Shown: one piece after another, positions 1 to 64,000 of the stretch
Numbering within the stretch: position 1 is the first letter of the stretch
Layout: every line of letters begins with the position of its first letter
DNA from: Lysobacter arenosi
GTDB taxonomy: Bacteria; Pseudomonadota; Gammaproteobacteria; Xanthomonadales; Xanthomonadaceae
Assembly (NCBI RefSeq): GCF_016613475.2
Contig: NZ_CP071517.1
Location: 62,001-126,000, forward strand
Reading direction: 5' to 3'
DNA length: 64,000 nt
Notes under the pieces: model-generated
Told to the model about the DNA's origin: nothing
Databases searched by the model: none
Seen by the model: the letters and a program-made list of their open reading frames with translations, nothing else
Made by a program: the position numbers and the translations under genes

Positions 1-1401
1 CGACGCGTCGGCAGGAAGGCGGAAGCGCTCGTTGTGCTCGATGAACACCGGCAGCCGCGCGCCCTCGGCGCTGGCGGCAAGCTGGTGCGATGCCGCGCCC
101 CAGCGCGTGCCGTGGCCGTTGTCGTACTCGACATGGGCGACGGTGAGGTGGACCTCGTCGCCAACCTGCTTCTGGCTGGACGCAATCGAGTACAGGCGCG
201 GCGTCAGCGGACGCAACGCCGCAACCAGTTCTTCGCCAGTCCAGTCGGCGCGGTACTGCGTCAGCAGGTCGATCACCTGCTGCTCGGCAAGCAGGCGGCT
301 CAGCTGCACCTGCTGGCCCGGCGCCAGCAGGCCATTGAGTTCGTCATTGCGCGCCTGCGCGGCGAGCGTGGCAACAAACGGACGCGCCAGCTGGGTCAGT
401 TCGCGCTTGTCGGTCAGCCAGGTCCGCAGCGGCAACTGCTGGCCGCCGGCGCTGACCTGATCGTTGCCGTCGAGTTGCAGCGTGGCCAGCACCGCATCGA
501 CCAGCGCAGGCGGGTTCGACGGCCACAGTCCGACCGCATCGCCGGGCTCGTAGTGCAGGCCCGAACCTTCCAGCGACAGCTCGATGTGGCGCACGTCCTT
601 GTCGGGGCCGGGACGACCGACGCTGCTGGCGCGCGTGACCAGGCGCTGGTTGAGCAGAAGTTCGGCCGCAAAAGGGGCGTCGCGGCCATGCGCCGGAGTT
701 GCCGGCAGCGGTCGCAGCGGCGTCACTGTCGCCAGTGGCGCGGTCGGCTTCAGCGCTTCCTTGGCCTTGGCCAGCGCCTGCGCCAGCCACGGGGTGGCGA
801 TCGTCTCGATGTCGAGGTCGGCATCGCCGCGCGGCAGCAGGCGGGTCGCGCCGAGTTCGGCCAGGCGCTCGTCGAGCTTCTGCCCGATGGCGCAGAACTG
901 CGGGTAGCTGGAGTCGCCGAGGGCGAGCACGGCATAGCGCAGCTGCTTGAGCTGCGGTGCGCGCTTGCCGGCAATGAACTCGACCAGCGCACGGGCATCG
1001 TCCGGCGGATCGCCGTCGCCCTGGGTGCTGATGACCAGGTAGAGGTTGCGTTCGTCCTTCAGTTCGCGGGTCGGGTAGGCGTCCGCGCGCAGCAGGCGGA
1101 CGGCCAGTCCGGCGGCCTCGGACTGGCGGGCGAGCTGCTCGGCCAGGCGCTTGGCGTTGCCGGTCTGGCTGCCGTAGACGATGGTCAGGCGCCCCGCCGC
1201 CTGGGCCTCGGCGACCGGGTGGGCAGTCGCGGCCGCCGTCCCGGCGGAGCGACTGGCCAGCCCAGCGGCGTAGCCCGACAGCCACCACAGGCCGCTCGCA
1301 TCGAGACCGTCGGTGACGCGCGCGAGCGCCGCCAGCCGATCCTCGGGAAGGGGAGAACCGAGGGAGCTGCTGGCAAGCGGGCTTGAAGGTGAAGCCGACA
1401 T
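1..1401 (-). CDS. cysJ: Sulfite reductase (NADPH) flavoprotein alpha subunit, C-terminus cut by window edge
   Basis: Electron-transfer subunit of assimilatory sulfite reductase, passing NADPH electrons through FAD and FMN to the CysI hemoprotein in the cytoplasm. The minus-strand frame is open from ATG at 1401 to base 1, giving 467 of the roughly 600 residues usual for the family. About 70 residues of linker precede a flavodoxin domain with the FMN loop IVYGSQTGNAKRLAEQLARQ and the acidic STQGDGDPPDD loop. The ferredoxin-reductase part has YEPGDAVGLWPSN and the FAD motif RLYSIASS. The missing end should hold the NADPH site. It is divergent from cysD across a 198-bp gap, as expected for the cysJI and cysDN halves of one pathway. 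Identification is firm; only the end is unseen. Confidence 0.93.
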   Translation of the reverse strand, partial: MSASPSSPLASSSLGSPLPEDRLAALARVTDGLDASGLWWLSGYAAGLASRSAGTAAATAHPVAEAQAAGRLTIVYGSQTGNAKRLAEQLARQSEAAGLAVRLLRADAYPTRELKDERNLYLVISTQGDGDPPDDARALVEFIAGKRAPQLKQLRYAVLALGDSSYPQFCAIGQKLDERLAELGATRLLPRGDADLDIETIATPWLAQALAKAKEALKPTAPLATVTPLRPLPATPAHGRDAPFAAELLLNQRLVTRASSVGRPGPDKDVRHIELSLEGSGLHYEPGDAVGLWPSNPPALVDAVLATLQLDGNDQVSAGGQQLPLRTWLTDKRELTQLARPFVATLAAQARNDELNGLLAPGQQVQLSRLLAEQQVIDLLTQYRADWTGEELVAALRPLTPRLYSIASSQKQVGDEVHLTVAHVEYDNGHGTRWGAASHQLAASAEGARLPVFIEHNERFRLPADAS

Positions 1402-1599
1402 CGGCACGTGACTGGGCGGCGGGGACCATTGCAGGCTAGGCCCCGCCGTCGTCCATATGAAAGGACGTTGGGTAATGCGCTCATGCCGGGGGCTTATTTC
1501 CGGGGCGGGCCTCCGCCGCTCCTACAATGTGGTCAGATAGCCGCGACCGTCGATAGCCGGTAGCTCCCGGCCCTGACGCCCGCCACCAACTTGCTGACG
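1402..1599. promoter_or_regulatory. Divergent cysJ / cysD intergenic region
   Basis: A 198-bp gap between divergently transcribed sulfur-assimilation genes must contain promoters for both. By analogy with other gammaproteobacteria a CysB site is expected here. I could not pick out a convincing -35/-10 pair or CysB motif by eye, so only the position supports this entry. Confidence 0.4.
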
Positions 1600-2514
1600 A
1601 TGACCCTGCCTGTCGACCTGAGCCACCTCGATCGCCTCGAAGCCGAGAGCATCCACATCCTGCGCGAGGTCGCGGCCGAGTTCCGCAACCCGGTGCTGCT
1701 GTACTCGATCGGCAAGGACAGTTCGGTGCTGCTGCACCTGCTGCTGAAGGCGTTCGCGCCGGCGCGCAAGCCGCCGATCCCGCTGCTGCACGTCGACACC
1801 GGCTGGAAGTTCCGCGAGATGATCGCCTTCCGCGACCGTCGCGCCGGTGAAACCGGCGTCGAGCTGCGGGTGCACACCAATCCCGAAGGCGTGGCGCAGG
1901 GCATCGGCCCGATCAGCCACGGTGCCACCGTGCACACCGACGTGATGAAGACCCAGGCACTGAAGCAGGCGCTCGACCTGCACGGCTTCGACGCGGCCAT
2001 CGGTGGCGCCCGTCGCGACGAGGAAAAATCGCGCGCGAAGGAACGCATCTTCTCCTTCCGCAACGACCAGCACCGCTGGGACCCGAAGAGCCAGCGTCCG
2101 GAACTGTGGAGCCTGTACAACACCCGCATCCACAAGGGCGAGTCGGTGCGCGTGTTCCCGCTGTCGAACTGGACCGAGCTCGACATCTGGCTCTACATCT
2201 ATCGCGAGCGGATTCCCGTGCCGTCGCTGTACTTCGCCGCGCAGCGGCCGGTGGTCGAGCGCGACGGCGCCTGGATCCTCGTCGATGACGAGCGCCTGCC
2301 ATTGCGCGAGGGCGAGTCGGCGCAGCTGCGCCAGGTGCGCTTCCGCACGCTGGGCTGCTATCCGCTGACCGGCGCAATCGAATCGCAGGCCGATACGCTG
2401 GAGAAGATCATCGCCGAGATGCTGGTCGCCACGACTTCCGAGCGCCAGGGCCGGGTGATCGATCACGATCCGACCGCGTCGATGGAGAAGAAGAAGCAGG
2501 AGGGGTATTTCTGA
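1600..2514 (+). CDS. cysD: Sulfate adenylyltransferase small subunit
   Basis: Catalytic subunit of ATP sulfurylase, making adenosine 5'-phosphosulfate from sulfate and ATP with the GTPase CysN. The 304-residue product carries the PP-loop ATP pyrophosphatase signature as [14 protein letters not shown] (residues about 35-48), then HVDTGWKF and [20 protein letters not shown], all typical of CysD. The ATG at 1600 is chosen. A TTG nine bases upstream (1591) is in frame but adds only MLT, and neither has a strong ribosome site. Its stop overlaps the next start (TGATG), so it is translationally coupled to cysNC. Length and sequence match the family. Confidence 0.95.
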
Positions 2515-4409
2515 TGGGCGCTCCGACCACCACCTCCGAAACCGCCGCCTCCGAGGTCGCCGCCTACCTGCAGCGCCACGAAACCAAGGGCCTGCTGCGC
2601 TTCATCACCTGCGGCAGCGTCGACGACGGCAAGAGCACGCTGATCGGGCGCCTGCTGTTCGAAAGCCGCGCGCTGTTCGACGACCAGCTGTCGGCGCTGG
2701 AGTCCGACAGCCGCCGCCACGGCACGCGCAACGGCGAGATCGACTACGCGCTGCTGCTCGACGGACTGTCGGCCGAGCGCGAGCAGGGCATCACGATTGA
2801 TGTTGCCTACCGTTTCTTCAGCACCGACAAGCGCAAGTTCATCGTCGCCGACTGCCCGGGCCACGAGCAGTACACGCGCAACATGGCCACCGGCGCGTCC
2901 ACGGCGGATGTGGCCGTGGTGCTGGTGGATGCTCGCAAGGGACTGCTCGCGCAGACGCGCCGGCACAGCTATATCGCCTCGCTGCTGGGCATCCGCCACG
3001 TGCTGCTGGCGGTGAACAAGATGGACCTGGTCGGCTTCGACTTCGCCGTGTTCGACGAGATCGTCGCCGGCTACCGCGAGCTTGCCGCGCAGCTCGGCAT
3101 CGCCCACGTGCAGGCGGTGCCGCTGTCGGCGCTGCAGGGCGACAACCTGATGCAGCGCTCGGCGAATACACCGTGGTACGACGGTCCGAGCGTGCTCGAG
3201 TACCTGGAGAACGTCGACGCGACCCGCGGCGCTTCCGGCATCGGCTTCCGCTTGCCGGTGCAGTGGGTCAACCGTCCCGACCAGGATTTCCGCGGCTTTG
3301 CCGGCACCGTTGCCGCAGGTTCGGTGAAACCGGGCGACGACATCGTGGTGCTGCCTTCGGGTCGGCGTTCGAAGGTCGCGCGGATCGTCACTGCCGGCGG
3401 CGACCTCGACCTGGCCGGCGAAGGCCAGGCCGTGACGCTGACGCTGCAGGACGAACTGGACATCAGCCGCGGCGACGTCATCGCCGACGCGCATAAGCCG
3501 CCGCAGGTGTCCGACCAGTTCGCCGCGCACATGCTGTGGATGGGCGACCAGGCGCTGCTGCCGGGCCGGCCGTACTGGTTGAAGATCGGCACGCGCACGG
3601 TCAGCGCCAGCGTCACCGAGATCAAGCACAAGATCGACGTGAACACCCAAGAGCCGCTCGCCGCCAAGCACCTTGAGCTCAACGAAGTCGGTTACTGCAA
3701 TCTCTACCTCGATCAGCCGGTGCCGTTCGAGGCGTATGCCGACAGCCGCACACTGGGCGGCTTCATCCTGATCGACCGCCAGAGCAACGCCACCGTTGCC
3801 GCCGGCACGCTCGAGTTCGCGCTGCGCCGTGCCGGCAACATCCACTGGCAGCACCTGGACGTCGACAAGACCGCGCGCGCCCGCATCAAGGGCCAGAAGC
3901 CGCGCGTGCTGTGGTTCACCGGTCTGTCGGGGTCGGGCAAGTCGACCATCGCCAACCTGGTCGACAAACGCCTGCACGGGTTGGGCTACCACACCTTCAT
4001 CCTCGACGGCGACAACGTCCGCCACGGTCTCAACAAGGACCTGGGCTTCACCGACGAGGACCGCGTGGAGAACATCCGCCGCGTCGCGGAGGTGGCCAAG
4101 CTGATGGCCGACGCGGGATTGATCGTGCTGGTCAGCTTCATCTCGCCGTTCCGAGCGGAACGGCGCATGGCGCGCGAGTTGTTCGCTCCCGGCGAGTTCG
4201 TCGAGGTGTTCATCGATACGCCGCTGGCGGTGGCCGAGGAGCGCGATGTCAAGGGTCTGTACGCAAAGGCGCGCGCCGGCCAGCTGCGCAACTTCACCGG
4301 CATCGACTCGCCTTACGAGATCCCGGAGGCGGCCGAGCTTCAGCTCGATACCGTCAGCGACCCGGCCGAACACCTGGCGCAACGGGTCATCGACTTCCTG
4401 CTGGACTGA
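2514..4409 (+). CDS. cysNC: Bifunctional sulfate adenylyltransferase subunit 1 / adenylylsulfate kinase
   Basis: Fusion of the regulatory GTPase of ATP sulfurylase (CysN) with APS kinase (CysC), giving PAPS from APS. The 631-residue product has an EF-Tu-like G domain with P-loop GSVDDGKST (residues 34-42), switch region DCPGHEQ and NKMD, followed by two beta-barrel domains. The C-terminal kinase begins near residue 460 with a second P-loop GLSGSGKST (about 469-477) and [13 protein letters not shown] strong AGGAGG ribosome site lies just upstream of the ATG, which overlaps the cysD stop. The N-C fusion is common in Xanthomonadaceae and Pseudomonas. A terminator hairpin follows. Confidence 0.95.
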
Positions 4410-4431
4410 GGGTTCGTCGCAGGCAAACAAA

Positions 4432-4453
4432 AACCCCGGCCTTGGCCGGGGTT
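4432..4453. terminator. Bidirectional terminator after cysNC
   Basis: A perfect 10-bp stem (AACCCCGGCC / GGCCGGGGTT, two-base loop) is preceded by an A-rich run and followed by TTCTTGTCTT. It lies between the convergent cysNC and GlsB-like genes and can serve both strands. Confidence 0.85.
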
Positions 4454-4472
4454 CTTGTCTTGGCTCGGGCAA

Positions 4473-4721
4473 TCACGCCGTCGGTTTGGCTGTCTTGCTG
4501 CGGATGAACTCGTAGACAAAGAGCAGGACTACCGCGCAGATGATCGAGATCAGGAAGCCGATGAATCCGCCGCCGGCATAGAGCAGGCTGCCGATGTAGG
4601 CGCCGGCGATGCCGAGCAGGATGGTGAGGATCCAACCCATCGGGTCGGCACCGGGTTTGAAGAAACGCGCCAGGATTCCAATAACCGCACCAATGATGAT
4701 CGTATAGACGATGCTGCCCAT
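4473..4721 (-). CDS. GlsB/YeaQ/YmgE family stress-response membrane protein
   Basis: Small inner-membrane protein of the transglycosylase-associated family, often stress-induced, with no defined biochemical role. The 82-residue product is almost entirely hydrophobic, with three predicted membrane segments (about residues 3-20, 28-48 and 51-70). It has the family pattern of a Gly-rich IIGAVIGILARFFKPG start and a LGIAGAYIGSLL second segment, then a short basic tail. An AGGAGG site precedes the ATG at 4721. It is monocistronic and convergent with cysNC. Family assignment is good; function is not known. Confidence 0.85.
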   Translation of the reverse strand: MGSIVYTIIIGAVIGILARFFKPGADPMGWILTILLGIAGAYIGSLLYAGGGFIGFLISIICAVVLLFVYEFIRSKTAKPTA

Positions 4722-4852
4722 ATCGCTCCCTCCTGAGTGGTTGGGTGACGCGAGCGCATCCTAGCACCGGGCCCCGGTGCGCAATCCCTCCCCCCTGGCG
4801 GGGAGGGACACGCCGCCTATGGCGGCCAGAGGGGAAGGGGAGGGCGAGGCCC

Positions 4853-6343
4853 TCAGCAGCAACCGTGGTCGCCGCGCTCCTGCCCACCGGCCACCGCCGC
4901 CACGCCGGTGGTCTCGCCGCGCTGGCTGGCCAGGTGATGCTCGGCGATCACGCGCGAGACGCAGGCGGTGACGCGCTTGCCCATCGGGATGTGCAGGAAT
5001 TCGTTGGGGCCGTGCGCATTGCTGTGCGGGCCGAGCACGCCGGTGATCATGAACTGCGCGCCCGGGAACTTCTCGCCGAGCATGCCCATGAAGGGAATCG
5101 ATCCGCCTTCGCCCATGTACATCGCCGGCTGGCCGAAGAAGTCACGGCTGGAGGCATCGATGGCCTTGGTCAGCCACGGTGACTGCGCCGGAGCATTCCA
5201 GCCGCTCGACGACTTCTCCAGGTCGAGGGTGACCTGGGCGCCGTTGGGCGGGTTGCTGAGCAGGACTTCCTTGAGCAGCTCGCCGGCGCGCTTGCCGTCC
5301 AGGGTCGGCGGCAGGCGCAGCGACAGCTTCACCGAGGTGTGCGGGCGCAGCACGTTGCCGGCCGAAGCCAGCGGCGGCATGCCGTCGACACCGGTGACCG
5401 ACAGCGCCGGCCGCCAGGTGCGGTTGAGCACCAGCTCGGTCAGGTCATCGGCCATGGGCTTCATGCCCGGCAGCAACGGGAACTTGTCGAAGATCGCCGT
5501 ATCCAGCACCTTCGCCGCCTCGCGCGCCTGCGCCATGCGCTCGGCCGGCACTTCGACGAACAGGTCTTCGATGCGGATCTTGCCGGTGTTCTCGTCTTCC
5601 AGGCGCGAGAGCAGCTGGCGCAGCAGGCGGAAGCTCGACGGCACGATGCCGGAGGCGTCGCCGGAGTGGACGCCTTCGCTGAGCACCTTGACGGTGAAGT
5701 TGCCGCCGGCCAGGCCGCGCAGCGAGGTCGTGCACCACAGCTGGTCGTAGTTGCCGCAGCCCGAGTCCAGGCACACCACCAACGACGGCTTGCCGATGCG
5801 GCCAGCAAGGTGGTCGACGTAGGCGGGCAGGTCGTAGCTGCCCGATTCCTCGCAGGCCTCGATCAGGATCACGCAGCGCGAGTGCGGCAGCTGCTGTTCC
5901 TGCAGGGCCAGCACGGCGGTCAGCGAGCCGAAGATCGCATAGCCGTCGTCGGCGCCGCCGCGGCCATAGAGCCGGTCGCCCTTGATGACCGGGGACCACG
6001 GGCCGAACTCGGGATCCCAGCCGGTCATCTCCGGCTGTTTGTCGAGGTGGCCGTAGAGCAGCACGCAGTCGTCGTTGCTGCCGCCGTTGCTTGCCGGCAC
6101 TTCGATGAAGATCAGCGGCGTGCGGCCTTCCAGGCGCACCACCTCGACCTTCATGCCGGGGATCGGCTGCGCCTTGGCCCAGCGCTCCATCAGCGTGACC
6201 GCGTCCTCCATGTAGCCATGCTTGACCCAGTCGGCGTCGAACATCGGCGACTTGTTCGGGATGCGGATGTACTCGACGAGCTGGGGAACGATCTCGTCAT
6301 CCCATTTGTCGGCGACGAAACGGTCGACCTTGCTGGTGTCCAT
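4853..6343 (-). CDS. M20 family metallopeptidase (dipeptidase-like)
   Basis: Zinc-dependent exopeptidase of the M20/M25/M40 group, probably a cytoplasmic dipeptidase, since no signal peptide is seen from this start. The 497-residue product shows the expected metal and catalytic residues: HLD (H99, D101), the bridging Asp in GRGGADDG (D132), EACEES (E165/E166), LDSG (D193), and a C-terminal His in AHGPNE. The ATG at 6343 (MDTSKVDRF) is preferred to an upstream start at 6385, which would add a leader without homology to the domain. The C-terminus ends in an unusual GGQERGDHGCC tail with two cysteines. The gene is flanked by gaps on both sides. Confidence 0.85.
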   Translation of the reverse strand: MDTSKVDRFVADKWDDEIVPQLVEYIRIPNKSPMFDADWVKHGYMEDAVTLMERWAKAQPIPGMKVEVVRLEGRTPLIFIEVPASNGGSNDDCVLLYGHLDKQPEMTGWDPEFGPWSPVIKGDRLYGRGGADDGYAIFGSLTAVLALQEQQLPHSRCVILIEACEESGSYDLPAYVDHLAGRIGKPSLVVCLDSGCGNYDQLWCTTSLRGLAGGNFTVKVLSEGVHSGDASGIVPSSFRLLRQLLSRLEDENTGKIRIEDLFVEVPAERMAQAREAAKVLDTAIFDKFPLLPGMKPMADDLTELVLNRTWRPALSVTGVDGMPPLASAGNVLRPHTSVKLSLRLPPTLDGKRAGELLKEVLLSNPPNGAQVTLDLEKSSSGWNAPAQSPWLTKAIDASSRDFFGQPAMYMGEGGSIPFMGMLGEKFPGAQFMITGVLGPHSNAHGPNEFLHIPMGKRVTACVSRVIAEHHLASQRGETTGVAAVAGGQERGDHGCC

Positions 6344-6651
6344 GAAGGGGCCTCGGAGCAGGGGAAGGTATAGGGGAAGGAACACGGGAAAGACGCCAGT
6401 TTACGCCTCCCGGGCGGCCGATCCGATGCGCATTGGGGCCGCTTGGCCGCGATCTGGCGGGTCTGGCTGCCGATTTGCCGCAGACCGTAGGCCTATCCCC
6501 ACCGCCAGTAGCGGCGTGCGCCGGGCAGGCCGCGAAGGCCGTGGCGATAGGCCGGGCCGGTGCCCGCGCCGAGACTTGGTGCCCGCGTTGTCCCCAGCCA
6601 GGGGCCGACGCGGCAGGAACGGAATCAAAAACCAACCCAAGGAGCCACACC
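6344..6651. other. Intergenic region without recognised content
   Basis: About 308 bp lie between the M20 peptidase start and the ComEA-like gene. Open frames here are short and lack family resemblance. It must contain promoters for both divergent genes, but I see no clear -35/-10 pair, repeat or RNA structure. Confidence 0.4.
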
Positions 6652-7029
6652 GTGAAATCAACCGGATGGAGGGGCGTACCGCTGCTGCTGACGCTGTTGT
6701 TGGCAGCCGCGGTCAACGCCGCCGAGAAGGTCAACATCAACACCGCCGATGCCGCGACCATCGATCGCGTCATGGTGAACATCGGGCCGGGCAAGGCGGA
6801 GGCGATCGTGGCCTACCGCAAGGCGAACGGTCCATTCCGCAGCGCCGAGCAGCTGGCACTGGTCAAGGGCGTGGGCCTGAAGACGGTCGAGAAGAACCTT
6901 GACCGCATTGTCTTCACCGGCGGCGCCGCTCCTGCGAAGGTCGCGGCAACGAAGCCGGCTGCGACCGGCAAGCCTGCAACCAGGCCCGTCGCCAAGCCTG
7001 CCGCACCTGCCAGGGCAGCCAGCCGCTGA
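6652..7029 (+). CDS. ComEA-like helix-hairpin-helix protein
   Basis: Predicted exported DNA-binding protein with a ComEA-type double HhH domain. Relatives bind double-stranded DNA in the periplasm during natural transformation. The 125-residue product starts at GTG 6652 behind an AAGGAG site. It has a signal peptide (residues 1-24, LLLTLLLAAAVNA), then VNINTADAATIDRV and IGPGKAEAIVAYR (first hairpin), and LVKGVGLKTVEKN (second hairpin, about 70-82). It ends in a low-complexity Ala/Pro/Lys tail that could also contact DNA. No other competence gene is nearby. The HhH assignment is secure; a role in DNA uptake is inference. Confidence 0.85.
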   Translation: MKSTGWRGVPLLLTLLLAAAVNAAEKVNINTADAATIDRVMVNIGPGKAEAIVAYRKANGPFRSAEQLALVKGVGLKTVEKNLDRIVFTGGAAPAKVAATKPAATGKPATRPVAKPAAPARAASR

Positions 7030-7225
7030 AGTCTCCTGCCGCCACCGACTGCGCGGCGACGGCAGGCGAACCGGCACGGATGCCCGAAGGGAGTCAGGGG
7101 AGTATCCCGGGACAGGAAGTACTGCCACTCCGCTGCAACGGACTGCGACGGGGTGGCGCCTTGCCAGGTGGCAGCCGCCGCTAGACTATCGGCCACGAGA
7201 CTCCGCACAGGCGACCTCACTGGTG

Positions 7226-7831
7226 ATGGCACCCGAACGCAGCAGCCGGTCCTGGGTAATCCCGGCCAACGAATACCGCCGCGAGCGCTGGCGCAACCAG
7301 ATGGGCTGGACGCGCGAGATCCTCGCCCACGTTCCCGTCGCCGGCGCACCCTGGGACTGGCGCCTTTCAATCGCCGAGATCGAGAGTGACGCTCCGTTCT
7401 CCGCGTTTCCCGGAATCGACCGCGAGCTGGTCCTGCTGGCCGGCAACGGCCTGCGCCTGCGCTTCGACGATGGCGAAGTGAAGGAACTGCTGCCACCGCA
7501 CGATCGGATGCGGTTTGCCGGCGAGCGCGGCGTGACCGGCGAGCTTGTCGATGGGCTCACCCACGACTTCAACCTGATGTGGCGCCGCGACCGCGTGCGC
7601 GCGAATCTGTGGCACCGCCCGCTGGTCGGGCCGATGGTGTTGTTCGCCGATCCGGAAAGCACTTGGATCGTGCACCTGATCGCAGGGCAGGCGCGGTTCG
7701 CCGATGACTCCGGCCTGCCGCCGTTGGCGGCGCAGGACACCGCGATCATCGCCGCCGGGTCGCAGCGCGTGCGGCATGTCCTCGATGGCGGCGGCGAAGT
7801 CCTGCTGATCCGGATCGAACCGCTGCCCTGA
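7226..7831 (+). CDS. HutD family protein
   Basis: A 201-residue cupin-fold protein resembling HutD, which is encoded in many histidine-utilisation operons and has been proposed to limit Hut flux. Visible similarity includes the N-terminal YRRERWRNQMGWTREIL, the internal FPGIDRELVLLAGNGLRL, and the C-terminal DTAIIAAGSQRVRHVLDGGGEVLLIRIEPL. The ATG at 7226 is used; a GTG directly before it (7223) is also possible. No hut genes are in view, so it is an orphan copy. It is convergent with the flavoreductase gene, whose stop lies 10 bp away. Confidence 0.75.
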   Translation: MAPERSSRSWVIPANEYRRERWRNQMGWTREILAHVPVAGAPWDWRLSIAEIESDAPFSAFPGIDRELVLLAGNGLRLRFDDGEVKELLPPHDRMRFAGERGVTGELVDGLTHDFNLMWRRDRVRANLWHRPLVGPMVLFADPESTWIVHLIAGQARFADDSGLPPLAAQDTAIIAAGSQRVRHVLDGGGEVLLIRIEPLP

Positions 7832-7841
7832 GGCTTGGGTT

Positions 7842-9479
7842 CTAGTAGACGTCGCGGCAATAGCGACCGGAAGCGGCCATGGTTTCCAGCACGTCGAGCC
7901 CGACCGCTTCGCGCAGCACCGCATCGACGTCCGGCGCCATGCCTTCGAGGCTGCCGCAGACGTAGACCGATGCTCCTTGCGCAATCCACGTGCGCAATTC
8001 CTCGATCCGCTCGCGCAATAGATGCTGCACGTAGGTTCGCCGGGATGGGTCATCACGCGAGAAGGCGAGATCGAGTTCCTGCAGGCGCCCTTCGAGCAGC
8101 CAGCCTTCGATCTCGTCGCGATAGTGGAAGTCGTGCCCGGCCTGGCGCTCGCCGAACAGCAGCCAGTTGCGATGGTGGCCCGCGGCGATGCGTGACTTGA
8201 GCAGTGCACGCAGCCCGGCCAGGCCCGTGCCGTTGCCGATCAACACCACCGGGCGATCGTCGGCCGGCGGATGGAAGGACGTATTGCGGCGGATGCGCAC
8301 GTCGATGCGCGCGCCCGGCTCGGCGTGGGCGGTCAGCCAGCCGCTGCCGCTGCCGAGGCGACCGTCCGGGTGGCGCATCTGGCGCACGAGCAGTTGCAGG
8401 CTGCCGTCGCCAGGCAATGAGGCGATCGAGTATTCGCGGTGCGGCAATGGCTGCAGGCTGTCCGCCACGGTCTGTGCACCCTGGCCCAGCACATCGTGCG
8501 GGGATGGAAGCCGTGACCGCGCCAGCACCGTCGACAGTGGCTCGACCGAATCGCCAGACTTGACCGCAACGTTGCCATCGAGCCGGCAGTTGGCCAGCCA
8601 GTCGGCGACTGCATCGTCAGGATGACGCGGACCGATCTCGGCGATGTCGCCCGCGGTCCAGTCAAGGTGGGCGGCGTCCTGCGGCACCAGTGCGACGTGG
8701 TAGGCGGGACCGCCAACACTGCCCTCGTTCAACCAGCGGCGTTCGGCCAGGCGCCACGACTGGTAGGCCGGTGCACTCCAGTCGGCGAAGTCGGCACGGC
8801 CACTGAGCTGCCCGAGTCGATGCTGCCAATGACGCAGTGCGCCCGCGTCGCCGGCGTCGACATCGATGCGATCGAACAGCGGCTTGGCCCCATGGTGGTG
8901 CAACCACTGGTCGAGGCGACGGCCGAAACCGCAGAACTGGTCGTAGGCGCGATCGCCCAACGCCAGCACCGCGTATTCCAATCCTTCCAGCGTGATCGAC
9001 TGGTCGAGCACATGGCGGGTGAAACCGAGCACGTGGTCCGGCGGGTCGCCTTCGCCGGTGGTGCTCGCGATGAACAGCGCGCGTCGATGGCTGCGCAGCA
9101 CGTCGGCATCGACGCGATGCAGCGGCAGCGCACGCACCGCCATGCCCGCCGCGCGCAGCGCCTCGACCGTGTGTTCGGCCAATTGCTGGGCAAACCCGGT
9201 CTGGCTGGCCCAGGCCAGCAGGACCGCATCGGCGCCGCTGTCGCCGTCGCCGGTCGATGCCGACCGTGCCTGTGTTCTCGCGCTGGAAACAATCGCCGCG
9301 CATAGCCCGAGGTATGCCAGCACCACCAGCGCGGCGAGCAACCAGCTGCCGAGGCGTGGCGATGCCAGCCACCATGCATCGGTCTGCCACCGGCCGAATG
9401 CGAGCGCAAGTACCAGCAGGCCAGCCAGCACCAGTGCGTTGCCAAGCCATGCCCGGCGATTGGAGACAACCGCACTCAT
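7842..9479 (-). CDS. Membrane-anchored flavodoxin / NADPH oxidoreductase (sulfite-reductase-alpha-like)
   Basis: A CysJ-like diflavin reductase tethered to the inner membrane. The 545-residue product opens with two membrane helices (about 12-29 and 41-62). A flavodoxin domain follows (LLAWASQTGFAQQLAEH, STTGEGDPPDH), then a ferredoxin-NADP reductase-like module with the FAD motif REYSIAS, VVLIGNGTGLAG and VYVCGSLEGMAPDV. Its ATG overlaps the stop of the ApbE gene (ATGA), making it the last gene of the iron-uptake operon. In this setting it is probably the cytoplasmic electron entry point, NADPH to FAD to FMN, for a membrane-crossing chain. The electron acceptor is inferred, not shown. Confidence 0.85.
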   Translation of the reverse strand: MSAVVSNRRAWLGNALVLAGLLVLALAFGRWQTDAWWLASPRLGSWLLAALVVLAYLGLCAAIVSSARTQARSASTGDGDSGADAVLLAWASQTGFAQQLAEHTVEALRAAGMAVRALPLHRVDADVLRSHRRALFIASTTGEGDPPDHVLGFTRHVLDQSITLEGLEYAVLALGDRAYDQFCGFGRRLDQWLHHHGAKPLFDRIDVDAGDAGALRHWQHRLGQLSGRADFADWSAPAYQSWRLAERRWLNEGSVGGPAYHVALVPQDAAHLDWTAGDIAEIGPRHPDDAVADWLANCRLDGNVAVKSGDSVEPLSTVLARSRLPSPHDVLGQGAQTVADSLQPLPHREYSIASLPGDGSLQLLVRQMRHPDGRLGSGSGWLTAHAEPGARIDVRIRRNTSFHPPADDRPVVLIGNGTGLAGLRALLKSRIAAGHHRNWLLFGERQAGHDFHYRDEIEGWLLEGRLQELDLAFSRDDPSRRTYVQHLLRERIEELRTWIAQGASVYVCGSLEGMAPDVDAVLREAVGLDVLETMAASGRYCRDVY

Positions 9480-10444
9480 GCCTGCAGCAACTCCGCGAAC
9501 GCCGGTGTCATGCGCTCGTCCTGGCCTCCGCTGGCGGACACGACGAATCGCGCTGCCAGATCGTGCCTGCACGCGAATGCGTGACCATCTTCTGCGCCCA
9601 TCACCGTCAGCGCCGTGGCCCAGCCGTCGGCGAGCATGGCGCTGGCGGCGGCCACGGTAACCGCGGCCGGGGCGCCCAGTGCCGGGCGACCACTGCGCGG
9701 GTCGATGGTATGGCTGTAGCGCTGGCCGTCGCGTTCGACACGGTGCCAACGATCGCCCGAAGTCGCCACGGCCAGCCCGTCCAGATCGATCACGCGCGCC
9801 TGGTTGTCGTCATCCTCGTCGCCGGAACAGGCCTCGACGATCACGCGCCACGGCGTTCCATCGGGCTTGCGGCCGCGTCCGTACAGCTCGCCACCGACTT
9901 CGACCAGTGCGCTGTCGATGCCGTCGGACTGCAACTGCGCGGCCACCGCATCGACGGCGAAGCCCTTGGCGATCGCGCACAGATCCAGCTGCGTACCGCC
10001 CGGCTGCAATACACGGCGCGTCTGCGCGTCGACGACCAGGCGCTGCCAGCCGACCGAGTCGAGCACGTCCGCCGGCACGTCCTGCGGCATGTCACGGCGA
10101 CCGGAGGGACCGAAGCCCCAGGCATCGGCGATGGCGCCAACGGTCGGGTCGTACGCGCCGTCGCTGGCGCGTGCGATATCGAGCGCACATGTCAGCACCG
10201 TCCAGAAGTCGTCGCGCAGCGGGTGCCAGCTTCCGGCCGCGGCGGCATTGAAGCGGCTCAGGTCGGAGTGGGCGGTCCAGTTGCTCATCTGTGCGATCAC
10301 GTCATCCAGTCGTGCCTGGATGCGTGAGTGCAACGCGTGCAGGTCGGTGTGCGGGCGCGCGACCAGCTTCACCGACCAGGTGGTTCCCATGGTGGCGCCG
10401 CCGAGGATGTCGACGGCACCACGATCGTTGCCTGCAGCTTGCAT
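9476..10444 (-). CDS. apbE: FAD:protein FMN transferase (ApbE family)
   Basis: Transfers FMN from FAD to a Thr/Ser of target proteins, normally in the periplasm. The 322-residue product has the ApbE hallmarks ATMGTTWSV near the N-terminus, FNAAAAGSW, DPTVGAIADAWGF, LDLCAIAKGFAVDAV, GGELYGRG, and SHTIDPRSGRPA with VAAASAMLADGWATA (Mg/FAD site). Oddly, no signal peptide or lipobox precedes the domain. There is also no ATG, GTG or TTG upstream in frame before a stop, so export is not explained by this reading. Genes on both sides are close (31 bp upstream, overlapping downstream). The best candidate target in the operon is the DUF2271 protein. Confidence 0.92.
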   Translation of the reverse strand: MQAAGNDRGAVDILGGATMGTTWSVKLVARPHTDLHALHSRIQARLDDVIAQMSNWTAHSDLSRFNAAAAGSWHPLRDDFWTVLTCALDIARASDGAYDPTVGAIADAWGFGPSGRRDMPQDVPADVLDSVGWQRLVVDAQTRRVLQPGGTQLDLCAIAKGFAVDAVAAQLQSDGIDSALVEVGGELYGRGRKPDGTPWRVIVEACSGDEDDDNQARVIDLDGLAVATSGDRWHRVERDGQRYSHTIDPRSGRPALGAPAAVTVAAASAMLADGWATALTVMGAEDGHAFACRHDLAARFVVSASGGQDERMTPAFAELLQA

Positions 10445-10475
10445 CGCGCTTGCTTCTTCGTCCTGCGTCGTCGCC

Positions 10476-11285
10476 TTACTGCGGCAGCACTTCCAGCGTG
10501 GCGACGTAACCGATGCGACGCTGCTTGGCCTGCGGCACCGTCGTCTTCTTGTCCTCGCTGGTGGCTTCCAGCCAGTACATGCCGGCTTCCGGCCAGGTCA
10601 CGGTGAACTCGCCCTTCGCGTCGGTCTTGACCTTGATCTCGTCCTGCGCGTTGCGGTAACGCGTGTTGCCGCGGACGATCTCGACATCGATGCCGGCCGC
10701 CGGCTTGCCGTCGACCTGCATGCGGAACTTCGCTTCGTCACCGGCGAACAGGTCGTTGGGATGCGTCACCGGCACCAGCTCCAGGCCCTTGCCGCTGGGC
10801 TTGAGCGCGGTGTCGTTGGGCGAGCCGTTGGTGACGAAGGTTTCCACGCGGCTGATCGACTGCGAGACCTGCAGGTTCTTCGCGCCCTTGGGCACTTCGG
10901 TGGCGAACGCCGCGGCAGTGCCGCGCCAGCGCTTGGGCTTGCCGTCTTCGTCCCACTGGCCGACCACGTAGTCGTTGAGCACGCCGATCTTGTAGGTGCC
11001 GGTCTGCTTGAGCTCGACGTCGAACACCGTGCGGTACTTGCCGGTGGCGCTGTTCTGCGCGGCGACCTGGCTGCCGTCGGGCGCGGTGATGGCGAGGTTG
11101 TCGGTCTTCAGCGGCACATGGTTGAAGTAGAACAGGTCGTTGGACACCGCTGCATCGACGGTCACCCACGGGTTGTTGCCGGCGAGCACCGTCTGCGACG
11201 GCTGCAGCCATGCCTTGTGGGCCTGCGCGGCCAGCGGCAGGGAAAGTGCGAGTGCGAGTGCGGCGAACTTGAGGGTCTGCTTCAT
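10476..11285 (-). CDS. DUF4198 periplasmic protein
   Basis: Exported protein of the DUF4198 family, which occurs beside metal and iron uptake genes; its molecular role is unsettled. The 269-residue precursor has a clear signal peptide ([22 protein letters not shown]). Cleavage after residue 22 would leave an N-terminal His (HKAWLQPSQ). A free N-terminal His can bind metal, so this is a plausible ligand. The rest is beta-rich, with a late Ig-like/carboxypeptidase-regulatory-like stretch ([22 protein letters not shown]). The ATG at 11285 is preferred to an upstream frame extension to 11342 because it places the signal peptide at the start. It lies within the TonB receptor/PiuC/ApbE operon. Confidence 0.85.
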
Positions 11286-11342
11286 GGGGAACACTCCAGC
11301 GGATCGAATGGGGGTGGTGACTGCGCGCGGCTCAGTGGGCAA

Positions 11343-11852
11343 TCAGGGCTTGCTGGCCAGCGTGACCAGGCCGAGCTCGCTGCTGCCCTGCGCGCTGCCG
11401 TCGCTGGCGCCGCGCCACTTGAACGGAATCTTGAGAAGTTCGCGCCCGCCGACTTCGCGTGCGGCTTCCACCACCAGCGTGTAATCGCCAGCCGGCAGCG
11501 AGGCCAGCTCGGGGTGGCGATCGGTGAACTGCAACGCGTGCTTGCCGACCGGACGGGTCGGACCGGTGACGCCGTCGACCGGCACCTTCAGGGTGCGGCC
11601 GCTGCGCCGCCACCACTGGCGCAGGTCCGGCAGCCACTTGGTGCCGGCGCCTTCATTGGTCGCCTTCTGCTGGTACCAGACAGCGAGATTGGCGGCCGCC
11701 TTCTGATCCGGTCCCTCGACCCAGATCGCCACGTACGGCCGGTGGTACTCGGCGACGTTGAGCTGCGGGATCTGCAGGTTGAGGTTGATCTCCGCCGAAT
11801 AGGCAGGCAGGGCGAGCAGGCCGCTCAGCGCAATGGTCAGTTGGACACGCAT
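11343..11852 (-). CDS. DUF2271 periplasmic protein with a possible flavinylation motif
   Basis: A 169-residue exported protein (signal peptide about 1-20, ALSGLLALPAYSA) of the DUF2271 family. Residues 93-99 read DGVTGPT, close to the ApbE recognition pattern in which an Asp is followed by a Ser/Thr-Gly-Ala-Thr-type loop and FMN is attached to the final Thr. Here Pro replaces the usual Ala, and T99 would be the acceptor. Together with ApbE and a membrane flavoreductase in the same operon, this makes it the most likely covalent-FMN electron carrier of the locus. The motif is seen directly; the modification is inference. A conserved WLPDLRQWWRRSG stretch precedes the motif. Confidence 0.82.
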   Translation of the reverse strand: MRVQLTIALSGLLALPAYSAEINLNLQIPQLNVAEYHRPYVAIWVEGPDQKAAANLAVWYQQKATNEGAGTKWLPDLRQWWRRSGRTLKVPVDGVTGPTRPVGKHALQFTDRHPELASLPAGDYTLVVEAAREVGGRELLKIPFKWRGASDGSAQGSSELGLVTLASKP

Positions 11853-11885
11853 GGGATCTCCGGGGGAGGCGGTGTGACGGTCGAA

Positions 11886-12530
11886 TCAGTGGATGAAAAG
11901 CAATGCCAGCAGCAGCGGCACCACCAGGCCCAGCACCACGTAGGGCCAGGTCGAAGGCCGCTGGCGCGCGTGCATCTGCAGCAGGAACAGGCCGGTGATG
12001 CAGAACACCAGGCAGGCGATGGCGAAGATGTCGATGAACCAGCGCCATGCGGCGCCGGCGTTGCGACCCTTGTGCAGGTCGTTGAGGTAAGCGATCCAGC
12101 CGCGCGAGGTGCGCTCGTATTCGACCGCGCCGGTAGCGCGATCGATGCTCAACCAGGCATCGCCGCCGGGACGCGGCAGCGACAGGTAGACCTCCTGCTC
12201 CGACCATTCCGCCGGCTGCTCGCCGATGGCAACCGGCAGCACGTCGTTGAGCCAGTCGCTGACGCTGCCAGGCAACGGCGCGCTGCCTTCCTCGCGCTTG
12301 CCCAGCGCCTTCAACATCGAAGCCGGCATGTCGACCGTGCGGTTGAGCGTCTGCGGCTTGGCCTCGATGACGCTGGAGTGATTCAGGGTGATGCCGGTGA
12401 CGGAGAACAGCAGCATCGCCACCAGGCACACCGCCGAGCTGATCCAGTGCCACTGGTGCAGCGTGCGCAGCCAGAAGCCGCGGCGCTGCTGGCGTGCGGC
12501 GATGTCGGGCGCGGCGGAGGAGGCGCTCAT
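11886..12530 (-). CDS. PepSY-associated transmembrane protein
   Basis: Inner-membrane protein of the PepSY_TM type, a family linked to periplasmic iron and ferric-siderophore reduction. The 214-residue product has membrane segments near residues 31-49, 163-184 and 193-212, enclosing a periplasmic PepSY-like portion ([32 protein letters not shown]). Histidines near the membrane (HQWHW at about 25-29, TLNHSS, NDLHKGR) are candidate heme ligands. It sits 4 bp after the dioxygenase gene and 33 bp before DUF2271. In this operon it is the natural candidate to carry electrons across the membrane from the flavoreductase. Family call good, electron role inferred. Confidence 0.82.
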
Positions 12531-12534
12531 CGTC

Positions 12535-13221
12535 TCAGGTCTCTGCCCAGCGCCGCAGCAGGTTGTGGTAGACGCCGGTCAGCTGCACGAGGGCAGGGTG
12601 ATCGGGAACGTCCTGGGTCAGGCGCCGGATCGATACGTCCAGGTCGAACATCAGCCGGCGCTGCGCGTCCTCGCGCAGCAGGCTCTGGATCCAGAAGAAC
12701 GAGGCGATGCGCTCGCCACGCGTCACGGGCGTGACCCGGTGCAGGCTCGTGCCCGGGTAGAGCACCATGTCGCCGGCACGCAACTTCACCTGCTGCACGC
12801 CGTAGGTGTCCTCGATGATCAGTTCGCCGCCGTCATAGTCTTCCGGCGCGCTGAGGAAGAGCGTGGCCGACAGGTCGGTGCGGACCGGTTCGGCGCCACC
12901 GCTGCTGCGGTCGTAGCGCACCGCGTTGTCGACGTGGAAGCCGAACGACTGGCCACCGCTGTAGCGGTTGAACAACGGCGGGTAGATCCGCTGCGGCAGC
13001 GCCGCGGAGAAGAACGTCGAGTTGCGTGCCAGCGCTTCCAGCACCAGCGCGCCGAGTTCGCGCGCGACCGGATCGTTCTCCGGCAACTGCGTGTTGTCCT
13101 TGGCCTGCGCCGACTGGTAGCCGGCGGTGATGCGACCGTCGGCCCAGCCGGCCTGCGCCAGCCGTGCGCGGCAATGCGCGACCTGATCGGCGGTGAGGAC
13201 TTGCGGGACCTGCAGCAACAT
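12535..13221 (-). CDS. Fe(II)/2-oxoglutarate-dependent dioxygenase, PiuC-like
   Basis: PKHD-type hydroxylase, a 2OG-Fe(II) oxygenase commonly encoded next to siderophore TonB receptors and Fur-regulated. The 228-residue protein has the iron triad as FHVDNA (HxD) and a distal His in [22 protein letters not shown], the Arg there being the usual 2-oxoglutarate ligand. Length matches the PiuC/YbiX family. A good GAAGGAG ribosome site precedes the ATG. The upstream neighbour is the TonB receptor (95 bp away, with a 10-bp palindrome in the gap) and the downstream neighbour is the PepSY gene. The physiological substrate is unknown. Confidence 0.9.
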
Positions 13222-13242
13222 CGGCTAGCTCCTTCAATGCGA

Positions 13243-13264
13243 CCGCCCGGCCAGGGCCGGGCGG
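13243..13264. repeat. 10-bp perfect palindrome between TonB receptor and piuC-like gene
   Basis: CCGCCCGGCC and GGCCGGGCGG are separated by two bases in the 95-bp gap inside the iron operon. No U-tract follows in the direction of transcription. It therefore looks more like an mRNA-stabilising or attenuating hairpin than a simple terminator. It could set receptor expression above that of the distal genes. Confidence 0.55.
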
Positions 13265-13316
13265 CGCGGCGGACCCGTGAGGGCGGCCCCGTCAGGGCAC
13301 ACCCGTCCGGGACGGA

Positions 13317-15671
13317 TTAGAACCTGTAGGCGGCACTCAATACCACCGAGCGGGTATCGCCCGGCGTCGACCAGCCATTGTTGCGGACGCGGGTGTAGTA
13401 CTCCTTGTCGAACAGGTTGTTGGCATTGAGCTGCAGGCTCAGGCGCTCGTTGATGTCATAGCCGACCATCGCCCGGTGGGTGGTGTAGCCCTTGATGTCG
13501 CCGGCATTGGCGCCGACGCCGGTGTAGTACTCGTAGCCGCTCTGGTAGGTGATGCCGTAACCGAAGGTCCACTGGCTGAGGTCGTAGGTCGTCCACAGGC
13601 TGCCCGAGCGCTCGGGCGTGCCGCTGATCGGACGGCCCTCGAGCGGGTCGGGATTGGCCGCAGTGTTGCCGCAGGCGGTGCTCGGGTTGGCTATGCAGTT
13701 GTCGGAGACACCCTGCAGCACTTCGCTGTCGAGCCAGGTGACGTTGGCGAAGATCGACCAGTCATGCGTGATCTGGCCGGCGACGCCGAGGGTGACACCG
13801 TCCACGCGCGCTTCGCCATCGAGCTGCTGCTCGCCGCTGGGGTTGAGCGGATTGCCCGGGTCGGCGACCTTGAACTCCTCGCGATCGTTGCGGAACACCG
13901 ACGCCGTCAGCGCCAGGCGGCTGCCGATGTCCCACTTGGTGCCGATCTCGTAGTTGACCGCGGTTTCCGGGTCGACGTTGCAGTTGGCGGTGCCGGTGGT
14001 GCTGGTCAGCGTGCACGAGCCGTTGACCGAGGCCTTCGACGGCGTCTTGCTGTTGGAGTACGACACGTAGATCGTGCCGTTCTCGCGCGGCTTGTAGACC
14101 AGGCCGGCGCGGTAGGAGAACAGATCATCCTCGTTGGCGGCCACGGGCGCGCGGCCGAGGACCGCGCCGATGTTGGTGTTGTCCGGACGCGGGTTGGCCG
14201 CCGTCGGCGCGGTGTAGGTCTTGATGTTCCAGATGGCGCTGTCGCCCTCGTTGTGCTCGTAGCGGGCGCCGAGGTTCAGCATCCACTGCTCGTTGAACTC
14301 GAGCGTGTCGAACACGTAGATGGCCTGGTTGTCCTGGGTGCCTTCGGTGCGGCCGACCAGGAACGGATTGATCGGGCCGGTCCACAGCGAGTCGGGGTTG
14401 GTCAGGCTCATGATCGGCGGGGTCACCGGTGTGCCGTCCGGGGTGCGCAGCAGGTTGACCGTGTCGAGGTCGAAGCTTTCGTGCGAGAACGAGATGCCGG
14501 CGACCAGGGAGTGCTGGACCGAACCGGTGGCGAAGCGCGAGGTCAGGTCGGTCTGGCTGATGGCGATGCCGTTGCGGGTGTCGCGCGAATGGCCGCGCGG
14601 ACCGCTGGGCTGGTAAGTGTTGGGCGTGAGCGGACGCGGGCAGGCCAGGCCGGTGGCGGCGTTGATGCCGCCTTCCAGGCACCAGGTGCCCTGCGGCGCA
14701 TCGACCACGGAGAGCTGGTCGACCTGCTGGAACCGGGCCAGGCTGCGCAGCGTCATGCGGTCGCTGAAGTCGTGTTCGAACACGCCGGTGAGCATGTCGA
14801 CATCGATCTCCTGCTTGTCGATGTTGCGGTAGCCGTAGTAGTTGGACGGGTCGACGCCCGGCAGCGGACCGCCGAAGGCGCTGAAGTAGGGCACGCCGTA
14901 CTGCGGGACGTTGTCGTCGCTCTGGTGGAAGTAGCTGACGGTGAAGCGGGTGTCGCTGCCCAGGCCGAAGGCCAGCGACGGGGCGATGCCCCAGCGCTCG
15001 AAGGTCTCGACATCGCGGCCGGGCGCGTCGTTCTGGTGGACCATCGCGTTGACGCGGAAGGCGGTGCCGTTGTCGAAATCGGTGTTGCTGTCGAGGGTGA
15101 CGCGACCGTAGCTGTCGGTGCCGGCACCGGCCTGCAGCACGGTGAAATCACCCGCGCGCGCGGCCTTGCTGACCAGGTTGATGTTGCCGCCGACCGAGCC
15201 GGCGCCGGAATACACCGAGTTGGAACCGTTGATCAGTTCGATCGCATCGAGGTTGAAGCTGTCGGTGCGGGTGTACTGGGCGCTGTCGCGGACGTTGTCG
15301 GTGGTGATGTCGCTGTTGGCGTTGAAGCCGCGCAGGATGATGCTGTCGCCGTAACCGCCGCCGCCTTCGCCGGCACCGAAGGTGATGCCCGGCAGGGTGG
15401 ACAGGACGTCGCGCAGGCCGATCAGGTTCTGCTGGTCCATCACGTCCTTGGTGACGACCGTAATGGTTTGCGGCGTGTCGAGCAGCGGCTCGGTGTACTT
15501 CACCGACGAGGGCTTATCGACGTACTGGCCATGCACTTCGATCTTGTCGAGGTCCTTCGCTTGCGGCTCGCCGGCCGGGTCAGCCAGCACGGGGGAGGAG
15601 ACGACCAGGGCGGTGATGGCCATGGCGACTGCGCCGGCGAGCGGCGAAACGGCGAACTTCCTGTTGTACAT
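13317..15671 (-). CDS. TonB-dependent siderophore receptor (catecholate, Fiu-like)
   Basis: Outer-membrane gated porin for ferric siderophores, energised by TonB. The 784-residue precursor has a signal peptide (about 1-30, ALVVSSPVLA). It has a TonB-box/plug region starting around DKIEVHGQY and DTPQTITVVTKDVMDQQ, the plug motif GDSIILRGFNANSDITTDNVRD, and a 22-strand barrel ending in the C-terminal Phe (LSAAYRF). The last third has DPETAVNYEIGTKWD and NNLFDKEYYTRV, typical of the siderophore receptor family. The ATG at 15671 is chosen because an upstream extension to 16091 has no signal peptide at its start. A Fur-like box lies about 50 bp upstream. It heads the operon. Confidence 0.92.
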   Translation of the reverse strand: MYNRKFAVSPLAGAVAMAITALVVSSPVLADPAGEPQAKDLDKIEVHGQYVDKPSSVKYTEPLLDTPQTITVVTKDVMDQQNLIGLRDVLSTLPGITFGAGEGGGGYGDSIILRGFNANSDITTDNVRDSAQYTRTDSFNLDAIELINGSNSVYSGAGSVGGNINLVSKAARAGDFTVLQAGAGTDSYGRVTLDSNTDFDNGTAFRVNAMVHQNDAPGRDVETFERWGIAPSLAFGLGSDTRFTVSYFHQSDDNVPQYGVPYFSAFGGPLPGVDPSNYYGYRNIDKQEIDVDMLTGVFEHDFSDRMTLRSLARFQQVDQLSVVDAPQGTWCLEGGINAATGLACPRPLTPNTYQPSGPRGHSRDTRNGIAISQTDLTSRFATGSVQHSLVAGISFSHESFDLDTVNLLRTPDGTPVTPPIMSLTNPDSLWTGPINPFLVGRTEGTQDNQAIYVFDTLEFNEQWMLNLGARYEHNEGDSAIWNIKTYTAPTAANPRPDNTNIGAVLGRAPVAANEDDLFSYRAGLVYKPRENGTIYVSYSNSKTPSKASVNGSCTLTSTTGTANCNVDPETAVNYEIGTKWDIGSRLALTASVFRNDREEFKVADPGNPLNPSGEQQLDGEARVDGVTLGVAGQITHDWSIFANVTWLDSEVLQGVSDNCIANPSTACGNTAANPDPLEGRPISGTPERSGSLWTTYDLSQWTFGYGITYQSGYEYYTGVGANAGDIKGYTTHRAMVGYDINERLSLQLNANNLFDKEYYTRVRNNGWSTPGDTRSVVLSAAYRF

Positions 15672-15717
15672 GGGGGATCCTGAGAGTCGGAGTGCGGCGC
15701 GCTGCCGCTGCGATCGA

Positions 15718-15745
15718 CAATGGTAATGAGAGCGATTCCCATTTG
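15718..15745 (-). promoter_or_regulatory. Fur box upstream of the TonB receptor operon
   Basis: The minus strand reads AATGGGAATCGCTCTCATTA, a close match to the AT-rich, hexamer-repeat Fur operator pattern (GATAATGATAATCATTATC type with GAGAAT/ATTCTC-like arms). It stands out in an otherwise GC-rich region, 50-75 bp before the receptor start codon. Regulation by Fur-iron repression is the natural reading. Confidence 0.75.
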
Positions 15746-15895
15746 CAACGAAAACTGAACGCGATTTCGGCCAGACGGTCGGCTTTGGGCCGTCCGGGCA
15801 GGGCAAACGCCATCGTTGGCTGAGGGGCGCGAGCCCCGGAGCCAGTCGGATCAGCCAGTCAACGCAGGGGATTTGAAGCAGTCGATCCGCGAGGC

Positions 15896-16219
15896 TCAGC
15901 CGCGGTCGTCGCGGGTCCAGATCCCGCCGTCCTCGACCTTGACCGGGAACTTCAGCACCGGTTCGTAGGCTGGCGCGCACAGCGGTCGGCCATCGCGCAC
16001 GTCGAACTTCGCGCCGTGCAGGACGCATTCGATCGTCGCCTCTTCGCCGTCGAAGGTGCCGGCGGACAGTTCGAAGTCCTCGTGCGAGCACTTGTCTTCG
16101 AGCGCGTAGTAATCGCCGTCGTAGTTGAGCACCAGGATCGGCGTATCGCCGTCCCAGGCAACGGTCGATTCGCCCGGAAGCAGCTGCGAGGTGGCGCAGA
16201 CGAATACCCAGTCGCTCAT
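15896..16219 (-). CDS. Rieske [2Fe-2S] ferredoxin-like protein of the suf operon
   Basis: A 107-residue soluble Rieske protein of the non-heme iron oxygenase ferredoxin type. The two cluster-binding motifs are CSHEDF (C-x-H, about residues 44-46) and CVLHGAKF (C-x-x-H, about 65-68), correctly spaced. It is the last gene of the suf operon, starting 3 bp after the GNAT gene. Its partner oxygenase is not in view. It may instead donate electrons within, or serve as a substrate of, Fe-S assembly. The same arrangement is usual in Xanthomonas-type genomes as I recall it. Confidence 0.88.
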   Translation of the reverse strand: MSDWVFVCATSQLLPGESTVAWDGDTPILVLNYDGDYYALEDKCSHEDFELSAGTFDGEEATIECVLHGAKFDVRDGRPLCAPAYEPVLKFPVKVEDGGIWTRDDRG

Positions 16220-16222
16220 GCC

Positions 16223-16792
16223 TTACAGCGCCTTTTCCAGGATCTCGAAACGCAGGTCGTCGCGCTTGGGTTCGCCGAAGCGCGCGTCGCCGTAGGGGAA
16301 CGGCTTCTTGATGCCGGTGCGGTGGTAGCCGCGGCGCTCGTAAAAGGCGATCAGCTCCTCACGCACGTCGATCACCGTCATGCGCATGGCGGCCATGCCC
16401 CAGTCCTCGCGGACCAGGCGCTCGGCCTCGTTGATGACGACCTTGCCGATGCCGCCGCCCTGCAGGGTCGGGTTGACCGAAAACATGCCGAAGTAGCCGG
16501 CGCCGTGCTCGACGGCGACGTGGGCGCAGGCGAGCAGTTCGCGGCGACCGTCGGCGGCATCGCGCTCGGCAATGAGGATCACGCTCCGCGGGCGATCGAT
16601 GCAGGCCTGGATGTCGTCGGCGCCGGTGCGGCGGCCGCCGAGCAGGTCGGCTTCGGTGGTCCAGCCCTGCTTGCTGGCATCGCCGCGGTAGGCCGACTCG
16701 ACCAGCGCGACCAGCGCGTCGATGTCGGCGTGGGTGGCGTGGCGGAACACGATGGCGGGCGCGGCGGCCGCCGAGGCTTGGAGGGCAGTCAT
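16223..16792 (-). CDS. GNAT family N-acetyltransferase
   Basis: Acetyl-CoA-dependent N-acetyltransferase of unknown substrate. The 189-residue product has the GNAT core: an N-terminal RHATHADIDALVALVESAYRG, a central beta-strand with GYFGMFSVNPTLQGGGIGKVVINEAE that contains the acetyl-CoA P-loop (Q-x-x-G-I-G-K), and a C-terminal ELIAFYERRGYHRTG motif. Its start overlaps the sufS stop (ATGA), placing it firmly within the suf operon between sufS and the Rieske gene. A link to Fe-S metabolism is suggested only by position. Confidence 0.88.
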   Translation of the reverse strand: MTALQASAAAAPAIVFRHATHADIDALVALVESAYRGDASKQGWTTEADLLGGRRTGADDIQACIDRPRSVILIAERDAADGRRELLACAHVAVEHGAGYFGMFSVNPTLQGGGIGKVVINEAERLVREDWGMAAMRMTVIDVREELIAFYERRGYHRTGIKKPFPYGDARFGEPKRDDLRFEILEKAL

Positions 16793-18024
16793 GCGAGCAG
16801 TTTACGTACCTTGCGCAGCGCCGCAACGAAGGCCTCGACCTCGTCGTGCGTGTTGTAGAAGGCCAGCGAGGCGCGGCAGGTCGCGGCGACGCCGAAGTGG
16901 TGCATCAGCGGATGCGCGCAATGGTGGCCGGAGCGGATCGCCACGCCTTCCAGGTCGAGCAGGGTGGCCAGGTCGTGCGCGTGCGCGCCCTCGACCAGGA
17001 AGCTGATCACCGCCGCCTTCTCCTTGGCCTCACCGAAGATGCGCAGGCCCTCGACCTTCGACAGCTCCTCGGTGGCATGGGCGAGCAACGCCTGCTCGCG
17101 CGCCTCGACGTTGTGCATGCCCAGCGACGACAGGTAGTCGACCGCCGCGCCGAGGCCGATGAAACCGGCGATGTTCGGCGTGCCGGCCTCGAACTTGTGC
17201 GGCGGGTCGTTGAAGACCGTGCCTTCGAAGCGCACTTCCTTGATCATCTCGCCGCCGCCGATGAACGGCGGCATCGCGGCCAGGTGCTCGCGACGCGCCC
17301 ACAGCGCGCCGGTGCCGGTCGGGCCGGACATCTTGTGGCCGGTGATGGCGTAGAAGTCGCAGCCGACCGCGGCGATGTCGAGCACGCGATGCGGCGCCGC
17401 CTGAGAACCGTCGACTACCGTGACGATGCCGCGCTTGCGGGCCTCGCGGCAGATCTCGCGCACCGGGTTGACGGTGCCCAGCACGTTGGAGACGTGGGCC
17501 AGCGACAGCAGCTTCACTTCCGGCGTGAGCAGCGCGTACAGGCGCTCGAGGTCGAGTTCACCGCGTTCGTTGAGCTCGGCGACCTTGATCGTGGCGCCGG
17601 TGCGCTGGGCCACCAGCTGCCACGGCACGATGTTGGCGTGGTGCTCCATGCGCGTGAGCACGATCGCATCGCCGGGCTGCAGACGCGGCAGCGCCCACGA
17701 ATAGGCGACCAGGTTCAGCGCGAACGTGGTGCCGCTGCACAGCACCAGTTCGTCGCCGCGCACGTTGAAGAACTTGGCCAGCTTGTTGCGCGCGCCCTCG
17801 TAGGCATCGGTCGCCTCGGTACCCAGTGCATGCACGGCGCGGCTGACATTGGCGTTGTGATGGCGGTAGAAGTCGTCGACCGCGGCGATCACGGTCTCCG
17901 GCTTCTGCCCGGTGTTGGCCGAGTCGAAGTAGATCAGCGGCTTGCCGTGGACCTGGCGGGTCAGCAGCGGGAAGTCGGCGCGGACCCGGGCCCAGTCGAT
18001 GGTGCTGTCGAGGGAGGCGTTCAT
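16789..18024 (-). CDS. sufS: Cysteine desulfurase SufS
   Basis: PLP-dependent enzyme that mobilises sulfur from cysteine as a persulfide for Fe-S assembly. The 411-residue product has the PLP lysine in ITGHKMSGPTGTG and the catalytic cysteine in the class II loop RSGHHCAHP near the C-terminus, with DGSQAAPH upstream. Its ATG overlaps the sufD stop. No sufE or sufU gene follows in this operon, so the sulfur acceptor protein must be encoded elsewhere. Confidence 0.95.
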   Translation of the reverse strand: MNASLDSTIDWARVRADFPLLTRQVHGKPLIYFDSANTGQKPETVIAAVDDFYRHHNANVSRAVHALGTEATDAYEGARNKLAKFFNVRGDELVLCSGTTFALNLVAYSWALPRLQPGDAIVLTRMEHHANIVPWQLVAQRTGATIKVAELNERGELDLERLYALLTPEVKLLSLAHVSNVLGTVNPVREICREARKRGIVTVVDGSQAAPHRVLDIAAVGCDFYAITGHKMSGPTGTGALWARREHLAAMPPFIGGGEMIKEVRFEGTVFNDPPHKFEAGTPNIAGFIGLGAAVDYLSSLGMHNVEAREQALLAHATEELSKVEGLRIFGEAKEKAAVISFLVEGAHAHDLATLLDLEGVAIRSGHHCAHPLMHHFGVAATCRASLAFYNTHDEVEAFVAALRKVRKLLA

Positions 18025-19316
18025 GCGGTCTCCAGCGTTGCCAGCGCGGCATCGAGGCGGGCGGTCAGGGTCTCGCGCAGGACGCGATCCTCGAACACGG
18101 CCAGGGTCTCGCGGCAGAACGCCGCGGTCAGCAGAGCCCGCGCCTGTTCGGCCGGCACGCCGCGGCTGCGCATGTAGAACAGCGCGGTCGCGTCGAGCTG
18201 GCCCACGGTGGCGCCGTGCGCGGCCTGCACTTCGTCGGCATGGATCTCGAGCACCGGCTGGGTGTCGATCTCGGCGCCTTCGCTCAGCAGCAGGTTCTTG
18301 TTTGAGAGGTTGGCGGCGGTGCCGTCGGCGCCTTCGCGGATCAGGATGCCGCCATGGAAGGCGGCCTTGGCGCGACCGGCGCCGAGACCGCGCCAGGTCA
18401 GGTCGCAGCTGCTGTCACGGCCGACGTGGTCGATGCCCAGGCGGGTGTCGAGGTGGCGCTTGCCGGTGGCGAGCAGGACGCCGTTGGCATGCAGCTTCGC
18501 GCCGTCGCCGTGCAGGGCGACGTTGAGTTCGTGGCGCGACAGACCGGCGCCGAGCTCGAGGTCGAGGCGGCGATACTCGGCCGACTTCGCCATCACCGCA
18601 TCGGTGCGCGAGATCAGCGTGGCGGTGGCGCCTTCGTCCTGCACGCGGGCATGGTTGAGCGTCGCGTTCGGACCCAGGTGCACGTGGGTCACGGCGTTGG
18701 CCAGGTGGCTGTGCGCACCGGCGCCGAGCTGATGCTCGACCACGGTCAGGGTCGCGCCTTCGCGCAACTCGATCAGGCTGCGCAGGTGCCAGGCGCGGTC
18801 GCCATTGCTGGCGGCGCCAATGAAAACGAGGTGCAGGGGCACCGCGGCGTGCGCGCCGGCTTCGGCACGCAGCACGATGCCGTCGTCGGCCAGCGCCGAG
18901 TTGAGGCGGGCGAAGATCTCGTCGGCGCGGTCGAAGCGGCGGGCGAGGAAGTTGGCATCGCGCGGTTCGCCTTCGCGCAGCACCTGCGAGAGCGGTTGCA
19001 GCGTGATGCCGGCGCCGAGCCCGGCGATGTCGCTGTGGGCGGTGTCGAGACGGCCATTGACGAAGACGATGCGCGGGGCCGGGATGCCATCGAGCAATGC
19101 GACGTCGTAGGCCGCCACGGTGGTGTCACTGGCGACGAAGCTGCGCCGCTCCAGCGAACGCAGTGGCGTGTACTTCCACGCTTCGACGCGGGCATGCGGG
19201 ATGCCGTCGCGCATTGCCGCGTCGAGCGCGGCCTTGCGGCTTTCGCCGAGGCCGGCGGCGTCGCGCGCGGCCAGCGAATCGAAAGCAGTGGCGAAGGAGT
19301 CGAGCAGGGCGCTCAT
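18021..19316 (-). CDS. sufD: Fe-S cluster assembly protein SufD
   Basis: Scaffold partner of SufB and SufC. The 431-residue product has the family pattern RVEAWKYTPLRSLERR near the N-terminus and the C-terminal SNKNLLLSEGAEIDTQPVLEIHADEVQAAHGATVGQLD beta-helix region, followed by FYMRSRGVPAEQARALL. The ATG at 19316 (MSALLDSF) is one base beyond the sufC stop; the longer frame upstream lies inside sufC. It is translationally coupled to sufS. Confidence 0.94.
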   Translation of the reverse strand: MSALLDSFATAFDSLAARDAAGLGESRKAALDAAMRDGIPHARVEAWKYTPLRSLERRSFVASDTTVAAYDVALLDGIPAPRIVFVNGRLDTAHSDIAGLGAGITLQPLSQVLREGEPRDANFLARRFDRADEIFARLNSALADDGIVLRAEAGAHAAVPLHLVFIGAASNGDRAWHLRSLIELREGATLTVVEHQLGAGAHSHLANAVTHVHLGPNATLNHARVQDEGATATLISRTDAVMAKSAEYRRLDLELGAGLSRHELNVALHGDGAKLHANGVLLATGKRHLDTRLGIDHVGRDSSCDLTWRGLGAGRAKAAFHGGILIREGADGTAANLSNKNLLLSEGAEIDTQPVLEIHADEVQAAHGATVGQLDATALFYMRSRGVPAEQARALLTAAFCRETLAVFEDRVLRETLTARLDAALATLETA

Positions 19317-19317
19317 G

Positions 19318-20082
<765 letters not shown>

Positions 20083-20138
20083 GGTTGTTTCCGGTTTGTT
20101 CTTGCTACTCCCGCCCAGCGGGAGAAGAGGGGCAGATG

Positions 20139-21602
<1,464 letters not shown>

Positions 21603-21646
21603 TGGGCTGCCTACAGGATTCGTTGTTGCATGGCGGGCGCGGCCCG

Positions 21647-22102
21647 CTACGCGTTGGCCAGGCGCAGGTCGATGCGCTTGGCCGTTGATTCGGGAGGTGG
21701 TGGCGGCGCCAGCATCTGCGCCAGCGTCACGCCGCGCAGGGCGTCGATCACCACGTCGTTGATGCGGCGCCAGTTGGCGCGCACGCCGCACGACTGCTCG
21801 ATGCCGCAGTTGCCGGCATGGACGCTGCACTCGGTCATGCCGAGCGGCCCTTCCATGGCGATCACGATCTCCAGCAGGCCGATGTCCTCGGCGCGGCGGG
21901 CGAGACGGTAGCCGCCGTTGGCACCGCGGAAGCCTTCGACCAGCCCGGCCTGGGCCAGCGGCTTGAGCACCTTGGACACCGTCGTGGCTTCGAGACCGGC
22001 GCGCTCTGCCAGTTCCGAGGCGCTGAGGACAGCGTCGGAACGGTGTGCGAGCACGGTCATGACGACCGTGGCGTAGTCAGTGAGCTTGGTGACGCGGAGC
22101 AT
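21647..22102 (-). CDS. sufR: Rrf2 family Fe-S-responsive regulator of the suf operon
   Basis: Transcription regulator of the IscR/SufR group, predicted to sense Fe-S status and control the operon it heads. The 151-residue product has an N-terminal winged helix ([31 protein letters not shown], then the recognition-helix region [16 protein letters not shown] and [10 protein letters not shown]). A cysteine trio, C-x7-C-x5-C ([14 protein letters not shown]), suits an Fe-S cluster. A perfect inverted repeat lies 24 bp upstream of the start and is the likely operator. The gene symbol follows common annotation use; the cyanobacterial SufR is a different family. Confidence 0.88.
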
Positions 22103-22125
22103 GGGGGCAGGCCGGTCGGGTTAAT

Positions 22126-22144
22126 CCGTACCGGAATTGTACGG
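22126..22144. promoter_or_regulatory. Inverted repeat, probable operator of the suf regulator
   Basis: CCGTAC and GTACGG are separated by seven bases, a perfect 19-bp dyad 24 bp upstream of the Rrf2 gene. Dyads of this size are typical of Rrf2-family binding sites, so autoregulation of the whole suf operon is the simplest reading. Confidence 0.6.
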
Positions 22145-22234
22145 TTTCGGCCCCGCGCAGCCAACAACCGGGGCGGAACGCTCAGGTTCCGCCCTTGGAA
22201 CGCCCCATTCAGGCGACCCGCTCAGCCATCCCGT

Positions 22235-22783
22235 TCAGGATCCGCTGGCAGTCGCGCTCGCGGCCACCGGCGGCGCGGCAGGCAGCACCAGGTCGAAGTA
22301 GGGCGGCTGCGGGTTCTGTCCCGGCGGAATGAAGGCCGGCGCCGGCTGCCCGGCTGGGCCTAGCGAGCGCACGAACTGGTAGATCGCCCGGCGGTCCTCG
22401 AGGGTCATGTCGCGGAGGGCGAAATCGGGCATCAGCGGGCGCGTGCGCAGCTTGGCGCTGTAGTCCAGCCACTGCGTCTCGGTCATGGTCGACAGCTTCA
22501 GGCGCAGGTTGGTCGGATAGGTCGTGCCCCACGGCCCGCGGAAGCCGACCGGCGAGCCGACCAGCCACTGGGCCTTGTCGACCGCGCCCTGGCTCTCGGC
22601 ATAGCCAGGCGTGTGGCAGTCGTTGCAGCCTGCCGTCCGGGCCAGGTATTCGCCACGTGCGAGCAGGTCCTTCTGCGCCGGCGCCTTGTGGTCAGTGCTG
22701 GCGTGGCGTGCGTGCTCGCCTTGCTGACAGGCTGCAAGGGACAGGAGGGCGGTCACTGCGAGGGCTGATCGGATCATCTTCAT
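22235..22783 (-). CDS. c-type cytochrome lipoprotein
   Basis: Periplasmic monoheme cytochrome c, probably lipid-anchored. The 182-residue precursor has a lipoprotein signal ending LLSLAAC (Cys about residue 19). It has one heme motif CNDCH in RTAGCNDCHTPGY and a likely Met axial ligand in RPLMPDFALRDM. A Pro/Ala-rich tail ends the protein. The ATG at 22783 (MKMIRSALAV) is chosen since it starts the signal peptide; the longer frame overlaps the divergent SET gene. Its redox partner is unknown. Confidence 0.85.
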   Translation of the reverse strand: MKMIRSALAVTALLSLAACQQGEHARHASTDHKAPAQKDLLARGEYLARTAGCNDCHTPGYAESQGAVDKAQWLVGSPVGFRGPWGTTYPTNLRLKLSTMTETQWLDYSAKLRTRPLMPDFALRDMTLEDRRAIYQFVRSLGPAGQPAPAFIPPGQNPQPPYFDLVLPAAPPVAASATASGS

Positions 22784-22892
22784 CGTTCGTGCACATCGGG
22801 AGGTGACCCACGCCAACGCAGCGATCGCCACGAACCGGCCAGGTGCGATGGCGCGACGCGACCGATCCGGGCCAGAATGTCCGCCTCCCGAA

Positions 22893-23450
22893 ATGACTAC
22901 CGGATTCCGCATGCCGCGCAAGATCGCCGCCCGTCGCTCCGCCATCCATGGCAACGGCGTATTCGCCGTCCAACCGATCGCCAAGGGCGAGCGCGTCATC
23001 GAATACAAGGGCCAGCGCCGCACCCACGAGGAAGTCGATGCCGGCGAGAGCGGCGACATCGACACCGGCCACACGTTCCTGTTCACGCTCAACGACGAGT
23101 ACGTCATCGACGCCAACTTCAAGGGCAACGACGCGCGCTGGATCAACCACAGCTGCATGCCGAACTGCGAAGCGGTGCTGGAAGAGGACGAGGGCAAGGA
23201 TCGCCGCCTCGACAAGGTCTTCATCGAGGCGATCCGCGACATCGCCCCGGGTGAGGAGCTGTCCTACAACTACGGCATCACGCTGGCCGAGAAGCACACC
23301 AGGGAACTGAAGAAGATCTGGGAGTGCCGCTGCGGGTCGCCGGGCTGCACCGGCACGATGCTGCAGCCGAAGTCGGACAAGAAGAAAAAGAAGCAGGAAA
23401 AGAAGAAAGAGAAGCTGGCTGGCGAGGCGAAGCGGGCAAAGTTGGCCTGA
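22893..23450 (+). CDS. SET domain protein (predicted lysine methyltransferase)
   Basis: A 185-residue bacterial SET protein, predicted to transfer methyl from S-adenosylmethionine to lysine. Visible SET motifs are AIHGNGVFA (SAM-binding GxG), NHSCMPNC (NHSCxPN) and ELSYNYG (catalytic Tyr). A cysteine-rich post-SET segment follows (ECRCGSPGC), which would bind zinc with the NHSC cysteine. The C-terminal ~30 residues are almost all charged, with runs of lysine ([12 protein letters not shown]) recalling histone-like tails and suggesting nucleic-acid contact. The ATG at 22893 is used; 22911 is possible. It is divergent from the cytochrome gene. The target protein is unknown. Confidence 0.88.
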
Positions 23451-23550
23451 CGTACCTTCGGGCAATGGTGCCTTGCCCGTTCGAGCGGCCACACTTGAGG
23501 CAACGCGCGCGACCAATACCGGCGCGCCCACCTGTATCCAAGGAGTCCCC

Positions 23551-24348
23551 ATGAGCCTCGAAGGCAAGGTCGCCATCGTCACCGGTGCCGCCAGCGGCAT
23601 TGGCAAGGAAATCGCGTTCGAACTGGCGCGTGCCGGCGCGGCGATCGCCATCGCCGATCTCAATGCCGATGGCGCGCAGGCCGTCGCGGCTGAAATCGCA
23701 GGCAAGGGCGGCCGCGCGCTGGGCCTGGCGATGGACGTCACCGACGAAGCCGCGGTCAATGCCGGCGTCGCCCGCGTGGTCGCCGAGCTGGGCGGTGTCG
23801 ACATCCTGGTCTCCAACGCCGGCATCCAGATCGTCAACCCGATCGAGCAGTTCGCCTACGCCGACTGGAAGAAGATGCTGGCGATCCACCTCGACGGCGC
23901 CTTCCTGACCACCAAGGCCGTGCTGCCGCACATGTACGGCGCCGGTGCGGACGGCAAGTCGCGCGGCGGCACCGTGATCTACATGGGCTCGGTCCACTCG
24001 CACCTGGCCTCGCCGCTGAAATCGGCCTACGTCACCGCCAAGCACGGCCTGCTGGGCCTGTCGCGCACGCTGGCCAAGGAAGGGGCGAAGCACTCGGTCC
24101 GCAGCCACGTCGTCTGCCCGGGCTTCGTGCGCACGCCGCTGGTCGACAAGCAGATTCCCGAGCAGGCGAAGGAACTGGGGATCAGCGAAGCCGAAGTGGT
24201 GAGCCGGGTCATGCTCGGCAACACGGTCGATGGCATCTTCACCACCGTCGAGGACGTCGCCCAGACCGTGCGCTTCCTGGCCGAGTTCCCCAGCGCGGCG
24301 CTGACGGGCCAGAGTTTCGTGGTCAGCCACGGCTGGCACATGCAGTAA
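23551..24348 (+). CDS. 3-hydroxybutyrate dehydrogenase
   Basis: Short-chain dehydrogenase/reductase interconverting 3-hydroxybutyrate and acetoacetate with NAD. The 265-residue product has the Rossmann motif [11 protein letters not shown] acidic NAD selector (IADLNADG), SNAG, and the active-site pair as SAYVTAKHG (YxxxK). The [12 protein letters not shown] start and the C-terminal [16 protein letters not shown] match the 3HBDH subgroup. An AAGGAG site sits 8 bp before the ATG at 23551. It stands alone between the SET gene and the DUF5916 gene. The subgroup assignment is likely rather than certain. Confidence 0.85.
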
Positions 24349-24598
24349 CCCGGAAGGGCGGCCGGCCCGTGCGAAAGCGGGCCACATAGGCGTGATGCGC
24401 GTCGGGGAAATTTGGTTGCAATGACTTCCGCCAGTCTGGCGCAGGGCACGACTGCGTATAGGCTGTGCTCCGCTCGGGTACCACGGTGCCCTTGAACGAG
24501 CCCAGCAAGGACGATCTGGTCGGATGGCCGCCTTCGATGGCGGCGGTTGCGGCGGGGGATACCGAACTGGCAACCCCGACTTCCGAGATTCCCCCTGC

Positions 24599-26845
24599 AT
24601 GCACGGCACGCGCGCTACGTTGACTTTGGCCATCCTCGCCGCCCTGGCTTTCCCGGTGATGTCCACCCCGGCAATGGGCGTGGAAATCGACGGTCGCATC
24701 GATCCGGCCGAGTGGCAGGGGGCGCGCGAGATCACCGACTTCCGCAAGGTGCAGCCGCTGAGCCGCGAGCCGGCGACGCTGCAGACCAAGGTGTGGGTGA
24801 TGGCGACGCCCGAGGGCCTGGCGGTGGCCTTCCGCAACAACCAGCCGGTCGAGACGCGGACCCGGCAGAAGGTGCAGCGCGACTTCGAGGCCCAGGTCGA
24901 CCGCGTCAACCTGATGATCGACTACGACGGCGACGGCCGCACCGGCTACAACTTCACGGTCTCCTCCACCGACGGCATCGCCGATGCGGTGATCAGCAAC
25001 GAAACCCAGTTCAACGACGACTGGGACGGCAACTGGCAGCACGCGGTCAGCGAGGACGACACCGGCTGGAACGTGGAGATGCTGATCCCGTGGTACATCG
25101 CGCCGATGCGCAATGGCAGCGATGGCATGCGCACGGTCAAGGTCTACTTCGATCGCGTCATCGGCTCCACCGGCGAGCGCTCGGCGTGGCCGGCGGCGAG
25201 CTTCGAGCGCCCGCGCTTCCTCTCCGATTTCGAGCCGATGCAGATGGCGCAGTACAGCCAGTCGCTGCTGGCGGTCACGCCGTATGCGTCCGGCCTGTAC
25301 GACAACGTCGGCGGTGACAGCGATTTCGACGGCGGCGCCGACATCTTCTGGAAGCCAAACGGCCAGTTCCAGCTGTCGGCGACGATCAATCCCGACTTCG
25401 GCCAGGTCGAGAGCGACGACCTGGTGGTGAACTTCAGCGCCACCGAAACCTTCATCAGCGACAAGCGCCCGTTCTTCACCGAGAACCAGGGCATCTTCGA
25501 ATTCACCACGCCGTCGGACTTCAGCCAGCTGCTTTACACCCGTCGTGTCGGTGGCCCGGCCGATGACGGCAACGGTGCCGGCGACATCACCGCGGCGGTC
25601 AAGCTCAACGGCAGCGTCGGCGCCACCAAGTACGGTGTGTTCGCCGCCGACGAGGCCGACGAGGTCGGACGCACCTTCGGCGCCTTGCGCGTGGTGCGCG
25701 ACTTTGCCAGCCAGAACCTCGGTGTGATGCTGACCCAGGTCGACCGCCCGTTCCTGGATCGCGAGGCATCGGTGATGGGCGTGGACCACAACTGGCGTCC
25801 GAACCAGCACGTCAGCGTCGAGACGCGCGTCATCGGCAGCCAGATCGACCAGGACGGCCGCACCAGCGACGACACCGGCGCGACCATGTGGGTCAATTAC
25901 GAAATGGAAGACGGCTGGCGCCAGCAATGGTTGGCGATGCATTTCGGCGAAGAGCTGCAGATCAACGACTTCGGCTATCTCTCGCGCGCCAACCTCAACT
26001 ACCTCAACTGGCAGGTGATGCGCCGCTTCACCGACCAGCCGGCCGAGTCGCGCTATGCCTCCAAGGACTGGCGTGGCCGCATCAGCGGCACCGACAACGA
26101 CCACGGCCAGCGCCTGCAGAGGCAGCTGCGCATCAGCCGCCAGGGCAACCTGCGCAACGGCAGCTTCGAGTACGCGCAGATCAACATCAACAGCGCCTTC
26201 GTCGACGACCTGCTCACGCGCGGCAACGGCAACGTCAACCTGCCGCCGAACTTCAATGCCTACCTGGAGTACGAGCGCCCGCGCAAAGGCAACTGGTCGT
26301 GGGAGCTGGAGGCCGACGCCTTCAGCGGTGGCCTGGCCGGCAACGACAGGATCGGCTTCGACATCCGCCTGCAGCCGACGTACTTCTTCAATGACGCCTT
26401 CAGCGTCTACCTCGGCGCGTACTACGAGCAGATTCCGAGCTGGCTGGTGTGGCAGAACGACAACCTGATCGGCGAGTTCGACGAGAAGATGATGCAGATC
26501 AGTGCCGGCATGGACTGGAACATCGGCAGCAAGCAGGAGCTGCGGGTCAAGCTGCAGGCGCTGGGACTGGATGCGCCGTTGCGACAGGCGTACCGCGTCG
26601 ATGGCGGCGGCAATTCGATCGCCAGTGCCGATGCGGTCGACGACTTCAACGTGCAGAACCTGGGGTTCCAGATCCGCTATCGCTACGAGCTGGCGCCGCT
26701 GTCTTACCTGTACGTGGTCTACGGGCGCGGCGGGTACCAGCAGGAGCCGTTCTCGGAAGACACCGGCGAGCTGGTGCGCGACAGCCTGGAGCTGCGTGAC
26801 GACGAGCAGCTGCTGGTCAAGCTGAGCTATCGCTTCGAGATCTGA
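24599..26845 (+). CDS. DUF5916 outer-membrane protein with N-terminal CBM9-like domain
   Basis: A 748-residue exported protein. A signal peptide (about 1-29, ILAALAFPVMSTPAMG) is followed by a CBM9-like beta-sandwich (VEIDGRIDPAEWQGAREI, then IDYDGDGRTGYNFTVSS and GWNVEMLIPW). From about residue 220 comes a long amphipathic beta-strand region typical of a DUF5916 barrel (NPDFGQVESDD, ERRPFF-like DKRPFFTENQGIF), ending in LLVKLSYRFEI. The family is common in Xanthomonadaceae; ligand and role are unknown. The ATG at 24599 starts the signal peptide; a start at 24524 would add a leader without signal character. A REP-like hairpin follows. Confidence 0.82.
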   Translation: MHGTRATLTLAILAALAFPVMSTPAMGVEIDGRIDPAEWQGAREITDFRKVQPLSREPATLQTKVWVMATPEGLAVAFRNNQPVETRTRQKVQRDFEAQVDRVNLMIDYDGDGRTGYNFTVSSTDGIADAVISNETQFNDDWDGNWQHAVSEDDTGWNVEMLIPWYIAPMRNGSDGMRTVKVYFDRVIGSTGERSAWPAASFERPRFLSDFEPMQMAQYSQSLLAVTPYASGLYDNVGGDSDFDGGADIFWKPNGQFQLSATINPDFGQVESDDLVVNFSATETFISDKRPFFTENQGIFEFTTPSDFSQLLYTRRVGGPADDGNGAGDITAAVKLNGSVGATKYGVFAADEADEVGRTFGALRVVRDFASQNLGVMLTQVDRPFLDREASVMGVDHNWRPNQHVSVETRVIGSQIDQDGRTSDDTGATMWVNYEMEDGWRQQWLAMHFGEELQINDFGYLSRANLNYLNWQVMRRFTDQPAESRYASKDWRGRISGTDNDHGQRLQRQLRISRQGNLRNGSFEYAQININSAFVDDLLTRGNGNVNLPPNFNAYLEYERPRKGNWSWELEADAFSGGLAGNDRIGFDIRLQPTYFFNDAFSVYLGAYYEQIPSWLVWQNDNLIGEFDEKMMQISAGMDWNIGSKQELRVKLQALGLDAPLRQAYRVDGGGNSIASADAVDDFNVQNLGFQIRYRYELAPLSYLYVVYGRGGYQQEPFSEDTGELVRDSLELRDDEQLLVKLSYRFEI

Positions 26846-26850
26846 GCCGT

Positions 26851-26872
26851 CATCCCGGCGAACGCCGGGATC
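26851..26872. repeat. REP-like palindrome after the DUF5916 gene
   Basis: A perfect 9-bp stem (ATCCCGGCG / CGCCGGGAT, two-base loop) sits in the context GTC-ATCCCGGCG-AA, a widespread proteobacterial intergenic palindrome type. It lies between convergent genes and may also terminate transcription. Confidence 0.65.
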
Positions 26873-26886
26873 CACCTTGACGTTTC

Positions 26887-27318
26887 TTACAGCGTCCAGG
26901 CATCCGGCAACAGGATCTCGAACAACCCATCACGCCGCGTGCGACGCGCCAGCACCAGAAGCGCGTCGTCGCGGCTGAGCAGCCAACGGGCGCCGCAGGC
27001 ATGCGCCAGGTGCAGGAACTTCTGGTCGTCGGGGTCGGCGCAGCGCGGCAGCACACCTTCCGGCACGGCGGCCGTGGGCAGCAACTGGACCTGTGCGTCG
27101 AATGCGGCAATGGCGGCCACGCGTGCCGCCTGATCCAGTCGCAGCTGCGGGTACTCCAGCACGCGCAGCCATTCCTCGCGGCACCCCATGTCGGTTACCG
27201 CGACCACGTCGCCCGATTGCAGCGCGGCGCGCAGCGTCGCCACGCGCGGGTCGCCGAACACGAACAGGTCCAGGCAGACGTTCGTATCGAGGACGACCCG
27301 GGGGCGGACGCTATCCAA
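26887..27318 (-). CDS. PIN domain protein (putative toxin of the COG1569 type)
   Basis: Predicted PIN-fold ribonuclease of 143 residues. The acidic metal site is visible as VVLDTNVCLDLF (Asp near the start), REEWLRVLEYP (Glu), DPDDQKFLHLA (Asp pair) and LLSRDDALL. It resembles the 'putative toxin-antitoxin system toxin component, PIN family'. No ATG or GTG fits; a TTG at 27318 is the most plausible start, 20 bp after the stop of the lipoprotein gene, and lacks a clear ribosome site. No small antitoxin gene is adjacent, so a toxin role is not supported by context. Confidence 0.72.
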   Translation of the reverse strand: MDSVRPRVVLDTNVCLDLFVFGDPRVATLRAALQSGDVVAVTDMGCREEWLRVLEYPQLRLDQAARVAAIAAFDAQVQLLPTAAVPEGVLPRCADPDDQKFLHLAHACGARWLLSRDDALLVLARRTRRDGLFEILLPDAWTL

Positions 27319-27338
27319 CGAAGCCGTGGTCCGACGGA

Positions 27339-28022
27339 TCAGGGCGTCGTGACTTCGCGGATGTCGGCCGAGCCGATCCGCCACGCACGCTGTTCGGCGG
27401 TGGCGCCGTCCACGACCGCACGACGCAGGGTATAGGCGCCGACGAACTTGCGCTGGCTGCCATCGGCGGCGGTGGCAGTCATCGCCACCGGTACTTCGAT
27501 GAAGCGCGAACCCGCCGCGGCATCGACTGCGCCCGGTGCGAGGATCTCGACCGAGACGCCGCTGGTGTCCTTGAAGCCGTCGGCGAATTGCTGCGAGGTC
27601 TGGCCGCTGGCACGTCCGCTGTCGGACCACAGTGCGTAGGCACGGTCGAAGTCGCGGCCGTTGATGGCGGCGTAGTAGTCGCGGACCACGGCCATCGCGT
27701 CCTGTGCGGTCGGTTCGCTCGTCGCGGCGCCATCCGGCGCTACGTCGGTACCGGGGATCGGCTGACCGGTTTCGTCGGTCGGCACGATCGGATTTCCCTG
27801 GTCGTCGAGCACGACCTCTTCGATGGCCTGCGGCGGCGGTCCGATCTGGCCCGGCCCGGGCTGGTCGGGCATGCCGGTCACGCTGCCTGCGGCCTTGCCG
27901 GAAGGCGCGGGCAGCGCTTCGGCGCTGTCGCCACCGCGCTGCCCTTGTGGCTTGTCATCGCTGCACGCGGCCAGCGATGCCACCACCGCCAGGCAGGCGA
28001 TCAGGTTTCGAAACGTGGACAT
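27339..28022 (-). CDS. Predicted lipoprotein with NTF2-like C-terminal region
   Basis: A 227-residue lipoprotein: the signal ends VASLAAC (Cys about 20), followed by a long Pro/Gly/Asp-rich linker (to about residue 100). The C-terminal domain contains DAMAVVRDYYAAINGRDFDRAYALW, typical of NTF2/SnoaL-like folds that often sense or bind small ligands. I do not recognise a more specific family. It starts 1 bp after the stop of the DUF1439 lipoprotein gene, so the two are probably co-transcribed, with the PIN gene downstream. Confidence 0.75.
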   Translation of the reverse strand: MSTFRNLIACLAVVASLAACSDDKPQGQRGGDSAEALPAPSGKAAGSVTGMPDQPGPGQIGPPPQAIEEVVLDDQGNPIVPTDETGQPIPGTDVAPDGAATSEPTAQDAMAVVRDYYAAINGRDFDRAYALWSDSGRASGQTSQQFADGFKDTSGVSVEILAPGAVDAAAGSRFIEVPVAMTATAADGSQRKFVGAYTLRRAVVDGATAEQRAWRIGSADIREVTTP

Positions 28023-28023
28023 G

Positions 28024-28614
28024 TCACTGGTCCAGGTGCACGACGACGGTGCCGCTCTCGATAGCGGTCGTGCCGATCCGGCGCGAGCCCAGCTTGTCGA
28101 GCAGGCTGTTGTCGAAACGGTAGATCGGTTCCTCGCGCGAGTACTCGCCCAGCCAGGAATTGAGCAGGGCACGCGAGCTGCCTGTCATCGCACCACCCAG
28201 GGTGGGCACGTCGACCTGTTCGATGCGCGGATCCTGCAGGTGCAGGCCGCGTGTGCCCGGGTCGTAGCGCAGCGCGCTGGTCAGCGCGAAGTGGCCGGCC
28301 GGCCGGCTGCTGTCGCTGCCCAGTGCGCCCAGGCCCAGGTCGAAGTCGACGCGCAGTCGGTTCGAACCTTGCGGAATCGTCAGGCGCGGATTCAGCAGCG
28401 TCAGCGACACCAGGCCGCCGAGCTTGTCGTAATGCTTGGGAAAGTTGCGGTCGAGCGAGGCCTGCAACTGCATCGGCGTGAACCGGACCTCGTTGCCCAG
28501 CAATGCGCCCAGACCATTGAGCGTCGAACAGGCGGCAAGCACGAGGGCGAGGGCGGCCACGGCGAGGCCGCGCCAAACATTGCGAGAATCATTGAGCGAG
28601 CTGCGCGAGGACAT
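28024..28614 (-). CDS. DUF1439 family lipoprotein
   Basis: A 196-residue lipoprotein (signal ending LALVLAAC, Cys about 29) similar to the DUF1439/YceB family. That family has a lipid-binding-like (BPI-related) fold and sits at the inner face of the outer membrane. Family features seen are FTPMQLQASLDRNFPKHY, LNPRLTIPQGSNRLRVDFDL, ALTSALRYDPGTRGLHLQDPRIEQ and the C-terminal GTTAIESGTVVVHL. The ATG at 28614 has GGAG six bases upstream and is preferred over the GTG at 28626. Role unknown. Confidence 0.82.
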   Translation of the reverse strand: MSSRSSLNDSRNVWRGLAVAALALVLAACSTLNGLGALLGNEVRFTPMQLQASLDRNFPKHYDKLGGLVSLTLLNPRLTIPQGSNRLRVDFDLGLGALGSDSSRPAGHFALTSALRYDPGTRGLHLQDPRIEQVDVPTLGGAMTGSSRALLNSWLGEYSREEPIYRFDNSLLDKLGSRRIGTTAIESGTVVVHLDQ

Positions 28615-28689
28615 CCAGAACTCCACGGGTAATGCCCGCGACGATACCCGTGCGGCATGAATGAGAGAAGTCTCAGGCCGGCGACCGGT

Positions 28690-29979
28690 TCACGGCGTCT
28701 TCGGGGGTTCCTTGACGGGAGGGGGCTTGGATGGCGCCTTGGGCGGCGGAGTGACGGCCGGGGGCGTCGTCGAACTCGCGGGCTTGCCACGCGCCACCAG
28801 CGGCAGCGGCGGCGGAGCCCGGGTGCTGGAGGAGTAGCGGGCGTAGTCGCGGTACAGCTGCTGCACGGTCGGCGTACCGTCCAGGTCGTGCTTCGGCGCC
28901 GAACCCTGGCGCGGCTTGAGCACCGCAAACCAGCGGTGGGCACCGATGATGTCGCGGTCCGTCAGCGGTTGACCCTTGCCGTCGATCGCGATCACCGACA
29001 GCGTCACCGCATGATTGACGTTGCCGCCGATGGCGAACAGGCGGCGGCGCTCGAGGTCGGTCTTGACCACCAGGTCGCAGTGCAGCGACAGCGAGTCGCT
29101 GATGCCGCGGCGCACATCGGCGATCGAGGTGAACGTGGCATTGCCGCGCGAAGTGCACAACAGGTCGCCGGCCGCGGGCACGGCTTCGGTCAGGTCGTAG
29201 GCGACGTAGATGTGCGAGGGGTCCTCGCCGTCGCGCGCACGCACCGCGGCGCGCACGTACTCGTAATGCGCGCCACTGCGGCGGAACTGCTCCGTGGACA
29301 GCCCGGCCTCGCACGCCAGCCAGGAAATGAATGCCGCCGACCATGGCATCGCCCAGCCCGCCTCGTGCCAGCCGTAGTTGACGATGCTCTGCACGCGCAG
29401 GGCTTCCTCGTTGCCCGTGGCTGCCCAGTAGCCGGCGATGGTGCCTTGCACGGGTGAGTCGTCTTCCATCAGGCCCAGGCGCGGAGCCTGGCGCAGCACG
29501 CGATTGCCGATCGAGGCGTTGCGGCCGGGAGCGATGATGTCGACCACGCCGGCAGCCTGCGGCATGCGCGGCACGATCGCCTGCGGCTCCACCGCCATGT
29601 CCAGCACCGGCAGGCCGAAGTACGCCCATTCGGCGGTGGCCAGGTCGATCATGCGCGTGGTCGCACTGCCGCCGCGGTCGGGGATCGACGGACACGACGA
29701 CATCGCGATGTGGTAGCCGGCGGCGCGCGCCGGCGTATAGCCGTTGCCATCGCGCCGGTACAGCGGCTCGAACGAATTGGGTCCGGTACGCACCATCATC
29801 GGCGGCGCGTCGCTGCCGCGCGCGTACTCCACGCGAAATGCCGGATCCGGGAATCCGGGCGGGCGCGCGAAATTGGGGATGGAGCGGCTGTTGCCCGCCT
29901 GCGCCCAGGCAGGGGCGGCGGGGGCGAGCATGAGGATCACCAGCACAGCGTGCAGCACGACTCCGGGCCCATGGCGCAT
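28690..29979 (-). CDS. DUF2272 domain-containing exported protein
   Basis: A 429-residue protein with a signal peptide (about 1-27, LAPAAPAWAQA). The family has no proven function. The segment HEAGWAMPWSAAFISWLACEAGL resembles the PWCAAFVSW active-site helix of CHAP/NlpC-type amidases. Serine stands where the catalytic cysteine would be, so any relation implies an inactive or altered site. GDLLCTSRGN and HCDLVVKTD follow, as they do in such folds. The C-terminal 50 residues are Pro/Lys-rich low complexity. The ATG at 29979 starts the signal peptide. A perfect 12-bp-stem palindrome lies upstream. Confidence 0.75.
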   Translation of the reverse strand: MRHGPGVVLHAVLVILMLAPAAPAWAQAGNSRSIPNFARPPGFPDPAFRVEYARGSDAPPMMVRTGPNSFEPLYRRDGNGYTPARAAGYHIAMSSCPSIPDRGGSATTRMIDLATAEWAYFGLPVLDMAVEPQAIVPRMPQAAGVVDIIAPGRNASIGNRVLRQAPRLGLMEDDSPVQGTIAGYWAATGNEEALRVQSIVNYGWHEAGWAMPWSAAFISWLACEAGLSTEQFRRSGAHYEYVRAAVRARDGEDPSHIYVAYDLTEAVPAAGDLLCTSRGNATFTSIADVRRGISDSLSLHCDLVVKTDLERRRLFAIGGNVNHAVTLSVIAIDGKGQPLTDRDIIGAHRWFAVLKPRQGSAPKHDLDGTPTVQQLYRDYARYSSSTRAPPPLPLVARGKPASSTTPPAVTPPPKAPSKPPPVKEPPKTP

Positions 29980-30040
29980 GTGTGCTTCCTGTGCGGGGGA
30001 AGCCACAGCTTGGGTCAGGGCATGTGAAGCCCGCATCTGT

Positions 30041-30066
30041 GTTGGAGCGGGCTTGCCCGCTCCAAC
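30041..30066. repeat. REP-like perfect palindrome
   Basis: A 12-bp perfect stem (GTTGGAGCGGGC / GCCCGCTCCAAC, TT loop) is of a type scattered between genes in Pseudomonas and Xanthomonadaceae. It sits downstream of the EF-G-like gene and may act as its terminator or stabiliser. Confidence 0.75.
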
Positions 30067-30078
30067 GCAAGCGCAGGA

Positions 30079-32136
30079 TCAGTCCTCGTCCTGCCGGGGC
30101 TTGTAGGCCTCCACCAGCTTCTGCTGCACATTGGCCGGCACCGGCTCGTAGTGGCTGAAGTCGAGCGAGTAGCGCCCGCGTCCGGCAGTCACCGACTTGA
30201 GCTCTGCGGCATAGCCCTCCAGCTCCGACAGCGGCACCTGCGCCTTCACCACGATCTCGTTGCCACGCACGCTGTCGGTGCCACTGATGCGCGCGCGCTT
30301 GCTGGCCAGGCCACCGCTGACGTCGCCCATGTGCTGCTCGGGCGCGTTGACCTCCAGTTCGACGATCGGCTCGAGCACCTGCGGACGCGCCTTGCCGATC
30401 GCATCGAGGAAGGCCTTCTTGCCCGCGGCGACGAACGCGACCTCCTTGCTGTCGACCGGATGATGCTTGCCGTCATAGACGATCACGCGCACGTCCTGGA
30501 TCGGATAGCCGGCGACGGCGCCGCTGCCCAGCACCTGGCGCACGCCTTTCTCCACTGCCGGCATGAACTGGCCCGGGATGGTGCCACCCTTGACCTCGTC
30601 GACGAACTCGAAGCCGCCGCCGCGCGGCAACGGTTCGATGCGCAGGAACACTTCTCCGAACTGGCCGGCGCCACCGGTCTGCTTCTTGTGGCGATGATGG
30701 CCTTCGGCCTTGCCGCTGACCGTTTCCCGGTAGGCGATGCGCGGCGGACGCGATTTCACTTCGACGCCATAACGATCCTTCAGGCGTTCCAGGTTGATGC
30801 GCAGGTGCAGGTCCGACAGGCCGCGGATCACCGTCTCGTTGGTCTCGGCCTCGTGCTCGACGACGAAGCACGGATCCTCCTCGGCCAGTTTGTGCAGGGC
30901 GGTGGCGAGTTTCTGCTCCTGGCCCTTGCTGGCCGCATCCACTGCCAGGCCGAACATCGGCTTCGGAAAATCCAGCGGCGCCAGGCGTATCTGGTCCTCG
31001 TCGTGGCTGTCGTGCAGCACGGCGTCGAAGTGCAGCTCGTCGACCTTGGCCACCGCTGCGATGTCGCCCGGCAGCGCCTGGTCGATCTCGACGTGATCCT
31101 TGCCCTTGAGCTTGAACAGGTGGCCGACCTTGAACGGTTTCTTGCCGTCATCGATGAACAGCTGCGTGTCCTTCTTCACCAGTCCCTGGTACACCCGGAA
31201 GATGCCGAGCTTGCCGACGAAGGGGTCGTTGATGATCTTGAACACGTCGGCGACGACGTGGGCCTTCTGGTCAGGTACCGCCTGGAAACGCTGGCGATCG
31301 GCGCCGCGTTCGAACGGCGGCGGATTGGCTTCGGCCGGGTTGGGGAACCATTGCTCGGCGATGTCGAGCAGCTTCCTCACGCCGACGTTGTTGCGCGCCG
31401 AGCAGAACAGCACCGGCACCAGGTGGCCTTCGCGCATGCACTGCTCGAAGGCGTCGTGCAGTTCGTCGCCCGACAGTCCACCTTCGCCCACGTCGAGGTA
31501 ATGCTCCATCACCGATTCGTTGATCTCGACGATCTGGTCGATGATCTTCTGGTGCCAGTCGGCGACCGGCCCCAGGTCGCTGTCGCCGGTGGTGTTGCCG
31601 AGGCAATCGATGACCTTCTTGCCGCCGTCGGCGGGAAGGTTGAGCGGCAGGCATTCCGGGCCGAAGGTGTCGCGCAGGTCGGCCAGCACGCGCTCCACCG
31701 ATGCGGCTTCGTGGTCGATCTTGTTGATCACCAGGGCCCGGCACAGGTTTCGCCCTTTGGCGTACTCCATCATCCGGCGCGTGCCGTATTCGACGCCGCT
31801 GTCGGCATCTACCACTATGACCACCGTCTCCACCGCGCCGAAGGCCGACAGTGCCGGGCCGCGGAAATCCGGGTAGCCGGGGGTGTCGATCAGGTTGAGA
31901 TGGATGATCTGGCCGTTGGCCGCGGCGTGGTCGATGCTGGCGATCGCCGAATCGATCGAATGGCCGCGCTGCTTCTCGATGGCATCGAAGTCGGACACCG
32001 TGCTGCCGCGCTCGATGCTGCCTGCCGTCTGGATTGCGCCGCCGGCCTGCAGCAGGGCTTCGAACAAGGTGGTTTTGCCGGCGCCGGGGTGGCCTGCCAA
32101 GGCCACGTTGCGGATGGATTGTGTGCTGTAGGACAT
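30079..32136 (-). CDS. Elongation factor G-like GTPase (EF-G paralogue)
   Basis: A 685-residue translational GTPase resembling EF-G but divergent, of the 'elongation factor G' type 2 class annotated in Xanthomonadaceae. Motifs are P-loop GHPGAGKTT (residues about 15-23), DTPGYPDF (G3) and NKIDHE (G4). Domain IV has KKQTGGAGQFGEVFLRIEPL and GKHHPVDSKEVAF, and the C-terminal domain has EQHMGDVSGGLASKRARISG. The usual EF-G effector loop is shortened here (SIERGSTVSDFDAIEKQRGHSIDSA). It is monocistronic, far from str-operon genes, so it is not the housekeeping fusA. Function (ribosome rescue, recycling or stress) is undetermined. Confidence 0.85.
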   Translation of the reverse strand: MSYSTQSIRNVALAGHPGAGKTTLFEALLQAGGAIQTAGSIERGSTVSDFDAIEKQRGHSIDSAIASIDHAAANGQIIHLNLIDTPGYPDFRGPALSAFGAVETVVIVVDADSGVEYGTRRMMEYAKGRNLCRALVINKIDHEAASVERVLADLRDTFGPECLPLNLPADGGKKVIDCLGNTTGDSDLGPVADWHQKIIDQIVEINESVMEHYLDVGEGGLSGDELHDAFEQCMREGHLVPVLFCSARNNVGVRKLLDIAEQWFPNPAEANPPPFERGADRQRFQAVPDQKAHVVADVFKIINDPFVGKLGIFRVYQGLVKKDTQLFIDDGKKPFKVGHLFKLKGKDHVEIDQALPGDIAAVAKVDELHFDAVLHDSHDEDQIRLAPLDFPKPMFGLAVDAASKGQEQKLATALHKLAEEDPCFVVEHEAETNETVIRGLSDLHLRINLERLKDRYGVEVKSRPPRIAYRETVSGKAEGHHRHKKQTGGAGQFGEVFLRIEPLPRGGGFEFVDEVKGGTIPGQFMPAVEKGVRQVLGSGAVAGYPIQDVRVIVYDGKHHPVDSKEVAFVAAGKKAFLDAIGKARPQVLEPIVELEVNAPEQHMGDVSGGLASKRARISGTDSVRGNEIVVKAQVPLSELEGYAAELKSVTAGRGRYSLDFSHYEPVPANVQQKLVEAYKPRQDED

Positions 32137-32389
32137 GAGCGGACTTCTCCCGATGCTGAGGAGGGAAGGCCGTCATGGCTGTCCGCGCTTCGCGCCGAAG
32201 CGTTGGGCGCTCGGCGGGCGGTCATGGCGGGTGCCGGCGGGGAGCCGGGAGGGCAAGCCTCGCGCAAGGGGCTGGGTGGGTCAAGCCTGTCGAACGCCAG
32301 CCGGGTCAAGGAAAGGCGCGCGCCCGCGATGCAGCGCTAACGTTCCCGACGGTAGGCTGTGCGCTCTCGTACGCAGACGGAGCAATGAA

Positions 32390-32824
32390 ATGGCCTTCAA
32401 GCGTTTCGCCGAAGCGGTCTGGCAGGGCGACCTGCAGTCCGGCAAGGGCGCGATGAGCACGCCGCAAAGCGGTCTGTTCGCCGACCAGAACTACTCCTTC
32501 AAGACGCGCTTCGGCGACGAGAAGGGCACCAACCCCGAAGAACTGCTGGCCGCGGCGCATGCCGGCTGCTTCTCGATGGCGCTTTCAGCCGTGCTGGGCA
32601 AGTCCGGATTCACGCCCGAGCGGATCCAGACCCGCGCCGAAGTCACGATGGACCCGGGCATGGATCCGGGGCCGACGATCACCGGCGTGCAGCTGATCCT
32701 CACCGCCAAGGTGCCAGGCCTCAGCGCCGAGCAGTTCCAGCAGATCGCCGAGGCGGCCAAGGCCGGCTGCGTGATCTCGCGCGCACTGTCGGTACCGGTG
32801 ACGCTGTCGGCAACGCTGGGCTGA
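32390..32824 (+). CDS. OsmC family peroxiredoxin
   Basis: A 144-residue organic-hydroperoxide-detoxifying protein. The two reactive cysteines sit in AAAHAGCFSMAL and AKAGCVISRALS, spaced as in OsmC, with the conserved N-terminal NYSFKTRFGDEKGTNPEELL. The ATG at 32390 (MAFKRFAEAVW) gives the usual OsmC N-terminus. An overlapping ATG at 32385 is in another frame. An alpha/beta hydrolase gene begins 8 bp downstream and is probably co-transcribed. Confidence 0.92.
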   Translation: MAFKRFAEAVWQGDLQSGKGAMSTPQSGLFADQNYSFKTRFGDEKGTNPEELLAAAHAGCFSMALSAVLGKSGFTPERIQTRAEVTMDPGMDPGPTITGVQLILTAKVPGLSAEQFQQIAEAAKAGCVISRALSVPVTLSATLG

Positions 32825-32832
32825 CGGCGCCG

Positions 32833-33519
32833 ATGCCGCCCGCGCAGGTGCACGACGCCGTGCTGGTGCACGGCGCCGGTGGCGGCGGCTGGGAATGGGA
32901 TATCTGGCGACGCGTGCTCCAGGCGCGCGGCATCGCGTGCGCTTGCATGGACCTGGAGCCGGTGGCTGCGGGACTGTCCGCCACCACTTTCGACGACTAC
33001 CGGGCCCAGGTGCAGATCGCGCTGGACGCACTGCCGCGACCGCGCGTGCTGATCGGCGCCAGCCTGGGCGGGCTGCTGGCGGCAAGTTGTGCCGCATCGG
33101 CCGATGCGCTGGTACTGGTCAATCCGCTGCCGCCGGAGCCCTGGTCGGCGCAGTTGCCACAACGAGAGTGGCCGGATGTCGTGCCCTGGCGCCGCGACGC
33201 CCGGCTGGCTTCGACGCGGCGCGCGCTGGCCGACGCCGACGATGCGACCGCGTTGTTCGCCTTCCGGCGCTGGCGCGACGAGTCCGGGGCGGTGCTGCGC
33301 CAGGCGCAGTCGGGCGTGGCGGTCGCCGTCCCGCAATGCCCGGTGCTGGTGATCGCCTCGGAGCTGGATGAGGACGTGCCGGCGGAGGTCACCGCGACGG
33401 TGGCGGAAGCCTGGGGCGCCAGCCTGCTGCGGATGCCGGGTTCAACCCATGTCGGCCCTTTGCTGGGACGGGATGCGGCGAGCGTGGCCGCACAGGTGGT
33501 CGACTGGCTGAAAGGGTGA
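32833..33519 (+). CDS. Alpha/beta fold hydrolase
   Basis: A 228-residue cytoplasmic hydrolase of unknown substrate. The oxyanion HGAGGGGWEW, the nucleophile elbow GASLGG, the acid in ASELDEDVP and the His in GSTHVGPLL form a complete catalytic set. It resembles carboxylesterases and lacks a signal peptide. It starts 8 bp after the osmC-like gene, suggesting one transcript and perhaps a shared detoxification role. Confidence 0.85.
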   Translation: MPPAQVHDAVLVHGAGGGGWEWDIWRRVLQARGIACACMDLEPVAAGLSATTFDDYRAQVQIALDALPRPRVLIGASLGGLLAASCAASADALVLVNPLPPEPWSAQLPQREWPDVVPWRRDARLASTRRALADADDATALFAFRRWRDESGAVLRQAQSGVAVAVPQCPVLVIASELDEDVPAEVTATVAEAWGASLLRMPGSTHVGPLLGRDAASVAAQVVDWLKG

Positions 33520-33570
33520 TGGCCTGGGTCAAACAGGATCCGGGGTGTTCGCCGGGACGACGGTGACGGC

Positions 33571-34467
33571 TCAGGCCCAGTCGATCGTGCCGCGGACCAC
33601 ATTGCAGATCTGGCCCCCCGACCAGACCTCGCCATCCCCGTCCACGCGCAGCTCCAGCCGCGCATCGAAGCCGACTTCCCGGCCCTGGCTGACGGTGTAG
33701 CGGTGGCCGCCGTCGTCCTGTGGACGGCCGGGCAGGGCGTGGTTGTGGCTGAGCCAGGCCGCCAACGTCGCATTGGCGGCGCCGGAAGCGGCATCCTCGA
33801 AACGCGCCGGAGCGCCTACGAAGGCGCGAACGACCAGGTCGTAGTCGCGCCCGGCATCGGCACGGGCAAAGGCGCACAGGCCCATGGACGCCGTGCCTTC
33901 GGCCAGCGCCGCGATCGCGTCCCAGTCCGGGTTGGCCCCGCGCAGGGCCGATTCGCTGGCCATTTCGGCCAGCCACCAGCGCCGGCCACCGTCCATCAGT
34001 GCCGGTGGCAGCGCCCCCAGGGTCAGGCCGGACAGCGCCGGCTGCAGGCGCGGGTCGCTGCCATCGGCGATCTCGACCACCCGCGCCTTCGGCGTGCGCA
34101 CGGCAATCGTGCGCGACGCGCCATTGCCGTTGACGGCCAGCGGCAACAGGCCGGCCACGCCTTCCTGGATCAGCTGGCCGCCGCTGGCTTCGGCCAGCCC
34201 GGCCTCGAGCACCACGTGCGCGGTGCCGACGCTCGGATGCCCGGCAAAGGGCACTTCGCGGCGCGGACTGAACATGCGGATGCGGTAGCTGGCGCCGGCC
34301 TGGGTCGGAGCGAAGACGAACGTGGTCTCCGGCAGCCGGGTCCAGCGGGCGATGGCCTGCATCCGGTCATCGTCGAGGCCATCGGTGTCCAGCACCACGG
34401 CCAAGGGATTGCCGGCGCCGGGGCGGTCGGCGAACACATCCAGTTGCAGGTAGCGGCGAAGCGTCAT
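33571..34467 (-). CDS. PhzF family phenazine-biosynthesis-like protein
   Basis: A 298-residue PhzF/DapF-fold isomerase. Family motifs are LDVFADRPGAGNPLAVVLD at the N-terminus, ETTFVF with the catalytic Glu, FAGHPSVGTAHV, and EDAASGAANATLAAWL. The ATG at 34467 (MTLRRYLQLDV) fits; the longer frame to 34554 lacks a ribosome site. No phenazine genes are nearby, so a phenazine role is unlikely; most such orphans are uncharacterised. It is divergent from lysAC. Confidence 0.85.
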   Translation of the reverse strand: MTLRRYLQLDVFADRPGAGNPLAVVLDTDGLDDDRMQAIARWTRLPETTFVFAPTQAGASYRIRMFSPRREVPFAGHPSVGTAHVVLEAGLAEASGGQLIQEGVAGLLPLAVNGNGASRTIAVRTPKARVVEIADGSDPRLQPALSGLTLGALPPALMDGGRRWWLAEMASESALRGANPDWDAIAALAEGTASMGLCAFARADAGRDYDLVVRAFVGAPARFEDAASGAANATLAAWLSHNHALPGRPQDDGGHRYTVSQGREVGFDARLELRVDGDGEVWSGGQICNVVRGTIDWA

Positions 34468-34651
34468 TCGGCGGGGGTCCGAGGTAATTAATTCGACTAG
34501 AATCGTCGTTCTTTGTGGCCATGCCGGGGCATCAGCCCGCAACTGGCGCGCCATTCTAGGTTCTGTAGGGGCAGCTTGCCCGTACGGTTGCAGTCGAAAT
34601 TACTTGTCAATCCTGAACATCACTCACATCCATCCTCAGAGGGCAGTTGCG

Positions 34652-37246
34652 GTGGCGGAAGCGAATCGCTGGGTAGTACTCAAGTTCGGCGGCACATCAG
34701 TGTCTCGCCGCAATCGTTGGGACACCATCGGACGCCTCGCCGGAAAACGCATGGCCGAGGACGGTGTGCGCGTGCTGGTCGTGGTTTCGGCGCTGTCGGG
34801 CGTGACCAACGAACTGCAGGCGATTGCCAATGGCGATGGCATCGACGCGCGCATTGCCGCGCTGGTCGAGCGTCACCGCGCATTCTGCGCCGAACTCGAT
34901 CTCGATGCCGACGCGGTGCTGGGCGAGCGCCTGGCGCTGCTGCAGGCGCTGGCGACCGACGCCCGCGCCGGCGAGCGCACGCTCGACTGGCAGGCCGAGG
35001 TGCTGGCGCAGGGCGAGCTGCTCTCGTCCACGCTTGGCGCCGCCTACCTGCGCACGCAGGGGCACGACTTCGGCTGGTGCGATGCACGCCACTGGCTCGA
35101 TGCGGTGTCGCTGCCCAATGCCAACGCCTGGTCGCAGCGCCTGTCGGTGAACTGCAGGATCGACGGCGACGGCGCGCCCGGTGAAGCGACGTTCCGCGCG
35201 CGCTTCTCGGCGCAGGCAGCGCCGATGCTGATCACCCAGGGATTCATCTCGCGCCATGGCGACGGCGGCACGGCGATCCTCGGTCGTGGTGGCTCCGATA
35301 CCTCGGCGGCGTACTTCGGCGCATTGCTGCAGGCGCAGCGCGTGGAAATCTGGACCGACGTGCCGGGCATGTTCAGCGCCAACCCGCGCGACGTGCCCGA
35401 GGCGCGCCTGCTCACCCGCCTGCACTATGCCGAAGCGCAGGAAATCGCCACCACCGGCGCCAAGGTGCTGCACCCGCGTTCGATCGCGCCGTGCCGCGAT
35501 GCCGGCGTGCCGATGGCGATACTCGACACCGAGCGCCCGGACCTGCCGGGCACGCGCATCGATGCCACCGCGGCGACCGTGCCGGGCGTGAAGGCGATCA
35601 GCCGCCGCAACGGCATCGTGCTGGTGTCGATGGAAAGCATCGGCATGTGGCAGCAGGTCGGCTTCCTCGCTGACGTGTTCGAACGCTTCAAGCGCCATGG
35701 CCTGTCGATCGACCTGATCGGCTCGTCGGAAACCAACGTCACCGTCTCGCTCGATCCGAGCGAGAACCTGGTCACCACCAACGTCCTCGAAGCGCTCAGC
35801 GCCGACCTCGCCGAGGTGTGCCGGGTCAAGGTGATCGCGCCGTGCGCGGCGATCACCCTGGTCGGTCGCGGCATGCGTTCGCTGCTGCACCGGTTGTCCG
35901 ACATCTGGGCGACGTTCGGGCGCGAGCGCGTGCACCTGATCTCGCAGTCGTCCAACGACCTCAACCTCACATTCGTCATCGACGAGGCCGATGCCGACGG
36001 CCTGCTGCCGCACCTGCACGCCGAGCTGATCCGCTCGCGGGCAATGCCGGTGCGCGATGCCAGCGTGTTCGGCCCGAGCTGGCGCGAGATCGCGCACGGC
36101 AAGCCGCAGCGTGCGCCGGCGTGGTGGCGTGGCCGCCGCGAGCAGTTGCTGGCACTGGCCGCGCAGGGCACGCCGCGTTACGTCTACGACCTGGCGACGG
36201 TGCGCGAGCGCGCCCGTTCGCTGACCGCCACGGTCGCGGTCGACCGCTGCTTCTATGCGATCAAGGCCAATCCGCACCCGGCGATCCTCAAGGCGATCAC
36301 CGGCGAAGGTTTCGGCCTGGAGTGCGTGTCGCAGGGTGAGTTCGTGCACGTGTTCGCCGCGCTGCCCGAGTTGTCGCCGGGTCGCGTGCTGTTCACGCCG
36401 AGCTTCGCACCGCGACGCGAGTACGAGGCCGCGTTCGCACGCGGGATCATCGTCACCCTCGACAACATCGAGGCGTTGCAGCGCTGGCCGGAGGTGTTCC
36501 GCGGCCGCACGATCTGGCTGCGCATCGACCTTGGGCCACGGCGAAGGCCATCACGAGAAGGTCCGCACCGGTGGCGTGGCAGCCAAGTTCGGCCTGCCGA
36601 TGACGCGCTTCGATGCCTTCATCGAGGAGGCGCGCAAGCTTGGCGTGCGCATAAGCGGCCTGCATGCTCACCTGGGCAGCGGCATCGAGGATCCGCAGCA
36701 CTGGCGCGGCGTCTATGCGCACCTGGCCGGGCTGGCCGATAGCGTCGGCACCATCGAGACGATCGACATCGGCGGCGGCCTGCCCATCCCGTACACGCCG
36801 GAAGCGCCCGATTTCGATCTCGCGCTGTGGCGCAGCGGCCTGGAGGAGATCAAGTCGGCGTACCCGCGCTACGGCCTGGTGATCGAGCCGGGTCGTTACC
36901 TGGTCGCCGAGAGCGGCGCGCTGCTGTTGGCGGTCACCCAGGTGATCGAGAAAGACGGCGTACTGCGCATCGGCTGCGATGCCGGAATGAACGCGCTGAT
37001 GCGCCCTGCCATGTACGAGGCCTACCACGGCATCTTCAACCTGAGCCGCCTCGACGATGGCGAGACCGCGGCGTTCGACGTCGTCGGCCCGGTCTGCGAG
37101 AGCAGCGATGTGCTCGGCCGCGGCCGCACGCTGCCGGTCGATACCGTCGAAGACGACGTGATGCTGGTCGCCGACGCCGGTGCTTACGGCATGGCGATGG
37201 CCAATACCTACAACCTGCGGGCACTGCCGGCAGAGGACGTAATCGA

Positions 37247-37250
<4 letters not shown>
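34652..37250 (+). pseudogene. lysAC: Bifunctional aspartate kinase / diaminopimelate decarboxylase, interrupted by one extra base
   Basis: Fusion enzyme catalysing the first and last steps of lysine synthesis. The kinase half has WVVLKFGGTSVSRRN (K10), ILGRGGSDTSAAYFG and two ACT regions (SMESIGMWQQVGFLADVFERF, LVGRGMRSLLHRLSDI). The decarboxylase half starts near residue 520, with the PLP lysine in CFYAIKANPHP (K538). At 36530-36533 the text reads CGACCTTGGGCC where CGACCTGGGCC would continue as RIDLGHGEGHHEKVRTGG. The rest of the enzyme (HAHLGSG, IEPGRYLV, CESSDV) lies in the next frame to TGA at 37250. The product would be about 865 residues. GTG 34652 is chosen (AGAGGG 8 bp before); TTG 34604 is an alternative. 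An assembly error is likelier than a real knockout. Confidence 0.88.
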
Positions 37251-38588
<1,338 letters not shown>

Positions 38589-38608
<20 letters not shown>

Positions 38609-40007
38609 AGGCCGCAGGGTCGCGTTGTGGGGCTGGGGCCGCGAGGGCCGCGCGGCCTACCACGCGATCCGTTCGCGCCTGACACAGCTGCCGCTGACGC
38701 TGTTCTGTTCGCGCGATGAGGCCGCCGAGGTCGCTGCGCTGGCAGACCCGGCGCTCACCACCGAAACCGAGGCCAGCACCGAGCGCCTGTCGGCATTCGA
38801 CGTGGTGGTGAAGTCGCCGGGCATCAGTCCCTACGGCAACGAAGCCAGCGCTGCCGCCGCGCGCGGCACCCGCTTCATCGGCGGCACCGCGCTGTGGTTC
38901 GGCGAGCATGCGCGCAGCGACGGCGTGGTCGCCGGCTCCATCTGCGTGACCGGGACCAAGGGCAAGAGCACCACCACCGCGCTGCTGGCGCACCTGCTGC
39001 GCTGCGGCGGTCATGTCACCGCGCTCGCCGGGAACATCGGCATGCCGCTGCTGGAGGTGCTCGATCCGAAGCAGTCGCCCGAGTTCTGGGCGATCGAGCT
39101 GTCGAGCTACCAGACCGGCGATGTCGCCGCGAGCGGCGCGCACCCGCAGGTCGCGGTGGTGCTGAACGTGTTCCCCGAGCACCTGGACTGGCACGGCTCG
39201 CACGAGCGTTACGTCGAGGACAAGCTGCGCCTGCTGACCCATGCCGCGCCTGCGATCGCCGTGCTCAACAGCAACGACGCGCGACTGGTCGCTGCCGGCG
39301 TCGCCGCCAGTCGCGATGCCGGCACCGACGTGCGCTGGTTCGGCGATCGCAACGGTTGGCACCTGCGCGAAGACGCGCTGTACCGCGGCGACACCTGGGT
39401 GATGGACACGCGCAGCTTGCCGCTGCCCGGGCGCCACAACCGCGGCAACCTCTGCGCCGTGCTGACGGCGATCGAAGCGCTGGGCCTGGATGCGGTGGCA
39501 CTTGCTCCGCACGCCGCCGATTTCCAGCCGCTGCCACATCGCCTGCAAACGATTGGCACGCGTGACGGCATCACCTACGTCAACGATTCGATCAGCACCA
39601 CGCCGCACGCCAGCCTGGCCGCGCTCGACTGCTTCGGCGATCGCCGCGTGGCACTGCTGGTGGGCGGGCACGATCGCGGTCTGCCGTGGGAGGAGTTCGC
39701 CGAGGCGATGCGCATGCAGGCGCCGGCGGCAGTGATCACGATGGGCCAGAACGGACCGCGCATCCATGCGCTGCTGGCCGCCATCGCCAGCGAGTCCGGC
39801 TTCCATCTCAGTGCCGCGGTCGACCTGGCCGATGCGATGGCGCAGGCACGCGCGGTGTTGGGCGAGGAGGGCGTCGTCCTGCTTTCGCCGGGAGCGCCGA
39901 GCTTCGGCCCCTATCGCGACTACGTCGCGCGCGGTCGCCATTTCGCCGAGTTGGCCGGCTTCGATCCGGACATGATCAGCGCCATAGCAGGGATAGGCGT
40001 TTCCTGA
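38589..40007 (+). CDS. murD2: UDP-N-acetylmuramoyl-L-alanine--L-glutamate ligase MurD2
   Basis: ATP-dependent Mur ligase that adds L-glutamate, instead of the D-glutamate used by MurD, to UDP-MurNAc-L-Ala; MurL then inverts it. The 472-residue product has P-loop [45 protein letters not shown] and [16 protein letters not shown], a full Mur ligase set. GTG at 38589 ([20 protein letters not shown]) lies inside the murL end. Assignment as MurD2 rather than MurD rests on adjacency to murL and on the divergent sequence. Confidence 0.92.
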
Positions 40008-40109
40008 ACCTTCATCCCCTTGGCTTCACGCGTCGAGGACAGGCGCGGGGTAGGCTCGCGCGGCAGTCTCCGCTGATGCGGCGACGTCCAACGCAAGGGG
40101 AGAGTCCAG

Positions 40110-40895
40110 ATGCAACGCCTGATGCTCGCTGCTGTCCTGTCGCTTTGCTCGCTGCCTGCCATGGCAGCGATGGTCGAGAAGCCGGTTGACTGGACGATCG
40201 GCAAGGACACGTTCACCGGTGTCCTCGTCTACGACGGCACCAACGCGATCAAGCGCCCGGGCCTGGTGATGGTGCCGAACTGGAAAGGCATCAATCCGGC
40301 CGCGATAGAAAAGGCCAGGCAGATCGCCGGCGACGATTACGTCGTGCTGGTGGCCGACGTCTACGGCAGCAAGATCCGGCCGACGACCGATGAAGAGGCG
40401 GGCAAGGTTGCCGGACCGCTGCGGGAGGATCGTGCGACGTTGCGCGCACGGGCCGAGAAGTCGGTCGCAGTGTTGAAGGAGCAGGCCGGAAAGGTCCCGC
40501 TCGATGCAACGCGGATCGGTGCGCTCGGCTTCTGCTTCGGCGGCACGACCGCGCTCGAACTGGTGCGCGGCGGCGACGAGCTGGCCGGCGTGGTCAGTCT
40601 GCACGGCGCGCTTGCCACGCCGGTGCCGACGAAGGATGACGGTGCGCGCACGCCGGTGCTGGTGCTCAATGGCGCCGACGACCGCAGCGTCACCGACGAG
40701 GACATCGCCGCATTCGAGAAGGAGATGGATGCGGCCGGCGCCGACTGGCAGTTCGTCAATTTCAGCGGCGCGGTGCACTGCTTTGCCGAGCCCGAAGCGA
40801 ACAATCCGCCGGGCTGCGCCTACAACGAGCGCGCCGCCAAGCGCGCCTACGAGATGATGTTCGACTTCTTCCGCGAGCGCTTCGCCGCGAAATGA
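40110..40895 (+). CDS. Exported dienelactone hydrolase family protein
   Basis: A 261-residue alpha/beta hydrolase with a signal peptide (about 1-20, LSLCSLPAMAA), so periplasmic or secreted. The nucleophile is a cysteine in GALGFCFGG, as in dienelactone hydrolases; Asp is in LVLNGADDRSVTD and His in FSGAVHCFAEPEANN. Substrate unknown. The gene stands alone after murD2 (103-bp gap) and is convergent with ispB. Confidence 0.87.
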   Translation: MQRLMLAAVLSLCSLPAMAAMVEKPVDWTIGKDTFTGVLVYDGTNAIKRPGLVMVPNWKGINPAAIEKARQIAGDDYVVLVADVYGSKIRPTTDEEAGKVAGPLREDRATLRARAEKSVAVLKEQAGKVPLDATRIGALGFCFGGTTALELVRGGDELAGVVSLHGALATPVPTKDDGARTPVLVLNGADDRSVTDEDIAAFEKEMDAAGADWQFVNFSGAVHCFAEPEANNPPGCAYNERAAKRAYEMMFDFFRERFAAK

Positions 40896-40905
40896 CGCCG
40901 CGCGG

Positions 40906-41919
40906 TCAGTGGTCGCGGCTGACCGCGTACCGCGCCAATCCGCGCAGCGCTGCCGTGTAGTCGTTGTCTTCCAGGCCGTCGAGCGCACGCTCGGCGGCCT
41001 GCGCGTATTCGCTGGCGCGGCGGCGGCTGTAGTCGAGGCCGCCGGTGGCGTGGATCGCTGCCAGAACCTGCGGCAGTGCACCGGTATCGCCCTGTTCGAT
41101 GGCGGCGCGCAGCAACGCCCGCGTCGCCTCGTCGCTGTGGGCGATGGCGTGGATCAGCGGCAGCGTTGCCTTGCCCTCGGCCAGGTCGTCGCCGAGGTTC
41201 TTGCCCAGGGTCTGCGCATCGGAGGCGTAGTCGAGCACGTCGTCGGCAATCTGGAAGGCATAGCCCAGGTTGAGGCCGTAGTCGTGCATGGCATCGCAGG
41301 TCGCCTCGTCGGCGTCGCAGAGCAGCGCGCCGAGCCGCGTCGCTGCGGCGAACAGCACCGCCGTCTTGCGCTCGATCACGCGCAGGTAGGCGGCTTCGTC
41401 GGTGTCGGGGTTGCGCACGTGCAGCAGTTGCAGCACCTCGCCTTCGGCGATGCGATTGGTGGTGTCGGCGAGGATCTGCATGACCGGCATGCGCTCCAGC
41501 TCGACCATCAGCTGGAAGCTGCGCGAATACAGGAAGTCGCCGACCAGCACGCTGGCGGCATTGCCCCACACCGCATTGGCGGTGCGACGGCCACGGCGCA
41601 GGTCCGACTCGTCGACCACGTCGTCGTGCAGCAGCGTCGCGGTATGGATGAACTCGACCACGGCCGCCAGCTGGTGCGCGTCGGCGCCGATGCCCTCGCC
41701 ATTGCGACCGCCCAGGGCGCCCGTGGCGAGCAATAGCAGCATCGGCCGCAGGCGCTTCCCGCCCGCGCCAACGATGTATTCGGCGACCTGGTTGATCAGG
41801 ACCACGTCCGAGGCGAGCCGGCGCCGGATCAGCGCATCGACGGCCGCCATGTCCTCGCGGGCCAGGGCCTGGATGGCGACCAGGTCGGGGACGGCCAGGA
41901 GCGTGGGGCTGGATTGCAT
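40906..41919 (-). CDS. ispB: Octaprenyl-type polyprenyl diphosphate synthase
   Basis: Elongates FPP with isopentenyl diphosphate to the quinone side chain. The 337-residue product has both aspartate-rich motifs, LLHDDVVDESDLRRG and QIADDVLDYASD, plus GGKRLRPMLLLL and GNAASVLVGDFLYSRSF. Length and sequence match IspB. The exact chain length cannot be read from sequence alone. It is convergent with the dienelactone-hydrolase gene, 10 bp apart. Confidence 0.92.
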   Translation of the reverse strand: MQSSPTLLAVPDLVAIQALAREDMAAVDALIRRRLASDVVLINQVAEYIVGAGGKRLRPMLLLLATGALGGRNGEGIGADAHQLAAVVEFIHTATLLHDDVVDESDLRRGRRTANAVWGNAASVLVGDFLYSRSFQLMVELERMPVMQILADTTNRIAEGEVLQLLHVRNPDTDEAAYLRVIERKTAVLFAAATRLGALLCDADEATCDAMHDYGLNLGYAFQIADDVLDYASDAQTLGKNLGDDLAEGKATLPLIHAIAHSDEATRALLRAAIEQGDTGALPQVLAAIHATGGLDYSRRRASEYAQAAERALDGLEDNDYTAALRGLARYAVSRDH

Positions 41920-42139
41920 GGGCGGACCGCGTCAGTTGGGCCTGGGATTATAAGGGGCGGGTCGCAAATTCCGTGGTCACGCGGGCGTGATGGGCGGGCT
42001 TGCCGCCCCCGTCGGGCATTGGGCCGATGCGGATATTCAGACGATTCTGATGTCCGACCCCGGTCGGCGTGCCCAAGCTGGGCGCCTTCTGTGATGTGAC
42101 AGCTGTCGCTTTGACGGCCAGACCGGGAGGGGTTTCGCG

Positions 42140-42493
42140 ATGCAGGATTTCAATTGTGACGTGGCGTTGGGGCTGTCCGTGCCGGGTGCCATGCCGCCAG
42201 GTGCGGGAACGGGGGCGCCTGTTGCGTTGCCGGTCTGGCCGGGGCGGCGGTTCGTTGACCTGGTCAGCGACAGCCTGCGCGACGTTGCCGGACGCGATTG
42301 CGATGCGCTGTACCAGTTGATGGCCAACGCGATCGTGCAGCACCTGGCGGCAGAAGTGCAGGGCGATGACGCCAGGCGCCTGGCCGAAGAGGCGATGGAT
42401 CGTGTGCTGAGCCTGGTGTCGAAGGATCTGCAACGCCAGATCGCCGGTGCGAGGCAGGCTGCGGAGCCCAGGCACTTCGTCCGCGGTGCCTGA
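42140..42493 (+). CDS. Hypothetical protein
   Basis: A 117-residue soluble protein that I do not recognise. Residues 1-35 are Pro/Gly-rich; the rest looks helical (FVDLVSDSLRDVAGRDCDALYQLMANAIVQHLAAE). A GGGAGGGG ribosome site lies upstream of the ATG. The ORF is preceded by a gap of about 220 bp. It lies 95 bp before the DUF5076 gene and may be co-transcribed with it. Codon use looks like the neighbours. Confidence 0.6.
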   Translation: MQDFNCDVALGLSVPGAMPPGAGTGAPVALPVWPGRRFVDLVSDSLRDVAGRDCDALYQLMANAIVQHLAAEVQGDDARRLAEEAMDRVLSLVSKDLQRQIAGARQAAEPRHFVRGA

Positions 42494-42588
42494 CAGCCTG
42501 GGCACGGCAGCAACGCTATTGGGATGGCGGGCCGGATTCTTGCTCCGGCCTGGCAACGATCGCTATTTTCTCGACGCTTGAGGCAGCC

Positions 42589-42918
42589 ATGGAAGAGGTC
42601 AGGACGATCACGACAACCGGCCAGGAGAGCCTCGTCGAGGCTCTCGCCATGCCCAAAGGGGTCGAGGCCGACCCCGCTTCGTTCGAGATTCTTCGCTTGT
42701 GGGTGGCCAATGGCCGCCTGTCCATGAACCTGCGCCACGATATCGAGGGCGAAGCGGAGGATTTCGGGATCCTGCTGGCCGACCTTTTCAGCCACGCCTG
42801 CTGCAAGTACGCCCAGCGCAGTGGTCGGTCCCTTATGGAATGCCGGGAAGGGATGCTGCTGGGATTTCTCCAGCACACCCACGCCCGCATCCGCTGCGGC
42901 GGCCTGACCGGGCACTGA
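42589..42918 (+). CDS. DUF5076 domain-containing protein
   Basis: A 109-residue soluble protein. The central part (FEILRLWVANGRLSMNLRHDIEGEAEDFGILLADLFSHACCKYAQ) matches the DUF5076 pattern of an LRLWVA strand followed by GILLAD and an amphipathic helix. Function is unknown. It lies upstream of ssb with a gap of about 208 bp. Confidence 0.72.
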   Translation: MEEVRTITTTGQESLVEALAMPKGVEADPASFEILRLWVANGRLSMNLRHDIEGEAEDFGILLADLFSHACCKYAQRSGRSLMECREGMLLGFLQHTHARIRCGGLTGH

Positions 42919-43027
42919 CGCCCCGGACGCGGCTCCCGGGCGGCGCGGGTATGGCCACCCTCCTGACCCGGCCCCGGCTGGCCACGGCGAGGGCGCTGCT
43001 GCGCTCGGGACCCCTCGGGCAGACTGC

Positions 43028-43033
43028 TATGAT
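43028..43033 (+). promoter_or_regulatory. Possible -10 element upstream of ssb
   Basis: TATGAT lies 94 bp before the ssb start codon in an otherwise GC-rich gap. No clear -35 partner is seen, so this is a weak call. Confidence 0.3.
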
Positions 43034-43126
43034 GGCCAACGTTCCGGCGGCGCCCGACCCTCGTGGGTGGCGACAGCCGGCGCAACCTATTGATTGAACA
43101 TTCCATACGAGAGGGCACGCATACCC

Positions 43127-43639
43127 ATGGCACGTGGCATCAACAAGGTGATCCTGGTCGGCAATCTCGGTGACGATCCGGAAACCAAGTACACCCAGGG
43201 CGGCATGGCCGTGACGAAGGCCCGCCTGGCCACCACCAGCGTGCGCAAGGACCGTGAGGGCAACACCCAGGAGCGCACCGAATGGCACCGGGTGACCTTC
43301 TTCGGAAAGCTTGGCGAGATCGCCGGCGAGTACCTGCGCAAGGGTAGCCAGGTCTACGTCGAAGGCTCGATCCGCTACGACAAGTACACCGGCCAGGACG
43401 GTGTCGAGCGTTACTCCACCGACATCATTGCCGACGAGATGCAGATGCTCGGTGGCCGTGGTGAAGGCGGCGGTGGCGGCGGTGGTGCCGGCCGCGGTGA
43501 GTTCCGCGGTGGCGGCGATCGCAGCGAGCGTCCGGCCCGCGCGCCGGCGCGGCAGGAATCGGCACCGCGTCGCGAGGCGCCGGCCGCCAAGTCCAACGAC
43601 TTCGCCGATGATTTCGCCGACGACGATATCCCGTTCTGA
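43127..43639 (+). CDS. ssb: Single-stranded DNA-binding protein
   Basis: Binds single-stranded DNA in replication, repair and recombination. The 170-residue product has the SSB OB-fold start [49 protein letters not shown] and [27 protein letters not shown] Gly/Arg-rich linker follows, and the conserved acidic tail [10 protein letters not shown] recruits partner proteins. The ATG at 43127 is chosen; the longer frame to 43094 has no homology. Confidence 0.96.
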
Positions 43640-43692
43640 GCCGGGCCGGTCTTGACCTAGTACCCTCTGCAGTTCGACATGGAGTTCCTGTA

Positions 43693-44745
43693 GTGCCCAC
43701 CTGGCTTGTAACCGGCGGCGCCGGTTTTATTGGCGGAAATTTCGTTCTTGAGGCAGTGAGGCAGGGCATCCGGGTCGTAAACCTGGATGTTCTGACGTAT
43801 GCCGGCAACCTGGATACCCTCAAGTCCATCCAGGGCGATGCCAATCACGTCTTCGTGCAGGGCGACATCGGCGACGCAGGGCTGGTCGAAAGCCTGCTGA
43901 GCGAGCATCGTCCCGATGCCGTCATCAACTTTGCCGCCGAAAGCCACGTTGATCGTTCCATCGACGGCCCCGCGGCATTCGTGCAGACCAATGTCGTGGG
44001 CACGCTTGCGTTGCTCGAGAAGGTGCGCGACTACTGGAAGACACTGAGCGGCGCGGCCAGCGATACGTTCCGCTTCCTGCACGTCTCGACCGACGAGGTC
44101 TATGGAACGCTGGGCGAGACCGGCAAGTTCACCGAGCAGACACCGTTTGCGCCCAACTCGCCCTACTCGGCGTCGAAGGCCGCGTCAGACCACCTGGTGC
44201 GCGCCTTCCACCACACTTACGGCCTGCCGGTCCTGACGACCAACTGCTCGAACAACTACGGTCCTTACCAGTTCCCCGAGAAGCTTATTCCGCTGGTGAT
44301 CGCCAAGGCGCTCGCCGGCGAGTCGCTGCCGGTCTACGGCGACGGACGCAACGTGCGCGACTGGCTGTTCGTCACGGATCACTGCGCGGCGATCCGCCGC
44401 GTGCTGGAAGCCGGTCGCATTGGCGAAACCTACAACGTCGGCGGTGATGCCGAGCGCGAGAACATCGTCGTCGTCAAGACGATCTGCAAGCTGCTCGACG
44501 AGCGCAACCCGCTGGCCGATGGCCGCAGCCGCGAGACGCTGATCAAGTTCGTGCCGGATCGCCCGGGCCATGATCGCCGCTATGCGATCGACGCGTCCAA
44601 GCTGCATTCCGAACTGGGCTGGTATCCGACGGTGACGTTCGAACAGGGCATGGCGCAAACAGTCGAGTGGTACCTGCAGAACCAGCCATGGGTCAGTCGC
44701 GTGCTGGACGGCAGCTATCGCCTCGAACGAATCGGCCAGGCCTGA
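43693..44745 (+). CDS. rfbB: dTDP-glucose 4,6-dehydratase
   Basis: Second step of dTDP-L-rhamnose synthesis. The 350-residue SDR enzyme has the NAD motif [35 protein letters not shown] and the YxxxK pair as [16 protein letters not shown] at 43693 is the start. It opens a four-gene unit in the order rfbB-rfbA-rfbC-rfbD (rmlBACD), typical of Xanthomonas. The product feeds rhamnose into lipopolysaccharide or exopolysaccharide. Confidence 0.95.
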
Positions 44746-44755
44746 GGAATCAGAC

Positions 44756-45640
44756 ATGAACCGCAAGGGCATCATCCTGGCCGGAGGCTCGGGAACCCGG
44801 CTATATCCGATCACCCAGGGCATCAGCAAGCAGCTGCTGCCGGTATACGACAAGCCGATGATCTACTACCCGCTCAGCGTGCTGATGCTGGCGGGTATCC
44901 GCGAAGTACTCATCATCAATACCCCGCACGAGCAGGCGTTGTTCCGCAGCCTCCTTGGTGATGGTTCGCAGTGGGGCATGCAGATCGAGTACGCAGTGCA
45001 GCCCAGTCCGGACGGGCTGGCGCAGGCTTACCTGATCGGGCGGGATTTCGTGGCGGGCCATCCCAGCTGCCTGGTGCTCGGTGACAATATTTTCCATGGT
45101 CCCGGCCTGACGGCGATGCTCAAGCGCGCCCATGAAAGGGAGCGGGGTGCCACCGTGTTCGGATACTGGGTCAGCGATCCGGAACGCTATGGCGTGGCCG
45201 AATTTGACCAGTCCGGCAAGGTCATCGGTCTCGTCGAAAAGCCTGCACAACCCAAGTCCAATTACGCCGTGACCGGCATGTATTTCTACGATGGGCGAGC
45301 CTGCGATTTCGCATCCGAGCTCAAGCCGTCCGCGCGCAACGAGCTGGAGATCACCGACCTCAATCGCATGTATCTCGAGGACGACTCGCTGCACGTGGAG
45401 CTGCTGGGCCGAGGTTATGCATGGCTCGACACCGGTACGCACCAGTCGCTGCTGGAAGCTTCCAATTACATCGGCACGATCGAGGCGCGGCAGGGGTTGC
45501 GTGTGTGCTGCCCGGAAGAAATTGCCTGGCACAATGGCTGGATCGACGCCGATCGTCTGAGCGAACTGGCGGCGCCCCTGTCCAAGAATGGCTACGGCCA
45601 GTACCTGCTCAGCCTGGCCAAACGTGGTCATGTTCCGTGA
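44756..45640 (+). CDS. rfbA: Glucose-1-phosphate thymidylyltransferase
   Basis: First step of the pathway, making dTDP-glucose. The 294-residue product has the nucleotidyltransferase motif [43 protein letters not shown] and [17 protein letters not shown]. It starts 10 bp after rfbB and its stop overlaps the rfbC start (GTGA). Confidence 0.96.
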
Positions 45641-46194
45641 AGATCGTTGAAACCGACTTGCCCGGGTGCCTGGTCGTCGAGCCGCGGGTGTTCGAGGACG
45701 ACCGGGGGTACTTCTTCGAATCGTTCAATGCGGACAAGTTCGCGGAACTGGGCCTCACGCCCAACTTCCTGCAGGGCAACGTCTCCTCGTCCAAGCGTGG
45801 CGTGCTCCGCGGTCTCCACTACCAGTGGCCAAACCCGCAGGGCAAGTTTGTTTCGGTGCTCGAGGGCGAGGTTTGGGACGTTGCCGTCGACATCCGCCGC
45901 GGCTCGCCCCATTTCGGTCGCTGGACTGCGGTGCTGCTCAGCGCGGCGAACATGCGCCACCTGTGGATCCCGGAGGGATTCGCACATGGTTTCGTTACGC
46001 TGAGCGAGCGTTCGGTCTTCACCTACCTGTGCACAGCCACCTACGACGCACAGGCCGACGCCAGCATCCGCTGGAACGACGCGAGTCTGGCGATCGACTG
46101 GCCGGTGACCGATGTATCGCTGTCGGCCAAGGATGCACGGGCTCCATTCCTTGATGAGATTGCCGAGGATCGCCTGCCGGTCTACGTGCCATGA
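45637..46194 (+). CDS. rfbC: dTDP-4-dehydrorhamnose 3,5-epimerase
   Basis: Third step, epimerising C3 and C5. The 185-residue cupin has [31 protein letters not shown] (with the catalytic His), [18 protein letters not shown] and [14 protein letters not shown]. The GTG at 45637 overlaps the rfbA stop, and its own stop overlaps the rfbD start. Confidence 0.96.
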
Positions 46195-47084
46195 AGATGC
46201 TCGTGCCTGGCGCGAACGGTCAGGTAGGGCATGCATTACTGCGCAGCCTGGCGACGCTTGGCGAGGTCGCCGCGACGACGCGTAGTGGCCGGTTGGAGGA
46301 TGGCACTGGCTGCGAGAAGTTTGACCTGGCCGACCTTGACGCAATCGCGTCGCTGCTGGATCGCACGCGCCCCGATGTCGTCGTCAACGCCGCGGCCTAC
46401 ACTGCGGTCGACCGCGCCGAGGACGACATCGAAGCCGCTTTCCGGACCAATGCCGAAGGACCTCGCCGGCTCGCGGTGGAGTGCGCCGCGCGCGGCATCT
46501 CACTGGTGCACTACTCGACCGACTACGTCTTCGACGGGCAGGGAAGCCGCCCGTACCGGGAAGACGATGCAACCGCTCCCATCGGTGTCTATGGCCACAG
46601 CAAGCTGGCCGGCGAACAGGCGATTGCCGACAGCGGCGCGCGTCACCTGATCCTGCGCACGGCGTGGGTCTATGGCCTGCACGGTGCCAACTTCCTGCGC
46701 ACGATGCTGCGTGTCGGCGCCGAGCGCGACGAACTGCGCGTGGTCGCCGACCAGCGTGGCACGCCAACGCCGGCCTGGCTGATTGCCGACGCAACCGCCG
46801 ACATCCTGCGCAATGGCTTCCCGGAATCGGGCATCGTCCACCTCGTCGCCGACGGGGAAACCACGTGGCATGGCTTTGCCGAGGCGATCTTCGACGAGGC
46901 CATGTCGGCCGGCCTGATTTCGCGGCGTCCGGTTGTGACGGCCATCACGACTGCAGACTACCCGACGCGCGCCAGCCGCCCGGCCTATTCCGTGCTCGAT
47001 ACCACCCGGCTGCAGCAGCAATTCGGCATCGAACCGCCCTCGTGGCGCCAAGCGCTGCAAACCCTCGCTGCCGCAAGGACATAA
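46191..47084 (+). CDS. rfbD: dTDP-4-dehydrorhamnose reductase
   Basis: Last step, NADPH-dependent reduction to dTDP-L-rhamnose. The 297-residue product has VPGANGQVGHALLRSL (Rossmann), NAAAYTAVDRAEDD, YSTDYVFDGQGSRPYRED and YGHSKLAGEQAI (YxxxK). Its ATG overlaps the rfbC stop. It closes the rhamnose operon. Confidence 0.95.
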   Translation: MKMLVPGANGQVGHALLRSLATLGEVAATTRSGRLEDGTGCEKFDLADLDAIASLLDRTRPDVVVNAAAYTAVDRAEDDIEAAFRTNAEGPRRLAVECAARGISLVHYSTDYVFDGQGSRPYREDDATAPIGVYGHSKLAGEQAIADSGARHLILRTAWVYGLHGANFLRTMLRVGAERDELRVVADQRGTPTPAWLIADATADILRNGFPESGIVHLVADGETTWHGFAEAIFDEAMSAGLISRRPVVTAITTADYPTRASRPAYSVLDTTRLQQQFGIEPPSWRQALQTLAAART

Positions 47085-47182
47085 TTTCCCGGTGGAGCCG
47101 TGAACCCGGGATCGGGTAGGCTCCTTTTGCGCGCCTTGGGGACCAGCCGGTCGGGGTGCGCCAACGACCTTGGGGAAGGAAA

Positions 47183-49177
47183 ATGAAGCGAGTTGCATTG
47201 CTGGCAGCGCTGGTTGCGCTGATGCCGGTCGCGCCTGTGATGGCCGCCGATGGCGGGATCGACGTTGGCGACTACGTCAAGAAGGACGAGTTCACCGACG
47301 TGAAACTCTCGCCCGGTGGCGAGTACTACGCGGCAACCGTGCCGTTGGCTGACCGCACTGCACTGGCGGTCATCGAGCGCGGCACCAACAAGATCACCGG
47401 GTCGTTCAAGCTCGGGCGTAACGCGCACGTCGCCGACTTCGACTGGATCAGTCGCGATCGCCTGCTGATCAGCCTCTCCGACCGCTTCGGTGAGCTGGAG
47501 CAGCCGCTGATGACCGGCGAGCTGATCGCGATGAACGCCGACGGCAGCAAGACCGAGATGCTCGCCGGCTTCCGGGTCGACGATGGCGGCCTGGGCACGA
47601 CGATCAAACCCAAGAAGGGCAGCGACAGCATCGGCGCATTCCCGATCGCTGCACCGTACAAGGAAAGTCGAACCGCACTGGTCCAGGTCGTGCCGTTCAG
47701 TGCCGATCCGTATCCGGCGATCGAGAGCATCGATGTCTTCAGCGGCCGGCGCGCACGCGTTGCCGTTTCGCCGGTGCGGCGCGCCACCTTCTTCACCGAC
47801 AACCGTGGCGAGGTCCGCTTCGTCGCCGGGTCCGAGTCCGACAACGTCCGCAAGCTCTACTACCGTTCCGGTGAAGGCGACGGCTGGGCGCTGTTCGGCA
47901 TGGAGGACAGCAAGGGCCGCTTCGAATATCCGATCGGATTCTCCGCCGACGACAAAGTGGTCTACCTGATCGCCGAACAGCCCAAGGGACCCGACAAGAT
48001 CGTCGCGCTGGACCTTGCCAGCCGCGAACGCAAGATTGTGCTCGGGGATGACAACGTCGACCCGGAGCAGATCATCTACCGCAACGGCACGCGCATTCCG
48101 CTCGGCGCGTTCTTCATGGACGGCAAGCCGCGCACCGCCTTCATCGACGAGACGGTGCCGGAAGCCAAGCTTTACCACAGCCTGGAATCGGCGTTCGCCG
48201 GCAGCAGCGTCGAAATCACCTCGCAGACGTCCGATGGCAGCCTGGCGCTGATCCGCGTCTCCAGCGACCTCAATCCGGGTGACTTCTACCTGTTTGACAC
48301 CGTCAACAAGAAGGCGGCGCATGTGCTGGCGCGCCGGCAGTGGTTCGATCCCGACAAGATGTCGCCGATGCAGGCGGTCAAGCTGGCCGCGCGCGATGGC
48401 CTCGAGTTGCAGGGCTACCTGACCACGCCGCGGGGCAGCAGCGGCAAGGGCCTGCCGCTGGTGGTGATGCCGCACGGCGGTCCGTTTGGCATCCAGGATG
48501 CGTGGGGCTTCAACGACGAGGCGCAGATGCTGGCCGCCGCCGGCTACGCCGTGCTGCAGGTCAACTACCGTGGTTCCGGCGGATACGGCCTGGCCTTCAG
48601 GCAGGCCGGTGCGCAGGAGTGGGGCGGCACGATGCAGGACGATCTGACCGATGCCACGAAGTGGGCGATCGCGCAGGGCGTGGCCAACAAGGATCGCATC
48701 TGCCTTTACGGTGCCAGCTACGGCGGCTATGCCGCGCTGATGGGCGTGGCCAAGGAACCGACGCTGTACCGCTGCGCGGCGGGCTACGTGGGCGTGTACG
48801 ACCTTCCGAAGATGGTGGCCGACGACAAGCGCGTCCTCACCCGCTGGGGCAACTGGTCCATGGATTGGGTAGGCAAGCCGGCGGACCTGGGTGCGGTATC
48901 GCCCAACCGCATGGCGGACCGGATCAAGGTGCCGGTGTTCCTGGCCGCCGGTGGCGAGGACACGACCGCCCCGATCGAGCACAGCAAGATGATGGAACAG
49001 GCGCTGCGCAAGGCCGGCACGCCTGTCGAGTCACTGTACTTCGACACCGAAGGCCACGGCTTCTATCTGCCCGAGCACAAGAGCGAGTACTACACCCGCC
49101 TGCTGGCCTTCCTGTCGCGCAGCCTCGGCGGCGCGGTGGCGGCGACCGGCGCTGGCGACGCCAAGTCGGCGAAGTAA
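47183..49177 (+). CDS. S9 family prolyl-oligopeptidase-type peptidase
   Basis: Exported serine peptidase of 664 residues. A signal peptide (about 1-22, LMPVAPVMA) is followed by a beta-propeller region and a C-terminal alpha/beta hydrolase domain. The nucleophile is in LYGASYGGYAALMG, the acid in AAGGEDTTAPIEHS and the His in DTEGHGFYLPEH. MPHGGPFG and VNYRGSGGYG are typical of S9C acylaminoacyl-peptidase-like enzymes. A GGGAAGGA site precedes the ATG at 47183. Strong terminator downstream. Confidence 0.9.
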   Translation: MKRVALLAALVALMPVAPVMAADGGIDVGDYVKKDEFTDVKLSPGGEYYAATVPLADRTALAVIERGTNKITGSFKLGRNAHVADFDWISRDRLLISLSDRFGELEQPLMTGELIAMNADGSKTEMLAGFRVDDGGLGTTIKPKKGSDSIGAFPIAAPYKESRTALVQVVPFSADPYPAIESIDVFSGRRARVAVSPVRRATFFTDNRGEVRFVAGSESDNVRKLYYRSGEGDGWALFGMEDSKGRFEYPIGFSADDKVVYLIAEQPKGPDKIVALDLASRERKIVLGDDNVDPEQIIYRNGTRIPLGAFFMDGKPRTAFIDETVPEAKLYHSLESAFAGSSVEITSQTSDGSLALIRVSSDLNPGDFYLFDTVNKKAAHVLARRQWFDPDKMSPMQAVKLAARDGLELQGYLTTPRGSSGKGLPLVVMPHGGPFGIQDAWGFNDEAQMLAAAGYAVLQVNYRGSGGYGLAFRQAGAQEWGGTMQDDLTDATKWAIAQGVANKDRICLYGASYGGYAALMGVAKEPTLYRCAAGYVGVYDLPKMVADDKRVLTRWGNWSMDWVGKPADLGAVSPNRMADRIKVPVFLAAGGEDTTAPIEHSKMMEQALRKAGTPVESLYFDTEGHGFYLPEHKSEYYTRLLAFLSRSLGGAVAATGAGDAKSAK

Positions 49178-49188
49178 TCGCCGTAACG

Positions 49189-49217
49189 AAAGAGGGGCTG
49201 CATGGCAGCCCCTCTTT
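49189..49217. terminator. Bidirectional terminator between S9 peptidase and POT transporter
   Basis: A perfect 13-bp stem (AAAGAGGGGCTGC / GCAGCCCCTCTTT, three-base loop) ends in a T-rich arm on each strand. It lies between convergent genes. Confidence 0.88.
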
Positions 49218-49244
49218 CTATCTGGAAGTGTCGCAGGCGGACTG

Positions 49245-51032
49245 TTACTTCACGCCGTGCATCATCCGTCGCAGCATCGGCGAAGCGATCAGTGCGACCA
49301 CGGCCCAGCCGATACCGATCCACATCATCAGCCAGAACAGGCTTTCGTACTTGCTGCCGGCGACGGCGAAGTCGAGCGTGGTGCCTTCGGGGATGTCGAT
49401 CGCGGCGAGCTTGCCGAACAGAGCGGCCAGGGTTTCCGAGAATGCGGTGGCGAGGAACCACGTGCCCATCATCAGGCTGACCACGCTCTTGACCGACAAC
49501 TGCGTCACCGCCGCCAGGCCGACAGGTGCCAGGCACATTTCGCCGATCTCCAGCACCAGGTAGGCCAATACCAGCCACCACACGCTGGCGACTTCGCCCG
49601 ATGCGCCGGCTTGCTGTGCTGCCATCGCCAGCGGGATGAAGCTCAGTCCCGCGAACAACAGGCCGAAGGCCGACTTCACCGGCTTGGACGGGTCCATGCC
49701 GCGGCGGTCGAGCACATCCCACAGGCGACCGAACAGCGGTGCCAGCAGCACCAGGAACAACGCGCCCAGGTAGGTCAGCGAGCCGGCCGTCTGCGGCAGC
49801 ACCAGGCAGTCGCGCAGCAGGAATACCAGCATCACCAGCACGGCCGATGCGAACAGCACCTTGGGCATGCGCGACTCGGGATGGCGGTCCGACAGCGCCG
49901 CCGAGACCATGAACGCCAGCGGCGCCAGCAGCAGCGAAATCGTCGACCACGGCCACGGCGTACCTTCGCGGATCACCAGCGACGGCGCCACGTCCTTGGT
50001 CAGCATGCGATCGGTGAAGGTGACCCACGAGCCATAGGTCTGCTCGTACAGGGTGAAGAACACCAGGCACATGAAGATCATCGCCAGCAACGAGATCATC
50101 TGCTGCCGTTGCACTTGCGTGCACCGCGCAGTGACGAACCAGGCGAACCAGGCCAGCACCGCCAGCATCACCAGCAGCATCAACAGCAGCGCCAGCGAAA
50201 CCTCGCCACCGAGGGCGAAGCGGCCGTTGGCCACGGCCCACATCAGCGCCGCGACCGGTACCAGGCCCAGCATCGTGCCCAGGTAGATCGCCCACTCGCG
50301 CGGCAGGCCGAACACACGCTCACGCAGGCGTGCAGGGTCCGGCGGTTCGGCGTGGCCGTGCAGGTACTTCTGGCCCCACAGGAACTGCCCCAGGCCCAGC
50401 AGCATGCCGATGCCGGCCGCGCCGAAGCCCCAGTTCCAGCCCAGCGTCTGGCCGAGGTAGCCGCACACCAGCGAGGCGAAGAGCGCGCCCAGGTTGATGC
50501 CGGCGTAGAACAGCGAGAAGCCCGAATCGCGGCGCGGATCGTTGTCGGGATACAGGCGCCCGACGATCGTGGAGATGTTGGGCTTGAGGAAACCTACACC
50601 GAGGATGATCAGCGACAGCGACAGGTAGAACACCCGCAGCGAGCCTTCGTCGCGCACCACCACGCCGTTGGTGATCGTCGCGGCATGGCCTTCCACCGCC
50701 ATGCCCAGATGGCCGGCGACCAGCAGCAGGCCGCCGAACACCACCGCCTTGCGCATGCCCAGGAAACGGTCGGCCAGCAGGCCACCGACCACGGGCAGGC
50801 AGTAGACCAGGCCGCCGTAGGCGCCGAGCACGTCCAGGCCGGAGCGGTCGCCGAATTTGTGGTGCTGCAGCAGGTACAGCAGCAGCAGCGCCTTCATGCC
50901 GTAGAAGGAGAAGCGCTCCCACATCTCGGTGAAGAAACAGACGTAGACGCCCTTGGGGTGGCCGAAGAGCTCATCGCGGGCGTCGCGGATGACGACGTCG
51001 CCGGGGACGGCCGGGGCAGCGATGGTGGACAT
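49245..51032 (-). CDS. POT family proton-dependent peptide transporter
   Basis: MFS-type oligopeptide importer of 595 residues with about 12-14 membrane segments. The POT signature is present as TEMWERFSFYGMKALLLLYL (ExxER), then LGVGFLKPNISTIVGRLY and FSLFYAGINLGALFASLVCGYLG. With the OPT transporter and two S9 peptidases it forms a peptide-scavenging neighbourhood. It is divergent from the OPT gene. ATG at 51032 is preceded by a weak ribosome site. Confidence 0.92.
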   Translation of the reverse strand: MSTIAAPAVPGDVVIRDARDELFGHPKGVYVCFFTEMWERFSFYGMKALLLLYLLQHHKFGDRSGLDVLGAYGGLVYCLPVVGGLLADRFLGMRKAVVFGGLLLVAGHLGMAVEGHAATITNGVVVRDEGSLRVFYLSLSLIILGVGFLKPNISTIVGRLYPDNDPRRDSGFSLFYAGINLGALFASLVCGYLGQTLGWNWGFGAAGIGMLLGLGQFLWGQKYLHGHAEPPDPARLRERVFGLPREWAIYLGTMLGLVPVAALMWAVANGRFALGGEVSLALLLMLLVMLAVLAWFAWFVTARCTQVQRQQMISLLAMIFMCLVFFTLYEQTYGSWVTFTDRMLTKDVAPSLVIREGTPWPWSTISLLLAPLAFMVSAALSDRHPESRMPKVLFASAVLVMLVFLLRDCLVLPQTAGSLTYLGALFLVLLAPLFGRLWDVLDRRGMDPSKPVKSAFGLLFAGLSFIPLAMAAQQAGASGEVASVWWLVLAYLVLEIGEMCLAPVGLAAVTQLSVKSVVSLMMGTWFLATAFSETLAALFGKLAAIDIPEGTTLDFAVAGSKYESLFWLMMWIGIGWAVVALIASPMLRRMMHGVK

Positions 51033-51171
51033 GGGCGATCCGTGACTGAAGTCGCCGAATTCTAGGCCCTGGAGGGGGGGCTGCGCGCATCGCCGGCACC
51101 GCCCGGGGCCGATGTACGGCGCGCCGGCCGGTCTGCAATACTCGCCCGAACTTCAGCAGGGGCCCGATCCA

Positions 51172-53178
51172 GTGACCAGCACCAGCCTGTCCGACACCGC
51201 GCCGCGTACCGAACTGACTGTACGCAGCCTCATCCTCGGCGTCGTCATCACGCTGCTGTTCACCGCGGCCAACGTGTTCTTCGGCCTCAAGGCCGGCCTG
51301 ACCTTCGCCACGTCGATTCCGGCGGCGGTGATATCGATGGCCCTGCTGCGCAATTTCAAGGACTCCACGATCCAGGAAAACAACATCGTGCAGACCGTCG
51401 CCTCCTCGGCGGGCACGCTGTCGTCGATCATCTTCGTCCTGCCGGGCCTGGTGATGATCGGCTGGTGGACCGGCTTCCCCTACTGGGAGTCGTTCGCGAT
51501 CTGCGCCCTGGGCGGCATCCTCGGCGTGATGTATTCGATCCCGCTGCGGCGCGCGCTGGTGACCAATTCCGACCTGCCGTATCCGGAAGGCGTGGCCTGT
51601 GCCGAGGTGCTGAAGGTTGGCAGCGGCGGTGACTCCTCCACGGCATCGGGCGTCGAGGAAAGCCGCTACGGTTTGCTGGCGGTGGTCTGGGGCTCGGTCG
51701 TGGCCGCGGCGTTTTCGCTGATCGTCGCCACCCGCATCTTCGGTTCCAATGTTGGCGCCTACTTCCGCCTCGGCGGCGACCGCGGCGGCGTCACCGGTTT
51801 CGATTTCACCCTGTCGATGGCGCTGCTCGCGGTCGGCCACCTGGTTGGCCTGTGGGTTGGCGTGGCGATGGGCGTGGGCGCGCTGATCGCCTGGGGCTGG
51901 GCCGTGCCGCACTACTCGGCACTGGCCGCCACGGCGGGTCCTGCGGCCGACCTGGGCCAGGCGACGTGGGCAACCTACGTGCGCTTCATCGGTGCCGGCA
52001 CCATTGGCGTGGCCGCGATCTGGACGCTGGCCAAACTGGTCAAGCCGGTCGTCAGCGGCCTGTCCTCGGCGATGGCCGCCTCGCGCATTCGCAAGGCCGG
52101 CCAGGCCGGTTCATTGCCGCGCCAGGAACAGGACATCCCGATCGGCGTCGTCGGCCTGATCTCCATCGCCTGCTTCATCCCGATCGCCTTCCTGCTGGGC
52201 CACTTCGCCCTCGGCAGCGGCCTGGGCGAGCACATGTGGAAGCTGGTCATCGGCGGCCTGCTCTACGTCATCGTGATGAGCTTCCTGGTGTCGGCGGTGT
52301 GCGGCTACATGGCCGGCCTGATCGGCTCGTCCAACAGCCCGCTGTCGGGCATCGGCATCCTGGTGGTGATCGGCGCGGCGCTGTTGCTGGTCTTCGGCAT
52401 CAAGCCGCTGCTGGCGCCGGGCAACGAGAAGGGCCTGGTCGCGTTCGCGCTGTTCGTCACCGCGGTGGTGTTTGCGGTGGCGACCATCGCCAACAACAAC
52501 CTGCAGGACCTCAAGACCGGGCAACTGGTCGACGCCACACCGTCCAAGCAGCAGTGGGCACTGGTCGTCGGCGTGCTGGCCGGCGCGGCGATCATTCCGC
52601 CGATCCTCGACCTGCTCAACCAGGCTTACGGCTTCACCGGTGCGCCGGGTGCGGTGCCGGGCCGCGCGCTGGCCGCGCCGCAGGCTGGCCTGATTTCGGC
52701 GCTGGCGCAGGGCGTGATCCTGGGCAACATCGACTGGAGCCTGATCCGCATCGGCGCCTACATCGGCGCCGGCCTCATCGTCATCGACATCATCCTGCGC
52801 CGGACCACCAAGTCGGCGCACCTGTCGCCGCTGGCGGTCGGCCTAGGCATCTACCTGCCGACCTCGGCGACGCTGATGGTGGTGGTCGGCGCGGTCATCG
52901 GCTGGCTCTACGACCGCCGTGCCGAGCGCAGCGCCAAGCCCGAGTCGACCAAGCAGATGGGCGTGCTGCTGGCCTCGGGCATGATCGTCGGCGAAGGCCT
53001 GATCGGCGTGGCGATCGCAGCGATCGTGGCGTTCTCCGGGGAAGACTTCCCGCTGGGCCTGGTCGGCGACGGCTTCGCCGGTCCGGCGGTGTGGATCGGC
53101 GGCGCGGCATTCGTCGCGGCGGTGTTCGTGCTGTATCGCTGGGCCGAGCGCGTCAGCGCGAAGGCCGCCGCGGCCTGA
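51172..53178 (+). CDS. OPT family oligopeptide transporter
   Basis: Integral membrane importer of 668 residues with about 15 predicted helices. Family signatures include FGLKAGLTFATSIPAAVISMALLR, TIQENNIVQTVASSAGTLSSIIFVLP, LRRALVTNSDLPYPEGVACAEVLKVG and a final EGLIGVAIAAIVAF. The GTG at 51172 (MTSTSLSDTAPRTELTV) is preferred, with CAGGGG upstream; ATG 51112 would add 20 residues. Substrates in bacteria of this family (small peptides, possibly metal chelates) are poorly known. Confidence 0.9.
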   Translation: MTSTSLSDTAPRTELTVRSLILGVVITLLFTAANVFFGLKAGLTFATSIPAAVISMALLRNFKDSTIQENNIVQTVASSAGTLSSIIFVLPGLVMIGWWTGFPYWESFAICALGGILGVMYSIPLRRALVTNSDLPYPEGVACAEVLKVGSGGDSSTASGVEESRYGLLAVVWGSVVAAAFSLIVATRIFGSNVGAYFRLGGDRGGVTGFDFTLSMALLAVGHLVGLWVGVAMGVGALIAWGWAVPHYSALAATAGPAADLGQATWATYVRFIGAGTIGVAAIWTLAKLVKPVVSGLSSAMAASRIRKAGQAGSLPRQEQDIPIGVVGLISIACFIPIAFLLGHFALGSGLGEHMWKLVIGGLLYVIVMSFLVSAVCGYMAGLIGSSNSPLSGIGILVVIGAALLLVFGIKPLLAPGNEKGLVAFALFVTAVVFAVATIANNNLQDLKTGQLVDATPSKQQWALVVGVLAGAAIIPPILDLLNQAYGFTGAPGAVPGRALAAPQAGLISALAQGVILGNIDWSLIRIGAYIGAGLIVIDIILRRTTKSAHLSPLAVGLGIYLPTSATLMVVVGAVIGWLYDRRAERSAKPESTKQMGVLLASGMIVGEGLIGVAIAAIVAFSGEDFPLGLVGDGFAGPAVWIGGAAFVAAVFVLYRWAERVSAKAAAA

Positions 53179-53318
53179 CTTGGCGGCCAGGCCAACTGGC
53201 CTGAACAGGGGGCGCCGGCCAACCGGCAAACCCGGCAATGACGGCGGGCGCATTGGCCTTTGCGGCCGCCGTCACGGACGCCTAACATCGACGGTCTTTG
53301 TACTCAGCTGGAGCCGTC

Positions 53319-55388
53319 ATGACGTTTCGCCGCGCCCTTCTGCCGCTGATGTTGGCGGCCGCGCTGTCCCCCCTTGCCGCCTCGGCCGCCCCGCGTGGCT
53401 TCGAAGTCCGCGACATGGCCACCCTCGACCGCGTCTCGTCGCCGACCCTGTCGCCCGACGGCCGTCGCGTCGTGTTCGCCAAGCGCGTGGTCGATTTCGC
53501 CGCCAACAAGGGTGCCTCGTCGTTGTGGATCGAGGACCTGTTCGCGCGCGATGCCGCGCCGCCGGTGCGACTGACGCCGGAAGGCTGGAACGTCAACTCG
53601 CCGAGCTTCTCGGCCGACGGCAAGACCGTCTATTTCCTCAGCGCCAAGTCGGGCAGCTCGCAGCTGTACTCGATCCCGGCCAGCGGCGGCACGCCGAAGC
53701 AGCTGACCGCGTTTTCCACCGACGTGGGCGGTTACAAGCTCTCGCCCGATGGCAAGCGCATCGCCTTCAACGCCGAAGTTTTCGCCGACTGCAAGGGCGA
53801 CTTCGCCTGCTCGGCCAAGCGCCTGGACGACAAGGGCAAGCAGAAGAACAGCGGCATGCTGTTCGACCGCATCTTCATCCGCCACTGGGACGCCTGGAAC
53901 GACGGTCGCCTCAACCGCCTGTTCGTGACGGCGGTGACCGACAAGCCGGCAACCACGGCGACGCTGGTCAGCTTTGATGTGATCGGCGACGTGCCGTCGC
54001 GTCCGTTCGGTGACAGCAGCGAATACACCTGGGCGCCGGACGGGCAGAGCCTGGTGTTCAGCGCTCGCATCGCCGACGCCAAGGAACCGACTTCGACCAA
54101 CTTCGACCTCTACCAGGTCAGTGCCGACGGTACCGGCACGGCGAAGAACCTGACCACGGCCAATCCCGCCTGGGACACCGGCGCCACGTTCAGCGCCGAC
54201 GGCAAGACCCTCTACTACCGCGCGATGAAGCGCCCGGGCTTTGAGGCCGACCGCTTCGCGCTGATCGCGCTCGACCTGGCCAGCGGCCAGCGTCGCGAGA
54301 TCGCACCGCAGTGGGACCGCTCGGCGGACGGCATCACCCTGTCGGCCGACGGCAAGAGCATCTATACGACCGCGACCGACATGGGCGAGCACCCGCTGTT
54401 CGCCGTCGACATCGCCAGCGGCAAGGCCAGCAAGCTGATCGGCGAAGGCAGTGTGTCGGCCATCGACCTGGCCGGCCCGACGCTGGCGCTGACGCGCAAC
54501 TCGCTCAAGAGCGGCGACGTGCTGTACACCACCAGCAGCGATGCCACCGCGCCGCTGCGCGCGATCACCGCGACCACCGGCGAAACGCTGAAGGACGTCG
54601 CGTTCGGCGACTTCGAGCAGTTCAACTTCAAGGGCTGGAACGGCGACACCGTGCACGGCTACGTGGTCAAGCCGTGGAACTACGTCGAGGGCAAGAAGTA
54701 CCCGGTCGCGTTCCTGATCCACGGCGGCCCGCAGGGCAGCTTCGGCAACGGCTGGAGCTACCGCTGGAACCCGCAGACGTACGCGGGCCAGGGCTACGCG
54801 GTGGTCATGATCGACTTCCACGGTTCCACCGGTTACGGCCAGGCATTCACCGACGCGATCAGCCAGCACTGGGGCGACCGCCCGCTGGAAGACCTGCAGA
54901 AGGGCTGGGCCGCGGCGCAGCAGAAGTACGGCTTCCTCAACGGCGACAAGGCTTGCGCGCTGGGCGCCAGCTACGGCGGCTTCATGGTCAACTGGATCGC
55001 CGGCAACTGGAACCAGCCGTGGAAGTGCCTGGTCAACCACGACGGCGTGTTCGACCAGCGCATGATGGGCTTCGCCACCGAAGAGCTTTGGTTCACCGAG
55101 TGGGAGCAGGGCGGCACCGCGATCGACAAGGCCGCCAACTACGAGAAGTTCAACCCGGTCAACCACGTCAAGGATTGGCGAGTGCCGATGCTGGTCGTGC
55201 ACGGCCAGCTCGACTTCCGCATTCCGGTGGAGCAGGGCATCGGCGCCTTCACCACGCTGCAGCTCAAGGGCATCGAGTCGAAGTTCCTGTACTTCCCGGA
55301 CGAGAACCATTGGGTGCTCAAGCCGCAGAACTCGGTGCAGTGGCATGACACGGTCAATGCCTGGCTGAAGCAGCACATCGGCGAGTAA
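53319..55388 (+). CDS. S9 family dipeptidyl/acyl-peptidase
   Basis: Second exported S9 peptidase, 689 residues. A signal peptide (about 1-24, LAAALSPLAASA) is followed by WD40-like propeller repeats (SPTLSPDGRRVVFA, SPSFSADGKTVYFLS, YKLSPDGKRIAFNA) and a hydrolase domain. The nucleophile is in ALGASYGGFMVNW, the acid in VVHGQLDFRIPVEQG and the His in PDENHWVLKPQN. It has the DPP4-like IDFHGSTGYGQAFTDAI. It differs clearly from the enzyme at 47183, so the two are not a recent duplication. Confidence 0.92.
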   Translation: MTFRRALLPLMLAAALSPLAASAAPRGFEVRDMATLDRVSSPTLSPDGRRVVFAKRVVDFAANKGASSLWIEDLFARDAAPPVRLTPEGWNVNSPSFSADGKTVYFLSAKSGSSQLYSIPASGGTPKQLTAFSTDVGGYKLSPDGKRIAFNAEVFADCKGDFACSAKRLDDKGKQKNSGMLFDRIFIRHWDAWNDGRLNRLFVTAVTDKPATTATLVSFDVIGDVPSRPFGDSSEYTWAPDGQSLVFSARIADAKEPTSTNFDLYQVSADGTGTAKNLTTANPAWDTGATFSADGKTLYYRAMKRPGFEADRFALIALDLASGQRREIAPQWDRSADGITLSADGKSIYTTATDMGEHPLFAVDIASGKASKLIGEGSVSAIDLAGPTLALTRNSLKSGDVLYTTSSDATAPLRAITATTGETLKDVAFGDFEQFNFKGWNGDTVHGYVVKPWNYVEGKKYPVAFLIHGGPQGSFGNGWSYRWNPQTYAGQGYAVVMIDFHGSTGYGQAFTDAISQHWGDRPLEDLQKGWAAAQQKYGFLNGDKACALGASYGGFMVNWIAGNWNQPWKCLVNHDGVFDQRMMGFATEELWFTEWEQGGTAIDKAANYEKFNPVNHVKDWRVPMLVVHGQLDFRIPVEQGIGAFTTLQLKGIESKFLYFPDENHWVLKPQNSVQWHDTVNAWLKQHIGE

Positions 55389-55399
55389 TGCCTTCAAAG

Positions 55400-55426
55400 C
55401 CCCTCTCCCGCTTTTGGGGGAGGGGT
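55400..55426. terminator. GC-rich hairpin after the second S9 peptidase
   Basis: CCCCTCTCCC pairs with GGGGGAGGGG around a CTTTT loop, immediately after the peptidase stop and before the convergent nitronate monooxygenase gene. Confidence 0.7.
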
Positions 55427-55439
55427 GTGCGGCGCGACG

Positions 55440-56507
55440 TCAACGCAGCAACGCTGCCGTCTCCGCGACCAGCGCATCAAACAGTTCCTGCGCGTGCCGA
55501 TGTTTCAGCAACGGCGCGCCCTGTCCGGCCCACAGCGAAATCATGTCGCCGCGCCCCTGCGCAGCGGCCGTCGCCTTGAACGTCCCGGTGAACCAGTTCT
55601 GGATCGGGTAGGGCAGCGGCGCTACTCCTTCCCACTCCTCGACGAAGCGATTGCGGATGCCGCGCGCGAGCCGCCCGCTGAAGGCGCGCGTCAGTGCGGT
55701 GTACTTGGCGTCGTCGGTGAACAGCATCCTGCGATGCAGCTCGTTCGTACCGGATTCCTCGCAGGCCAGGAACGCCGTGCCGATCTGCACGCCCTGCGCA
55801 CCGAGTGTCAGCGCAGCAGCGACGCCACGACCGTCGGCGATGCCACCGGCGGCGATCACGGGCCTGGATACGCGATCGGCTACCTGCGGGATCAGCGCCA
55901 AGGTCCCGGTCAACGACTCTTCGGCCGAGCGCAGGAACGACACCCGATGCCCGCCTGCCTCGAAGCCGGTGGCGACAATCACGTCCACGCCGGCCTGGTC
56001 CATCGCGATCGCTTCGTCGATCGTGGTGATGGTGCCCATCGTGGCGATGCCGCGGCTCCTGCATTCCGACAGGATTGCCGGGGAGGGGATCCCGAATACG
56101 AAACTCATCACCGGCGGCGCTGCATCGAGCATGGCTTGCACCTGGTCCTCGAAGCGCTGGCCGTAGCGCTCTGGCATCGGCGGTGGCGTCATGCCGAGCG
56201 CGTCGTAGTACGGGCGAAAACGCTCGATGGCGGCAGCGAACTGGTCGGCCGATAGGCGATCGCCGCCGGGATCCTGGTTCGACACCCAAAGGTTCAACGC
56301 GAACGGCCGCTGCGTGCGCGCGCGGATCTGCCGGGTGAGATCGCCGAGCTTCTCCGGGGCAAGATGGTGCGCGCCGAACGAGCCCAGGCCACCGGCCTCG
56401 GAAACGGCGACCATCAGATCGATCGAAGACAGTCCGCCACCGAACGGTCCCTGCACGATCGGATAGCGCAGGCCCAGGCGCCGGGTGAAGTCGTTGTCAT
56501 GCCACAT
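55440..56507 (-). CDS. Nitronate monooxygenase (NPD family)
   Basis: FMN-dependent TIM-barrel enzyme of 355 residues that oxidises alkyl nitronates, or a related enzyme such as an enoyl reductase-like 2-nitropropane dioxygenase. Motifs are YPIVQGPFGGG, SEAGGLGSFGA, ATGFEAGGHRVSFL (FMN/catalytic His region), RPVIAAGGIADGRGVAAALTLGAQGVQIGTAFL. The ATG at 56507 (MWHDNDFTRRLGLRYPIV) fits. Its 5' end borders the cassette array. Confidence 0.88.
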   Translation of the reverse strand: MWHDNDFTRRLGLRYPIVQGPFGGGLSSIDLMVAVSEAGGLGSFGAHHLAPEKLGDLTRQIRARTQRPFALNLWVSNQDPGGDRLSADQFAAAIERFRPYYDALGMTPPPMPERYGQRFEDQVQAMLDAAPPVMSFVFGIPSPAILSECRSRGIATMGTITTIDEAIAMDQAGVDVIVATGFEAGGHRVSFLRSAEESLTGTLALIPQVADRVSRPVIAAGGIADGRGVAAALTLGAQGVQIGTAFLACEESGTNELHRRMLFTDDAKYTALTRAFSGRLARGIRNRFVEEWEGVAPLPYPIQNWFTGTFKATAAAQGRGDMISLWAGQGAPLLKHRHAQELFDALVAETAALLR

Positions 56508-56794
56508 GGCATCACTCCGTTGCGGGAAAGGGCGTCCGGGCCGCAGGGGCCGGAACGTGGTGCCAACTCTAGGAGTAATCGCGCAGCGGGCGGATGAAGG
56601 CAGGCATCCGAACAGGCGCGTCGCGTTGGGAACACCTCGCCGAACAGGCCCCGCAAGCTGGTACATTCCGGCCGGGAAGGTCCAGCGCAAAGTCGGCTGC
56701 AGTTTTCGGCTCCGGCCATGTCGCTAGGCCAGGCAGTTTGTGGTTGGGCGTCGGTGTCGTCGGGCACCCTGTGGTCCTGACGTCGCGTGGCGGC
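56508..56794. other. Boundary region between nitronate monooxygenase and the cassette array
   Basis: This is the left flank of the array and the place where an integrase gene with attI would be expected in a complete integron. It contains no integrase-like ORF. A single GTTGGGC core (56743-56749) and a loosely attC-like stretch before it (56690-56749) are too weak to call. It must also hold the promoter of the nitronate monooxygenase gene. Confidence 0.4.
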
Positions 56795-56800
56795 GCCTGA
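56594..56800 (+). CDS. Possible first cassette ORF, weakly supported
   Basis: A 68-residue frame of no recognised family. Its stop TGA falls inside the left core of the first attC, preceded by GCC (Ala), exactly as in the later cassette ORFs. That is its only support: composition is Gly/Arg-rich, no ribosome site is visible, and no complete attC lies upstream. It may be a remnant or chance frame. Confidence 0.25.
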   Translation: MKAGIRTGASRWEHLAEQAPQAGTFRPGRSSAKSAAVFGSGHVARPGSLWLGVGVVGHPVVLTSRGGA

Positions 56801-56854
56801 CAATTCATTCAAGCCGAAGCCGCTTCCTGGCTCGGCTCAATTCAGGCGTTAGGC
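56795..56854 (+). other. attC site 1 (complete)
   Basis: Left core GCCTGAC (56795-56801), right core GTTAGGC (56848-56854), 60 bp in all. Internal arms CAAGCCGAAGCC and GGCTCGGCT pair imperfectly. The left core differs from consensus RYYYAAC by one base (G for A). It has the best-preserved pair of cores in the window. Confidence 0.85.
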
Positions 56855-56875
56855 GCTCATCGGCAGGCACCGCGA

Positions 56876-57136
56876 ATGCTCAATAGGGTCGTACGAAAGC
56901 TTGGCTGGTTGTCCATCCCCGCGGGCCTCATCACCGCCGCGTTCTCCATCGCCAGCTTGTGGTTCCTTATGGCATTGAAGGACTACTCATCCACGCTTCG
57001 TGACGCTTACGAAGCTCCCCCCGGGATCACGCAGTACATCGTCTATGGGGCGGCGTGCCTTGGCCTCCTGCTACTCTTCGCGGGAGGGGTGGCGACGTTT
57101 GTTCTCGGGCTCCGGTCCGGTTCACGCGGCGCCTGA
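56876..57136 (+). CDS. Cassette-encoded two-TM membrane protein
   Basis: An 86-residue protein of no recognised family with two predicted membrane helices (about residues 11-32 and 54-78) joined by a short polar loop (KDYSSTLRDAYEAPPG). The start follows attC 1 by 21 bp and the stop TGA lies in the left core of attC 2, leaving a C-terminal RGA. No strong ribosome site is seen. Confidence 0.65.
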   Translation: MLNRVVRKLGWLSIPAGLITAAFSIASLWFLMALKDYSSTLRDAYEAPPGITQYIVYGAACLGLLLLFAGGVATFVLGLRSGSRGA

Positions 57137-57190
57137 CAATTCATTCAAGCCGACACCGCTCCGCGGTGCGGCATTGTCAGGGGGCTGGCA
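57131..57190 (+). other. attC site 2 (right core decayed)
   Basis: Left core GCCTGAC at 57131-57137 and a strong internal palindrome (GCCGACACCGC / GCGGTGCGGC). The expected GTTRRRY core at the right is replaced by GGCTGGC-like sequence, so recombination here is doubtful. Confidence 0.7.
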
Positions 57191-57534
57191 TGGCATCTGG
57201 GATTCGGTTGTTGGCTGCCGTGCTTTTAATTCTTGCGCTCGCACTGAGCTGGAAGGCAGTCTCCATGCTCGGTGCCAGTTCCCATTTTGGCAGTCCCGCC
57301 ATGCAGCTCTGCAGCGCCTTAGGTGATCCAGTGGATTTCGCGAAAGCCTGCGAGACATTCAAGTCGCAGGTTCTCGCAATGTCTGGCCAGTACAGTGAGG
57401 CCTTGAAGCTGTTGGTCATGGCCGCAATTGCCGCCTTTTTCCTCGGTGCAGCCGCGTTGAATCTTAGCTTCAGGCGGGAGGGTGCGCCCCCTGACAGTTC
57501 ACTCAAGTCGAAGCCGCTTAGCGGCTCGGCTTGA
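57190..57534 (+). CDS. Cassette-encoded two-TM membrane protein
   Basis: A 114-residue protein with membrane helices at about 5-24 and 75-92, of no recognised family. It begins at the right edge of attC 2 and, unlike its neighbours, reads through attC 3. Its last ~17 residues (PPDSSLKSKPLSGSA region) are therefore encoded by the attC, ending at a TGA within the site. A loop with two cysteines (CSALGDPVDFAKAC) lies between the helices. Confidence 0.6.
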   Translation: MASGIRLLAAVLLILALALSWKAVSMLGASSHFGSPAMQLCSALGDPVDFAKACETFKSQVLAMSGQYSEALKLLVMAAIAAFFLGAAALNLSFRREGAPPDSSLKSKPLSGSA

Positions 57535-57548
57535 CTAGGGAGTTAGGC
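57489..57548 (+). other. attC site 3 (complete)
   Basis: Left core CCCTGAC (57489-57495), right core GTTAGGC (57542-57548), 60 bp. Internal arms CAAGTCGAAGCCGC and GCGGCTCGGCTTG pair well. The right core is canonical. Confidence 0.85.
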
Positions 57549-57550
57549 CC

Positions 57551-57967
57551 GTGACAAACATCAATCGTCTCCCCACGAAGTCGGAAACATTCTTCGGGGC
57601 CATCTTCTCCGTGCTTCTGAGCTGCGGGCTTGGCTATGTGGTCTGGTACTTGCTCCGAACAGCTTCTGGTCGCCCCGAACTCCTGACGCCCGGGACAATT
57701 TCTGTCCTCGCCGTTCTTTCCATCATCTTCGCTTGGTCAAGTGCCCTGTTTCTCCGCATCCTGTTCGGCTCGCCGAAACTTCCAGGCTTCAGGGGGCAGG
57801 CCGTAATGGGCTATTTCATGGCCACCGCCGGTCTAGTTCTTTGTCTTGGCTCGATGCTGATCTCGAATCAACGCCCGGCGCTGTATTTTTCGCAAGGTGT
57901 TTGCGCAATCGGCCTTGGTCTGTTCTGGGTGGCTCAGGCGCGCAAAGCAGCGCGGCGACGGGCCTGA
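57551..57967 (+). CDS. Cassette-encoded four-TM membrane protein
   Basis: A 138-residue integral membrane protein with four likely helices (about 14-36, 47-70, 82-103 and 108-128) and a basic C-terminus (ARKAARRRA). It starts with GTG three bases after the GTTAGGC core of attC 3 and stops on the TGA in the left core of attC 4. No family recognised. Confidence 0.7.
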   Translation: MTNINRLPTKSETFFGAIFSVLLSCGLGYVVWYLLRTASGRPELLTPGTISVLAVLSIIFAWSSALFLRILFGSPKLPGFRGQAVMGYFMATAGLVLCLGSMLISNQRPALYFSQGVCAIGLGLFWVAQARKAARRRA

Positions 57968-58028
57968 CAGTTTGTTCAAGCCGAAGGCGCTTCGCGGCTC
58001 GGTTCAGTTGGAATCAGGCGGAACAGCA
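57962..58028 (+). other. attC site 4 (right core decayed)
   Basis: Left core GCCTGAC at 57962-57968 with arms CAAGCCGAAGGCGC and GCGGCTCGGTTC. Where GTTRRRY is expected the sequence is GGAACAG-like. Confidence 0.7.
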
Positions 58029-58354
58029 TGAAACTGAGTGATCTTGAAAAGTCAGCCTTGCAGCTGAACAAACTCTACGAGCAACTTGAGCTCAAGAGGT
58101 ATGGGCGCATCTGGAGCACGGAGGAGCTTGCGCTTGGTTTCGTGGGGGACGTAGGCGATCTGGCAAAACTGATCCAGGCAAACGCTGGCATCCGAACCAT
58201 TGACGACTGCAAAGCGAAACTTGGTCACGAATTGTCGGACTGTTTATGGTCGATCATTGTGCTGGCGAACAAGTGCGGCATCGACCTGGAGGCGGAGTTT
58301 GTCAAGAACACCAGGGAGCTGGCCGAGTATGTAGCTGGCGAGCTGGACACATAG
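58028..58354 (+). CDS. Cassette-encoded MazG-like nucleotide pyrophosphohydrolase
   Basis: A 108-residue all-alpha protein of the MazG-like type, predicted to hydrolyse nucleoside triphosphates to monophosphates ('house-cleaning'). The metal-binding EExxE...ExxD pattern is only partly kept. TEELALGFVGDVGDLAKLIQ has D where MazG usually has the second acidic pair. KLGHELSDCLWSIIVLANKCGIDLEAEFVKN gives the ExxD half and the typical C-terminal helix. MazG subtypes are known from Vibrio integron cassettes. It starts at the end of decayed attC 4. Confidence 0.75.
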   Translation: MKLSDLEKSALQLNKLYEQLELKRYGRIWSTEELALGFVGDVGDLAKLIQANAGIRTIDDCKAKLGHELSDCLWSIIVLANKCGIDLEAEFVKNTRELAEYVAGELDT

Positions 58355-58392
58355 AGCCTATACCGTTCCGCGGCACGGCCTGGTTATGGCAC
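58352..58392 (+). other. attC-like remnant 5
   Basis: A short stretch with AGCCTATA at the left, a CCGTTCCGCGG / CACGG palindrome, and GGTTATGGC at the right. It has the layout but neither core is canonical. Confidence 0.45.
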
Positions 58393-58405
58393 TGGGGGGA
58401 GAGTC

Positions 58406-58771
58406 ATGTCGGGGTGTGTTCTCAGGGCAGCGGGATCCGCGTTCTCGCCGGAGTCGTTCCTGGCGGCGTTCCCACTTCCAGAGGCGAATCACCGAGGCAA
58501 CGCGCTGAACGTCGTGGTCAGTGACCGTGACGGGGCGGACCTGGCGGGGCAGGTCCGCGATGCGCTGGCATTTCTTCAGTTGCACGCACCAGCCGTAAGG
58601 GCATTGCTCGCCATGCCAGGCGTCGAGGCATCGCTGGATTTTGGTTTGTGGCGCAAGGACACCTTGTCGCAGTCGGTACTGTTTCCGCCGACGCTTACGG
58701 CATTTGCTGGTGAGTTGGGGCTTGGGCTGGAGGTCTCGTTGTACGTCGCTACCCCGCCAAGGAGCATCTGA
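58406..58771 (+). CDS. Cassette-region hypothetical protein
   Basis: A 121-residue soluble protein without recognised family, with mixed helix/strand character (NALNVVVSDRDGADLAGQVRDALAFLQ). It starts 14 bp after attC-like remnant 5. No attC separates it from the next gene, so the two would share a cassette. Its own stop is not inside an attC. Confidence 0.6.
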   Translation: MSGCVLRAAGSAFSPESFLAAFPLPEANHRGNALNVVVSDRDGADLAGQVRDALAFLQLHAPAVRALLAMPGVEASLDFGLWRKDTLSQSVLFPPTLTAFAGELGLGLEVSLYVATPPRSI

Positions 58772-58812
58772 GCAGTCTTGCGATTCATCTCTCAACGGAA
58801 CAGGGGATATCC

Positions 58813-59313
58813 ATGTGGTTTGCACTGCTTGTACTCAGTCTGCTCGCTGCATCCATCCACGTTCGAGTTCGCCCGACAGGTTCCAAAGCCGCCTCGGCAG
58901 AGCTTGTGCTGGTCTACCTTCTGGCGGGCTATTGCGGGTTCGCGCAGATCATTCGCGCTTTCGCCATCCTGGTTAAGGGCGCGCCTCTCATGGCGCATGT
59001 CCAGTTCACGCCAGGCGATCCGGCCGTGATGTGGCTGGCGTTCTTCAGCCTGGGGTGTGGAGCGATTGGCGCACTCTCCATCTGGAAGCGCGGCGACTTC
59101 CTGCTTGCGCCTGTGGTGGTGTGGGCCATCTTCTGGACCGGGACCACATTCGCGCACCTTCGCATGGACGAGTGGCATGGAATCACCAACTCGTGGGTCG
59201 GCGTCGCATGGGCGTTCGCCACGCATGGGTTGATCGCCGTCCTGCTGGTCGCGTTCTACTCACTCTCGATCCGGCGTCCGCCGGTTGCATCGGGGCAAGC
59301 CTCCGCGGCCTGA
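58813..59313 (+). CDS. Cassette-encoded membrane protein (possibly DUF6790-like)
   Basis: A 166-residue protein with four predicted helices (about 2-16, 31-52, 72-90, 96-113 plus a final one near 130-150). Gly/aromatic-rich segments (LLAGYCGFAQIIRAF, GALSIWKRGDFLLAPVVVWAIFW, TFAHLRMDEWHG) faintly resemble DUF6790; confidence in that is low. The stop TGA is in the left core of attC 6, giving a C-terminal SAA. Confidence 0.7.
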   Translation: MWFALLVLSLLAASIHVRVRPTGSKAASAELVLVYLLAGYCGFAQIIRAFAILVKGAPLMAHVQFTPGDPAVMWLAFFSLGCGAIGALSIWKRGDFLLAPVVVWAIFWTGTTFAHLRMDEWHGITNSWVGVAWAFATHGLIAVLLVAFYSLSIRRPPVASGQASAA

Positions 59314-59366
59314 CCGTTCATCAAGCCGACGCCGCTTCGCGGCGCGGCTAACTCCAGGCATCAAGT
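59308..59366 (+). other. attC site 6 (right core decayed)
   Basis: Left core GCCTGAC at 59308-59314 and the strongest internal palindrome of the array (GCCGACGCCGC / GCGGCGCGGC, TTC loop). The right core reads ATCAAGT where GTTRRRY is expected. Confidence 0.75.
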
Positions 59367-59390
59367 GGCAATGCAAACTCTGCGCAGCTT

Positions 59391-59726
59391 GTGCTTTTGC
59401 AAGGCTTGCTCTACGGGTTCGGCGCCGTAGGGCTCTTTGCAATTGGCGCACTGCCGTTGCGTACTTACATGATTGCGGTTCGATTGAAGGCTGCTTCAAG
59501 ACCTGCCTGGCAATTGTTGACGGTCTTGACCGTTGCGCTCGGTTCGATGGTTCTGTCCAGCCAGTTTCTGCTCCAACTAGGCAGATGCCTCTTGGGGTAT
59601 CACTGCTCGGCAAACGCTGCCGGAGGCTGGATCAACTCCGCGTTCCTGGGCGCAATCTATGTGTCCTTCGAGATTGTGGCCTTTGTTGTTTTCCGGGTTG
59701 GCGGACTTCGCCGCTTCTCACCCTGA
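59391..59726 (+). CDS. Cassette-encoded three-TM membrane protein
   Basis: A 111-residue membrane protein with helices near 3-21, 40-60 and 83-103, and a CLLGYHC pair of cysteines between the last two. GTG at 59391 is assumed; no ribosome site is clear. The stop TGA falls in the left core of decayed attC 7. Its codons are visibly richer in A/T than those of flanking chromosomal genes. No family recognised. Confidence 0.6.
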   Translation: MLLQGLLYGFGAVGLFAIGALPLRTYMIAVRLKAASRPAWQLLTVLTVALGSMVLSSQFLLQLGRCLLGYHCSANAAGGWINSAFLGAIYVSFEIVAFVVFRVGGLRRFSP

Positions 59727-59783
59727 TGTTTAATTAAAGTCGGCGCCATTTTTCGGCTCGGCCAGGTTCACGCGTCCAGGCTG
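59721..59783 (+). other. attC site 7 (decayed)
   Basis: Left core CCCTGAT at 59721-59727, arms AAAGTCGGCGCC and GGCTCGGCC. The right core is not recognisable (GTCCAGGC-like). Position and the upstream stop codon support it more than the sequence. Confidence 0.55.
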
Positions 59784-59816
59784 CGCGATAATGGCATCCA
59801 ACGACAGGAGGCCGAC

Positions 59817-60065
59817 ATGCTTCAGATGCGTCCAGGCTGTGAGTGCTGCAATGTTGATCTGGCGCCGGATTCGCAAGACGCCTGGATCTGTTCGTTTGAG
59901 TGCACGTTCTGCACGAATTGTGTTGAATCAAAGCTGGGCGGTCGCTGTCCCAACTGCGGGGGGGCGTTCTCCAGGCGTCCCACTCGTGTCGGAGGCGCTC
60001 TGGAAAGAAATCCGGCATCGACAGTGCGCGTGTTCAAACCCAGTGGCTGTGCTCCTGCGGCCTGA
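59817..60065 (+). CDS. Cassette-encoded DUF1272 protein
   Basis: An 82-residue cysteine-rich protein of the DUF1272 family, probably a zinc-binding treble-clef or ribbon. The pattern MLQMRPGCECCNVDLAPDSQ, ICSFECTFCTNCVESKLGG, RCPNCGGAFSRRP with CxCC, CxxxCxxC..C and CxxC is nearly the family consensus. An AGGAGG site precedes the ATG. The stop TGA is in attC 8. Its function is unknown. Confidence 0.85.
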   Translation: MLQMRPGCECCNVDLAPDSQDAWICSFECTFCTNCVESKLGGRCPNCGGAFSRRPTRVGGALERNPASTVRVFKPSGCAPAA

Positions 60066-60123
60066 GAAGTCATCCAGCCCAGCACGCGAACCAGAGAGTT
60101 CGCGCTCCGAGACCCTGTTGGGG
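60060..60123 (+). other. attC site 8 (near-canonical right core)
   Basis: Left core GCCTGAG at 60060-60066, internal palindrome GCACGCGAAC / GTTCGCGCT, right core GTTGGGG at 60117-60123 (only the last base departs from GTTRRRY). It is the right-hand end of the contiguous array. Confidence 0.6.
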
Positions 60124-60361
60124 ACTACGTCATGGTCATCGCACTGAGGCCGGGCTGACGCGGCAGACCGGTCGGCGAAAGAATTTGTGGCGATCGTCAC
60201 GTTAATGGGAGGCGCCTCATCGGCAGCCCGCTGAGAATTTTTCTCGCGTGCTGGCTCAACGGTCCCAGCGGGCAAACTTCCGGGGCGTCTCCCATGCTTG
60301 AATGAGCGTTCGACGGCTCAGGGAACCTGCTGGGGAGCGGGTGGGGCCAGGAGGGGATTGC
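60124..60361. promoter_or_regulatory. Upstream region of the autotransporter gene
   Basis: 238 bp between attC 8 and the autotransporter start. It must hold its promoter. An AGGAGG ribosome site lies at about 60348-60354, and the stretch TGAGAATTTTTCTCG includes a short palindrome (GAGAA / TTCTC). No clear -35/-10 pair was identified. Confidence 0.4.
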
Positions 60362-63300
60362 ATGGAAAAGATGCTCGTTCGCGTGCCGCTGGCTCGCGCC
60401 GTCATGCTGTGTCTTGCCGTTTCGCTTGCAGGCTGCGGAGGCGGCGGCGGTGGCGGTAATGTCCGAAGCGATCCGCCGCCACCGGCACCTGTGATCACCC
60501 CGCCCGTCACGCCTCCTGTGACGCCGCCGGTCACGCCTCCAGTCAATCCTCCAGTCACGCCTCCGGTCACGCCTCCGGTCACACCACCGGTGACGCCTAT
60601 CCCGACGGGCCTGGTGATGCCGACGCGCCTCGACGCACCGCCCGCCGTGGGCGACGAGCATCTGCGGGTGATGCACGCGGTCGATGCGCACCTCAATGGC
60701 CACAAGGGCAACGGGCAGTTCATTGCGCTGTTCGATACCGGAGCGCTGCGCACTCCCGCGCTCGACCAGCACCTTTGGTGGAGTAATGACTCCGACCTCG
60801 TTGACCGCGACCACGCCGATTACACCCGTGACGACGTCAACGGACACGGCACGGCGACCGCTTTGGCAGCCATCGGTCGCGCCCAGGGCAGCTGGAGCGG
60901 CGGCATCGCACCCGATGCAAACCTGTCGGTCATGCGGATCATTCCCGATCAACCCACGCTCGGGAATCCGTTTGGCCAACCCACGGTGGAAGCCGGCCTG
61001 ACTGCGCTGGAGCGTGGCCTGTCCGGCAAGAGCGCATTCACCCGGGCGGCCGGCTTCACCTGGGATGGAAACTTCCAGTGGACCGATCCGGCCATCTCGA
61101 CCCGCCTTTTCAATGCGTTCGCAACCTTCGTGGACTCGTCGACCAATTTCCCTCCGGACGACGGACTGGTGGTCTTCGCGGCCGGCGATGGCGGCAAGGC
61201 CGAACCGAGCCAGATGGCGAAGCTTCCCAGCCTTGCCGGTGCACCTGCCTCACTGGCGGATCACTGGATCACCGTTGCGGCGGTGGAGACTGCTCGTCCC
61301 AACCGTCTGGCGGCGTACTCCAACGGCTGCGGCGCCGCGATGAACTACTGCCTGGTCGCACCGGGCGACATGACGCTCGTGGGCAAGGACGACACCGCGG
61401 GCAATCCCACCTACTGGACGATGAGCAGCACGCAAGTCGCCGCTCCGCTGGTGCTGGGTGCCACCACACTGGTCTGGGGAGCGTTTCCGAACCTGAGCGG
61501 CGAGCAGGTGCGCGACATCCTGCTCGGCACGACCACCGATCTCGGCGTTCCGGGTACCGACCCGATCTTCGGTCAGGGCCTCATCAACATCGAGAAGGCG
61601 CTGCGCGGCCCGGGTCGCCTCGATTGGGGCGACATGAATGTCTTCCTGCTCTACGACACCGACACGATCTGGTGGAACGACATCTCCGGACGCGCCGGAA
61701 TCAATGTCACCGGTTCCGGCGGTTGGCTCCTCCTGCATGGCAACAACACCTTCGAGGGGCCGCTTCACATCAAGGGAAGAGCCGACGTCACCGTCAATGG
61801 CAGCCTGGCCGCCGACATCGAAATCGAGCGCGATGGCTTGCTTTACGCCTCGGAAGTGACACTGGAAGGCGACGTCACCAATCGCGGCAGCCTGCTGTTC
61901 AACACCAGCGCTACACCGCAAAGCCCGACGGTGATGAAGGGTGACGTGATCAATGAAGGCTTCATGGCCAACTGGGGCAATACCGACGCTACGACGATGG
62001 AAGGAAACTTGACGCTGCGCGCGTCCAGTCTCTACCAGATCGAGCTGGGCGCGCCCCCGCTGCACGTCAATGGCCATGCCGATATCGACGGCAAGCTGCA
62101 AGTCGTGGGCGTCGCACCCGGCTACGTGGCGCGCAGCAACACCGAAGTTCTGATTGCCGATGGCGGCATCGACGGGACCTTTTCCGAACTCAAGCTGATG
62201 GGTCTGATGGTGCAGGCGACGCTGGGTTACGACGCAAATCGCGTCTGGCTTGACGTCACCCAGATCCCGGCCACCACCGCCGTTGGCATGGCCTTCACGC
62301 CGGCCAGCTTCAGCGCGGCTGAGCGACTGGACGGGGCATTCGGGAAACTCGACGAGCGCGAAGCGCGCAAGTCGGGCAACTCCGCCGACCGCGACCGCGA
62401 CGATGTCGCCGCGTTCGCCAATGGCGCAGGCACGCTGCAGCGCATCGCCGATCAAGGTGCACTGCAGGAATCGCTCGACAGCCTTTCGGGCGAGCTGCAT
62501 GGTGCCGACCTGCCGTTTGCCACGATGGCGATCGAGGACAATCGACACGCGCTGGAGTCGCGAATCGACGCACTTCGCGAGGGGCCTGCCGGCATCTGGA
62601 CGGATGAACTGCGCTCGCGCCGTGAGATGGGTCGCTTCGACATGGATGCCCAGGGTTGGACGATGGGCATGGACCTGCGCCACGACAATCGCCTGACGGT
62701 TGGCGCTGCGCTGTCCGAAGTGAATGGCACGGCTTACCACGCACAACGTGGCGATCGCGAAGTGAATCGCCAATACGACGGCCAGCTCTACGCCACTTGG
62801 GCGCTGGGCAGCGGTTACCTGCTCGGCACGACGTCGTTCGGTCAGATGCAGCGTTGGACCCGGCGCGAAGTCCTGCTCGGCGCGAACGCTTTCCGTGTCG
62901 GCACCGACTACACGCAGCGCTATGCGACGGCGGGCCTGCAGGCGGGAATGCCACTGGCATGGAACAGCGGTTCTGTCACGCTCTACGGCGGTGCGCAGGG
63001 CATGCAGTTCGAACGCAATGGCTTTGATGAATCCGGCGCCGCCGGTTTCGGCCTGACCACGCAGGACTCGACGCTGCATGCAGCGCAGGCACACCTCGGC
63101 ACTCGCCTGCAGCAGGAAGGCAGCATCGGCCCGGTCACCTGGCGCTTGCACGGGCGACTGGAATGGCAGCGCATGCTGTCAACGTCCGGCGAGGAGCTGC
63201 AGGCCCGCTTCTCCGCGGTGGATGCATGGGCGCCGGTGGATGTCGAGGGTCTCGCGCGCGAAGCCGGCGTGTTCGGCCTCGGCTTCGACGCGCGGTTCGG

Positions 63301-63394
63301 TCGTCGTGGCGTCCTCGGCCTCAACGTCGATTCGCGCCGGGAGCATGGGGAAATCTGGAGTGGGGCGATGGCCACCTGGTCGGTCGCGTACTGA
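60362..63394 (+). CDS. Lipidated subtilisin-fold (S8) autotransporter, active site apparently lost
   Basis: A 1010-residue outer-membrane autotransporter. A lipoprotein signal ends VSLAGC, followed by a Gly run and a tandem PPVT-type repeat (about residues 42-80). The S8 domain (about 85-420) keeps Asp in LFDTGALRTP and His in DVNGHGTATA. The serine motif GTSMAAP reads SSTQVAAP (Ser to Gln), and the oxyanion AAGN reads AAGDGG. A beta-helix-like stalk (GPLHIKGRADVTVNGSLAADIEIERDGLLY) and a barrel from about 730 to the final Tyr follow. Layout recalls Neisseria NalP, a lipidated S8 autotransporter, but catalysis seems unlikely. ATG 60362 has AGGAGG upstream; 60302 would bury the lipobox. Confidence 0.88.
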   Translation: MEKMLVRVPLARAVMLCLAVSLAGCGGGGGGGNVRSDPPPPAPVITPPVTPPVTPPVTPPVNPPVTPPVTPPVTPPVTPIPTGLVMPTRLDAPPAVGDEHLRVMHAVDAHLNGHKGNGQFIALFDTGALRTPALDQHLWWSNDSDLVDRDHADYTRDDVNGHGTATALAAIGRAQGSWSGGIAPDANLSVMRIIPDQPTLGNPFGQPTVEAGLTALERGLSGKSAFTRAAGFTWDGNFQWTDPAISTRLFNAFATFVDSSTNFPPDDGLVVFAAGDGGKAEPSQMAKLPSLAGAPASLADHWITVAAVETARPNRLAAYSNGCGAAMNYCLVAPGDMTLVGKDDTAGNPTYWTMSSTQVAAPLVLGATTLVWGAFPNLSGEQVRDILLGTTTDLGVPGTDPIFGQGLINIEKALRGPGRLDWGDMNVFLLYDTDTIWWNDISGRAGINVTGSGGWLLLHGNNTFEGPLHIKGRADVTVNGSLAADIEIERDGLLYASEVTLEGDVTNRGSLLFNTSATPQSPTVMKGDVINEGFMANWGNTDATTMEGNLTLRASSLYQIELGAPPLHVNGHADIDGKLQVVGVAPGYVARSNTEVLIADGGIDGTFSELKLMGLMVQATLGYDANRVWLDVTQIPATTAVGMAFTPASFSAAERLDGAFGKLDEREARKSGNSADRDRDDVAAFANGAGTLQRIADQGALQESLDSLSGELHGADLPFATMAIEDNRHALESRIDALREGPAGIWTDELRSRREMGRFDMDAQGWTMGMDLRHDNRLTVGAALSEVNGTAYHAQRGDREVNRQYDGQLYATWALGSGYLLGTTSFGQMQRWTRREVLLGANAFRVGTDYTQRYATAGLQAGMPLAWNSGSVTLYGGAQGMQFERNGFDESGAAGFGLTTQDSTLHAAQAHLGTRLQQEGSIGPVTWRLHGRLEWQRMLSTSGEELQARFSAVDAWAPVDVEGLAREAGVFGLGFDARFGRRGVLGLNVDSRREHGEIWSGAMATWSVAY
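60483..60605 (+). repeat. Tandem 12-bp repeat encoding the Pro-Pro-Val-Thr stretch
   Basis: About nine imperfect 12-bp units of the type CCTCCGGTCACG encode PPVT or PPVN. Units stay in frame on gain or loss, so copy number can vary without breaking the gene. It forms a rigid Pro-rich linker between the lipid anchor and the passenger. Confidence 0.75.
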
Positions 63395-63412
63395 GGCCAG
63401 CGCCGCGGCTCG

Positions 63413-63431
63413 CATGACTCAGGCGATGGGC
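63413..63431 (+). other. Half-attC-like remnant after the autotransporter
   Basis: GACTCAGGCGATGGGC resembles the right half of the array's attC sites (ACTCAGGCGTTAGGC), with two mismatches in the core. No left core is present. It could mark the old left edge of the cassette that follows. Confidence 0.35.
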
Positions 63432-63556
63432 AACCAGGTTCCATCGCCGTATGCGGTGCCTCGTCGGGGATTCTGGCCGGTACGTCGCAGGCTGGTTGCT
63501 AAAGGCCTTTACGGCCGGCAACGTCCCCACTTCTGTCAGTCACAGGGAGACTGGGT

Positions 63557-63793
63557 ATGAAGGCGCTCATTGCCATTGTCGCGTGGTGCATCCTGTTCGT
63601 TCTTTGCTGGCCGCTGGCGCTGCTGGCGTTGGTCCTCTGGCCCATTGCCTGGCTGGTATCCCTTCCGTTTCGTCTCGTCGGCGTCACGTTCTCTGCGCTG
63701 TTCGCACTGTTGGGGGCTATCCTTTTCCTGCCTGCCCGGATCCTGGGGTGGCGTTCCGGATCAACGCAGCCGCGCAGCGCGGCCGTGGCCTGA
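63557..63793 (+). CDS. Small two-TM membrane protein, cassette-like
   Basis: A 78-residue hydrophobic protein (helices about 4-32 and 38-64) with a short polar tail (RSGSTQPRSAAVA). AGGGAGA lies before the ATG. The stop TGA lies in GCCTGAA, the left core of an attC-like site, repeating the pattern of the main array. No family recognised. Confidence 0.7.
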   Translation: MKALIAIVAWCILFVLCWPLALLALVLWPIAWLVSLPFRLVGVTFSALFALLGAILFLPARILGWRSGSTQPRSAAVA

Positions 63794-63846
63794 ACGTTCG
63801 TTCAAACCGAACCTGCCGTGATTCGGTTGCTGGCCTGAAGGGGGGT
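63788..63846 (+). other. attC site 9 (decayed)
   Basis: Left core GCCTGAA at 63788-63794, arms CAAACCGAA and TTCGGTTG around a CCTGCCGTGA loop. The right core is lost (GAAGGGG-like). Orientation matches the main array. Confidence 0.6.
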
Positions 63847-63847
63847 G

Positions 63848-64000
63848 CATGACCGCAGTCCATCAGATCACTCCCTTTCTGCATGTGCCGGATCTGCAGG
63901 AGGCGCTGGCGTTCTTCTGCAAGCTCGGGTTCGAGCTCAGGTTCCGGGAGAGCAACTACGCCTACATCGAGCTCGCCGGTTGTGGCCTGCGCCTGCTGGA
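63848..64000 (+). CDS. VOC family protein (glyoxalase/bleomycin-resistance-like), cut by window edge
   Basis: The first 51 residues (MTAVHQITPFLHVPDLQEAL, then AFFCKLGFELRFRESNYAYIELAGCGLRLLE) show the VOC N-terminal beta-alpha-beta-beta module. H-V near the start is a possible metal ligand (FLHVPD). The rest lies outside the window. VOC proteins are frequent integron cassette products, and this gene follows attC 9 directly. Confidence 0.75.

Follow-up and report, generated by a model that had tools for sequence, protein, structure and literature searches.

The cassette array on the Lysobacter arenosi chromosome in the window (the whole 64,000-nucleotide stretch analysed, whose coordinates are used below) is a CALIN, and it is very probably what remains of the chromosomal integron of this lineage after loss of intI and attI at the junction 56601-56644. 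This reading comes from comparing genome sequences: intI stands at the same locus in the congener G010 and in L. prati, and the far end of the array matches in G010. CALINs are defined by at least two attC sites and no nearby integron integrase; here, five attC sites with E below 1e-8 were found by R1, a covariance model that is specific to the family and is not that of IntegronFinder, and a TIGR02249 search of the whole genome gave no integron integrase over the cut-off. The sequence-only reading had named the array accordingly. As a CALIN, it is ordinary and hardly surprising, such arrays being common in the family: of 149 family genomes sampled, 30 combine at least two attC matches with no IntI match.

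A locus shared with intI-bearing arrays

When an integrase is present, it inserts integron cassettes at attI and cuts them out by way of the folded bottom strand of attC. In G010 and L. prati, intI lies between a cassette array and the same nitronate monooxygenase (NMO) gene that forms the left border of the locus in the window (55440-56510, minus strand; PF03060, 258.9 bits in Pfam), and an S9 peptidase gene is also common to the left-hand side of the window array and the G010 integron. Window positions 47730-56601 match G010 1442292-1433374 at 88.6%, and 45437-56602 match L. prati at 90.9%. Collinearity with the G010 integron is found again on the far side of the array, from 64860 onward, past the window end; the L. 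prati comparison covers the left border, the far boundary being outside the fetched locus. In L. prati, an IntI homologue (83-86% to G010 IntI) directly adjoins the NMO gene and is followed by attC sites. The window array thus occupies the locus of an intI-bearing array, by both flanks in G010 and by the left flank in L. prati, as descent from a sedentary chromosomal integron would have it. Three states of this locus were seen: intI is open in G010, its homologue is read in two frames in L. prati, and it is missing from the window.

The absence of an integrase, which had been noted from the window, extends to the genome: in the 3,947,892-bp single contig, the best TIGR02249 match reached 74.7 bits vs a cut-off of 265, and IntI scores 474-475 bits in two of 11 other genus members. 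A search of the window for an intI remnant revealed no trace (best match to G010 IntI, E 0.07). The left junction (56602-56643) is devoid of intI and attI: homology on the NMO side ends at 56601/56602 and homology to an inner G010 cassette starts at 56644, so that the region upstream of NMO now abuts the interior of a cassette. Compared with G010, the position of attI is absent, and the array is therefore not a complete integron, which has both intI and attI. From the three genomes, we infer that a deletion would have taken out intI and attI, together with some of the leading cassettes. On the other side, the array continues past 60123, where the sequence-only reading had ended it. Sequence homologous to the G010 array reappears at 63400-63810, and the array runs on beyond the window end, into the adjacent part of the contig, to ~64860, where the shared right flank begins.

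Cassette content and order differ among the window, G010, G004 (a further intI-bearing congener) and L. prati. At the thresholds used, G010 shares two window cassettes (58028 and 63557) and a fragment (56644), in another order, and L. prati shares two different cassettes. Gene order conserved across the whole family, the outcome that had been named in advance as counting against a cassette array, was not what we found. In the remaining 10 congeners, the S9 peptidase match and the right-flank match lie 0.4-10.5 kb apart, with no R1 match at E 0.01 between them.

The array could also have been seeded at a secondary site (attG) by an IntI acting in trans, intI never having been present here. Cassettes do settle away from the integron: this genome has ten more attC sites, spread over six other places, and in Xanthomonas species with more than 10 genomes, the available text of PMC12444791 places CALINs at seven non-ilvD loci. 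Such an origin is nevertheless improbable, and disfavoured by synteny, as intI occupies this very locus in G010, where both flanks agree, and in L. prati, where the left one does. Loss of intI and attI from the lineage's own integron is the reading that we retain. It makes the locus a clean case of the origin of an integrase-less array, with open, two-frame and missing intI at one chromosomal site, and this series could serve for timing attC decay following integrase loss.

attC sites and their decay

R1 was built from 27 distinct 60-nt attC sites of the intI-bearing congeners G010 and G004 and contains zero window sequence (35 distinct sites were found, of which 8 of other lengths were left out). 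The expected attC architecture, with paired outer and inner boxes, unpaired spacers and bases bulged from one arm, was counted on these 27 reference sites: 94.9% of cells are paired and changes on both sides occur in 33 cells vs 14.2 in shuffles, the number of further pair types not being above shuffles (158 of 500 reach it). Searched over both strands of the 64 kb, R1 detects five attC sites at 39.9-77.4 bits (E 1e-9 to 2e-21), the next-best match having an E of 0.73. All five lie within 56795-59366 on the plus strand and align end to end to R1 positions 1-60.

The right core of attC sites is of the GTTRRRY type. The first site (56795-56854; 77.4 bits, E 1.7e-21) has both cores intact (GCCTGAC ... 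GTTAGGC), and the third (57489-57548; 52.5 bits, E 1.3e-13) retains an intact GTTAGGC right core. In the second (57131-57189; 45.9 bits, E 1.6e-11), fourth (57962-58019; 39.9 bits, E 1.2e-9) and fifth (59308-59366; 44.1 bits, E 5.6e-11), the right core is poor or decayed, leaving GTTRRRY-type right cores in only two of five sites (at 56848 and 57542). Folding of the bottom strand gave z of -2.7, -5.5, -3.0, -0.7 and -4.8 for the five sites in order, the lowest-energy fold being sometimes non-canonical; at 57962 the fold is no better than shuffles, 44 of 200 of which equal it. The sequence-only reading had located the left cores of these five sites and both GTTAGGC right cores correctly, and its two proposed test sites, 56795 and 57489, score well with R1. 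It had announced about eight attC sites and listed seven; five of these pass R1, and those at 59721 and 60060 fall below threshold.

More degraded copies were sought by local alignment to four attC consensus strings, with 4000 random 90-nt pieces of window 1-56500 as reference; all those described here are on the plus strand. The sequence at 59721-59781 (R1 7.2 bits, E 1.6, filters off, over 56400-60400; alignment level 0.00075) is a decayed attC: in the homologous cassette of L. prati, an intact site is found at this place. At 60060-60125, a possible remnant consists of a left half only (20-nt R1 match, 5.6 bits, filters off; alignment level 0.16, not significant); the G008 copy of the DUF1272 gene that precedes it is followed by a similar left half, and as an attC remnant 60060 is weakly supported. 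A likely remnant follows the 58028 gene (58345-58392, limits by eye; level 0.007), and the decayed attC of the 63557 cassette (63788-63842; level 0.007) is intact in the homologous G010 cassette. An attC-like remnant also spans the end of a large gene at 63394 (~63370-63431; level 0.0015). No attC trace was aligned behind the genes ending at 58771 and 64236. Elsewhere in the scans, Rfam gave no match in the window, and 56400-60400 held no promoter (0.7 expected) and four terminator-like sites vs 4.2 expected.

Median R1 scores are 45.9 bits for the five window sites, 73 for the ten attC sites found elsewhere in this genome and 79.7 for the 28 in the G010 array, some of which entered R1 and are favoured by it. 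Together with the two intact right cores among five, these medians support, without proving, the earlier view that the array is old and mostly immobile; it seems that the attC tags, by which the captured genes could be moved, are being lost. Cassettes left without IntI would no longer be excised, shuffled or replenished; selection on their attC hairpins would therefore have ended, with decay under way, and useful genes with their own expression signals may persist. An integrase supplied in trans, perhaps by a plasmid absent from the assembly, might instead keep the array active: the genome is rated 98.16% complete, site 56795 looks intact and so do several dispersed sites (five of ten, at 76-87 bits). 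We consider this highly improbable given the decayed cores of most window sites and a genome with no IntI over the cut-off. That the palindromes are an unrelated repeat, of which similar sequences at several other genome places could be dispersed copies, or a chance likeness, has a negligible probability and is ruled out by R1, an independent model from arrays of IntI genomes that matches the window sites end to end; besides, 177 of 186 attC matches lie at gene ends (same-strand frame of at least 50 aa ending at most 60 nt away; fetched loci, overlapping loci included) vs ~40% of random places.

Cassette genes and an 88-bp hairpin repeat

The small plus-strand genes that had been described between the repeats were confirmed as open frames, and those at 56876, 57551, 58813, 59391 and 59817 have their stop 5 nt into the following site. 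Searches of the cassette proteins against Pfam, NCBIfam and PHROGs returned few names. The array begins with a truncated cassette to which no gene is assigned (56644-56794), whose first part (56644-56730) shares 84% identity with a portion of a G010 cassette (1428057-1427968). It is followed by cassette genes of 86 aa (56876-57136) and 114 aa (57190-57534), both without family match (the L. prati array holds a relative of the latter, at 58-68% in two pieces), and of 138 aa (57551-57967), with Cation_efflux at 20.6 bits, under the 26.6 cut-off. The 108-aa product of 58028-58354 is a relative of MazG-like proteins and dCTP pyrophosphatases and its gene is 83% identical (DNA) to a distal G010 cassette. 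Next come a 121-aa gene without family match (58406-58771), a 166-aa DUF6790 cassette gene (58813-59313; 81%, DNA, to a cassette of the G004 array), a 111-aa cassette gene (59391-59726; 72% relative in the L. prati array) and an 82-aa DUF1272 gene (59817-60065; 94.5 bits in Pfam; relatives at other loci in G008, G009 and G010).

An S8 peptidase autotransporter gene lies inside the array (60362-63394); its stop falls within the attC-like remnant noted above, and therefore it may be an oversized cassette. It precedes a 78-aa cassette gene (63557-63793), around which 63400-63810 shares 74% identity with a G010 cassette (1430249-1429831). These genes are all on the plus strand. Two further genes between 63849 and 64817, partly in adjoining sequence, are candidate cassettes only. 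A VOC-like protein past the window end (L075:1850-2236) scores 27.3 of 140 bits with bleomycin-binding models, far below their cut-offs, and therefore no resistance function is claimed for it.

The 57551 cassette has a 63% relative in G008, as a unit of another kind of array. There, genes in one direction are arranged on an 88-bp hairpin repeat that is attC-like and, by sequence, is different and not attC. Genomes with neither IntI nor attC matches have such arrays too, and attC sites are found fused to the left end of the 88-bp repeat in one fixed register. Tentatively, these could be a second kind of cassette array that exchanges genes with the integron in this genus, a possibility we hold to be rather less than even. 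No recombinase family is common to the fetched arrays, and in the five genomes searched, some clusters have tyrosine recombinases in their vicinity. The repeat gave no match in plasmids or to Rfam (three loci scanned) and matched one viral contig; it was not found in the papers searched by repeat strings or among titles and abstracts listed on cassette arrays, and as a find looks newer than the CALIN. Should it be a recombination site, the Lysobacteraceae would have two parallel cassette systems with one gene pool, offering a way for a gene to outlive intI loss; if proven, such a system would matter more than the CALIN.

Relation to known integrons and CALINs

CALINs, as presented in the available text on IntegronFinder (PMC9024848), have at least two attC sites and no IntI, carry on average fewer attC than complete integrons and are proposed to be degraded integrons. 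The window array is alike in its attC sites without IntI. It differs in that relatives still show the locus with its integrase, and the route, intI loss in place, can therefore be read directly.

The sequence-only reading had held chromosomal arrays outside Vibrio to be under-described, which is only partly true because, in the available text of PMC12444791, CALINs and inactivated integrons are described in Xanthomonas, whose chromosomal integron at ilvD has its intI inactivated or deleted. Related bacteria, a fixed site, repeated lineage-specific loss of intI and arrays that cease to change are common to that case and ours; the present locus differs in its genus and in its position, at the S9 peptidase and nitronate monooxygenase genes and not at ilvD. 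Closest of all is the chromosomal integron of G010 (28 attC by R1), which has the same locus, attC type and some of the cassettes, and from which the window copy differs by lacking intI and attI and by having some dozen units, of which several show no attC that can be recognised.

attC sites and genes of the array

attC sites were modelled with a covariance model (R1) drawn from the arrays of two integrase-bearing congeners, G010 and G004, where they were picked by pattern (45 matches, 35 distinct, of which 27, those of 60 nt only, were used). R1 represents the attC hairpin, its left arm bulging at two positions. The pairs are intact in 94.9% of cells over the 27 training sites, and both sides are changed in 33 cells (shuffles: 14.2); further pair types were no more numerous in these sites than in shuffled ones.

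In the window (positions 62001-126000 of the 3,947,892-base genome, a single contig), R1 detects five sites, all on the plus strand: 56795-56854 (77.4 bits), 57131-57189 (45.9 bits), 57489-57548 (52.5 bits), 57962-58019 (39.9 bits) and 59308-59366 (44.1 bits). Beyond these, the best match in the 64 kb has an E-value of 0.73. The sequence-only reading had proposed an array of about eight attC sites at 56795..60123; the left and right cores do lie where it placed them and the kind of element was right, but the count was slightly high, as the sites at 59721 (7.2 bits, below threshold) and 60060 both fail R1. By homology to a Lysobacter prati cassette, in which an intact attC comes after a related gene (72%), 59721 can nevertheless be taken as a decayed attC site. 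Site 60060 is not significant on its own (0.16 by local alignment), and in congener G008 the same gene is followed by a similar left half only. Comparison with G010 revealed a further decayed attC at 63788, and local alignment against random pieces of the window points to two likely attC remnants, one after 58354 (level 0.007), the other where an S8 peptidase autotransporter gene ends (level 0.0015).

The reported region is flanked on the left by a peptidase gene (53298-55388), which we take to be S9-type, and a minus-strand nitronate monooxygenase (NMO) gene (55440-56510, PF03060); small plus-strand genes follow from 56876 on. The S8 autotransporter gene (60362-63394) sits within the array. 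Since its stop lies inside an attC-like remnant, it could be a cassette of unusually large size. The same gene has partial matches (67-71%) elsewhere in the genome, at C1:1438419-1442265.

Probable loss of intI at a fixed locus

The window's locus carries a complete integron in G010. Window 47730-56601 aligns to G010 1442292-1433374 (88.6% identity), and the G010 intI (1432389-1433330) adjoins the counterpart of the NMO gene, the array continuing onward from there. On the right, sequence past the window end, from the position corresponding to 64860 onward, matches G010 1418570 and below; both borders are therefore common to the two genomes. L. prati (L100) matches window 45437-56602 at 90.9%, and directly beside its NMO gene has an IntI homologue (83-86% to G010 IntI) with 20 attC matches beyond it by profile search. 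This homologue (L100:8838-9867, NZ_VLNV01000006.1) is split over two reading frames, so that it is probably frameshifted and the integrase, unless this is a sequencing error, probably also inactive. Both relatives cease to be homologous to the window at 56601/56602, and from 56644 on the window is homologous to the interior of a G010 cassette. Here intI and attI are missing, and with them, we infer, some number of first cassettes. At least three G010 cassettes are related to window 56644-56730 (L030:4969-5058, 84%; 4652-4744, 72%; 1573-1665, 72%), and the truncated first window cassette is of their kind.

No integron integrase was detected in the whole genome: the best TIGR02249 score is 74.7 bits, the cut-off, passed by 2 of 11 other genus genomes, being 265. 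Completeness is rated 98.16%, so a plasmid may be missing. The earlier view of an integrase-less array thus holds, and the alignments allow it to be sharpened to in-place loss of intI at a fixed chromosomal locus. Among the 10 remaining congeners, the S9 match and the right-flank match are separated by 0.4 to 10.5 kb with no R1 match (E 0.01) between them, which points either to gain of the integron in this subgroup or to its loss elsewhere.

A MazG-like gene and a 78-aa gene are common to the window and G010, in opposite order; a DUF6790 gene is common with G004, and two window genes occur in L. prati. Median R1 scores come to 45.9 bits over the five window sites, 73 bits over 10 sites elsewhere in the genome (none in R1 training) and 79.7 bits over 28 G010 sites (some in training). 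G010 also has poor sites, its two most distal (38.0 and 35.8 bits), and the window retains a counterpart of the cassette between them.

Dispersed attC sites and an 88-bp repeat

R1 gives 16 matches in the genome at E 0.01 and 15 at E 0.001; five lie in the window and ten at six other places. At four of these six, the last attC abuts an 88-bp repeat (three found by profile and one by eye). All 8 joins found in the fetched loci, which comprise six distinct loci plus an orthologue and a duplicate, are in one register, with attC fused to the repeat's left end (L024:4836-4985, L026:5321-5475, L028:4539-4684, L099:4334-4481, L091:9420-9556, L196/L197). The right core of the fused sites contains GTTGGC, except in L091.

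This attC-unlike hairpin repeat (GAATGTCCGCTTCTGGCCGATAGCGGACATT ... GCTAATGTCCGCTTTCGACCCAAAGCGGACATT) carries one-direction gene arrays of its own at L090 (G002), L091 and L093 (G008), L092 (G011), L094 (G007) and L201-L203 (G050), often with one small gene per unit and a spacing mostly of about 300-600 bp. It folds as a single long hairpin with a variable loop and hardly any covariation support (0.1 kcal/mol). Across repeat-rich loci from six genus members, adjacent repeats (at least 30 bits, <1.5 kb apart) share orientation in 94/94 pairs, or 147/148 with weaker copies included, pairs not all independent since some loci are common to G008 and G009; a second genus gives 48/48. In 122 of 150 copies, a same-strand frame of at least 50 aa ends no more than 60 nt from the left end; the mirrored side gives 67 and random places give 57. 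Orthologous G008 and G009 arrays differ by whole units, with breaks within repeats, and in one case by little more than a repeat. These exchanges could have come about by homologous recombination between repeats; a recombinase family common to the arrays was looked for and none was found.

Integron cassettes encode relatives of some unit proteins; one of these is the window cassette gene 57551-57967, related to a G008 unit (L197:6900-7520; 62.7% over 126 aa). The repeat model (R2) matches 38/149 family genomes and 11/274 sampled across the class, our genome included. Among the 12 family genomes with at least five R2 matches, a number in which some sites count on both strands, nine lack an IntI match and six an attC match. 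We saw no copy of the repeat in the window, where a 13-base piece of it gave one match with two mismatches (1.9 expected), and these arrays offer a lead rather than a finding on the window.

Integrase-less arrays in the family

Of 149 genomes sampled from the family, 127 have an R1 match (E 0.001) and 101 an IntI match with an E-value of at most 1e-60; 100 of the latter also exceed the cut-off. Thirty, five of them single-contig, have at least two attC matches and no IntI match at E 1e-60, a number that may be too high because intI may be missed in drafts. A larger integrase-less array occurs in G002, a single contig with no IntI over the cut-off (L079:4811-12617; C1, about 3.731-3.739 Mb; 19 attC by R1). 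G004 has 99 attC matches over several contigs (L031, L063, L064, L065), its intI and its S9/right-flank locus being on separate contigs. The window array belongs to an already known kind of attC cluster without integrase (CALIN): in Xanthomonas, according to PMC12444791, CALINs occur away from ilvD in about half of genomes, and a functional intI has been lost from several species.
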